The notes beneath the pieces were generated by a model, which made no database searches, had not been told where the DNA came from, and saw only the letters and a program-made list of their open reading frames with translations. The position numbers and the translations under genes are program-made. 37,469 nucleotides of DNA from an uncultured Opitutia bacterium (GTDB taxonomy: Bacteria > Verrucomicrobiota > Verrucomicrobiia > Opitutales > Opitutaceae): the NCBI GenBank assembly GCA_903900845.1, contig CAIUOU010000099.1:1-37469 (forward strand), given 5' to 3'. Each line of letters begins with the position of its first letter. Position 1 is the first letter of the stretch. Shown here piece by piece: positions 1 through 37,469 of the stretch.

Positions 1-1533
1 CGGGGTGTTCACGACGTGGTCACCGGTGAGACGAAGCGCCCCGCCGACGCGGCCCGGCACCGAAACGTTGTCCCGACCCGTGGTGGCGAAGTGGGCCGGG
101 TCGATCGCGCTCGCAAAGCGCTCCGGGCGCCCTTTCGCAGCCTCGGTCGCCGCCGGGGTCTCGGCGCCCGTCACGGGCTTCGCGGGCGCTTCGGGGGCCG
201 GGAGGCGATCGTCGAAGGAGAAATGCGCCAGCTCGTCGGGTACGGCGGGCGCTCCGGGCGGCGGCGGTGAGCTGAGCCAGGCGGCGAAGGTCGCGGCGCG
301 TTCGGATCGCGCGGCGGCGAACGCGGCTTCGGCCGAACGCACCCCGGCGAGCACTTCGGCGTGTTTCCGCCGCTGCGCGTCGTCGGGCAGGCGCAGGGTC
401 GGCGTCGGCACGGCCGGCGTGAAGAAAGAGTAGAGGCCGGCCTCGTCGATGTCGTCGAAGAAGGCGAAAAGCTGGTAGTAATCCTTCTGCGAGATGGGGT
501 CGAACTTGTGATCGTGGCAGCGGGCGCACTCCAGCGTGAGGCCCAGGAAGGCGGTCCCGAACGTGGTCGTGCGGTCATTCACGTGGTTCACGCGGTATTC
601 CTCCTCGACGGATCCGCCCTCGCTCTCCTGCGGGTGCAGGCGGTTGAACGCCGTGGCGAGGATCTGCTCCTCGGTCGCGCCAGGCAGCAGGTCGCCCGCC
701 AGCTGCCATGTCACAAAACGGTCCCAAGGCAGATTGCGGTTGAAGGCGCCGATCACCCAGTCGCGCCACGCCCAGACGTCGCGCTCGCGGTCGACCTGGA
801 AGCCGTAGCTGTCGGCGTAGCGCGCGACGTCGAGCCAGTCGACTGCCATGCGTTCGCCGTAGCGGGGCGAGGCAAGGAGCGCGTCGACCGCGTGTTCGTA
901 GGCGTCGGGCCTCGGGTCCGCGAGGAAGGCCGAGGCGGCGGCGGGATCGGGCGGCAGGCCGGTGAGGTCGAATGCCACACGGCGTAGCAGCGTGGCGCGA
1001 TCGGCTTCCGGCTGCGGGGCGAGCTGCCTTCCCGCGAGGGAACGGAAGACGAATGCATCGACCGGATTCCGCGCGGGCTCGGCGCCGGCCGCGGCAGGCA
1101 CGGGCACCGGCGCAAGCCGCTCGAACGCCCAATGCGCGCGGTATTCGGCACCCTCCTCGATCCAGCGGCGCAGTGTGTCGACCTCGCCGGCCGCGAGGCG
1201 CCCGAGTTTGGACTCCGGCGGCGGCATCACCTCATCCTCGTGAGGACTCACGATACGCTGCAGCAATTCGCTCTCCGCGGCCTTGCCCGGCACGATCGCC
1301 GCGCTCCCTTCGCGCAGCCGCAACGCGCCCTCGCGGGTGTCGAGCCGCAGCTTGCCCTTGCGCGTGCCTTCGTCCGGCCCGTGGCAATGGAAACACTTGT
1401 CGGACAGGATGGGCCGCACGTCGCGGTTGAAATCCACCGCGCCGCGAGCCGTCGCGGCGATCGCGCCGGCGAGGAGCGCCAGCAGGGGCAGGGCGGGGTG
1501 ACGCGAAAGCGGGCGCATGAACCGCCGGAACAT
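1..1533 (-). CDS. PSD1-family cytochrome c-domain protein (DUF1549, LamG-like), 3' end outside window
   Basis: About 511 N-terminal residues are visible and the frame runs open off the left edge. The start at 1533 gives MFRRFM followed by a hydrophobic signal peptide; ATG 1518 is an in-frame alternative. Residues 47-51 (CFHCH, in a DKCFHCHGPDE context) are the planctomycete-type cytochrome c heme site. A DUF1549 region follows, with the signature ARYADSYGFQ...DRERDVWAWRDWVI, and a second CxxCH at 336-340 (CARCHDHKFDPI). The last visible residues (VPGRVGGALRLTGDHVV) resemble the start of a LamG/concanavalin-like insertion, a known arrangement in this family. The DUF1553 part should lie beyond position 1. 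Such exported multi-domain proteins are abundant in Planctomycetes and Verrucomicrobia; their role is not established but is usually inferred to be redox-linked polysaccharide metabolism. It lies 42 bp downstream of the receptor at 1576-4551 on the same strand, so co-transcription is likely. The family call is firm and the function is unknown. Confidence 0.9.
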   Translation of the reverse strand, partial: MFRRFMRPLSRHPALPLLALLAGAIAATARGAVDFNRDVRPILSDKCFHCHGPDEGTRKGKLRLDTREGALRLREGSAAIVPGKAAESELLQRIVSPHEDEVMPPPESKLGRLAAGEVDTLRRWIEEGAEYRAHWAFERLAPVPVPAAAGAEPARNPVDAFVFRSLAGRQLAPQPEADRATLLRRVAFDLTGLPPDPAAASAFLADPRPDAYEHAVDALLASPRYGERMAVDWLDVARYADSYGFQVDRERDVWAWRDWVIGAFNRNLPWDRFVTWQLAGDLLPGATEEQILATAFNRLHPQESEGGSVEEEYRVNHVNDRTTTFGTAFLGLTLECARCHDHKFDPISQKDYYQLFAFFDDIDEAGLYSFFTPAVPTPTLRLPDDAQRRKHAEVLAGVRSAEAAFAAARSERAATFAAWLSSPPPPGAPAVPDELAHFSFDDRLPAPEAPAKPVTGAETPAATEAAKGRPERFASAIDPAHFATTGRDNVSVPGRVGGALRLTGDHVVNTP

Positions 1534-1575
1534 GGATCCGCCCTGCCGTGAAATCAACCCCGCGCCCCCGCGCGC

Positions 1576-4551
1576 TCAGAATCGGCCGCGCACGCCGATC
1601 GTCCAGACGGCGCCGAAATTATTCCGGTAGACGATGGTGCCCGGGACATCGGCGTAGGCCTCGAGCGGCTGGTTGAGGATGTTGCGCCCGCTCAGCGTGA
1701 GCTCGTAGGTGCGGTTGAGTCGCCAGCCGCCGCTGAAGTCGAACATCAGGCGTTCGCGCTCCCACTGGCTGCGGGACGCGGTGATCGAGGTCGCGCGGGC
1801 GGCGGTCCAGGTGAAGCGCAGCTGGGAATTGAAGCGGTGGTTGCTGAAGCGCAGGCCGCCGTTGGCGGACTTCGAGACGAGGTCGACGATCTGCAGATCG
1901 GGAATGGTGCGGGAGACGGAACCGAACACGCTGAAGCCGCGCAGGAAACCGGGCAGGAAGACCAACTGCTGGCTGTACTCGACGTCGACGCCGCGGATCC
2001 GGCGGGTGCCGTCGGCGTTGGCGTTCCGGAAGAAGTTGTAGCCGGTGTACTCGGGATCGTCGGCGTAGCCGGCCTCGGCGGCGGTGACCGGTGCGCTGAG
2101 CGTGCCCATGTTGCGCACGTTGAGCTGGTAGGCGGAGACGGCGACCGTGCCGGCGGGCTCGAGGGCGTATTGCGCGCCGAGGAAGAACTTGTCGGAGGTC
2201 TCCGGCTTGAGGTCCGGGTTGGGCAGCGTGACGCGCTGGGTGGTCTCGTTCACGGCGATCACGCCGGCGATCGCGTTGTAGTTGGGGCGGCCGATGGACT
2301 GGCTGGCGGCCGCTTGCAGGGCGAGCTCGCGCGTCGCCTGGTATTTGACGCCGCCGCTGAGGAACGTGTGGGCGTAGCCGCCGTAGGACGAGGGGCGCAC
2401 GCCGTTGCGATACTGGTGGATGACGAACGGGATCGTGCCGGGCGTGTAGCCGGCGGCGCGCACCACGGCGGCGGGGAGAATGTCGAACGTGCGCCCGATC
2501 GTGCGGGTGCGCTCGTGCCGGGCGCCCAGGTTGAAGCGCAGCGCGCTCCAGCGCGCGTTGGCCTCCGCGTAGGCGGCGTCGACCTGTTCCTGCACCGAGC
2601 GTGGGTTGATGAACACATTGGTGAAGTTGCCTACGGTGTCGGGCGTGAATTGTTCCGGATTAGAGCGGAACAGCGCCTGCATGGCGTTGGTGTCGGGAAA
2701 CCGCAGGCCGAGGCTGGCCGCGTTCCCGCCCTGCTTGGGGTCCCAGCGGTGGTTGGCCTCGGCGAGGTACACCGTCGTCGGATCGAGCTGGGAGCCGCGG
2801 GGGCCGACGAACGTCCAACGCTGGGTGCCGCCGTCGGTGTTGCCGAACGTGGTGAGACGGCTCTTCAGCCCGGCGAGCAGCTGCACGGGTAGGCCGGGGT
2901 TAACCGTGGTGCGGGCGTCGAGGTGCCCGGTGAAGACCTGGCTGCGGCCGTCGCGCGCGGTGCTGGCGATGTTGTTGGGGTTGGCGTCGTCGCGGCCGAA
3001 GCTGGCGGGGTCGTTCCATGGCCGGCCCGCGAGCTGGCTCATGGTCCATGCGGTGTGGTTGGTGTCGCTCCGCTCGGCCATCCAGCCGAGGCGGGTGAGG
3101 CGCATGCCCACGTTTTGGAAGAAGCCGTCGCGCAGATCCTCGTAGTGGGTGACGCTGCGGGAATAGCCGCCGCCGAGCGTGAGCCCGAGGTCCCCGCGCT
3201 GGTGCTCGAGCTTGGCGACGTAGTTGACGGTGTCGTTGAGCTTCTTGCGGTGGTTGGCGGAGGTCTCGAGCCGGGTGTTGGCGTTGGCCGCGGGGCGCGC
3301 GATCACGCGGGTGAGGGTGGAGGCCGGGTCGATCTGCGCGATATTGGCGGTGAAGATGAACTGCCGCGCGTAGAACTCGTCGCCGAGGTGGGAGCCGCTC
3401 GTGCGCAGGGAGAGCACGAGGCCGGGCCGGAGTTTCAGGTCGAGGTTCGCGCCGAACGACTGGCGGTCGATGATCTTCGGGGCGTCCTTGAACGTGATGC
3501 CCGTGATGACCGGGCCGCGCGCAGGGTTGGAGAAGTCGTACGCGTTGGTCACCTGCTGCTGCTCGCCGTAGATGGTCGAGCTGCCGAGGTTGAGCTGGAG
3601 CCCGAGGCGCCCGTCGAGGAACACGTCGCCGTAGCTGAGATTGCCGCCGGGGCGCACGACCCGCTGCCGGCGGTCGGTCGGGCTCGCCACGCGGCCGAGC
3701 GTCATCTGGTAAGTGTTGGCCGACGCGGTGAACTGCACGGTGAGGTCGCGCCCCTTGCGGTCGAAGGCGCTGCGGCTGCGGAGGTTGATGGCGCCCGCCG
3801 GCGAGTCGGCGTCCATGCGCGCGGTGAGGGTCTTGTTCACCTCGATGGTCTCCACGTTGTTGATGGAGGCCTGCTCGAACTCGAACTGGCGCGAGTCGGC
3901 ACCGAAGCCCGCCGAGGCCGCGCTGGCCATCCGCATGCCGTCGACGCTCACGCCCGCGTACTTCGGGTCGAGCCCGCCGATGCGCACCGAGCGCGCGTCG
4001 GACTGGCTGTAGTCGATCGCGACGCCCGGCACGTACTTGATGAACTCGCCGATGTTGCCGCCGGTGATGTCGCCGAAGTTGTCCGACGCGATGACGTTCT
4101 TGAAGTTGAGCGCGGCGCGCTGCTCCATGATCGCCTTCGCGTTGCCCTCGCGCTCCGAGGACACGACGAACTGGTCGAGACGGACGACGGGGGCGGGCCC
4201 CGCCGGTTTCGCGCCCGGGCGCACGCCGGCGACCGTCAGCTCGAAATCCCGCCGCGCCACGCCACCGGGCGGAATCTCCAGGGTGGCGGTCGCGGTGTCG
4301 TAACCGGTGTAGGTGACGGTGATGGTCGCGGGGCCCGCGGGCACGCCGGGAATCCGGAAGGTGCCGTCCTCGCCCGAGTACACCGCGAGGTTGCCGCCGG
4401 CGACGGTGATCTCGGCGTTGCGGACGTATTCACCTGTCGCCGGGCTCAGGATACGTCCGGTGACCGAGCCCGGGGCGGGTTGGGCGGCGAGCGGGAGCGC
4501 AAGCAAAGAGGCGACGCAGACGGCAAGGAGCAGGGGCACGGGGTTTTTCAC
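1576..4551 (-). CDS. TonB-dependent outer-membrane receptor with carboxypeptidase-regulatory-like domain
   Basis: The protein has 991 residues. A signal peptide (MKNPVPLLLAVCVASLLALPLAAQ) is followed by a CarboxypepD_reg-like beta-sandwich at about residues 28-112 (GSVTGRILSPATGEYVRNAEITV). A TonB-box-like stretch (VVRLDQFVVSSERE) comes next, then a plug domain (NFGDITGGNIGEFIKYVPGV, VSVDGMRM, NNVETIEVNKTLTARMDADSPAGAINLRSRSAF). The rest is a beta-barrel ending in the classical terminal Phe (TIGVRGRF). It imports a large substrate across the outer membrane using TonB/ExbBD energy; the substrate cannot be read from the sequence. It belongs to the same broad family as the two plus-strand receptors that follow but is clearly divergent from them (its plug keeps an NFGDITGGN signature). 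It is divergently arranged with the receptor at 4757, sharing a 205-bp intergenic region, and probably co-transcribed with the cytochrome protein downstream. Confidence 0.93.
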   Translation of the reverse strand: MKNPVPLLLAVCVASLLALPLAAQPAPGSVTGRILSPATGEYVRNAEITVAGGNLAVYSGEDGTFRIPGVPAGPATITVTYTGYDTATATLEIPPGGVARRDFELTVAGVRPGAKPAGPAPVVRLDQFVVSSEREGNAKAIMEQRAALNFKNVIASDNFGDITGGNIGEFIKYVPGVAIDYSQSDARSVRIGGLDPKYAGVSVDGMRMASAASAGFGADSRQFEFEQASINNVETIEVNKTLTARMDADSPAGAINLRSRSAFDRKGRDLTVQFTASANTYQMTLGRVASPTDRRQRVVRPGGNLSYGDVFLDGRLGLQLNLGSSTIYGEQQQVTNAYDFSNPARGPVITGITFKDAPKIIDRQSFGANLDLKLRPGLVLSLRTSGSHLGDEFYARQFIFTANIAQIDPASTLTRVIARPAANANTRLETSANHRKKLNDTVNYVAKLEHQRGDLGLTLGGGYSRSVTHYEDLRDGFFQNVGMRLTRLGWMAERSDTNHTAWTMSQLAGRPWNDPASFGRDDANPNNIASTARDGRSQVFTGHLDARTTVNPGLPVQLLAGLKSRLTTFGNTDGGTQRWTFVGPRGSQLDPTTVYLAEANHRWDPKQGGNAASLGLRFPDTNAMQALFRSNPEQFTPDTVGNFTNVFINPRSVQEQVDAAYAEANARWSALRFNLGARHERTRTIGRTFDILPAAVVRAAGYTPGTIPFVIHQYRNGVRPSSYGGYAHTFLSGGVKYQATRELALQAAASQSIGRPNYNAIAGVIAVNETTQRVTLPNPDLKPETSDKFFLGAQYALEPAGTVAVSAYQLNVRNMGTLSAPVTAAEAGYADDPEYTGYNFFRNANADGTRRIRGVDVEYSQQLVFLPGFLRGFSVFGSVSRTIPDLQIVDLVSKSANGGLRFSNHRFNSQLRFTWTAARATSITASRSQWERERLMFDFSGGWRLNRTYELTLSGRNILNQPLEAYADVPGTIVYRNNFGAVWTIGVRGRF

Positions 4552-4756
4552 AAGGGCGGGGTGCTCTGGGGTGGCGAGGCGCGTGACGGCTCCGTGCTGC
4601 GGGTGGGCTTCGCGGTGGTCAAGCGCTTGGGATGACGCCGACTTCGCTCTTGCCTCCCGGGCGCTTGGTCCCTCGAAAAAGAGTGCCAGCTGCCTGTGGC
4701 GTTTCGGACCGGAAGTCCCTGGCGCCGCCCACCCCCACCATCAACCCCCTGACTGC

Positions 4757-7700
4757 ATGCAAACGCCTTCCCGCGTCTCTGACCGCACCCGTAGGGTGCG
4801 CCGCCTACTGTCGCTTCTGGTCGCCTTGGCCCTGCCGCTCGCCCTCGGCGCCGCCGACTCCGGCGGCACCATCACCGGCACGGTGAGCAACAACGCCACC
4901 GGCAACAATCTGGAGGGCGCCCGCGTCGAGATCCCGCGGCTCGGCCTCTCGGTCCTGACAAACAATTCAGGCCAGTATGTCTTCATCGGCGTGCCCGCAG
5001 GCGACCATGAGCTGGTCGCCACCTACATCGGCCTGGATCTGGCCAAGGCGACGGTCTCGGTCGCCGCGGGCGCGCGGCTGGTGCGCAACTTCGACATGAC
5101 GTCCGGCATCTACAAGCTCGAAGCCTTCAAGGTCACCGGCGAGCGCGAGGGCAACGCGGCGATGATCACCGAGAAACGCAACGCCGACAACGTGAAGGAC
5201 GTCATCGCCATGGATTCCTTCGGCTACCTGCCGAACATGAGCGCCGGCGAAGTCGTGATGCGTCTGCCCGGTGTCGCCGGCAGCCCCACGGTCGAGGGTC
5301 TGAACTACCAGTTCAACGTGCGCGGCATGCCGCCCGGCCTGAACAACGTGACGGTGGATGGAATGACGATGAGCACCACCGGCGCCGGCAGCCGCGCGTT
5401 CGAGTTGCAGGGTGTCACGGGCGCGATGTTCGAGGGTTTGGAGCTCGTGAAGGGCCACACGCCCGACAAGGGTGCCGACTCGCTGGGCGGCACCATCAAT
5501 TTCAAGTCGCGCTCGACCTTCAGCATGAAGGAGGACCACCGCACGACCTACAATTTCAGCACGCGCTGGGCGCCGCCGTTCTTCGAGCAGACGCCGATCC
5601 GTTCACAACACCGCGCGCATCCGATCCTCAATCTGACGCACCAGCAGGTGTTCAGTGTGTTCGGCGACCAGCGTAATCTCGGCGTCTCGCTCAATCTCTT
5701 CTACAGCGAGAACGCCGTCGGCGGGTTCTACACCCTGTACGATTACGTCAATGTCCCGGAGGGACCGGCCCCGATGCGGCAGTACGAGGTTTACGACAAC
5801 ACCAACAACCGGAAGCAGATGAGCGTGAACTTCAAGGCGGACTACCGTTGGTCGCAGGAAACGAAGTTTTCCCTCACACTGCTGGAGAACGATAATTTCG
5901 AACGGCACCGCCGGCGTCCCCTCATGCGCGCTTTCGCCGGCGCCCAGGGGACCCAGCCGAGCGCCTCGACCGCCTATCTGCCGGGAACCTTCACGGACAC
6001 CGTCACGGCGATTCGCCCGGTGCCCAACAACTCGATGATCGAGGTGATCAGCGACGGTCCGTTGAACTACAACTTGCGCATGCGCCGCGTCGACTTCATG
6101 GGCGAGCACAACTACCGGAACTGGAACATCGAATACGGCGCGAGCGCCACCGAGTCCCACCTGAACAACGGGCAGGGCCGCGGCGGTGTCATGGCGATGC
6201 GGTTTTTTGACCCCGCGTTGCAGACCCCCGGTGCGCCGGTCGTGTTCGGCAATGCCGGCTGGGTCATCGATCGAACGGCCTCCGCCACGTATCCCAGTTT
6301 CCGCCGCAACGGCGGGGCGGACTTCACGAATCCCAACAACTATCTTCCGCGCGCCACGGACGGCCTGACCCAGCAGCGGAATGAGAGCGACCAGTTTGGG
6401 TACCAAACCCGTTTCGACATTCGCTACAAGACCCCCTTGGCGGCACCGACCTTCCTCAAGGTCGGAGGTGCCTGGCGGGAGACCACCCGTGACGAGTGGG
6501 GCAAGGACCGCCACCGTTGGCAATTCGCCGGCTCGCTGCGCTACGACCCGAGCCTTCGCCTCGCTCACGATCCGAACTACCGCAGCCACATCGGGGAGAA
6601 GACAGGCCTCGGGATTCCCATGTGGCAGTCCTCGATGCACACCGTGGATGGCTGGCCCAAGGATCCGGCGCTTTGGGTCGAGGATCATTATTTCCGGGAG
6701 CAATCCAAGTTCACCGCCACCAGCCAGGTCATCGAGGAGGTCACGGCCTACTACGCGATGGTGAACGGGCGGCTCGGTCGGGAGGGCTGGCTCGGTCGCA
6801 CCGGCTATCTCGGTGGCGTGCGCTGGGAGGACACCCGGACGAAGGGCAACGGTTGGGTGCGCGCCCGCACCCTGAGCACGACGGCGCAGCAGCTGGCGGA
6901 TCCGGTCGGCTCGGCGCAGCGCGACTACGCCAACACCCGCCGGATCATCGAGGGCGCCTACAGCGACCTCTACCCGAGCATCCATGCCTTTCACGATATC
7001 ACCCCGAATTTGAAGGGCCGCGTAAGCTGGTCCACCAGCTTCGGCCGTCCCGATATCTCCAACATGCGGCCGGGCGAAACGGTCGACGAGGTCAACCGCC
7101 GACTCACGGTCAACAACCCCGGCTTGAAGCCCCAGACTTCGAAGAACTGGGACGCTACGCTCGAGTACTACTTCGAGCCCGTCGGCAGCCTCACGCTCGG
7201 TTGGTTCCACAAGTCGATCGAGGACTACATCGTCACCGGGCAGGATGTGGGTCTGATCCCGGGCGGCCGGGACAACGGCTATGACGGTGAATACGAGGGT
7301 TTCATGGAGCGCACGTCGCTCAACTCCGGCACGGCGATCGCCCAGGGCTGGGAGTTCGCCTACCAGCAGCAGTTGACGTTCCTGCCGGGTCTCCTCCGGG
7401 GCCTGGCTGCTTCCTTCAACTACTCCTGGATCGAGACGCACGGACTGCGCGGCGGCACCCGCTACCTGACGCGTCGTGAAGTCGCCGGCTTCATCCCGCA
7501 TTCCGCCAACGCGTCCCTGCGTTGGAGCCATCGCGGCTTCAGTGTGCGCGCCCTCTACAATTTCACCGGGGAGTACATCACCTCCTTGAGCGCCATCACG
7601 ACTCCCGGGCTGAATCTGTACCGCTACTCGATGAAGACCCTGAACGTCGGCGTTAGCTACCAGTACAAGCCGACCCTCGGTTTCTCGGTCGATATCGCCA

Positions 7701-7807
7701 ACCTGTTCAACGAACCGCAGGAGTTTTACATGGGTAACAAGAACCGGTTCCGCCAGGGCATCACCAACTTCGTCACCGTCGCCGTCGGCATGAACGGCCG
7801 CTTCTGA
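4757..7807 (+). CDS. TonB-dependent receptor, first of a tandem paralogous pair
   Basis: The open frame extends further upstream, but the ATG at 4757 is chosen because it gives a canonical signal peptide (MQTPSRVSDRTRRVRRLLSLLVALALPLALGAAD). The protein has 1016 residues. A CarboxypepD_reg-like domain (GTITGTVSNNATGNNLEGARVEI) runs to about residue 115. It is followed by a TonB-box-like YKLEAFKVTGEREGNAA, then the plug (NADNVKDVIAMDSFGYLPNMSAGEVVMRLPGVAG; LELVKGHTPDKGADSLGGTINFKSRS), then a long beta-barrel ending GMNGRF. It is closely similar along its whole length to the next gene (shared NADNVK, VKGHTPDKGADSLGGTIN, LGVS.NLFYSENAVGG, RLSWSTSFGRP, YYFEPVG), so the two arose by tandem duplication. 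A strong terminator at 7833-7859 ends its transcript. The substrate is unknown. Confidence 0.93.
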   Translation: MQTPSRVSDRTRRVRRLLSLLVALALPLALGAADSGGTITGTVSNNATGNNLEGARVEIPRLGLSVLTNNSGQYVFIGVPAGDHELVATYIGLDLAKATVSVAAGARLVRNFDMTSGIYKLEAFKVTGEREGNAAMITEKRNADNVKDVIAMDSFGYLPNMSAGEVVMRLPGVAGSPTVEGLNYQFNVRGMPPGLNNVTVDGMTMSTTGAGSRAFELQGVTGAMFEGLELVKGHTPDKGADSLGGTINFKSRSTFSMKEDHRTTYNFSTRWAPPFFEQTPIRSQHRAHPILNLTHQQVFSVFGDQRNLGVSLNLFYSENAVGGFYTLYDYVNVPEGPAPMRQYEVYDNTNNRKQMSVNFKADYRWSQETKFSLTLLENDNFERHRRRPLMRAFAGAQGTQPSASTAYLPGTFTDTVTAIRPVPNNSMIEVISDGPLNYNLRMRRVDFMGEHNYRNWNIEYGASATESHLNNGQGRGGVMAMRFFDPALQTPGAPVVFGNAGWVIDRTASATYPSFRRNGGADFTNPNNYLPRATDGLTQQRNESDQFGYQTRFDIRYKTPLAAPTFLKVGGAWRETTRDEWGKDRHRWQFAGSLRYDPSLRLAHDPNYRSHIGEKTGLGIPMWQSSMHTVDGWPKDPALWVEDHYFREQSKFTATSQVIEEVTAYYAMVNGRLGREGWLGRTGYLGGVRWEDTRTKGNGWVRARTLSTTAQQLADPVGSAQRDYANTRRIIEGAYSDLYPSIHAFHDITPNLKGRVSWSTSFGRPDISNMRPGETVDEVNRRLTVNNPGLKPQTSKNWDATLEYYFEPVGSLTLGWFHKSIEDYIVTGQDVGLIPGGRDNGYDGEYEGFMERTSLNSGTAIAQGWEFAYQQQLTFLPGLLRGLAASFNYSWIETHGLRGGTRYLTRREVAGFIPHSANASLRWSHRGFSVRALYNFTGEYITSLSAITTPGLNLYRYSMKTLNVGVSYQYKPTLGFSVDIANLFNEPQEFYMGNKNRFRQGITNFVTVAVGMNGRF

Positions 7808-7832
7808 CGCGCCGCCTACGTCGGTCACTTCG

Positions 7833-7859
7833 GGCCCGGCCTCACCGCCGGGCCTTTTT
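7833..7859 (+). terminator. Rho-independent terminator after the first tandem receptor
   Basis: A perfect 8-bp stem GGCCCGGC (7833-7840) pairs with GCCGGGCC (7847-7854) around a 6-nt loop CTCACC, followed directly by five T residues (7855-7859). It lies 25 nt after the stop codon at 7807. This suggests that the two tandem receptors are separate transcription units. Confidence 0.88.
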
Positions 7860-7944
7860 CGTCTCCGGGTGTTTCGCGCTCGCGAACGCGCGCGGGATTT
7901 TTTGAGTTGGGACGGCGCGGGGATTTTTCCCGCCGCTCAACCCC

Positions 7945-10902
7945 ATGAAATCGTACTCCCGCCGTCGTTCCCTGCTGCTGTCTTCCTCCTTGATGGGGCT
8001 CGCGTTTGCGCTGCTCTCTCCGGCCGCCGTCCGCGCCGCCGCGGCCGGGTCGGGAACCATCGCCGGCACCGTCAGCAACGCCGCCACCGGCAACCTGCTC
8101 GAGGGCGCCCGGGTCGCCGTGCCCGTCCTCGGCGTCGACGCGCTGACCGACAACACCGGCCTCTATGTGCTCTCCAATCTTCCGGCCGGCTCCCATGAGC
8201 TGGTCGTCTCCTACATCGGTCTCGATCCGGTGCGGGCCTCCGTCGCCGTCGCGGCCGGCCAGCGCGCTTCGCGCAACTTCGACCTGACGACCGGCATCTA
8301 CCAGATGCAGGAGTTCCGCGTCACGGGTGAGCGCGAGGGTGGCGCTGCCGCGATCACGGCCCAGCGCAACGCCGACAACGTGAAGAACATCGTGGCCATG
8401 GACTCTTACGGCAATCTCCCGAACATGAACGCCGCCGAGGTCGCCATCCGCCTGCCGGGTGTCGCGGGGAACTTCGGCGACGAGAATCTCGTCGACGGGT
8501 TCACGGTGCGCGGCATCGGCCCGGGTCTCAACACCATCACCCTCGACGGCTCGCCGCTCACCAGCCAGGGCGCGCTCTCCCGCAGCACCAACATCAACAA
8601 CCTCACCGGCACGATGTTCGACCAGCTCGAGTTGGTGAAGGGCCACACGCCCGACAAGGGCGCGGACTCGCTCGGCGGCACCATCAACCTCCGCAGCCGC
8701 TCCCCGCTCTCGATGCGCGAGAAACGCCGCGTCTCGTACAGCGCGGGCGTCCGCTGGGCGCCGCCGTTCCTGGAGCACATCCCGCTTCGCGAGGCCCACC
8801 GTTCGCACCCGATGCTCAACGCTCAATGGCAGGAGGTCTTCGGTGTGTTCGGCGGCGACCGTAACCTCGGCGTCTCGATGAATCTTTTCTACAGCGAGAA
8901 CGCGGTCGGCGGCTACCAGACCGTGCGCGACTTCGAGAACACCGTCAGCCGCCCCGCCTACGTCTGGGACTACCGCACGTGGGACAATTACAACAACCGG
9001 AAGCAGCTCAGCCTGAACCTCAAGACCGACTACCGTCTCTCCACCAACACCAAGCTTTCGATCAACACCGTCCTCAACAACGCCAACGAGACGTTCCGCC
9101 GCCAGTACCAGACCCGGGCCTACACCGGCACGCAGACCACCGTGCCCAACGCCACCACCACCGGCGTGGTCCCGGGCTACACCGATCTCATCACCACCGT
9201 CCGCCCGGTCGCCGCCGCCATCATCGAGCAGCAGACCACCGGCCCGGGTAATTTCTACAACCGCATGCGACGTCTCGATGTCGGCGCCGAGCAGGTCTTC
9301 GGCCGCCTGCAGCTCGACTACAACGCGGTCTTCACGCAGACCAACATCAACGGCGGCAGCGGCGGCCGCGGCGGCGTGCTCATCAACCGCCTGACCGGTG
9401 CCGGCTGGATCCTCGACCGCACCGAGTCCGACCTTTTCCCGCGTTTCCTGCGTAACGGCGGACCCGATTTCACCGACCCTTCGAACTACCGGCCCACGCA
9501 GTACACCAACACCATCCTGCAGAACAACAACGTGCGCCGCGAGGTGCGCGGCAACGCCCGCTACGAGTTGCCCACGTCGTTCCCGTTCTCGCTCAAGACC
9601 GGCGCGAACTGGCGCTCGCAGTACGCCGACAACCAGAGCGTGTCACGCCGCTGGAGCTACACCGGGACCGCCGCGCTCCCGTCCGATCCCTCCATCGTTT
9701 CCTTCGACCAAATCAAGACCGGGCGGCGCATGCCCTACTGGGAAAACGTCCAGTTCTTTGTCGACCGCCGGCCGGTCACCCCCGCCTCGTGGCGCGAGGA
9801 CCTTTATTATTCCTATCAGAACAACTACACCGGCAACCGCGCCGTGAACGAGTGGGTCACCGCCGGCTACGGAATGGCCCAGGCCCGCTTCGGCCGCACC
9901 TCCCTGCTCGGCGGCGTCCGCACCGAGCGCACCGAGACCGAGAGCTGGGGCTACGTCCGCTCCCGCTCCGGCAGCACCGCCGCCCAGCAGACGGCCGATC
10001 CCGAGGGCTCCGCCAACCGCGACTACGCCGGCACCCTCCGCAAGCTGCGCGGCGACTACACGAAGTCATTCCCGAGCGTTCACGTCGCGCACGACGTCAC
10101 CGCCAACGTGAAGGCGCGCCTCAGCTGGTCCACGAGCTTCGGCCGTCCCGCGCTCAACAACGCGATGCCCAACGAGACCGTGAACGAGACGAACCAGACC
10201 CTCACGGTGAGCAACCCGTCCCTCCTCCCGCAGTCCGCCGTGAACTGGGACGCGTCCCTCGAGTATTACTTCGAGCCCGTCGGTAACCTGTCGGTCTCGT
10301 GGTTCCGCAAGAGCATCCGCGATTACATCATCACCGGCACCAACGTCGGCACGGTTTCTTCCGGCAACGACAACGGATTCAACGGCGAATATTCGGGTTT
10401 CACCTTGTTGTCCTCCTCCAACGCCGGCACCGCCACGGTCAACGGCTGGGAGTTCGCCTATCAGCAGCAGTTCACTTTCCTGCCAGGTCTGCTCAAGGGG
10501 CTCGGGGCTTCGCTCAATTACACCCTGCTCGAGGCTTCCGGGAACTTCGGCGGCGCGACCAACCGCGAAACCAACCAGGTGCCGGGTTTCATCCCGCGCA
10601 CCGCCAACGCCAGCCTCTCGTGGCGCTACCGCAAGTTCAGCACCCGCGTGCTCTACAACCACGTGGGTTCGTACATCACCAGCTACAACGCCACGAGCCC
10701 GGGCTACAGTGCGTACCGCTTCGCCTACCGCACGGTGAACTTCGGCGTCGCCTGGCAGTTGCGCCCGGCCGTCCAGCTCACCGCCGACGTTAGCAACCTC
10801 TTGAACGAGCCGCAGCGCACCTACCGCGGTTTCAGCGACCGCATGTCGGGCACGATCATCAACGGCACCTCACTCTCGTTTGGCGTGAACGGGCGGTTCT
10901 GA
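7945..10902 (+). CDS. TonB-dependent receptor, second of the tandem pair
   Basis: The protein has 985 residues. The start at 7945 gives a signal peptide (MKSYSRRRSLLLSSSLMGLAFALLSPAAVRAAAA). The domain order matches the preceding gene: CarboxypepD_reg-like (GTIAGTVSNAATGNLLEGARVAV), TonB-box-like (YQMQEFRVTGEREGG), plug (NADNVKNIVAMDSYGNLPNMNAAEVAIRLPGVAG; VKGHTPDKGADSLGGTINLRSRS), then a beta-barrel ending SFGVNGRF. The plug is the most conserved part between the two paralogs. The external-loop regions (for example around residues 330-420) differ, as expected if the copies recognise related but different ligands. No clear Shine-Dalgarno sequence precedes the ATG. The substrate is unknown; by family it could be oligosaccharides or metal chelates. 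Confidence 0.93.
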   Translation: MKSYSRRRSLLLSSSLMGLAFALLSPAAVRAAAAGSGTIAGTVSNAATGNLLEGARVAVPVLGVDALTDNTGLYVLSNLPAGSHELVVSYIGLDPVRASVAVAAGQRASRNFDLTTGIYQMQEFRVTGEREGGAAAITAQRNADNVKNIVAMDSYGNLPNMNAAEVAIRLPGVAGNFGDENLVDGFTVRGIGPGLNTITLDGSPLTSQGALSRSTNINNLTGTMFDQLELVKGHTPDKGADSLGGTINLRSRSPLSMREKRRVSYSAGVRWAPPFLEHIPLREAHRSHPMLNAQWQEVFGVFGGDRNLGVSMNLFYSENAVGGYQTVRDFENTVSRPAYVWDYRTWDNYNNRKQLSLNLKTDYRLSTNTKLSINTVLNNANETFRRQYQTRAYTGTQTTVPNATTTGVVPGYTDLITTVRPVAAAIIEQQTTGPGNFYNRMRRLDVGAEQVFGRLQLDYNAVFTQTNINGGSGGRGGVLINRLTGAGWILDRTESDLFPRFLRNGGPDFTDPSNYRPTQYTNTILQNNNVRREVRGNARYELPTSFPFSLKTGANWRSQYADNQSVSRRWSYTGTAALPSDPSIVSFDQIKTGRRMPYWENVQFFVDRRPVTPASWREDLYYSYQNNYTGNRAVNEWVTAGYGMAQARFGRTSLLGGVRTERTETESWGYVRSRSGSTAAQQTADPEGSANRDYAGTLRKLRGDYTKSFPSVHVAHDVTANVKARLSWSTSFGRPALNNAMPNETVNETNQTLTVSNPSLLPQSAVNWDASLEYYFEPVGNLSVSWFRKSIRDYIITGTNVGTVSSGNDNGFNGEYSGFTLLSSSNAGTATVNGWEFAYQQQFTFLPGLLKGLGASLNYTLLEASGNFGGATNRETNQVPGFIPRTANASLSWRYRKFSTRVLYNHVGSYITSYNATSPGYSAYRFAYRTVNFGVAWQLRPAVQLTADVSNLLNEPQRTYRGFSDRMSGTIINGTSLSFGVNGRF

Positions 10903-10916
10903 GGAAGGTCTTCCCG

Positions 10917-12074
10917 TTAGATCCCGTCGCCCGCCGTGAACGCCAGCTGCACGTCCAGCGGCCGGCGCCGGTTCTCCTCCGCGTAGGCCTCCATGTAGAG
11001 GCTCCACGTCCTCGGGTCCGCGAATTCCGCCTGGGAGTTCGTTCCCGGTTTCACCCGCACGCTGATCGGGCGCACCACGTTGATCAGGTAACCGAGGTTG
11101 TCGGGATTGTAGTCAAAGGGTTGGGACTCGCCGCGGCCGGAGTGCGCGCGGGAGAGGATCTCGTAGTCACCGGGCGCCGTGACGGTCCACAACGCCTCCC
11201 ACTGCCGCCAGCTGTACGGTTGGTCGATGCCCTTGAGGTGCGCCGCCTGCCACGTGCGCCCGCCGTCCGTGCTCACGTCCACGCGGCTCACGCCGGCCTC
11301 GCCCGCCCACGCCACGCCCGCGATGCGCAGCGTGCCCGCGCCCACCGCGGCGCCCGCCGGCGGCGTGAGCACCTCGCTCTTCACCGAGCCCGGCCCGAGC
11401 GGCTGGCGCCGGCCGTCGCGGATGATCGCGTACTTCTTCGTCTGGAAGTAACCTTGGTAGGGCTGGTCGGTGACCCGCATCGTGCGGAGCCACTTCACCG
11501 AGGCGACGCCGTACCAGCCGGGCACGAACAGCCGCAGCGGCGCGCCGTGGTTCGGTTCCAGCGGTTCGCCGTTCATCCGGAGCGCGACGAGGGTGTCGGG
11601 ATGCAGGGCCTTTTCGAGCGGCAGGCTGCGGGAAAAATTCATCTGGTGGCCGTCCTCCTCGCCGTGGTCCGCCCCTTCGAAGATCACCTCGGTCGCCGCC
11701 GCTTTCACGCCTGCCGGCTCCAGCAGGTCGCGCAGCCGCACCCCCGTCCACTCGGCATGCCCGATCGCGCCCGCTCCCCATTGCACCCCCGCCGCCTTCT
11801 CCTTGAGGAACGAGCGGCCGTTGCCGGCGCACTCCACCGTGGCGAACACGCTGTGCTGCGGCATCGCCTCCAGCTGCGCCAGCGTCCAGCGGCCCGGACG
11901 TGTCACGAGGCCCTCGAGGTTGAGTTCCCACGCCCGCGCTTCTCCCGCGGCCGGCGGCTCGAAATGGTTGCGGACGAAGAACAGCCGGTTCGGCGTGACC
12001 CAGCTGGGCACGTGCTCGAGGGGCGTCTCGCTGTTCTCCGGACCTGAGGTTACGATCCTGCGCGCGGCGTTCAT
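10917..12074 (-). CDS. Sulfite oxidase-family molybdopterin oxidoreductase
   Basis: The protein has 385 residues from ATG 12074. The frame stays open for a further 115 codons upstream, but that stretch reads like non-coding sequence and homology begins after 12074. Residues about 45-230 form the oxidoreductase molybdopterin domain. C82 in ATVECAGNGRS is the expected molybdenum-coordinating cysteine, and GAPLRLFVPGWYGVASVKWL is the conserved cofactor/substrate segment. The C-terminal part (GVAWAGEAGVSRVDVSTDGGRTWQAA...YSWRQWEALW) is the Ig-like dimerisation domain. No heme domain, Tat motif or signal peptide is visible, so it is probably cytosolic or uses an unannotated partner, unlike periplasmic SorA or YedY. 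Whether the substrate is sulfite cannot be settled. It converges with the tandem receptor (stop codons 14 bp apart). Confidence 0.87.
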   Translation of the reverse strand: MNAARRIVTSGPENSETPLEHVPSWVTPNRLFFVRNHFEPPAAGEARAWELNLEGLVTRPGRWTLAQLEAMPQHSVFATVECAGNGRSFLKEKAAGVQWGAGAIGHAEWTGVRLRDLLEPAGVKAAATEVIFEGADHGEEDGHQMNFSRSLPLEKALHPDTLVALRMNGEPLEPNHGAPLRLFVPGWYGVASVKWLRTMRVTDQPYQGYFQTKKYAIIRDGRRQPLGPGSVKSEVLTPPAGAAVGAGTLRIAGVAWAGEAGVSRVDVSTDGGRTWQAAHLKGIDQPYSWRQWEALWTVTAPGDYEILSRAHSGRGESQPFDYNPDNLGYLINVVRPISVRVKPGTNSQAEFADPRTWSLYMEAYAEENRRRPLDVQLAFTAGDGI

Positions 12075-12503
12075 GGCGCGAGGTTGGTTGCCCGTCCCGG
12101 GACCGGCAAACGGTATTCCGTCTAAAAGTCGAAGCTTGGCGACCGACAGGCTCGTCGAGGTGAAGGGCGCGGCTCCGAGCCGTTGCACGGAGGAAACGCG
12201 GAGGGTTCTAGGCCGGAGACTCGACGGAAAGCCCGAAGCGCGGAGTTTGGCCCGCGGACCAGAGACAGGGCGCAGAATGTAAGCTCGCCGGCGCGTTTTG
12301 CGCCTTTGGGCGGCCAAATGACCCATGGCCGCGAAGAGACGCAAGAGGCGCAAAACCGAGAAGGGGAGGGGAATCCACGACTCTCGGTCGCCGCCACTTT
12401 CTCCGTCATTGCCATTCACCTTTCCTCATCCCTCGCCCCGCGCCGAGCGAGTCGCGAGGAAAGATTCGCCCCGCGTGCGGCCGGCTGTTTCCTCGGTTTT
12501 GAG
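12075..12503. other. 429-bp non-coding stretch upstream of the D-amino-acid-type operon
   Basis: No convincing gene is seen between the divergent starts at 12074 (minus) and 12504 (plus). Open frames cross it on both strands but show no domain or natural protein composition. It holds the long inverted repeat listed at 12295-12356 and presumably the promoters of both flanking units; no convincing -35/-10 pair stood out. Confidence 0.6.
12295..12356. repeat. Long imperfect extragenic inverted repeat
   Basis: GTTTTGCGCCT (12295-12305) is the exact reverse complement of AGGCGCAAAAC (12346-12356). Nested inside, GCGGCCA and TGGCCGC form a second 7-bp arm around a 9-nt centre (AATGACCCA). The right half (ACGCAAGAGGCGCAAAA) resembles the 'CGCAAAGACGCAAAG' type of extragenic sequence I recall from many environmental genomes. 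That resemblance is from memory and was not searched. Confidence 0.6.
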
Positions 12504-12971
12504 ATGAACACCCCCGAGCAGAACCTCGCGCGCCTGCAACTCGTGCTGCCGCCCGCCCCGCGCCCTGTCGCCGTGTACCGGCCGCTGGTCGTCGTGCAGG
12601 GGCTCGCCTACGTGTCCGGTCACGGGCCGGTTTGCACTGACGGCTCGCTCATCCGCGGCCGCGTCGGCGCCGACCTCGACCTCGTTGCGGGCCACGCCGC
12701 CGCTCGTCAGGTCGGCCTCGCCATCCTCGCCACGCTCCGCGACCAGCTGGGTTCGCTCGATCGTGTCCAGCGTGTCATCAAGCTCCTCGGCATGGTGAAC
12801 TCCGCGCCCGATTTCCTCGAGCACCCGAAGGTCATCAATGGCTGCAGCGAGCTTTTCGCCGAGGTGTTCGGAGCGGAGCGGGGTATCGGCGCCCGTAGCG
12901 CCGTCGGCATGGGTCCGCTCCCGGGAAATATCGCCGTGGAAATCGAGGCCATCTTCGAGCTCGCGCCATGA
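12504..12971 (+). CDS. RidA-family enamine/imine deaminase
   Basis: The protein has 155 residues and ATG 12504 is the start consistent with family length. It is a YjgF/YER057c/UK114-like fold: VVVQGLAYVSGHGPV near the N-terminus and the C-terminal GARSAVGMGPLPGNIAVEIEAIF, whose Arg corresponds to the substrate-carboxylate-binding Arg of RidA. It belongs to the longer 'YjgF_endoribonuclease-like' subgroup rather than classical 128-residue RidA. RidA proteins hydrolyse reactive 2-aminoacrylate-type enamines released by PLP-dependent dehydratases. It is the first gene of a five-gene operon, and its stop overlaps the start of the PLP enzyme by 4 nt (ATGA), so the pairing is likely functional. It probably scavenges the enamine made by that enzyme. 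Confidence 0.86.
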   Translation: MNTPEQNLARLQLVLPPAPRPVAVYRPLVVVQGLAYVSGHGPVCTDGSLIRGRVGADLDLVAGHAAARQVGLAILATLRDQLGSLDRVQRVIKLLGMVNSAPDFLEHPKVINGCSELFAEVFGAERGIGARSAVGMGPLPGNIAVEIEAIFELAP

Positions 12972-14077
12972 CGCCCGCCTGGATGCGGCTCGCCGATGAG
13001 TCCGCCGCCCCTTCCCCCGCGCTGCTGGTTTTCCCCGATCGCATCGAGGAAAACCTCCGCCGCATGATCGCCCTTGCGGGCGGCCCGCAGCGGCTGCGGC
13101 CGCATCTGAAGACCCACAAGTTGCCGCAATTGATCGCGCTTCAGGCGCGCCTCGGCATCACGCGCTGCAAAGCGGCCACCATCGCTGAGGTCGAGATGGC
13201 CGCCGGCGCCGGCGCCACCGACATCACGCTCTCCACCCAGCCCGTCGGACCCAACGCCGCCCGGCTGGTCGCCCTCATCCGCGCGTTCCCTTCGGTCGCC
13301 TTCTCGACGATCGCGGATGACCCCGACGCGGTCGACGCGCTCGCCCGCGTCGCCGCCGAAGCCGGGGTCGTGGTCGAGGTGCTGGTCGATCTCGACGTGG
13401 GCATGGCCCGCACCGGGATCGCCCCCGGACCGGAAGCCGCGCAACTGTACCGCCGTATCGCCGCCGCGCGGTCGCTTCGTCCGGGTGGCCTCCACGCCTA
13501 TGATGGACACTTGCGCCAACCGTTGCTCGCCGACCGCATTGCGGCCGCCGCCGGTGGCATCGCCCGGGTCGATGACCTTGCCGCGGCGCTCCGCGCCGAG
13601 GGCCTGCCGGTGCCGCGTCTCGTGTGGGGAGGCACGCCGACGTTCCCAGTCCACGCCCGCCGCGCCGGCATCGAGTGCAGCCCGGGCACCTGCGTTTTAT
13701 GGGACGCCGGCTACGAGCGTAACATCCCCGACCTCGAGTTTCTCCACGCCGCCGTGCTGCTGACGCGCGTCATCAGCCGTCCCGGTGCCGGCCGGCTGTG
13801 CCTCGACCTTGGACACAAGGCCGTGGCAAGCGAGATGGCGCACCCGCGCGTGGTCTTTCCCGAATTGCCCGACGCCCGCGCGGTCACCCACAGCGAGGAA
13901 CATCTCGTCCTCGAGACGTCCGCGGCGGACAAGTTTCCCGTCGGTTCGGCGCTTTACGGCATTCCGTGGCACATCTGCCCGACCGTCGCGCTGCATGACC
14001 GCGTGCAGGTGGTGCGCGAAGGCCGCGTGGCGGAGACATGGACGGTGACCGCGCGAGCGCGGCGGTTGGGAGTCTGA
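12968..14077 (+). CDS. D-serine dehydratase / D-threonine aldolase-like PLP enzyme
   Basis: The protein has 369 residues. It shows an alanine-racemase-type N-terminal TIM barrel with RPHLKTHK (residues 44-51), where K48 is the expected PLP lysine, then EVEMAAGAGATDI and VDLDVGMARTGI. The C-terminal DSD1-type domain carries H335-x-C337 in IPWHICPTVAL. In characterised relatives this position is the metal site: as I recall, His/Cys binds Zn in eukaryotic D-serine dehydratase, while D-threonine aldolase has His/Asp. That favours a dehydratase acting on D-serine, 3-hydroxyaspartate or similar, but substrate assignment by homology is weak in this family. Its start overlaps the RidA stop, and a GntP permease begins 5 nt after its stop. 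It is cytosolic. Confidence 0.88.
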   Translation: MTPAWMRLADESAAPSPALLVFPDRIEENLRRMIALAGGPQRLRPHLKTHKLPQLIALQARLGITRCKAATIAEVEMAAGAGATDITLSTQPVGPNAARLVALIRAFPSVAFSTIADDPDAVDALARVAAEAGVVVEVLVDLDVGMARTGIAPGPEAAQLYRRIAAARSLRPGGLHAYDGHLRQPLLADRIAAAAGGIARVDDLAAALRAEGLPVPRLVWGGTPTFPVHARRAGIECSPGTCVLWDAGYERNIPDLEFLHAAVLLTRVISRPGAGRLCLDLGHKAVASEMAHPRVVFPELPDARAVTHSEEHLVLETSAADKFPVGSALYGIPWHICPTVALHDRVQVVREGRVAETWTVTARARRLGV

Positions 14078-14082
14078 TTCCC

Positions 14083-15405
14083 ATGTCGACGCCACTGCTC
14101 CTCGCTCTGGCGGCGATCGCGCTGCTCGTGGGACTGGTGACATGGCTGCGGGTGAACGCCTTCGTGGCGCTCCTGGCGGCCGCCCTGCTGGCCGGGATTG
14201 GATCGGGGCTGGCACCGCTCGCTGCCCTGAAGGCTTTTCAGGATGGGGTGGGCGCCACGCTGGGCGGCATCGCCGCCGTGATCGCGCTCGGCGCGATGAT
14301 CGGCCGCCTGCTTGCGGAGTCAGGCGGCGCGCTGGTGCTCGCGGAGCGTCTGGAATCCTGGTTCGGCGCCGGCCGCGCGCTCCTGTGCGTCGTGGTGCTC
14401 GGCCTCGTCGTCGGGCTCGCGACGTGGTTCACCGTCGGTTTGCTGCTGATGGTTCCGGTGGCCGCCTCGCTGGCCCGTCGCACCGGACGGCCGTTCCTCA
14501 CGCTGGCGCTGCCGCTCGTCGCGTTCCTATCCGCGATGCACGGGCTGACGCCGCCGCACCCGGGCCCCGTCGTCGCGATCGACGCGCTGGGCGCGAGTCC
14601 GGGCGCGGTGCTCGCGCTCGCGTTCGTCGTCGCGATTCCGGCCGCGCTCCTCGCCGGTCCGGTGTTTGCACGATGGGTCGCGCCGCGGATCGACGTCCCG
14701 CCGCCCGGGCCGGCGGAAACGTCCGGGCCGGCGGTGGGACGTCCCGGCTTCGCGGCGACGGCCGGCGTGATCGCGCTTCCGGTCGGCCTCATGCTGGCCA
14801 ACTCGACGGGGGAGCTTCTGCTGCCGGCGGGTGGCGCGGTCCGCGGTGCGCTGGCGTTCGCCGGGCATCCCGTGACCGCTTTGGTGGCGGCGCTGGTGTT
14901 CGCAGCGATGGTGTTCGGCCGCGCGGCGCCGTTTTCCCGGGCGCGCCTGCTCGAGTTCACCGAGCAGAGCGTGGCGGCGATCGGCATGACGCTGCTGGTG
15001 GTGGGGGCCGGGGGCGGATTTGCGCGCGTGCTCCGGGAGGCGGGTGTCGCCGAAGCGCTGGGCGGGGTGGCCGGCGCCGCGAACCTGTCGCCACTTATCT
15101 ACGGCTGGCTGGTCGCGGCGTTCATCCGCGTGGCCACGGGGTCGGCGACCGTCGCCATCACAACGGCGGCCGGCCTGCTCGCGCCCATGCTCGCGACCCA
15201 TCCGGAGGTGAACCGCAACCTTCTCGTGCTCGCGCTCGGTTCCGGCTCGCTGGTGCTCTCACATCTCAACGACGGCGGTTTCTGGATCGTGCGCGACTGC
15301 CTCGGTCTCACGGTCGGCCAGACGCTCCGGACCTGGTTCGTGCTCGAAACCATCCTCGGGGTCGCCGGCCTCGGGTTCGTACTGCTGCTTTCTCTGGTGC
15401 TCTGA
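14083..15405 (+). CDS. GntP-family permease (gluconate/D-serine type)
   Basis: The protein has 440 residues. ATG 14083 is preferred because it gives a membrane-embedded N-terminus (MSTPLLLALAAIALLVGLVTWLRVNAFVALLAAALLAG); an upstream ATG at 14038 lies inside the previous gene. The whole sequence is hydrophobic, with about 12-14 helices and conserved GntP segments such as FQDGVGATLGGIAAVIALGAMIGRLLAESGGA, HGLTPPHPGPV, RVATGSATVAITTAAGLLAP and LSHLNDGGFWIV. GntP members are H+ symporters for gluconate and related acids, and the family also includes the E. coli D-serine transporter DsdX. Next to a D-serine-dehydratase-like enzyme and RidA, a D-amino-acid substrate is more likely than gluconate, but this is inference from context. 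Confidence 0.93.
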   Translation: MSTPLLLALAAIALLVGLVTWLRVNAFVALLAAALLAGIGSGLAPLAALKAFQDGVGATLGGIAAVIALGAMIGRLLAESGGALVLAERLESWFGAGRALLCVVVLGLVVGLATWFTVGLLLMVPVAASLARRTGRPFLTLALPLVAFLSAMHGLTPPHPGPVVAIDALGASPGAVLALAFVVAIPAALLAGPVFARWVAPRIDVPPPGPAETSGPAVGRPGFAATAGVIALPVGLMLANSTGELLLPAGGAVRGALAFAGHPVTALVAALVFAAMVFGRAAPFSRARLLEFTEQSVAAIGMTLLVVGAGGGFARVLREAGVAEALGGVAGAANLSPLIYGWLVAAFIRVATGSATVAITTAAGLLAPMLATHPEVNRNLLVLALGSGSLVLSHLNDGGFWIVRDCLGLTVGQTLRTWFVLETILGVAGLGFVLLLSLVL

Positions 15406-15407
15406 CC

Positions 15408-16496
15408 ATGAAACATCCCCTGATTGTCGACGCCCACCTCGACCTCGCGATGAATGCGATCGAGTGGAACCGCGACCTCACTCGGCCGCTCGCCGAGATT
15501 CGCGCGGCCGAGGCGCACTTGCGCGACAAACCGGACCGCGGCCACGGCACCGTGTGCCTGCCCGAGATGCGGCGCGGACACGTGGGCCTTTGCGTCGCCA
15601 CGCAGATCGCGCGGCTGGAGCACGACGCCTACAGCCCGGTCTTCGGCTGGCGGTCTTCGGCGCAGGCTTGGGCGATGACCCAGGCGCAACTGGCCTGGTA
15701 CCGCGCGATGGAGGAGGCGGGGGAGATGGTGGCGATCCGCGACCGCGCCGGCCTCGACGCCCATGTCGCGCGCTGGGAGGCGGCTGATGACGCCGTGGCC
15801 GCCAAGCTGCCGGTCGGTTTCATCCGCAGCCTCGAGGGCGCGGACTCGCTCATCACGCCCGCGCACCTCGAGCGCGCGTGGGCCGACGGTTTGCGAGCGA
15901 TCGGCCCCGCGCATTACGGCCCCGGGGTCTACGCGCAGGGGACCGGTACGACGGGGCCGTTCCCGGAGCGCGGCCGTGAGCTGCTGCGTCTGGCCGGCGA
16001 ACTCGGGCTGATCCTTGACGTGACCCATCTCAGCGACGAGTGCCTCTGGCAGGTGATCGGGCTTTATCGCGGCCCGGTCTGGGCAAGCCACCACAACGCC
16101 CGCGCCCTCGTGCCGCACCAGCGGCAGTTGGCGGACGACATGTTCCGCGCGCTGGTGGCCCGAGACGCCGTGGTGTGTGTCTGCCTCGACGGCTGGATGA
16201 TGACGCCCGGTTGGGAACGTGGGAAAACCACGCCCGCCTCGGCGGGTCTCACGCTCGCGCGGCTTGCCGACCACATCGACCATTGGTGTCAGCTGGCGGG
16301 CAACGCCCGGCACGTCGGTCTCGGCAGCGACCTCGACGGTGCGTTCGGCACGGAACAGACGCCCGCGGACCTAGGCTCGATCGCGGACCTCGCGCAACTG
16401 CCCGGAATTCTCCTGGGACGCGGTTACGCCGACGCCGACATCGCCGGCATCATGGGCAGCAACCTCCGGCGTTTTCTCGCCTCGGCCCTGCCGTGA
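15408..16496 (+). CDS. Membrane dipeptidase-family (peptidase M19) enzyme
   Basis: The protein has 362 residues from ATG 15408, 2 nt after the permease stop. The M19 metal ligands are visible: D8-A-H10-L-D12 at the N-terminus, the bridging Glu in SLEGADS, His in DVTHLSDE, His in WASHHNARAL, and Asp in GLGSDLDGAFG. The C-terminal IAGIMGSNLRRFL is also typical. No signal peptide or anchor is present, so this is a cytosolic bacterial relative. M19 enzymes hydrolyse dipeptides and tolerate a D-residue at the C-terminal position, and several bacterial members act on L-D dipeptides. In this operon it would release a D-amino acid for the PLP enzyme. Its TGA overlaps the ATG of the next gene (TGATG). 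Confidence 0.92.
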   Translation: MKHPLIVDAHLDLAMNAIEWNRDLTRPLAEIRAAEAHLRDKPDRGHGTVCLPEMRRGHVGLCVATQIARLEHDAYSPVFGWRSSAQAWAMTQAQLAWYRAMEEAGEMVAIRDRAGLDAHVARWEAADDAVAAKLPVGFIRSLEGADSLITPAHLERAWADGLRAIGPAHYGPGVYAQGTGTTGPFPERGRELLRLAGELGLILDVTHLSDECLWQVIGLYRGPVWASHHNARALVPHQRQLADDMFRALVARDAVVCVCLDGWMMTPGWERGKTTPASAGLTLARLADHIDHWCQLAGNARHVGLGSDLDGAFGTEQTPADLGSIADLAQLPGILLGRGYADADIAGIMGSNLRRFLASALP

Positions 16497-18160
16497 TGAC
16501 TTCCCGGACTGGTAACGAAGCACGGGGCGCGGCCGCGGGCCGGGCCGCGCTGGCGGTGGCCTGGGTTCTCGTGGCGGCGGCGGTGGCGGGCGCGCGCGAG
16601 GATTCGGCGACGCGCGGGCGCGAGCTGTACGAGCGCAACTGCCTGCAGTGCCATCAGGCCAATGGCGCCGGCGTGCGGGGGATCTTTCCGCCGCTGGCCG
16701 GCCGGGAGTGGTCGGCACGCGAGATCGAGCGCGCGATCCGCGTGGTATGCGAGGGCGCGGCGGGCCCCGTCACGGTCAACGGTGTCACCTACGACGGAGT
16801 GATGCCGCCGGTTGTGCTCGGAGACGGTGCGATCGCCGAGGTGCTTACCCATGTGCTCAACAGCTGGGGTAACCCCGGCGGGCGGGTGACGGGCCGGCAG
16901 GTGCGCGAGGTCCGCGCGACCACGAAGTACCCCACGGCGGAACGCCAGGCGCTCGCGATGGAGTATCCGCCGCTGCCGCCTGCGCCGGCGGGGTTCACGT
17001 TGCGCGAGGTGGCGCGGCTGCCGCAGAAGGCGGTGCGGATGGCGAGCGACGGTACCGGCCGGGCGATCCTCCTGCTTTCGGAGAACGGCGACGTGCGCCG
17101 GCTTGACCTTTCGACGGGTGCGATCCGCCCGCTGTTTCTCGCGAAGGATTATCTCAAGCGGCGCGAGGGCGACCTCGGCGGCCCGTTGTTTGTGCTGGCG
17201 ATGACCTTTGACCGGCGCGGCCGGCTGCTGATCGCCGCCAACCAGCAGAACGCCGCGGTGAAGCCCGCCGTGAACACCGTCACGATCTACCGCACGACCC
17301 GCCGCGACGCGGACGGCTCGCCGGTCGAGCCGCGGCCGTGGTTCGAGGAAAGTTACCCGGGTCGTCCGTCGTACATCCACGCGGTCGAGCACATGGCGAT
17401 CGGGCCCGACGGCATGCTGTACGTCGGCAACGGGGCGCGCACCGACGGCGGCTTCTCCGATCCCGAGGGACCATTCGCCGGGGGCGGCGAGACGCCGCTC
17501 ACGGCCTGCCTCTGGCGGCTCGATCCCGAGGCGGAGAAGCCGGAGATCGAGGTCTACGCGCATGGGATCCGCAACGCCTACGGGTTCTGCTGGAACGACC
17601 GGGGCGAGATGTTTCTCACCGAGAACGGACCCGACGCGGACGCGCCGGAGGAGCTCAACCTGATCGAGCGCGGCCGCCACTACGGATTTCCCTATCAGTA
17701 TGCCGACTGGGACCGGAAGGCCTACGAGCGCACGCCCGATCCGCCCGCGGGATTGAAGTTCACGAAGCCGATCCAGAACCTCGGGCCGGATGGGGGATTC
17801 AACGGCTCGCCGGTCGCGACGTTCGACCCGCATTCGTGCCCGGGCGGCATCGTGTTTCTCGGCGACGACTTCCCCGAGGGCTACCGCGGCACGTTCATCA
17901 TCCCGCGCTTCGGCAACATGATCCGCACGCCCGGCGACGCCGCCGGCTTCGATGTGCTGCGGGTCACGCTCTCCCGCGGTGTGGCCGGCGATTACCAGGC
18001 GCGCGTACACACGTTGTTGAAGCCGCTCGGCCGGCCGATCGACGTGCTTCTCGCCGGGCGCGGGCGCCTGCTAATCCTCGAATACTCGCGCGGCGTCAGG
18101 AACGGAGCCTCCTATTCCCCGCCGGGGCGCGTACTTGAGCTGGCCGTGGCGAATCCCTGA
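16496..18160 (+). CDS. Exported cytochrome c-sugar dehydrogenase (PQQ-type beta-propeller) fusion
   Basis: The protein has 554 residues; the start at 16496 overlaps the dipeptidase stop. A hydrophobic N-terminal export segment (AALAVAWVLVAAAVAG) precedes a class I cytochrome c domain with C49-L-Q-C52-H53 and a likely distal Met in DGVMPPVVLGD. The remainder (about 165-554) is a glucose/sorbosone dehydrogenase-like beta-propeller: GPDGMLYVGNGARTDGGF, YAHGIRNAYGFCWNDRGEMFLTENGPDADAPEELNLIERGRHYGFPYQ, and SCPGGIVFLGDDFPEGYRGTFIIPRFG. It should be periplasmic and pass electrons from a PQQ-dependent oxidation to the respiratory chain; PQQ binding and substrate are inferred. Why it ends a D-amino-acid-type operon is unclear: it may oxidise a product, or the operon may serve an amino sugar or glycopeptide. 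Confidence 0.88.
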   Translation: MTSRTGNEARGAAAGRAALAVAWVLVAAAVAGAREDSATRGRELYERNCLQCHQANGAGVRGIFPPLAGREWSAREIERAIRVVCEGAAGPVTVNGVTYDGVMPPVVLGDGAIAEVLTHVLNSWGNPGGRVTGRQVREVRATTKYPTAERQALAMEYPPLPPAPAGFTLREVARLPQKAVRMASDGTGRAILLLSENGDVRRLDLSTGAIRPLFLAKDYLKRREGDLGGPLFVLAMTFDRRGRLLIAANQQNAAVKPAVNTVTIYRTTRRDADGSPVEPRPWFEESYPGRPSYIHAVEHMAIGPDGMLYVGNGARTDGGFSDPEGPFAGGGETPLTACLWRLDPEAEKPEIEVYAHGIRNAYGFCWNDRGEMFLTENGPDADAPEELNLIERGRHYGFPYQYADWDRKAYERTPDPPAGLKFTKPIQNLGPDGGFNGSPVATFDPHSCPGGIVFLGDDFPEGYRGTFIIPRFGNMIRTPGDAAGFDVLRVTLSRGVAGDYQARVHTLLKPLGRPIDVLLAGRGRLLILEYSRGVRNGASYSPPGRVLELAVANP

Positions 18161-18173
18161 CCGCGTCTCGCGC

Positions 18174-18485
18174 TCAGCCCAGCTCGGCCAGCAGGGCCCT
18201 TAACTCCCGTTCCGGATCCTCGTGGTGCTGCTCCGCGGCCAGCGCCAGCGCCTCGCGGAGGACGGGGCCGGCCTCATCACGCCGGCCCAGCCGCAGCAGC
18301 ACTTTACCCAGCAGGATGCGCGGCATCATCCAGTCGATCTTCGCCGCCACGCAGAACCGGTAGTGCTCGACCGCATCCCCGGAACGGCCCTCGGCCTCGA
18401 GGGCCTGCGCGAGACTGAAGCGGAAAAGCTGGTTCTCCGGTTGGGCGGCCGCCAAGGCCTCGAAATGTTCACGGCGTGAGGGCAT
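18174..18485 (-). CDS. Small TPR-like protein
   Basis: The protein has 103 residues. Two to three tetratricopeptide-like helix pairs are visible (NQLFRFSLAQALEAEGRSGDAVEHYRFCVA and MMPRILLGKVLLRLGRRDEAGPVLREALALA). It has no signal peptide and no enzymatic motif. Its ATG directly abuts the stop of the PP2C gene, so it is the last gene of the dinG-PP2C-TPR operon. It may be a scaffold for the phosphatase; the function is otherwise unknown. Confidence 0.82.
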   Translation of the reverse strand: MPSRREHFEALAAAQPENQLFRFSLAQALEAEGRSGDAVEHYRFCVAAKIDWMMPRILLGKVLLRLGRRDEAGPVLREALALAAEQHHEDPERELRALLAELG

Positions 18486-19205
18486 TCAGGCTTCCACAAA
18501 GAGCGCGACGGCCGTCGCATTGTCGGGGCCGCCTCGCCGCACGGCCAGCTGCACCAACGACTCCACGGCGTCCTGCGGGGAGCGGGCCGCGGCGAGCATT
18601 CCGCCCAACTCGCGCTCCAGGACGAGCCGCGTGACGCCGTCGGTGCAGAAAAGCACGCGGTCACCCGCGGAGAGCGGTTGCGCGATCACGTCGACCTCCG
18701 GGTCGTCGGGCTGACCGATGCACCGGGTGAGGGCGTTACGCTGGGACTCGCGGTAGGGGAGGATCTGGCCCTGCGCGCGCCGGCGCCGCGCCTCGTTCTC
18801 GACCGAGTGATCCTCCGTCAAATGGCGCAGTTCCCCGCCGCGTGAGAGATAGGCCCGCGAATCGCCCACGTGCCCGAGGTGCAGCACGTCGTTGCGCACC
18901 AAGCCGGCGGTGAGGGTCGTGCCGATCCCGGTTTCCGGGCTAAGCTGTCGCCCAAGTTCACGCACTTCCCGGTTCACCGCGCGGAACCACGCCGGGAGGT
19001 CGACTTCGCCCGCGGTCCCGGCTGCCCGCAGCGCCGCGATCAACCGCTCCGCGGCCCGCTCCGCGGCCTCGGCGCCGGCGGGAAGCCCGCCCACGCCGTC
19101 GGCGACGCCGAACCAGCCGGCCACCTCGTCGTGGATGAACCGGTCCTCGTTCTCCTGCCGGACCAGGCCGAGGTCGGAGAGCGCGGCTGAGCGGAACTTG
19201 AGCAT
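18486..19205 (-). CDS. PP2C-family serine/threonine phosphatase (Stp-like)
   Basis: The protein has 239 residues, typical for bacterial Stp/PrpC. The metal-binding PP2C motifs appear in order: SDLGLVRQENEDRF, FGVADGVGG, GIGTTLTAGLV, HVGDSRAYLSR, LTEDHSVENEA, NALTRCIG, VLFCTDGVTRLV and GGPDNATAVALFV. It dephosphorylates Ser/Thr phosphoproteins in the cytoplasm, usually opposing Hanks-type kinases. No kinase or FHA protein is in the window, which is unusual since they are often adjacent. It starts 7 bp after the helicase stop and is followed with no gap by the TPR gene. Confidence 0.93.
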   Translation of the reverse strand: MLKFRSAALSDLGLVRQENEDRFIHDEVAGWFGVADGVGGLPAGAEAAERAAERLIAALRAAGTAGEVDLPAWFRAVNREVRELGRQLSPETGIGTTLTAGLVRNDVLHLGHVGDSRAYLSRGGELRHLTEDHSVENEARRRRAQGQILPYRESQRNALTRCIGQPDDPEVDVIAQPLSAGDRVLFCTDGVTRLVLERELGGMLAAARSPQDAVESLVQLAVRRGGPDNATAVALFVEA

Positions 19206-19212
19206 CGAGTCT

Positions 19213-21309
19213 TCAGGATGTTCCGCCCCGCGGTCCGGCGAAAGGACGAAATGCCCTTTCGCGGTTCTCGCGGCTGATGACGGTGAACTCCGGATTGGGC
19301 AGCGACTCCGCGAACAGGCGCCCGTAGGACTTCGCCAGCACCCGGGCGTCGAGGATCGTGATGAGCCCGCGGTCCGAGGCGGTGCGGATGAGGCGCCCCA
19401 CGCCCTGCCGGAACTTGATCAGCGCGTCGGGCAGCGTCAGCTCGTTGAAGGGGTTGCCGCCTTCTCCGCGGATGCGGTCGCAGCGCGCCTCGGTGATCGG
19501 ATGCGTCGGCGGGTCGAAGGGCAGGCGGGTGATGATCACCTGCGCGAGCGCCTCGCCCGGCACGTCGACCCCGGTCCAGAAGCTGTCGGTGCCGAAGAGC
19601 ACGGCGTTGCCTCGGGCCCGCATCTCGCGCGCGAGTTCCGTGCGCGAGAGTCCGTCGCCTTGCATGAGGAAGGGGCGTTTCGCGTCGAGGAAGCGGGGCG
19701 CCAGCGTGGCCGCGATCGCGCGCATGTCGGAATAGCTGGTGAAAAGCACCAGCGTCCCGCCGCCCACGCGGGCGACGCAGAACTCCACGTAGTCGGCGAG
19801 CACATCCAGCGCGAGGCGGGCCTCCTGCGCGGAGGGCAGGGGAACGTCGGAGGCGACGTACACGCGCATGTTGCGCGGGTAGTCGAACGGTGAGCGGACG
19901 ATCTCCGCGCGCGCCTCCTCCGCGCCGACGCGGGTCGCGAAGGGCGTGATCTGCCCGCCCATCGCGAGGGTGGCGCTGGTGCAGATCACCGAGGTGCCCG
20001 CGCCGAACAGGTGGCGCCGCAGCTCCGGCGCGATGTCGAGTGGCGCGCCGCGCAGGCTGACGATCGTCTGCTTCCGGCCGGTGCGCTCGGCCCAGTAGAC
20101 GTGCCCCTCGTCGCCGAGCGTGAGCCACTCGGTGACACCCGCCTGGATGCCCTTCACGCGCTGGCGTTGCTCGAGGAGTTCGTCGCGGTCGCGGCCGTCC
20201 TCGAGCTTGTCGGCCGTCTTGCCGAGGAAACGTTCAAGTGCCCCCAGCGGTCCTTCGAGCAGCGGTTCCGCGACCCCCGCCTCGCGCACGCGGGCGATCG
20301 AGCGCTGTTCCAACAGCGCGTCGGCGACGGACGCGAAAAACTGTCCCGCCGCGGCGAGGGCGTCGTCCGCCAGTTGCTGACCCTCCGCGCCGCCCAGCCG
20401 GCGCAGCAGTCCGCGGCCGGTCCGGGGATTGTAGATGTGGCGCAGCGCCCGCTCGACGCCGTAGCTCGAGAGCGAGAGGCCGAAGTGGTCGGTCGCTACC
20501 TCCGGCACCGTGTGCGCCTCGTCGAGCACGACGAAATCGTCGGCGAAGAGCACGCCGCGCGCGTCCGCCGAGGTGTCCTCGGCGCGGGCGCCGCCGGCGT
20601 TGATGAGGGCGAAGAGCAGCGCATGGTTGACGATGACGATGTGGGCCGAGCGGATCCGGGCCTTGGCGCGCTGGAAGAAGCACCGCTCGCAATCGCAGTG
20701 TTTCCGGGAGCAGGAGGAGAAGTCGGCGCTGACGAGGTCCCAAACCTCCGGGTTGGGCGCGGGCTTCAGCTCATGGCGGATGCCGGTCCCGGAAGTCTCG
20801 GCCCACGCGGCGATGCGGCGCAGCTCGTCGTGCTCGGCGTCGGCGAGGAGTGACCCGCGCTCGGAAAGCGCATGGCCGAGGCGGGTGGTGCAGAGGTAGT
20901 TGCCCTTGCCGACGAGCACGGCGGAGCGAAACCCGGCGTAGGCGGAAAGCTCCGGCTTGCCGGAAAAAAGTCGGCGGCACTTGGGCAGATCGCTGCCCTC
21001 GAGCTGCTCCTGCAGCGAGATGGTGTGCGTCGAGACGATGAGCTGCCGCGATTGGTCGACGGCGTGGATGATGCCGGGAATGAGATAGGCGAGGGACTTA
21101 CCCACGCCGGTGCCGGCCTCGAACAGCAGCGGCTCGTCCTCCTTCAGCGCCGCGGCAACGGCCCGGGCCATCGCCGCCTGCTCGGGCCGGTGGTCGAGCG
21201 CGAGCGCCTCCGTGAGCCATCCGCCATCCGCGAAGATCCGCCGCGCGAGTTCCGGCGCGCGGCAGGGCGGCGGCGGGGCGGATTCGTGGTCGTCGCGGAT
21301 TCCGATCAT
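19213..21309 (-). CDS. dinG: DinG/XPD-type ATP-dependent DNA helicase
   Basis: The protein has 698 residues from ATG 21309. The frame is open much further upstream, but that part is antisense to the metal ATPase and is not coding. Walker A is EAGTGVGKS (64-72, K71), and the DEAH box is VVLDEAHTVPE. Four cysteines (C140, C200, C205, and C207 or C210) match the 4Fe-4S cluster of the XPD/DinG family. Motif IV-VI sequences follow (VLFTSYSDMRA, FGTDSFWTGVDVPG, IKFRQGVGRLIRT). No N-terminal exonuclease domain is present, unlike Firmicute DinG. The enzyme unwinds DNA 5'-3', including R-loop and D-loop structures. It heads the operon with PP2C and TPR genes, and its start is 81 bp from the divergent metal ATPase. 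Confidence 0.92.
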   Translation of the reverse strand: MIGIRDDHESAPPPPCRAPELARRIFADGGWLTEALALDHRPEQAAMARAVAAALKEDEPLLFEAGTGVGKSLAYLIPGIIHAVDQSRQLIVSTHTISLQEQLEGSDLPKCRRLFSGKPELSAYAGFRSAVLVGKGNYLCTTRLGHALSERGSLLADAEHDELRRIAAWAETSGTGIRHELKPAPNPEVWDLVSADFSSCSRKHCDCERCFFQRAKARIRSAHIVIVNHALLFALINAGGARAEDTSADARGVLFADDFVVLDEAHTVPEVATDHFGLSLSSYGVERALRHIYNPRTGRGLLRRLGGAEGQQLADDALAAAGQFFASVADALLEQRSIARVREAGVAEPLLEGPLGALERFLGKTADKLEDGRDRDELLEQRQRVKGIQAGVTEWLTLGDEGHVYWAERTGRKQTIVSLRGAPLDIAPELRRHLFGAGTSVICTSATLAMGGQITPFATRVGAEEARAEIVRSPFDYPRNMRVYVASDVPLPSAQEARLALDVLADYVEFCVARVGGGTLVLFTSYSDMRAIAATLAPRFLDAKRPFLMQGDGLSRTELAREMRARGNAVLFGTDSFWTGVDVPGEALAQVIITRLPFDPPTHPITEARCDRIRGEGGNPFNELTLPDALIKFRQGVGRLIRTASDRGLITILDARVLAKSYGRLFAESLPNPEFTVISRENRERAFRPFAGPRGGTS

Positions 21310-21345
21310 GCGGGCGGCCCACGAAGAGCGCGGCCCCGCGGTCGA

Positions 21346-21359
21346 GCAATTGAAATTGC
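21346..21359. promoter_or_regulatory. AT-rich inverted repeat in the dinG/metal-ATPase divergent spacer
   Basis: GCAATT (21346-21351) and AATTGC (21354-21359) form a perfect inverted repeat with a 2-nt centre (GA). It sits inside the 81-bp spacer between two divergent start codons and stands out as AT-rich in GC-rich surroundings. It could be a dimeric regulator's operator or overlap a promoter; the regulator is unknown. Confidence 0.4.
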
Positions 21360-21390
21360 CGGTGGCTGGCTCGCGCGCAGATTCGCGGGC

Positions 21391-23628
21391 ATGAACCACG
21401 GGGAGAACGCGGGGCACGACTGGGTCGCGGACCTGGCGGAGTTCCTGCGCGCCGAGCCCGGCGTGACCGCCGTGCGGATCGATCCGGCCGCGCATCGTTG
21501 GTCGATTGCCTCCCTCGGCGCCGTGCCGGTGCCCGGCCTCGAGGAGAAACTCGCCGCCACGCTCGCGGCCGTGGCGGCGGGGGATTCCCCGCGGACGTCC
21601 GCGCCGGCGCCGGCGGGTTTTTCTCTGCGGCGGGAAGGCGGCGCCACGATCGTCGGTCGCGACACCTGCGTGACCGCGGAGAAGCTCTGGCTGTGGCGCG
21701 AGATGGAGTGGCCTGAGATCAAGGCCGAGCCCGCGCCGGAGGAACAGGAGTGGCGCACGCTCGCTTGGCTGGCGGCGATCTGCGGCGGCGCCGGTGTGGC
21801 GGGGCTGGTTGCGTCGTACGCCCTGCCGCAGCACCCGTGGGTGGCGAAGGTGCTGTTTCTGGCGGGCATCCTCGCGGGCGGCTGGGATGCCGCGGTTGAC
21901 GCGTGGAAAAACCTGCGCAAGCGCGAGATCGACATCCACTTTCTCATGCTGGCGGTCGCTTTCGGCGCGATGTTCATCGACGCTTGGGGCGAGGCCGTGC
22001 TGCTGCTGTTCCTGTTCTCCGCCTCCGGCGCCATGGAGGAGTACGCGCTCGATCGCACGCAGCGCGAGGTGGGGGCGCTCCTGAAAACGTCGCCCAAGCG
22101 TGCGACCCGTCTGCGCGCCGACGACTCCGAGGAGGAGGTGCCGGTCGAGGCGCTCGCGACCGGGGACCGGTTGCGGGTGAAACCGGGCGAAGCTTTCGCC
22201 GCCGACGGCGAGGTGCTCGCGGGCCGGAGTGCCAGCGACGAGTCGGCGCTCACCGGCGAGGCGATCCCCGTGGAGAAGGGCAAGGGCGACGCCGTCTTCA
22301 GCGGCACGCTGAATCTCTGGGGCGCGGTCGACTTCGAGGTGCGGCGGCTGCCGTCCGAGAGCACGCTGCAGCGGATCATCCGCCTCATCCAGACGGCGCA
22401 GAAGCTGAAGGCGCCGAGCGAGCGTTTCACCGACCGTTTCGGCACGGGCTACACTTATGCCGTCATTGGCGGCTCCGCGTTGATGTTCCTGGTCTGGTGG
22501 CTGGGCTTCGGCCTGCCGGCCTTCGCCAACACCCTGGAGGAACGGTCGGCTTTCTACCGCGCGATGACGCTGATGGTCGTGGCCAGCCCGTGCGCGCTCG
22601 TGCTCTCCATCCCGTCGGCGATCCTCGCCGCCATCGCGTGGGGCGCGCGCCATGGCGTGCTTTTCCGCGGGGGCGGCGCGATCGAGAATCTCGCGCGGGT
22701 CGATGCGGTCGCCCTCGATAAGACCGGCACGCTCACGACCGGCGAACTCGCGGTTGTCGGCTGCGAGAGTTTCCCGCCGGGCCGCGAGCGCGAGGTGCTC
22801 CAACTCGCCCACACGCTCGAGGCGAAGTCCCGGCATCCGATCGCCCGCGCCATCACACGCCACGCATCCGCGGCCGGCGTGCCGCCCCTCCCGCTGGAGG
22901 ATTTCGAGTCCCTCACCGGCCGCGGATTACGGGGCCGCGTCGGCGGCACGTCCTTGCTGCTCGGCCGCCGCGAATTGCTCGAGAGCGGTCCGCTCGCCGA
23001 ATGGGCGCGCCGTCTGCCGCCCGCCGCGGCGGAGTTAAGCGAGGTCTGGGTCGTCGGTCGCGATCTGGTGGGGCGCGTGCTGTTGCGCGACCAGATCCGC
23101 GCCGAGTCGCGCGCCGTGCTCGCCGAGCTGCGGCGTGCCGGGATCCGCACCGTCATGCTCACCGGCGACCGCCGCCACGCGGCGGAATCGGTCGCGCGCG
23201 AGCTCGGGCTCGACGAGGTGCGGGCCGGGCTTTCCCCCGAGGACAAGGTCGCTGCCATCCAATCGCTGCGCGCGGCCGGCCACACGGTTGCGATGGTGGG
23301 TGACGGCGTGAACGACGCGCCGTGCCTGGCGGCCGCCGATGTGGGCGTGGCCATGGGCGCCCGCGGGAGTGACGCCGCGCTCGAGCAGGCCGAGATCATC
23401 CTGATGCACGACCGCATCGAGAACTTCCTCGCCGCCGACCGTCTCAGCCGGCGCGCGCGACGGGTGATTCGTCAGAACCTCGCGGTCTCCCTCGGGGTTG
23501 TCGTGGTGATGGTCATCGCCACGGCGGCGGGCTCCGTGCCGCTGGCCGTCGGCGTGGCCGCGCACGAGGGCAGCACGCTCGTGGTCTGTCTCAATTCGCT
23601 CCGGTTGCTGTTCGGTCGTAACCGGTAA
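21391..23628 (+). CDS. P1B-4-type heavy-metal-translocating ATPase
   Basis: The protein has 745 residues from ATG 21391; the upstream open frame is antisense to dinG. The actuator motif is DESALTGEAIP, S399-P400-C401 lies in the sixth helix region (VVASPCALVLSIPSA), D443 in DKTGTLTTGE is the phosphorylated aspartate, a TGD-type LTGDRRHAAE follows, and the hinge is VGDGVNDAPCLAAADVGVAMG. The final helix has H725-E-G-S-T (HEGSTLVVCLNSLRLL). SPC plus HEG(G/S)T marks the P1B-4 subgroup, known for Co, Fe(II) or Zn export; the metal cannot be chosen here. The N-terminal about 110 residues look like a worn heavy-metal-associated domain without a CxxC. The gene probably has its own promoter opposite dinG. 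It acts in the inner membrane in metal efflux. Confidence 0.92.
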   Translation: MNHGENAGHDWVADLAEFLRAEPGVTAVRIDPAAHRWSIASLGAVPVPGLEEKLAATLAAVAAGDSPRTSAPAPAGFSLRREGGATIVGRDTCVTAEKLWLWREMEWPEIKAEPAPEEQEWRTLAWLAAICGGAGVAGLVASYALPQHPWVAKVLFLAGILAGGWDAAVDAWKNLRKREIDIHFLMLAVAFGAMFIDAWGEAVLLLFLFSASGAMEEYALDRTQREVGALLKTSPKRATRLRADDSEEEVPVEALATGDRLRVKPGEAFAADGEVLAGRSASDESALTGEAIPVEKGKGDAVFSGTLNLWGAVDFEVRRLPSESTLQRIIRLIQTAQKLKAPSERFTDRFGTGYTYAVIGGSALMFLVWWLGFGLPAFANTLEERSAFYRAMTLMVVASPCALVLSIPSAILAAIAWGARHGVLFRGGGAIENLARVDAVALDKTGTLTTGELAVVGCESFPPGREREVLQLAHTLEAKSRHPIARAITRHASAAGVPPLPLEDFESLTGRGLRGRVGGTSLLLGRRELLESGPLAEWARRLPPAAAELSEVWVVGRDLVGRVLLRDQIRAESRAVLAELRRAGIRTVMLTGDRRHAAESVARELGLDEVRAGLSPEDKVAAIQSLRAAGHTVAMVGDGVNDAPCLAAADVGVAMGARGSDAALEQAEIILMHDRIENFLAADRLSRRARRVIRQNLAVSLGVVVVMVIATAAGSVPLAVGVAAHEGSTLVVCLNSLRLLFGRNR

Positions 23629-23656
23629 CTTGCCGGGTAGAAATCCGTCCTTCTTC

Positions 23657-23673
23657 GCGGGAAACCGTCCCGC
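23657..23673 (+). terminator. Weak hairpin after the metal ATPase, upstream of the lipoprotein gene
   Basis: GCGGGA (23657-23662) pairs with TCCCGC (23668-23673) around AACCG, 29 nt after the ATPase stop and 13 nt before the lipoprotein ATG. Only a short pyrimidine tail (TTCCTCC) follows, so it may be a weak terminator or a 5'-UTR structure. Confidence 0.3.
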
Positions 23674-23685
23674 TTCCTCCGCGCC

Positions 23686-24153
23686 ATGAAAGCCACAATC
23701 GTCCTGCTCACCGCGGCCGCCGGCACCCTTGTCTTCGCCTCCGGCTGCTCTTTCCCATCCTCCCGCCGCGTCGTGCCCTCCGCGCAGGCCAACGTCTTGC
23801 AGCGGAGCGAACTCGGGGTCGTGACCAGCGTGCGCGACGTGAACATCGAGGGTAGCAAGGGCCAGATCGGCCTGTACGGCGGCGGCGTGGTCGGTGGCGC
23901 TTTGGCCAGCGGCGGCAAGGGCGTCACCGGCCGCGTGACTCAGGCCGCGGGCGCCGTGGCGGGCGCGGTGGTGGGCCAGGCCGTCGAGGAAGTCGCCACC
24001 CGCAAGGTCGCGCAGGAGATCACCATTCGCCTCGACGATGGCAGCACGGTCACGGTCACGCAGGATATCTCCACCGGGCGTTTCATGGACGGTGACCGCG
24101 TGCGCGTCATCAACGGCGGCGGCAACGCGCGCGTCACGATGGCGGTGAACTGA
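23686..24153 (+). CDS. Glycine-zipper outer-membrane lipoprotein (SlyB/Pcp-like)
   Basis: The protein has 155 residues. A lipoprotein signal (MKATIVLLTAAAGTLVFASGC) has its likely lipidated Cys at residue 21, although the lipobox residue at -3 is Ala rather than the usual Leu. A glycine-zipper-like membrane segment follows (GGGVVGGALASGGKGVTGRVTQAAGAVAGAVVGQAVEE, about residues 65-102). After it comes a small beta domain (ITIRLDDGSTVTVTQDISTGRFMDGDRVRVI) typical of SlyB/17 kDa surface antigen proteins. This family is thought to stabilise the cell envelope. It is a single gene between two hairpins with the same stem sequence. Confidence 0.83.
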   Translation: MKATIVLLTAAAGTLVFASGCSFPSSRRVVPSAQANVLQRSELGVVTSVRDVNIEGSKGQIGLYGGGVVGGALASGGKGVTGRVTQAAGAVAGAVVGQAVEEVATRKVAQEITIRLDDGSTVTVTQDISTGRFMDGDRVRVINGGGNARVTMAVN

Positions 24154-24161
24154 ACGGGCCC

Positions 24162-24177
24162 GCGGGAATCATCCCGC
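24162..24177. terminator. Hairpin between convergent lipoprotein and L,D-transpeptidase genes
   Basis: GCGGGA (24162-24167) and TCCCGC (24172-24177) form a perfect 6-bp stem with loop ATCA, between the stop codons at 24153 (plus) and 24207 (minus). No T-tract follows, so termination is inferred from its position only. Confidence 0.35.
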
Positions 24178-24206
24178 CACGGCCCGGCCCGCTTCAGGTC
24201 TTCCGC

Positions 24207-24767
24207 TCAATCCTCGATCCACACGAGGTCGCCGGCGCGGACCTCCTCGTGGAGTTCGATGATCTCCAGGTCGCGCATCAGGACGCAGCCCGAGCTCAGG
24301 GGTTCGCCGATGCGGTCGCCGTGGTTGGTGCCGTGGATGTACACGTAGCGTTCGTAGGTATCGACATCGCCCCCGCGGTTCACCCCGGCTTCGAGCCCGC
24401 GCAGCCACAGGATGCGCGAGGTGATGAGATTGTCGTTTTTCCCGTCCTCCGAGGTGAGGAGTTCCGAAAAGTGGCGCCCGGTCGGCACGCGCGCCTTGAA
24501 GACCATGCCGGGCGGTTGGCCGGCGCCGATGCGCTCCGCGATCTCGTGCAGCCCGCGCGGGGTGCCGAGGGAGTTTTTCACGTTCGAGGGCGGGCGGCGT
24601 GACGTGGAGACCGGGTAGGCACGGACCAAGCCGCCGTCGCGGTAGAAGCGCAGTGTGGCGGCGCCGATCGACACGGCCAGCAGGCGCGCTCGGGGCTTGA
24701 TGCCGAGGCGGGCGCACGCTTCGTTGGCCCGCTCCACCGGAGACTCACGCGTGAACACAGCATCCAT
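24207..24767 (-). CDS. L,D-transpeptidase (YkuD domain)
   Basis: The protein has 186 residues from ATG 24767; ATGs at 24779 and 24791 are in frame but reach deeper into asd. The YkuD catalytic motif is clear: YIHGTNHGDRIGEPLSSGCVLM, with catalytic Cys at residue 161 and the HG-T pair before it. Such enzymes form 3-3 DAP cross-links or anchor lipoproteins in peptidoglycan. No signal peptide or membrane anchor is visible, although the reaction is extracytoplasmic, so either the true start differs, export is non-canonical, or the enzyme has another role. Its 5' end overlaps the 5' end of the divergent asd gene by about 17 nt, an unusual arrangement. Confidence 0.86.
   Translation of the reverse strand: MDAVFTRESPVERANEACARLGIKPRARLLAVSIGAATLRFYRDGGLVRAYPVSTSRRPPSNVKNSLGTPRGLHEIAERIGAGQPPGMVFKARVPTGRHFSELLTSEDGKNDNLITSRILWLRGLEAGVNRGGDVDTYERYVYIHGTNHGDRIGEPLSSGCVLMRDLEIIELHEEVRAGDLVWIED
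24739..24742 (+). promoter_or_regulatory. Shine-Dalgarno sequence deciding the asd GTG start
   Basis: GGAG at 24739-24742 lies 8 nt before GTG 24751. It supports that GTG as the asd start rather than the ATG at 24655 further upstream in the open frame. It lies inside the opposite-strand L,D-transpeptidase coding region. Confidence 0.6.
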
Positions 24768-25782
24768 CAATGTAGGCATCGTCGGCGCCACTGGCGCCGT
24801 CGGTCAAGAGCTCCTCCAGCTCCTGCACGACCGCAAGTTCCCGCTGGCCTCGTTGCGGCTTTTCGCCTCGGCGCGGTCGGCCGGCAAGGTGATCGAGCAC
24901 GCGGGCCGGAAGTACACCGTCGAGGAGGCCAAGCCTGGCGTTTTCGCCAACGTCGACGTGGCGTTCTTCGCCGCGGGCGGCTCCGCGACGCGCGCCCTGG
25001 CGCCCGACGCCGTGCAGGCCGGCTGTCTCGTCATCGACAAGAGCTCCCATTACCGGATGGACCCGGCCGTGCCGCTTGTGATCCCCGAGATCAACCCCGA
25101 GCAACTGCGCCACCATCAGGGTATCATCGCCAACCCGAATTGCTCCACCGCCGTCACGCTGATGGCGCTCTGGCCGCTGCACCGGGCTTTCGGCCTCAAG
25201 CGTTATTTCGCCGCCACCTACCAGTCGGTCTCGGGCACCGGCGCCGAGGCCATCCGCGAGCTCGAGGACCAGATCCAGAGCCACGTGCGCGGCACGCCCG
25301 TCACGCGGAAGGTCTACGCCCACCAGATCGCGCTGAATCTTATCCCGCAGGTCGATTCGTTCGGTCCCAACGGCTACACCGGCGAGGAGACCAAGATGAT
25401 GCTGGAGAGCCGCAAGATCATGGGCCTGCCGGACCTCAAGGTTTCCACCACCACTGTGCGCGTGCCCGTCGTTCGGGCCCACTCGGTCGCGGTCAACGCG
25501 GAGTTCGAGCGTCCGGTGTCGGTCGAGGCCGCCCGCGCCGCGATCGCCGCCTTCGAGGGCGCGGAGCTCGTCGACGAGCCGTCCAAGCAACTCTATCCGA
25601 CCCCGCTGGATTTCACCCGCAAGGTGAAGTGCGGCGTGGGCCGCATCCGGATCGACACCGCGTTCGACAACGGCCTCGCCCTCTGGGTGAGTGGCGACAA
25701 CCTCTGGAAAGGCGCCGCCCTCAACGCTCTTCAGAACGCCGAGCTGATGGTGCGCGAAGGCCTGCTTCGTCGCCGCGGCTGA
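24751..25782 (+). CDS. asd: Aspartate-semialdehyde dehydrogenase
   Basis: The protein has 343 residues starting at GTG 24751, chosen from the SD and because NVGIVGATGAVGQELL (NADP-binding GxxGxxG) should begin within about 10 residues of the start. C131 in NPNCSTAV is the catalytic cysteine; SGTGAEAIREL and RVPVVRAHSVAV (active-site His) match the USG-1/asd type. It reduces aspartyl phosphate to aspartate semialdehyde, the branch point to lysine/DAP, threonine and methionine. It is not grouped with other genes of that pathway here. Its divergent neighbour uses DAP-containing peptidoglycan, an attractive but unproven link. Confidence 0.96.
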   Translation: MNTASINVGIVGATGAVGQELLQLLHDRKFPLASLRLFASARSAGKVIEHAGRKYTVEEAKPGVFANVDVAFFAAGGSATRALAPDAVQAGCLVIDKSSHYRMDPAVPLVIPEINPEQLRHHQGIIANPNCSTAVTLMALWPLHRAFGLKRYFAATYQSVSGTGAEAIRELEDQIQSHVRGTPVTRKVYAHQIALNLIPQVDSFGPNGYTGEETKMMLESRKIMGLPDLKVSTTTVRVPVVRAHSVAVNAEFERPVSVEAARAAIAAFEGAELVDEPSKQLYPTPLDFTRKVKCGVGRIRIDTAFDNGLALWVSGDNLWKGAALNALQNAELMVREGLLRRRG

Positions 25783-25889
25783 ATTCGCCGTTCCCACTTA
25801 AGCCGGATGGGCTGGCGGTTTTCGGACCCGCCGCCTAGTTCCGCCTTGTGTCACCATCGCCCGCACCGATTTGCTCAGCGCGGTGGCCC

Positions 25890-25966
25890 GGACGCTTAGC
25901 TCAGTTGGTTAGAGCATCTCGTTTACACCGAGGGGGTCGGGGGTTCGAGTCCCTCAGCGTCCACCA
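25890..25966 (+). tRNA. tRNA-Val (anticodon UAC)
   Basis: The full cloverleaf is visible: acceptor GGACGCT (25890-25896) pairs with AGCGTCC (25956-25962); D-arm GCTC...GAGC; anticodon stem TCTCG/CGAGG with loop TTTACAC, giving anticodon TAC; T-arm GGGGG-TTCGAGT-CCCTC; discriminator A at 25963. CCA is encoded in the genome (25964-25966). It reads GUA and, by wobble, other valine codons. It lies 246 bp upstream of ilvN on the same strand. Confidence 0.97.
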
Positions 25967-25970
25967 TCCT

Positions 25971-26045
25971 TCGCCTCGCGACATCCGGTTGGCGCGGCCC
26001 GACTGGGCAGGGGAGTTGGGCCGCTGCGAAAGAGGCGAGGGCCTC
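25971..26045 (+). promoter_or_regulatory. Structured spacer between tRNA-Val and ilvN (possible leader RNA)
   Basis: TCGCCTC (25971-25977) can pair with GAGGCGA (26032-26038). They enclose a strong inner hairpin in which GCGGCCC (25994-26000) pairs with GGGCCGC (26018-26024), extended by ACT/AGT. The same GAGGC (26032-26036) can instead pair with GCCTC (26041-26045), making two mutually exclusive folds. No T-tract follows, so this may be tRNA 3' processing or termination structure rather than an ilv attenuator. Confidence 0.35.
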
Positions 26046-26212
26046 CCGATTGCCGCTTTGAAGTGTCCATGTTTTCCGTTTGTCCCGTGGGCAAACCTCC
26101 GGGCTCCGCGGTTCATTCCGTTGCCCTGGAAATCGGCTGACTTCCGGGGTTCTCGGTTGACGTGAACTTCGGCTGGCATCCGGCGGAATTTTCTTACTCA
26201 CTCACCCCTCCC

Positions 26213-26683
26213 ATGCGTCATACGATCTCTGTCCTCGTAGAGAACAAGTTTGGTGTGCTGGCGCGCGTCTCGGGCATGTTCTCGGGGCGCGGCTTCAACA
26301 TCGACTCGCTCAACGTCGCCCCCACTCACGACGCCACGCTCTCCCGCATCACCACCGTCCTCAACGGCGACGAGGCGTCGCTGGATCTGTGCATCAAGCA
26401 GTTGCGCAAGTTGGTGAATGTGGTCGAGGTCGTGGACTTCAAGGAGGGCCAGGCCGTCGAGCGCGAGCTCGTGCTCGTCAAGGTGAAGGCCGACGCCCGT
26501 TCCCGTTCCGAGATCGTCCAGATCGCTGACATCTTCCGCGCCAAGATCGTGAACCTAGGCTCCGACAACCTCATCATCGAGCTCACCGGCTCCGACGACA
26601 AGGTGGGCGCTCTGCTGAGCCTCCTGGAGCCTTTCGGCATCATCGAGCTGGCCCGCACCGGCCGCCTCGCTTTGAAACGCTGA
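26213..26683 (+). CDS. ilvN: Acetolactate synthase small (regulatory) subunit
   Basis: The protein has 156 residues from ATG 26213. An N-terminal ACT domain ([38 protein letters not shown]) binds valine for feedback inhibition, and a C-terminal ALS_ss domain ([26 protein letters not shown]...[18 protein letters not shown]) activates the large subunit. The catalytic subunit (ilvB) normally precedes it but is absent here; the upstream neighbour is tRNA-Val. ilvC follows 37 bp downstream, so the two form a short branched-chain amino acid operon. It is also called ilvH in some genomes. Confidence 0.96.
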
Positions 26684-26720
26684 ACCGGCCCCGGACCAAC
26701 CACCGCTTTCCCGACCACCC

Positions 26721-27749
26721 ATGCCCGCCAAAGTCTACACCGACAAGGACGCCAACCTCGGCGTCTTCGCCAACAAAACGCTCGCCGTCCTCGGCTACGG
26801 ATCGCAGGGCCACGCCCACGCGCTCAACCTCAAGGACAGCGGCTGCAAGGTCATCATCGGCCTCTATCCCGGCTCGAAGTCGCGTCCGGTCGCGAAGCAG
26901 CACGGGTTCGAGGTGGTTGACACCGCGGAGGCGGTTCGTCGCGCCGATGTCATCATGGTCGGCCTGCCCGACATGAAGCAGGCCTCCGTGTATGAGAGCG
27001 ACATACTCCCCAATCTCTCCAAGGGGAAGACCCTGCTCTTTTCCCACGGCCTCTCGGTCCACTTCGGCCTGATCAAGCTCCATAAGGACATCGACTGCAT
27101 CATGGTCGCGCCAAAGGGCCCAGGCCATATGGTCCGCCGCCTCTATGCCGAGGGCAAGGGAATGCCCGCCCTCGTCGCCGTCGCGCAGGACAAGTCCAAG
27201 ACTGCGCAGAAGACCGCGCTCGCGTGGGCCAAGGGTATCGGCTCGACGCGCGCCGGCGTGCTCAAGACCTCGTTCAAGGAAGAGACCGAGACTGATCTGT
27301 TCGGCGAGCAGGCCGTGCTTTGCGGCGGTGCCAGCGCCCTCGTGCAGGCGGGCTTCGAGACGCTGGTTGAAGCCGGTTACCAGCCGGAGATGGCCTACTT
27401 CGAGTGCCTTCACGAGCTGAAGCTCATCTGCGACCTCATGTACGAGAGCGGTATCGCCGGCATGCGCTTCTCGATCTCCGAGACGGCCAAGTATGGTGAC
27501 ATCACCCGCGGCCCGCGTGTGGTGAACAAGAAGACGAAGGCCGAGATGAAGAAGATCCTGAAGGAGATCCAGACGGGGCAGTTCACCCGTGAGTGGGTCC
27601 GCGAGTACAAGGGCGGCCTCAAGAAGTACAACGCCCTCCTCAAGGCCGGCGAGAAGCACAAGATCGAGCAGACCGGCGCCTACCTCCGTTCGATGATGCC
27701 CTGGATGACCAAGAAGAACATCAAAGGCGTCCAAGCCTCCTACTCCTGA
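26721..27749 (+). CDS. ilvC: Ketol-acid reductoisomerase
   Basis: The protein has 342 residues, a class I (short) KARI. The N-terminal Rossmann motif [19 protein letters not shown] binds NAD(P)[14 protein letters not shown] and the C-terminal knotted domain with Mg-binding acidic residues ([42 protein letters not shown]) are present. It converts acetolactate or acetohydroxybutyrate to the dihydroxy-acids in valine, leucine and isoleucine synthesis. It is co-directional with ilvN and ended by the hairpin at 27776-27809. Confidence 0.97.
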
Positions 27750-27775
27750 CGATCCTGCCAGTCCATTGATCCCGG

Positions 27776-27809
27776 AGGCGCGGAGGTTACTCTCTGCGCC
27801 TTTGTTTTT
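27776..27809 (+). terminator. Terminator between ilvC and hemC
   Basis: AGGCGC (27776-27781) pairs with GCGCCT (27796-27801), with an inner GAG/CTC pairing around a small loop, followed by a T-rich tail TTTGTTTTT (27801-27809). It lies 26 nt after the ilvC stop and ends 5 nt before the hemC ATG, so it likely separates ilvNC from hemCD, though readthrough is possible. Confidence 0.55.
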
Positions 27810-27813
27810 CCCG

Positions 27814-28671
27814 ATGTCCCGCCTCGTCATTGCCACGCGCAAAAGTCCGCTGGCCCTGGCCCAGACCGAGATGGTCGCGGCGCACCTGCGCGCGAAACTT
27901 GGCGTGGAAACCGAGTTGCTCCGGATCGTAACCACGGGTGACAAGCAGACCGAGTGGTCGCTGGAGCAGCGCGGGGGCAAGGGCCTGTTCACGAGCGAAT
28001 TAGAGGCCGCGCTGCTGCGCGGTGAGGCCGACATCGCCGTCCACAGCACCAAGGATCTGCCCGGTGAGATGCCGGCTGGTCTCGCGATCGGCGGATACCT
28101 GCCGCGCGCGGACGCCCGTGACGTGCTGGTGCTGCGTGCGGGTGTGGAGAAACCCGGCCTGATCGCCACCGGCAGCCCGCGCCGGCGCCTGCAGCTCAAG
28201 GCGCGGTTTCCCGATCTCGCCTTCACGGAGATCCGCGGGAACGTCGACACCCGCCTGCGCAAGATCGGGGAGTTGGCGTTGGCCGATGGTACGGTCCTCG
28301 CCGCCGCCGGCCTGCAGAGGCTCGGTATCGAGACCTGGCCCGGCGTGGTCTTCTCGCCCCTTGATCTCGAGACGATGGTGCCGGCGGTCGGCCAGGCGGC
28401 GGTCGCGGTGCAGTGCCGCGAGGCCGACGCCGCGCGGTTTTCCGTGGTGCTGGATGCCGCCACGGCGCGAGCGGTGAATGTGGAGCGCGCGTTCCAGACG
28501 GCGCTCGGTGGTGGATGCCACACCGCGTTCGCCGCCCATGTGGACGGCGGCGCGCTGCATGTTTTCCACGAGAAATGCGGCGTGCGGAAGGTCGCGTTGG
28601 CGGACGCTGATTTCGTCGCCCCGGCCACGGTGGCGGACCGCCGGCTCAAGGAGTGGGGGCTTATTTCATGA
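27814..28671 (+). CDS. hemC: Porphobilinogen deaminase (hydroxymethylbilane synthase)
   Basis: The protein has 285 residues from ATG 27814 (MSRLVIATRKSPLALAQ). Conserved blocks are TTGDKQTEWSLEQRGGKGLFTSELEAALLRGEADIAVHSTKDLPGEMP, TGSPRRRLQLKARFPDLAFTEIRGNVDTRLRK, and GGGCHTAFAAHV with C235 carrying the dipyrromethane cofactor. The domain after the cofactor Cys is about 50 residues, shorter than in E. coli, so the protein is a compact member but has all active-site motifs. It polymerises four porphobilinogens to hydroxymethylbilane. Its stop overlaps the hemD start (ATGA). Confidence 0.95.
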   Translation: MSRLVIATRKSPLALAQTEMVAAHLRAKLGVETELLRIVTTGDKQTEWSLEQRGGKGLFTSELEAALLRGEADIAVHSTKDLPGEMPAGLAIGGYLPRADARDVLVLRAGVEKPGLIATGSPRRRLQLKARFPDLAFTEIRGNVDTRLRKIGELALADGTVLAAAGLQRLGIETWPGVVFSPLDLETMVPAVGQAAVAVQCREADAARFSVVLDAATARAVNVERAFQTALGGGCHTAFAAHVDGGALHVFHEKCGVRKVALADADFVAPATVADRRLKEWGLIS

Positions 28672-29453
28672 AAGCGCTTCCCTTGCAGGGCCGGCGGGTG
28701 GCTGTCACCCGCGCCCGCGAACAATCCCCTGAGCTTGGCGAACGCCTCCGGGCGCTCGGTGCCGAGGTGATCGAGCTGCCGCTGATCGCCGTGAAGCACG
28801 CGGCGGATCGCGAGACGTTGAGCGAGATCTTCGCGGAGCTCGGCGGCTACGACTGGGCGGTGTTCACGAGTGCCAACGGCGTGAACGGGTTCTTCGACGA
28901 ATTTTTCGCGCGGTTCGACGACATCCGCGCACTCGGCCTGCTGCGTTTCGCGGCGGTAGGAGAGACCACGGCGGCGGCCATCCGCGGCCGCCACATCCGC
29001 GTCGAGTGCCAGCCGGAGGTATCCACGGCCGGGGCGCTGGCGAATGCCCTGATCGCCACCGGCAGCCTCGACAGCGCGAAGATTCTGGTCGTCACCGGCA
29101 ATCTGAACCGAGACGAGCTCGTCCTCAAGCTCGAGGAGGCGCGCGCGATCGTGGATCGCTGCCAGGTTTACCGCACCGACCAGACGGACCTCGCGGCGGA
29201 TCCCGCGGCGGCGGATTTCCGCGCGCGCGGCGCCGACGCGGTTCTGTTCGCGAGCTCCTCGGCCGTGCAGTCGTTCATCGACCAGGCCGCGGCGCTACGA
29301 CTGGCGAAGGATGCGCGCCGCCCCCTGGCGGGCAGCATCGGTCCTCAGACCAGCGAGACGATGCGCAAGGCGGGGTTGCCGGTGGCCTTCGAGGCGGCAA
29401 CGCCCGGCCTTGACGCGCTGGTGGCAGCGCTGGTCAAAAAGCTCGGCGCATGA
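28668..29453 (+). CDS. hemD: Uroporphyrinogen-III synthase
   Basis: The protein has 261 residues from ATG 28668, overlapping the hemC stop by 4 nt. Features of this poorly conserved family are the N-terminal GRRVAVTRAREQSPELGERLRALGAEVIELPLI, DWAVFTSANGVNGFFDEF, AAVGETTAAAIRGR and the C-terminal ADAVLFASSSAVQSFIDQAA...SIGPQTSETMRKAGLPV. It closes and inverts ring D of hydroxymethylbilane in heme, siroheme and corrinoid synthesis. Position after hemC supports the call. The following aminotransferase start overlaps its stop. Confidence 0.94.
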   Translation: MKALPLQGRRVAVTRAREQSPELGERLRALGAEVIELPLIAVKHAADRETLSEIFAELGGYDWAVFTSANGVNGFFDEFFARFDDIRALGLLRFAAVGETTAAAIRGRHIRVECQPEVSTAGALANALIATGSLDSAKILVVTGNLNRDELVLKLEEARAIVDRCQVYRTDQTDLAADPAAADFRARGADAVLFASSSAVQSFIDQAAALRLAKDARRPLAGSIGPQTSETMRKAGLPVAFEAATPGLDALVAALVKKLGA

Positions 29454-30544
29454 AGGTTCCCTTCCTCGATCTTTCGCTGCAGCACCGCGGGTTGCGCGAA
29501 GCCGCGTTGGCGGCCTTGACCGCCACGTACGACGCGAACCGCTTCTGCCTCGGGCGGGACGTCGAGGACTTCGAGCGCAACTTCGGCGCCGCGCTCGGCT
29601 ATCCGCGGGTGCTCGGCATGAACAGCGGGACCTCGCCCCTGCACGTCGCGTGTATGATCGCGGGCTTCGGCCCCGGCGACGAGGTGATCACGAGCCCCTT
29701 CACCTTCATCTCGTCCGCGTGGGGCATCAGCTACACGGGTGCGACCCCCGTGTTCGCGGACATCGAGGAGGGCACGTTCAACCTCGACCCGGCGGCGCTG
29801 GCGGCGGCCGTGACGCCCCGCACCAAGGGGATCATCATCGTGCATCTGTTCGGGCAACCCGCACGGATGGACGAGATCCTCGCCGTCGCGCGGCGGCACA
29901 ATCTCGTGGTGATCGAGGACTGTGCCCAAGCCGTCGGCGCCCGCTACCGAGGCACGCCCGTCGGTCTGCTGGGCGACGCGGGGACGTTCAGTTTCTATCC
30001 GACCAAGAATCTCGGCGCGTGCGGGGAGGGCGGCGCGTTCGTCTCGCGCCACGAGGATTGGCAAACCCGCGCGCGGCATATCCGCGTGCACGGTTCCGAC
30101 CGCCGCTATCATCACGAAATCATCGGCGGGAACTTCCGCATGGATGGCTTCCAGGGCGCGCTCCTCAATGTGAAGCTGCCGCACCTCGCCGGTTGGACGG
30201 TCCGCCGGCAGGCGATCGCCGCGCGTTATCTCGCTGGAATCCGACTATCGGACACGATTCTGCCCGTGCAGCCGGAATATGCTCAGTCCGTGTTCCACCA
30301 GTTCACGCTGCGTCACCCTCGCCGGGACGCGTTGCGCGAGCATCTGGCGAGGCACGAGGTGGGGACCGATCTGATCTACCCCGTGCCCCTGCACCTGCAG
30401 AAATGCTACGCGGGGCTTGCCCGCGGTCCGGGTTCGTTCCCGGTGGCGGAGCGGGCGGCGGCCGACTGCGTGAGCTTACCGATCTTCCCCGAACTGACCG
30501 AGGCGCAAGTCGACCACGTGATTTCCGCGGTCAACGCGTTTTAG
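29450..30544 (+). CDS. DegT/DnrJ/EryC1/StrS-family PLP aminotransferase
   Basis: The protein has 364 residues; ATG 29450 overlaps the hemD stop. Family motifs: MNSGTSPLHVACMIAGFGPGDEVITSPFTFISS, IIVHLFGQPARMDEI, VIEDCAQAVGARYRG (Asp and Gln contacting PLP) and GTFSFYPTKNLGACGEGG, with K186 as the PLP lysine. Members usually aminate keto-sugars of nucleotide-linked sugars for surface polysaccharides or antibiotics. No sugar-nucleotide gene is nearby, so the substrate is unknown. It is translationally coupled to hemD and followed 23 bp later by trpF. Confidence 0.93.
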   Translation: MKVPFLDLSLQHRGLREAALAALTATYDANRFCLGRDVEDFERNFGAALGYPRVLGMNSGTSPLHVACMIAGFGPGDEVITSPFTFISSAWGISYTGATPVFADIEEGTFNLDPAALAAAVTPRTKGIIIVHLFGQPARMDEILAVARRHNLVVIEDCAQAVGARYRGTPVGLLGDAGTFSFYPTKNLGACGEGGAFVSRHEDWQTRARHIRVHGSDRRYHHEIIGGNFRMDGFQGALLNVKLPHLAGWTVRRQAIAARYLAGIRLSDTILPVQPEYAQSVFHQFTLRHPRRDALREHLARHEVGTDLIYPVPLHLQKCYAGLARGPGSFPVAERAAADCVSLPIFPELTEAQVDHVISAVNAF

Positions 30545-30567
30545 GGGCGCGAAGTGGAGTCCCGACG

Positions 30568-31236
30568 ATGATTGCCGGTGTCCGCCTCAAGGTCTGCGGT
30601 CTCACATCGCTTGTGGATGCGGAGGCGGCGGACCGCTGCGGCGCGGATTATCTGGGCTTCATCCTGCACCCCCGTTCGCCACGCTTCCTGCCGTTGGCGC
30701 AGTACCTCGCGATGGCGTCGCGGTTGCCCGATCGTCGCCGGGTGGCGGTTTCGGTGGAGCCAACCGCGGCCGAGCTTTCGGCGATGACCCGGGCGGGCTT
30801 CGACTGTTTTCAGATTCATTTCGGATCCCGCATCGATCCCGCGCGGCTGGAGGAATGGTCGGGGATCGCGGGCCGGGACCGCCTGTGGCTCGCGCCGAAA
30901 CTGCCACCGGAGGCCGATGTTCCCGCGGTGGTGCGGGCGTCGGCGCAAACGGTGTTGATGGACACGTTTCACGCCGCCGGTTTCGGCGGGTCCGGGCTCA
31001 CGGGCGACTGGGCGAAGTTCGCGCGGCACCGCGTCGCGTTTCCGGGAAACTTCTGGTTTCTCGCGGGCGGTCTGAACGAGACCAACATCGGGGACGCGTT
31101 GGCGGCCAGCGGGGCACGTTTCGTCGATGTGAACAGCGGGGTGGAGTCTTCGCCCGGGGTGAAAGATGAGGCCAAGCTACGGCGTTTCGCGGATGCGCTC
31201 CGCGTGGCTGCCGGCTCCGGAAACCCCGGCGCCTAA
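30568..31236 (+). CDS. trpF: Phosphoribosylanthranilate isomerase
   Basis: The protein has 222 residues from ATG 30568, with GGAG at 30556-30559 as SD; the longer open frame upstream overlaps the aminotransferase and is not coding. TrpF motifs: LKVCGLTS with C10 as catalytic cysteine, ADYLGFILHPRSPRF, a QIHF in place of the usual QLHG, VLMDTFHAAGFGGSGLTGDW (catalytic Asp), FLAGGLNETNIGDAL and DVNSGVESSPGVKD. It isomerises PRA in tryptophan synthesis. The other trp genes are absent here. Its stop overlaps the convergent ogt stop by 4 bp. Confidence 0.94.
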   Translation: MIAGVRLKVCGLTSLVDAEAADRCGADYLGFILHPRSPRFLPLAQYLAMASRLPDRRRVAVSVEPTAAELSAMTRAGFDCFQIHFGSRIDPARLEEWSGIAGRDRLWLAPKLPPEADVPAVVRASAQTVLMDTFHAAGFGGSGLTGDWAKFARHRVAFPGNFWFLAGGLNETNIGDALAASGARFVDVNSGVESSPGVKDEAKLRRFADALRVAAGSGNPGA

Positions 31237-31763
31237 AGCAGCGCGGGTGGCAGCGCGCCCTCGAGCTCGAGCAACTGGCGCTTGATGGTCGTGCCGTACG
31301 CGAATCCCGTGAGCGACCCGTCGGAGCGGATGACGCGGTGGCACGGCACGATGACACAGATGGGATTGGTGGCGTTGGCGCGGCCGATGGCGCGTGCGGC
31401 ACCGGGGCGGCCGACTTCCGCGGCGAGGTCGCCGTAACTGCTCGTGGCGCCGAAGGGAATGCGCGTGAGTTCGTCCCAGACGCGGCGTTGGAACCAGGTG
31501 CCGCGCGCGGCGAGTTTCAGCGTGAACCGGCGCCGGCGCCCGGCGAAGTACTCCTCGATTTGCCGGCGTGTCTCGCGGGTCGCCGCGGGATCCCGTGTGA
31601 GCGCGGCCGCCGGGTTTTTCGCGGCCAGGACCAACTCCGTGCCGAAGACCGCCGAGAGCACCGCTCCGCGGCCGTCGACCGCCACGGTGAAGGGCCCACA
31701 CGGGGTGATGACGGTGTCGAAACGCAGCGCCTCGACGAGAGGAGCGGACCGGGCCGCGGGCAT
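31233..31763 (-). CDS. ogt: Methylated-DNA-protein-cysteine methyltransferase
   Basis: The protein has 176 residues. The C-terminal DNA-binding/acceptor domain is canonical: RRVWDELTRIPFGATSSYGDLAAEVGRPGAARAIGRANATNPICVIVPCHRVI, with acceptor Cys C141 in PCHR. The N-terminal half is the ribonuclease-like domain found in Ogt/MGMT, without an Ada metal site. It transfers the alkyl group from O6-alkylguanine to itself and is then spent. Its start overlaps the stop of the DUF2237 gene by one base (TGATG), so the two are translated from one mRNA. Confidence 0.95.
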   Translation of the reverse strand: MPAARSAPLVEALRFDTVITPCGPFTVAVDGRGAVLSAVFGTELVLAAKNPAAALTRDPAATRETRRQIEEYFAGRRRRFTLKLAARGTWFQRRVWDELTRIPFGATSSYGDLAAEVGRPGAARAIGRANATNPICVIVPCHRVIRSDGSLTGFAYGTTIKRQLLELEGALPPALL

Positions 31764-32137
31764 CAGGCGGTGGCGTGCTCGCGCAGGCGCTCGAGCGGGA
31801 CGATCCCCAGGGTGCGCTCGTGCGTGGCCGCGAGAATGACCGGAGTGGGGGCGCCGTGGTCGGCGGCTTCAAGCCAGCGCGACGCGCACACGCACCAGCG
31901 GTCGCCCGGGCGCAGGCCGGGAAACTCGTACTCGGGCCGCGGCGTCGAGAGGTCGTTGCCGGCGTCGCGGCTCGCCGCCAGGAACTCCGCGGTGACCTCG
32001 ACGCAGATGGTGTGGCAGCCGGCGTCGGACGCGCAGGTGTCGCAGCGGCCGTTGCGGAAGAAACCCGTGAGCGGCGCCTCGGAGCACGGCCGGAGCGGAC
32101 CGCCGAGGACGTTGCGCGAGGGCACGGGATTCATCAT
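31763..32137 (-). CDS. DUF2237 family protein
   Basis: The protein has 124 residues from ATG 32137 (an ATG one codon later is equally possible). The signature NVLGGPLRPCSEAPLTGFFRNGRCDTCASDAGCHTICVEVTAEFLAASRDAGNDLSTPRPEYEFPGLRPGDRWCVCASRWLEA...APTPVILAATHERTLGIVPLERLREHA matches DUF2237 throughout, including several conserved cysteines that could bind a metal. The function is unknown. It is translationally coupled to ogt and divergent from the YqeY-like gene. Confidence 0.9.
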   Translation of the reverse strand: MMNPVPSRNVLGGPLRPCSEAPLTGFFRNGRCDTCASDAGCHTICVEVTAEFLAASRDAGNDLSTPRPEYEFPGLRPGDRWCVCASRWLEAADHGAPTPVILAATHERTLGIVPLERLREHATA

Positions 32138-32188
32138 CGCGATGAGATCACGGTTGCGCCCGGTGATGCACGTCCCGATTTTCCGCGC

Positions 32189-32638
32189 ATGGCCCCGCTC
32201 TACGACTCCCTCCGCGCCGACATTGTGACCGCCATGAAGGCCCGCGACGCCGCGACGACCACCGCGCTGCGTACCGCCGACGCCGCGGTGAAGCGTGCCG
32301 CGATGGACGGCAACAAGGAGATCGACGACGCCTTGGTGGTCACGACGCTGCGCAAGGCGGTGAAGAACCTGGCCGACGCGCGCGTGGAGTTTGAGAAGGG
32401 CGGCCGCGCCGACCTCGTGGCGGCGAACGACGCCGAGATCCGTGTCTTGGAGAAATACCTGCCGAAAGGCATCGACGGCGCGCGGCTCGAGTCGCTGATA
32501 GCTACGGCGATCGCGGAGACCGGTGCGCAGTCGAAGAAGGAGATGGGCAAGGTGATCGGGGCACTGAAGAAGCACCCCGACGCTGGCCTGATTGACTTCG
32601 GCGCCGCCAGCAAGCTGGTGCAGGCCAAGCTGCCTTGA
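32189..32638 (+). CDS. GatB/YqeY-domain protein
   Basis: The protein has 149 residues from ATG 32189; the upstream open frame is antisense to DUF2237. The family features are LYDSLRADIVTAMKARDAATTTALRTADAAVKR, an E-L-rich middle (NDAEIRVLEKYLPKGID) and KKEMGKVIGALKKHPDAGLIDFGAASKLVQAKL. YqeY resembles the C-terminal tRNA-binding domain of GatB but stands alone; its role is not established. It converges on the OPT transporter gene, with 21 bp between stops. Confidence 0.92.
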   Translation: MAPLYDSLRADIVTAMKARDAATTTALRTADAAVKRAAMDGNKEIDDALVVTTLRKAVKNLADARVEFEKGGRADLVAANDAEIRVLEKYLPKGIDGARLESLIATAIAETGAQSKKEMGKVIGALKKHPDAGLIDFGAASKLVQAKLP

Positions 32639-32659
32639 GCCGAGCGGCGCGGAGTCGCG

Positions 32660-34648
32660 TCAGTTGAGGAGCACGTTCACGAGGGCGTTGCCGATTCCGA
32701 CCAGCGCGGCGCCGGAGATCAGACCCGCGCAGATCGGTTCGCAACCCTCGACCCAGAATTCGTGCTGCTTCGAGCCAGGTGCGGGGGCCTTGCGGCCGTG
32801 CCACCAGAAGATGAGCGCGCCGATCCACATGGCGAAGCAGGCCTCCGGCGGGAGCACCACGCCGAGTCCAACCGAGACGGCGGAGATGGGGAAGCGACCC
32901 TTGGTGCGGATCCGCAGCACCTCGAAGATGAGGGCTGCGACGGCGGCCACGGCCATGGAGATGAGCGCGGAAGCGGGCAGGTTGTTGAAACCGCGGGCGA
33001 TGAGGTCAGCCACACCCTTCCACTGCAGCGCCGCGGGCATCGCGAACTGTTCGGAGACGATGGTGTTTACCGAGCGCACGCCGTTTTTGTCGGGTGGCAG
33101 GAACAGCAGATAGAACAGCGGCGTGGAGGCGACCGCACCGGCGATGATGCCGATCACGTGGCCGATCGCCTGCTGGCGCGGTTTCGCGCCGAGCATGTAG
33201 CCCGGCTTGATGTCGGAGAGCAGGTTGGCGGCGTTGGAGGCGATCTCCGCGGTCATGCCGGCCGGGATGAGGTTACTGGCAGGGTTTGAGCGATCGACCG
33301 CGCCCATCGAGAACTGCGTGATCTTCGAAAGCGCCCCGGTCGGCGTCCATGACGTGAGCGCCATGGAGTTGGTGCAGATCACCGTGAGCACGAAAATCAG
33401 GGGCAGGGACAGCAGCGCGAGCAACCACGGCACGCCAAAAAACTCATGGGTGATCCAGGCGCCGATCACGCTGAAGACCGGTACGCCAACCCATGACATC
33501 CAGAGCGGAAGCTCGATGGATTTGAGCGGGTCCTCGCCCGCCGGTTCGTCGGTGCGGCGGCGGCGGAGCGACTTCAGGGCGTTGGTGAAGAGGTCGGGCT
33601 TCGCCGCCAGGCTCACCAGCGAGCCCACGACCATCATGGTTACCCCCCACCAGAGCGACCATTGGTTGACGATCTCGGCGCGGGAGATGTTCACGATGGC
33701 CCCGCTGGGCGAGGTGTAGGCCTTGATGTCGCCGCGCTGGATCATCATCGGGGCGAGCACGGCGAAATTGATGAACGCTCCGAGGACGCAGCTCGTCGCG
33801 ATCCGGATGCCCATCAAGCCGCCGACTCCGAGCATGGCGGCGTCAAGCGTGAGCCGCAGCCCCAGTTGGCGGATATCGGTCCCCAAAATCTTCGGTGTCC
33901 AAAGGTGAAGCTTGGCGGCGAGGATGTAGTAGTAGGTGTCGAGGCGCTCGTTGAGATGCCACGGTTCCTTCATTCCGACCCACTGGTGGAGACGCAGGAT
34001 CTTGAATTGGATCAGCTTCATCCAGCCGTCGCTCACGAGCACCTGGTAAAGGCCGGTCCAGACGGCGGTGACCGCGAGCAGGCGGGCCTTGAACATGCCA
34101 GACTGCGCCTGGCCCGTGTAGAGCGCGTCGAGCACGACGCCGCAGGCGCGCCCCTCGGGGAACGGCAGCTGGTCCTCGTTGATGAACCGGCGTTTCATCG
34201 GGAAAGCGACAAGCACGCCGAGGATCGAGATCACCACGTTCCAGATGATCATCTGCCACCACGGCACGATTTTGCCGGTCACCAGCATGTAAGCCGCCAG
34301 GCTGGAGATGAGCGGGGTTATCATGTAGCCCGCGGCGGTCGCGATCGATTGGGTGCAGTTGTTCTCGAGGATCGAGAAATCCGAGATGATCCCGCTGCGC
34401 GCCAGCAGCCGGAAGATCGCGAAGGCGAGGATGACGGAGGTCAGTCCGACGCCGATGGAGATGCCGGTCTTGGCGCCGATGTAGAGCGCCGTGGCCGACA
34501 GGATGCCGCCCAAGATGAATCCGGTCGCGGCGGATCGAAGGGTGAGCTGCGGCACGTCGCCGCGGTAAAGGTTCTCAAACCACCAGCGGTCCTTTTGTGA
34601 ACGTGACCACGAACTTATCTCGGCCTCGGAGAGCTGCTTTAGGGGCAT
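32660..34648 (-). CDS. OPT-family oligopeptide/metal-chelate transporter
   Basis: The protein has 662 residues with about 14-16 hydrophobic helices. OPT hallmarks are QLTLRSAATGFILGGILSATALYIGAKTGISIGVGLTSVILAFAIFRLL, NNCTQSIATAAGYMITPLISSL, AFPMKRRFINEDQLPFPEGRACGVVLDAL, ASNAANLLSDIKPGYMLGAKPRQQAIGHVIGIIAGAV and GLGVVLPPEACFAMWIGALIFW. Family members import oligopeptides or metal-siderophore complexes with protons; the bacterial branch is little characterised. Its upstream region is occupied by a transposase remnant, so its original promoter may have been altered. Confidence 0.93.
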   Translation of the reverse strand: MPLKQLSEAEISSWSRSQKDRWWFENLYRGDVPQLTLRSAATGFILGGILSATALYIGAKTGISIGVGLTSVILAFAIFRLLARSGIISDFSILENNCTQSIATAAGYMITPLISSLAAYMLVTGKIVPWWQMIIWNVVISILGVLVAFPMKRRFINEDQLPFPEGRACGVVLDALYTGQAQSGMFKARLLAVTAVWTGLYQVLVSDGWMKLIQFKILRLHQWVGMKEPWHLNERLDTYYYILAAKLHLWTPKILGTDIRQLGLRLTLDAAMLGVGGLMGIRIATSCVLGAFINFAVLAPMMIQRGDIKAYTSPSGAIVNISRAEIVNQWSLWWGVTMMVVGSLVSLAAKPDLFTNALKSLRRRRTDEPAGEDPLKSIELPLWMSWVGVPVFSVIGAWITHEFFGVPWLLALLSLPLIFVLTVICTNSMALTSWTPTGALSKITQFSMGAVDRSNPASNLIPAGMTAEIASNAANLLSDIKPGYMLGAKPRQQAIGHVIGIIAGAVASTPLFYLLFLPPDKNGVRSVNTIVSEQFAMPAALQWKGVADLIARGFNNLPASALISMAVAAVAALIFEVLRIRTKGRFPISAVSVGLGVVLPPEACFAMWIGALIFWWHGRKAPAPGSKQHEFWVEGCEPICAGLISGAALVGIGNALVNVLLN

Positions 34649-34689
34649 GGGGAAAGGGTTTGCGCGCTAATTGTCACGGACGCGAGGCT

Positions 34690-35468
34690 GCTGGATGTTC
34701 GGCTATGGGAGGCGATGGATCGCTTTGCGGGCCTGCTTGGAAGCAAGACGGATGATCTGTTCGCAGCGCAGGCCGTCCTTCCTTTCAACGGATCGCGCTC
34801 GCAGACTTAAGAGCGCGAGTTGAACTTCGCGTGGATAAGTAGCCGCGCGTCCGATTCGGCAACGCGGTGCAGGCGGATGAACTCAAGGCATAGCCGTTCG
34901 AAGATCAGAAAGCCTCCCGCTCTTGCCGGCAGTCCGCACCATGAAGTTCGCCTCGTGGCAATCGCCCGGGACGATCTGGGAAAACGCCGGCAGTGGCGTG
35001 CCGACCGTCGGCGTCATATTCAACTTGACCGCGGCACGCCTGCGCACGGTCGCGAGGATCGCCAAGCTCAACCGGAGCAGGCCCGCGTCGACCGGGAGCA
35101 GCTCGCCTTCCGGATCCAAGTCGTCCGGCTGGTCCGCATCAAGGCGCGCCGCCCGCAGCCTCAGCACCGCGTTGACCGCGCCGAACAGCCCCGCTCGGCG
35201 ATGTTTGTTGGCGAACGGCGGATTGGTTCGTGTCGCCGCTCCCGCGGATTCCGAATGGTAGAGCACCCTGCGCCGCAAGTTCAGTCGCGCCTCGATGTCG
35301 CGCAGGGTTTCCCGGTAGGTAAAGTGCGCTAACACGTTCGCCGCGAAATGCGGTGTATGGAAAGCGCTGGTGTGTCGCGCTCCATGGAATCCGCATTACC
35401 GCGGCGCGAGAACTGCTCGCTGCCCAGGCCGGTGGGAATTTGCGCCAGCGCTGGTTTCCCGAGTGCAT
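34690..35468 (-). pseudogene. Degenerate IS4-type transposase (frameshifted, truncated)
   Basis: Fragments of one transposase appear in order in different minus-strand frames. First is PALAQIPTGLGSEQF (about 35435-35390), then HFAANVLAHFTYRETLRDIEARL (about 35350-35280), continuing in the 34883-35335 frame as ARLDADQPDDLDPEGELLPVDAGLLRLSLA and AAVKLNMTPTVGTPLPAFSQIVPGDCHEANFM. Next are GGFLIFERL...RLHRVAESDARLLIHAKFNSRS (ending about 34810) and ARSVERKDGLRCEQIIRLAS (about 34800-34740). These match the DUF4372/DDE order of IS4-like transposases as I remember them. At least three frame changes plus internal stops make it non-functional, and the C-terminal DDE part is missing. No terminal inverted repeats were identified. 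Boundaries are approximate. Confidence 0.8.
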
Positions 35469-35743
35469 GCTGGTATGCTGCGTGTGGTTCGAGGCAGGTC
35501 ATACAAAACTCCTTTGATCAATCACACGGCGTGGATCTGTTAGTTGCTGATAAGCAAACCCGTACGAAGCTAATGACTTTGTTTAATCGTACAGGCTCGG
35601 GACAGCCCCATACTTCGCCACTCCTTCACCGATCAAGGCGGTCCGGGCTGCCGCCCTGGCGGAGGATCTTTTCAGGAAATATCCGTCTTGCCGTGCAAGC
35701 GGTTGTCGGATCAGAATGACGCTTTAGTATCCTAATATCTCCT
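35469..35743. other. AT-richer intergenic stretch before the Ala-rich gene
   Basis: No gene is seen. Positions about 35500-35600 are visibly richer in A/T than the rest of the window, as is common at insertion scars or horizontally acquired borders. A promoter candidate lies at its right end. Confidence 0.5.
35703..35730 (+). promoter_or_regulatory. Possible sigma-70-type promoter for the Ala-rich protein
   Basis: TTGTCG (35703-35708) and TAGTAT (35725-35730) match the -35 and -10 consensus at 4 of 6 positions each, with 16-bp spacing, ending 13 nt before the ATG at 35744. If used, the mRNA would be nearly leaderless; no SD is present. Confidence 0.3.
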
Positions 35744-36685
35744 ATGAAAACACGTCTTCTCATCGTCGCCGCCTTGGTGGCTGTTTCCTCCCCCCTCGCA
35801 TCCGCGCAGGATGCGGCCATGTCGGCTGAGCTTGCGGCGCAGGTCCAGTCAGCCGCCGCCTCCGGCAACGTGACAGCCCTCGCCCAACTTGCTCAGAGCA
35901 ATCCCACCGCTGCCGCAACGATCGCCAAGGCCGCGGCCCAAGCTAATCCCGCTCAAGCCACCGCGGTTGCCGCCGCCGTTGCGCAGGCCGTTCCCGCCTC
36001 CGCCCCTCAGATTGCTGCCGCCGTAACGTTGGCTGCTCCTGCCCAAGCAGCGGCGGTCGCTTCCGCCGTGACGACCGCTGCCCCTGCGCAGGCGGCAGCG
36101 GTAGCTTCGGCTGTGACCACGGCGGCGCCTTCTCAGGCAGCTGCAGTTGCCTCCGCCGTGACGACCGTTGCGCCGACGCAGGCCGCGGCGGTCGCTTCCG
36201 CCGTGACGAACGCGGCGCCTTCCCAAGCAGCTGCGGTCGCCTCCGCCGTGACGACCGCTGCGCCGACGCAGGCTGCGGTGGTGGCCGCCGCGGTGACCGC
36301 AAGTGTTGTCCAGTCCAATGCCACGCCAGCTCAAGCCGCGCAGGCTGTGGCCGCGGTCGCGGCTGCGGTTGTCCAGGCGGCTCCGGCTTCTGCTGGTGTG
36401 ATTACTGCCGCCGTGCAGGCCTCGGCGGGCACCGCGGGTGGCGGAATCGCGCAGGCGGTCGCGACGGCAACGGGTCAATCTGTTGGCCAGGTTCAACAGA
36501 GCGCCAATCAGGCCCAGTCCCAAGGGGCGCAGGCGGCCGCGCAGGGCTCGCAAGCCGCTCAGCAAGGCGCTCAGGCCGCCGCTCCCGCGCCTGCACCCGC
36601 TCCTGTCGCTCCTCCCGCTGCGGTTGCTACCCCGCCGACCACCCCCACGGTGGATCCGAGCGTGAATGTCAGCCGTTCCTCCTGA
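35744..36685 (+). CDS. Secreted alanine-rich protein with 15-residue tandem repeats
   Basis: The protein has 313 residues. A clear signal peptide (MKTRLLIVAALVAVSSPLASAQ) is followed by a region of nine 15-residue repeats from residue 52 to 186 with a Pro at position 3 of each; the core unit is AAPAQAAAVASAVTT. After two looser units comes a Gln/Ala/Ser-rich part (SANQAQSQGAQAAAQGSQAAQQGAQAA) and a Pro/Ala-rich C-terminus ending NVSRSS. Each unit can form a short Ala-rich helix broken by the Pro, suggesting a regular helical solenoid or rod in the periplasm or outside the cell. No known domain or catalytic motif was recognised; the function is unknown. It is a single gene between an IS remnant and a strong terminator. 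Confidence 0.85.
   Translation: MKTRLLIVAALVAVSSPLASAQDAAMSAELAAQVQSAAASGNVTALAQLAQSNPTAAATIAKAAAQANPAQATAVAAAVAQAVPASAPQIAAAVTLAAPAQAAAVASAVTTAAPAQAAAVASAVTTAAPSQAAAVASAVTTVAPTQAAAVASAVTNAAPSQAAAVASAVTTAAPTQAAVVAAAVTASVVQSNATPAQAAQAVAAVAAAVVQAAPASAGVITAAVQASAGTAGGGIAQAVATATGQSVGQVQQSANQAQSQGAQAAAQGSQAAQQGAQAAAPAPAPAPVAPPAAVATPPTTPTVDPSVNVSRSS
36032..36301 (+). repeat. Six tandem 45-bp coding repeats
   Basis: Units start at 36032, 36077, 36122, 36167, 36212 and 36257, each encoding one 15-residue repeat. Three older, more divergent units precede them (35897-36031). Units 3 and 5 (36122, 36212) differ at only 4 bases, indicating a 90-bp duplication of a unit pair. Confidence 0.88.
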
Positions 36686-36709
36686 GCTACGGCTCGCGGA
36701 AATTTTCCG

Positions 36710-36735
36710 AACGCCGGCCCTCGGGCCGGCGTTTT
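36710..36735. terminator. Strong bidirectional terminator
   Basis: AACGCCGGCC (36710-36719) pairs with GGCCGGCGTT (36724-36733) around CTCG, followed by TTTT, then GCTTTTT on the plus strand. On the minus strand the stem is followed by a short A/T-rich run. It lies between the Ala-rich gene (stop 36685) and the convergent HAD gene (stop 36744) and can serve both. Confidence 0.85.
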
Positions 36736-36743
36736 GCTTTTTG

Positions 36744-37469
36744 TCACTCGAGAAACGACGCCTGTTTGGGAGACTTGGCGCGTTTGGAGGCGGCGACTTC
36801 TTCCGGCGATGCGTTGAGGTGGCGCGGCGGGCGGGTCGCTTTGCTGGCCACGGCCGTCTCCCGGTCGGCGACGATGCGGTCACAGATCTGGTGGATATGC
36901 ATCCGCAACCACTGGAAGGTGCTTGAGCCGGAGCGATAGTCGGCGGGGCCGTAGCCGTGGATGCGTCCGGATTGCAGCAGACGGTCGTTCTGTTCGAACT
37001 CGGCCGGTTTCTCCGGATTGTAAACCGCATAGGCCCGCCCGCCGCCGCTTTTCACAACGGAGAAACTCGGTACGTCGCTAGGACCATCCGCGACGTAAAT
37101 CATGTTCTGAACCGGGATGCGGCGGTCTTCGGGCGCCAGCTTCGAGTTCACGTCGATGGCGGCGTTGCGGTTGGTGCCCTTGTTGATCTCGAAGATGGCA
37201 CGGGTCTTCGTGGTGTTATCGATGACCATCCCGATCTGGGCGATCTCCGCCGTCGCTTCGATCGAAAGCTCCTTCTGCCGGAGGAATCCGGGCTGCAGCG
37301 GGTTCTCGATGAACTCGCACGCCCAGACGCCGTCGATTTTCCCGGCGATGGCGCTGCCGCGGATCATCGGGGCCAGGCCGGTGCTGACGACGTAATGCTC
37401 CAGGGAGATCTCGTGCTTCACGAATTCCGGTCGTTCCCTCACGAATGCCCGCGCCTCGTCGAGAAAGCC
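36744..37469 (-). CDS. HAD-family hydrolase, 5' end outside window
   Basis: 241 C-terminal residues are visible and the frame is open to the right edge (GFLDEARAFVRERPEFVKHEI), so the start lies beyond 37469. The segment VQNMIYVADGPSDVPSFSVVKSGGGRAYAVYNP carries HAD motif IV (DGPSD) as in phosphoserine-phosphatase-like members; YVVSTGLAPMIRGSAI fits motif II (S/T). The motif I DxD nucleophile should be in the missing N-terminus. The C-terminal tail (ATRPPRHLNASPEEVAASKRAKSPKQ) is charged and probably flexible. It is likely a cytosolic phosphatase; the substrate is unknown. Confidence 0.8.
   Translation of the reverse strand, partial: GFLDEARAFVRERPEFVKHEISLEHYVVSTGLAPMIRGSAIAGKIDGVWACEFIENPLQPGFLRQKELSIEATAEIAQIGMVIDNTTKTRAIFEINKGTNRNAAIDVNSKLAPEDRRIPVQNMIYVADGPSDVPSFSVVKSGGGRAYAVYNPEKPAEFEQNDRLLQSGRIHGYGPADYRSGSSTFQWLRMHIHQICDRIVADRETAVASKATRPPRHLNASPEEVAASKRAKSPKQASFLE

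Follow-up and report, generated by a model that had tools for sequence, protein, structure and literature searches.

Five co-directional genes in a window of 37,469 nucleotides (the whole stretch of DNA that was analysed, from an uncultured Opitutia bacterium) raise the question of which molecule, if any, they handle together. The original prediction, made from the letters alone, was a catabolic route for D-amino acids or L-D dipeptides. Our analysis points to a cassette that probably takes up a small hydroxy acid, releases from it a D-type hydroxy amino acid, and removes the nitrogen of the latter; instead of a D-amino-acid dipeptide, the compound consumed may be an amino-sugar acid.

The tight packing was correctly predicted: all five genes lie on the plus strand with overlaps or gaps of 1–5 bases. 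The RidA and PLP enzyme genes overlap by 4 bases and the M19 and cytochrome c–GSDH genes by 1 base, and gaps of 5 and 2 bases separate the GntP gene from the PLP enzyme and M19 genes, respectively. The family names (RidA, PLP enzyme, GntP, M19, and cytochrome c-dehydrogenase) also stand, with profile matches for all five (Table 1). A promoter scan found no sigma-70-like site; terminator-like sites numbered 4, versus 2.7 in shuffled sequences.

Table 1. Coding regions and functional motifs of the locus.
Feature	Position	Strand	Basis
RidA family protein, Rid1-like, 155 aa	12504-12971	+	PF14588/PF01042
Codon of Arg131 (RidA-family protein)	12894-12896	+	aligns with Arg105 of E. coli RidA
Fold-type III PLP enzyme (D-TA / D-serine dehydratase superfamily), 369 aa	12968-14077	+	PF01168 + PF14031
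His335-Ile-Cys337 metal-site motif, dehydratase type (PLP enzyme)	13970-13978	+	motif comparison
GntP-family permease, nearest IdnT/GntT among six E. coli paralogs	14083-15405	+	PF02447
M19 metallohydrolase, 362 aa	15408-16496	+	PF01244
Cytochrome c + GSDH protein, accessory	16496-18160	+	PF00034/PF13442 + PF07995

A modular gene set shared by two phyla

Synteny beyond the window's own genome, on which the original prediction depended, was found: the RidA, PLP enzyme, and M19 genes recur jointly in Verrucomicrobiota and Bacteroidota, including the gut species Parabacteroides distasonis. Peptide patterns taken from the PLP enzyme of the window served to collect the loci, and the resulting set of 72 therefore leans toward relatives of this protein; genes in relatives are stop-to-stop frames chosen by homology or GC3. 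All three genes are present in at least 30 of the 72 loci besides the window, and GntP in at least 18 of these 30, both figures being lower bounds because loci are cut at contig ends. In the association counts, which omit L073 (incomplete PLP frame), score RidA as absent in L011 though it is present there, and accept M19 at any downstream distance within a locus provided the strand is the same (up to 5.7 kb, in L021), RidA lies directly upstream of the PLP gene in 48/69 loci and M19 downstream of it in 31/58. GntP occurs in 15/47 loci, that is, in 15 of the 25 with M19 and in none of the 22 without it. Identical sequences were entered twice (L009/L105, L065/L106, L008/L099, and the window/L104), and since the loci are related, the counts are not independent events. 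The co-occurrence of RidA, PLP enzyme, and M19 exceeds chance, and the conserved unit comprises genes 1 to 4, with GntP as a frequent fourth gene.

The unit is modular. Among 56 loci scored for RidA and M19, 25 have both, 13 only RidA, 4 only M19, and 14 neither. Among 38 related genomes, M19 occurs without the cassette-type PLP enzyme in four (G003, G011, G012, and G023), and the cassette-type PLP enzyme occurs without a RidA of at least 58% identity to that of the window in another four (G002, G013, G018, and G020). Both groups of genomes argue against one tight pathway.

The fifth gene had been counted as part of the route, and this claim did not hold. By tblastn, L004 and L005 were the only loci in which its own relatives were found next to the cassette; other full-length relatives (43–47% identity, in 16 genomes including the window's own, among the 38) are on different contigs from the cassette. 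M19 is followed by a GSDH-type protein in L004 and L005 as well as in the window, and by one of another kind in L012, L038, and L073. The gene was thus rejected as a core member and is regarded as accessory; its product is probably exported, judging the N-terminus by eye.

Properties of the four conserved proteins

The Rid protein, predicted to be an enamine deaminase, matches the family profile and retains the catalytic Arg131, a position conserved in at least 95% of 51 sequences. In an alignment of 18 rows, this arginine is present in 17, with Trp in YjgH. PA0814 and ACIAD3089, the second and fourth of six PDB matches, have been classed as Rid1 (PMC5619798). By its sequence, the protein has the catalytic, imine-deaminase arginine and is probably Rid1-like. 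In the cassette such a protein gains a candidate partner enzyme that is conserved, and its cellular role would thereby become testable.

The PLP enzyme (predicted model with pLDDT 93.4) had been described as DSD1-type, which is borne out by its metal site and less so by overall similarity. Its metal pair, HIC, is of the His-x-Cys kind that distinguishes dehydratases from His-x-Asp aldolases (PMC4401734). His-x-Cys is found in 70 of 73 PLP frames, His-x-Asp in 2, and 1 is unreadable; of the 51 frames linked to RidA, 50 carry His-x-Cys and 1 is unreadable. Structure comparisons, here and for M19, re-rank Foldseek's own matches. By this measure the enzyme is slightly nearer D-threonine aldolase 4v15 (195 bits, Z 41.2, rmsd 2.2 over 355 residues) than chicken DSD 3anu (135.7 bits, Z 38.2, rmsd 2.4 over 351 residues). 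At the column aligned with AxDTA His193, the window protein has no His, and the alignment contains a gap in that loop; the absence of the aldolase His is uncertain for the whole clade, since a His stands one column earlier in many relatives. Cassette PLP enzymes form their own clade with a YDGH motif, and a 100/99 branch sets BhcC and the His-x-Asp enzymes apart from this clade and two sister enzymes. Identity as a His-x-Asp aldolase was rejected on account of this branch and the metal site; BhcC (3-hydroxy-D-aspartate aldolase) was likewise rejected, its model NF045642 giving 136.6 bits against a cut-off of 690. A paralog in the same genome (L002) scores 294.1 bits with this model. We infer that the window enzyme would dehydrate a D-3-hydroxy-amino acid.

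Assignment of the fourth protein to M19 is secure (PF01244, 148.8 bits, cut-off 26), and the dipeptide cleavage originally ascribed to it stays a prediction from motifs and relatives. Across 33 sequences, E143, H207, H228, R239, and D308 are invariant, and H10 and D12 are kept in at least 90%; we take these to form the metal-ligand motifs, from the alignment and after renal dipeptidase. Its nearest solved relatives include 3ly0 and 3s2j, whose titles name L-X-D-Ala mimics. No signal peptide was seen at the N-terminus by eye.

The permease belongs to the GntP family, as had been stated, but is not of the DsdX type. It passes TIGR00791 (gluconate:H+ symporter family; 365.3 bits, cut-off 292.75), a broad subfamily, so that the match gives no proof of substrate. 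Against E. coli paralogs it scores 277 bits with IdnT, 261 with GntT, and 228 with DsdX, and the DsdX model NF007395 reaches 236.5 bits (cut-off 618). GntT or IdnT is the best E. coli match for all 26 cassette permeases compared (L019, a frame of 367 aa, being omitted), and DsdX for none. Cassette permeases form two clades, occurring in two gene orders, on the GntP/GntT/IdnT side of the tree, and DsdX branches outside; GntU, another gluconate carrier, sits outside as well, so tree position is an imperfect guide to substrate. In G002 and G018, the genes around stray permeases of the cassette clade offer no clear lead.

Other carriers occur in other loci. MFS genes, with a D-galactonate transporter as top model (below cut-off), adjoin M19 in L018 and in L127–L129, the latter counted as one case because they are 73–81% identical. 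L048, L130, and L132 have an EamA carrier gene behind an aminotransferase-III gene; the L048 carrier best matches, below cut-off, a carboxylate/amino acid/amine transporter. An SSF carrier adjoins the PLP gene in L058.

Candidate substrates and rival readings

We propose a modular catabolic cassette made up of Rid1, the PLP enzyme, M19, and in most cases a carrier. The carrier would bring a small hydroxy-carboxylate into the cell, where cytoplasmic M19 would cut an amide bond to give a D-configured 3-hydroxy-2-amino acid. The dehydratase, which depends on metal and PLP, would strip the 3-hydroxyl to leave an enamine, and Rid1 would speed enamine/imine hydrolysis to a 2-oxo acid and ammonia, thereby sparing other PLP enzymes. 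This chemistry of amide cut, dehydration, and deamination we consider fairly probable, each reaction and their order being deduced from protein families. The substrate class would be an N-substituted 2-amino-2-deoxy-aldonate, glucosaminate-like, preferred because sugar-acid carriers predominate among those seen; the window's cytochrome, which resembles a sugar dehydrogenase and is probably exported, could form the acid in the periplasm. With this substrate class included, the whole mechanism is put forward tentatively. It is favoured by the gene association, the His-x-Cys site, the Rid protein with its catalytic Arg, the uniformly GntT/IdnT-like permeases, the galactonate-type MFS carriers, the GSDH-type genes, and the ong parallel (see below); the EamA carriers, the L125 gene weakly resembling glutamate racemase, the separate occurrence of M19 and the PLP enzyme, the position of GntU in the tree, and the dipeptide mimics bound by solved M19 relatives speak against it. 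Also against it, the window's own genome (95.98% complete) gave no LPMO_10 or GH20 matches, so that oxidised chitin is unsupported as a source there, and no KDG kinase for the expected product was found on the window's contig; nine PfkB matches lie elsewhere in the genome.

The D-dipeptide route originally predicted would use the same enzymes on L-X-D-Ser, L-X-D-Thr, or free D-amino acids: these would enter by the carrier, M19 would cut, the dehydratase would form 2-aminoacrylate or 2-aminocrotonate, and Rid1 would yield pyruvate or 2-oxobutyrate and ammonia. Deamination of 2-aminoacrylate by Rid1 proteins is documented (PMC5619798), nothing further enzymatic would be required past pyruvate, and the His-x-Cys site of chicken D-serine dehydratase and the M19 fold neighbours with L-X-D-Ala mimics suit this route. 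So do neighbours in some relatives: EamA with aminotransferase III, a weakly glutamate-racemase-like gene in L125, a PhzF-type isomerase in six Bacteroidota loci, and D-glutamate-cyclase-like genes adjoining sister PLP enzymes. Given permeases that best match GntT/IdnT and fall far below the DsdX cut-off, galactonate-type MFS genes beside M19, and a fifth gene left without a role, we hold it to be somewhat unlikely. M19 could also act as a dehydropeptidase, an activity that renal dipeptidase has, and release the enamine for Rid1 directly, with the PLP enzyme serving a separate substrate. G023 (L125) does have Rid1, GntP, and M19 together with no PLP gene, and in G003 they lie near one another, but M19 is mostly accompanied by the PLP enzyme in the 72 loci (a set found by that enzyme), which makes this quite improbable.

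An aldolase, splitting a D-3-hydroxy-amino acid into glycine and an aldehyde with Rid1 as a general protector, would fit the slightly higher similarity to D-threonine aldolases; the metal site, the His193 column (uncertain for the clade), the 100/99 branch, and a reaction yielding no enamine for Rid1 render it highly improbable. That the genes are a loose neighbourhood of separate scavenging functions, sharing one promoter and no substrate, accords with the many combinations of parts but not with the restriction of GntP to loci with M19 (related, not independent, loci) or with the existence of two permease clades across two gene orders, and appears unlikely.

The amino-aldonate reading has a narrower form, which we regard as doubtful: two phyla would use N-substituted 2-amino-aldonates through a first stage that needs no kinase, consisting of a gluconate-type carrier, an M19 amidase, a His-Cys dehydratase, and a Rid1 protein whose partner enzyme is dedicated to it. 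If true, amino-sugar-acid amidase would be a new M19 activity, and carrier and amidase would differ from those of the ong pathway. Were the substrate an amino-aldonate, the cut-dehydrate-deaminate logic of marine Gammaproteobacteria would exist elsewhere with other carriers and hydrolases; were it a D-serine or D-threonine peptide, a D-amino-acid route would operate in Verrucomicrobiota and Bacteroidota, including gut P. distasonis. The cassette links an M19 clade and a dehydratase clade to one checkable substrate question.

Relation to known systems

A full-text literature search, judged by titles and abstract openings, gave no description of this gene set among the papers listed. The closest characterised set found, unnamed in the original prediction, is the ong cluster of Pseudoalteromonas prydzensis for N-acetyl-glucosaminate catabolism (PMC9537276). 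There, the PLP enzyme OngC deaminates glucosaminate, a D-configured 3-hydroxy-amino acid, and growth on GlcNAc1A is lost when the RidA gene ongD is deleted. Both systems show the same succession of roles, namely a carrier, an amide hydrolase, a fold-type III PLP enzyme, and RidA, the likeness being one of role. The carrier is GntP in the cassette and SSS in ong, and the hydrolase is M19 versus a D-aminoacylase (OngB type). Unlike the ong cluster, which holds a KDG kinase, the window's contig has no PfkB match, its genome lacks LPMO_10/GH20 matches, and no MurR/RpiR gene was noted in the cassette. An OngB-like amidohydrolase adjoins the PLP gene in L064 and L062.

Individual proteins have known counterparts. 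Chicken DSD (3anu) and D-threo-3-hydroxyaspartate dehydratase (3wqc) share the fold and metal motif of the window enzyme at about 26–30% identity by structural alignment, whereas the window enzyme lies slightly nearer D-threonine aldolases overall and in its own YDGH clade. For M19, 3fdg/3ly0, Sco3058, and Lmo2462 have the same fold with aligned His, Asp, Glu, and Arg residues; identity to known M19 structures is 18–26% (structural alignment, 17 M19-like rows), and the cassette M19 proteins form a distinct clade with their own invariant motifs. E. coli dsdCXA likewise places a GntP-superfamily permease beside an enzyme deaminating a D-hydroxy amino acid, but it has no Rid or M19 gene and a permease of another type, and DsdA belongs to another PLP fold. 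The window's Rid protein is probably of the same kind as PA0814 and ACIAD3089 and has the catalytic Arg; in the cassette, gene order links it to one type of PLP enzyme.

Conservation and modularity of the gene cassette

The original prediction of five co-directional, tightly spaced genes is borne out: neighbours either overlap, by 4 or 1 bases, or are separated by 5 or 2 bases, and the named families are confirmed (see the table). The genome itself is a 4.4-Mb draft, 96% complete. Relatives of the PLP enzyme (38–93% identity) turned up at 72 loci in the genome_contigs scan, spread over Verrucomicrobiota, Bacteroidota, Planctomycetota, Spirochaetota, and Acidobacteriota; the set was found by peptide patterns of the window enzyme and leans to its relatives. 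The nearest locus is L004 from a Verrucomicrobiota MAG (PLP enzyme 93% identical), followed by Opitutaceae MAGs. RidA stands immediately upstream of the PLP gene in 48 of the 69 loci with sufficient DNA, M19 lies downstream in the same orientation in 31 of 58, and GntP is present in 15 of 47, that is, in 15/25 loci with M19 versus 0/22 without it. Among the 56 loci scored for both RidA and M19, 25 have both, 13 RidA alone, 4 M19 alone, and 14 neither.

RidA, PLP enzyme, and M19 occur together in at least 30 of the 72 loci (the window not counted), at least 18 of which also have GntP, since contig ends cut some loci short, and all belong to Verrucomicrobiota, where GntP follows the PLP gene, or Bacteroidota, where it precedes RidA. 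Planctomycetota loci have the PLP enzyme without other cassette genes, and the single Treponema locus has RidA and the PLP enzyme. Database records show the same kind of arrangement in Parabacteroides distasonis (gluconate:H+ symporter, DUF4833, RidA, D-TA family enzyme, membrane dipeptidase) and Hymenobacter volaticus (RidA, D-TA family enzyme, membrane dipeptidase). No published description of the gene set as such was found in the open-licence literature searched.

The cassette is conserved yet modular. Of 38 related genomes, its own included, 16 have a cassette-type PLP enzyme scoring at least 270 bits; RidA of 58% identity or more is immediately upstream in eight of these, on a different contig in four (G007, with both genes at contig edges, G015, G017, and G031), and not found in four. 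GntP adjoins in eight of the 16, and M19 lies within the cassette in eight. M19 (E below 1e-160) is present in 13 genomes, and four of these lack a PLP enzyme of the cassette type.

The fifth gene, predicted to belong to the set, does not share this conservation: its relatives were found adjoining the cassette in L004 and L005 only. RidA, PLP enzyme, and M19, often with GntP, are what recurs in two phyla. Full-length relatives (43–47% identity) lie on another contig in 16/38 genomes, including a second copy, on C14, in its own genome. A GSDH-type protein of another kind follows M19 in L012, L038, and L073, with the cytochrome part seen in L012 only; a sugar-dehydrogenase-like protein behind M19 is therefore recurrent but not core.

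Features of the window and of loci in other genomes
Locus	Positions (strand)	Genes
Window	7945-10902 (+)	TonB-dependent receptor, ahead of the cassette; kept in L004
Window	10917-12419 (-)	Sulfite-oxidase-like molybdopterin enzyme, between receptor and cassette, opposite strand; kept in L004
Window	12504-18160	RidA family protein; PLP enzyme (Ala_racemase_N + D-ser_dehydrat); GntP permease; M19 peptidase-family protein; cytochrome c + GSDH protein
L125 (G023)	7167-11905	RidA, GntP, M19, 401-aa protein weakly like glutamate racemase; PLP gene absent
L048	4667-9180	Second layout of the cassette: aminotransferase class III (glutamate-1-semialdehyde-aminomutase-like), EamA carrier, PLP enzyme, M19
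L130	6179-10996	As L048
L132	3517-8319	As L048; RidA-family gene additionally upstream
L036	2651-3601	PhzF-family isomerase, upstream of RidA; likewise in five further Bacteroidota loci
L141	3927-6029	Sister PLP enzyme adjoining D-glutamate-cyclase-like gene; RidA 4.7 kb off
L142	3961-6511	Sister PLP enzyme adjoining D-glutamate-cyclase-like gene; RidA adjoining
L143	2143-5957	Rhizobial D-TA family enzyme (His-x-Cys, no YDGH motif) among sugar-ABC-transporter and MurR/RpiR genes
L144	2242-6050	As L143
L133 (G037)	5647-7874	Distant M19 relatives, tandem pair
L134 (G028)	5992-8341	Distant M19 relatives, tandem pair
L146 (Deinococcus ficus plasmid)	829-7438	M19 relative (34% identity) amid serine hydrolases, amidohydrolase, MurR/RpiR regulator
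L064 (Treponema)	2352-9690	RidA-PLP pair and D-aminoacylase-like gene beside transglycosylase, LysM, and aminopeptidase-like genes

Enzymes of the cassette

According to PMC4401734, the metal ligands are His347 and Asp349 in D-threonine aldolase, and His and Cys in chicken D-serine dehydratase. Among 73 PLP-enzyme frames the motif is His-x-Cys in 70, His-x-Asp in two, and unreadable in one; the 51 RidA-linked frames comprise 50 with His-x-Cys and the unreadable one. Judged by this motif, the cassette enzyme has a metal site of the dehydratase type. The two His-x-Asp enzymes, L002 (a paralog from the same genome) and L069, have neither RidA nor M19 adjoining, and RidA is also missing beside many His-x-Cys enzymes. 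Overall similarity slightly favours aldolases, both in bit score (195 vs 135.7) and in comparison of the structure model (pLDDT 93.4), with Z 41.2 and rmsd 2.2 over 355 residues for an aldolase and Z 38.2 and rmsd 2.4 over 351 for a dehydratase. In a 53-row tree the cassette clade (support 92/89) and two sister enzymes from Bradyrhizobium and Paraburkholderia, likewise with His-x-Cys and YDGH, are split by a 100/99 branch from BhcC, the His-x-Asp enzymes, and the rhizobial group.

The window Rid protein has Arg131 at the position of Arg105 in the RidA of E. coli. YjgH has Trp there, which agrees with the account of Rid7 in PMC4433059. Its six PDB matches include PA0814 and ACIAD3089, which PMC5619798 classes as Rid1 and reports to deaminate several imines and to rescue a Salmonella ridA mutant.

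The 33 M19 sequences form a tight group, all at least 52% identical to the window protein; E143, H207, H228, R239, and D308 do not vary among them, and H10 and D12 hardly do. The nearest structures to the model (pLDDT 89.9) are 3fdg (Z 38.6, rmsd 2.2 over 314), 3ly0 (Z 38.2), and Sco3058 3itc (Z 37.2), all of rows 1 to 16 falling inside 3 Z units. The PDB entries 3ly0 and 3s2j refer in their titles to mimics of L-Ala-D-Ala and L-Leu-D-Ala, with which a role of the modelled protein as an L-D dipeptidase would be consistent. The more distant Deinococcus ficus cluster perhaps serves D-peptide or cell-wall salvage.

Carriers and possible substrates

The permease had been assigned to the GntP/DsdX family; GntP holds, DsdX does not. 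For all 26 cassette permeases compared (the short frame L019 excluded) the best E. coli match is GntT or IdnT. Ten Bacteroidota permeases are sister to GntT and IdnT within a 100/99 clade also holding GntP, and 16 Verrucomicrobiota permeases make up a separate clade (100/99) that groups with the former at 98/94, with DsdX, GntU, and YgbN outside on long branches with weaker forks. The E. coli proteins are annotated for gluconate (GntT), idonate/5-ketogluconate/gluconate (IdnT), and fructuronate (GntP). Since GntU is also a gluconate carrier yet lies outside, the permease argument is good but not tight. Other carriers were found where M19 occurs without GntP: an MFS protein of one orthologous group adjoins M19 in G011, G012, and G013 (in L018 an MFS protein lies downstream, alongside GntP), the best model in either case being the D-galactonate transporter, under cut-off; L058 has an SSF protein; and in L048, L130, and L132 an EamA protein, for L048 nearest, though under cut-off, to a carboxylate/amino acid/amine transporter model, sits between the aminotransferase and PLP genes. 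The GntP, MFS, and SSF groups point to sugar acids; amino acids are suggested instead by the EamA group.

The data establish the genes with their conserved but modular association, the dehydratase-type metal site, the Rid arginine, and the side of the tree on which the permeases fall. We infer that M19, the PLP enzyme, and the Rid1-like protein would act in series, and on which kind of substrate. The originally proposed catabolism of D-amino acids and D-dipeptides agrees with the M19 family and with amino-acid-type neighbours, namely EamA, aminotransferase III, the weakly racemase-like gene of L125, and PhzF in six Bacteroidota loci; it is rated slightly less probable than the alternative that follows. 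An amino-aldonate-like substrate, which fits most carriers and the parallel with the ong cluster, is tentatively preferred, at odds below even.

Comparison with the ong cluster

The ong genes of Pseudoalteromonas prydzensis serve catabolism of N-acetyl-glucosaminate (GlcNAc1A), which, according to PMC9537276, is deacetylated by OngB; the PLP enzyme OngC then deaminates glucosaminate, and strains deleted for the RidA gene ongD no longer grow on GlcNAc1A. Amidohydrolases of the D-aminoacylase/PRK09061 kind also occur beside PLP-enzyme relatives, following the RidA-PLP pair in Treponema L064 (176.4 bits, cut-off 340) and adjoining the PLP gene on the opposite strand in L062. Neither LPMO_10 nor GH20 was found in the draft genome of the window, which makes oxidised chitin improbable as the source in this organism. 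As far as PMC9537276 describes it, the ong cluster shares the succession of roles with the cassette, but the carrier and the amide hydrolase differ; it is the nearest characterised system found, one that the cassette resembles in its manner of working without being a member.
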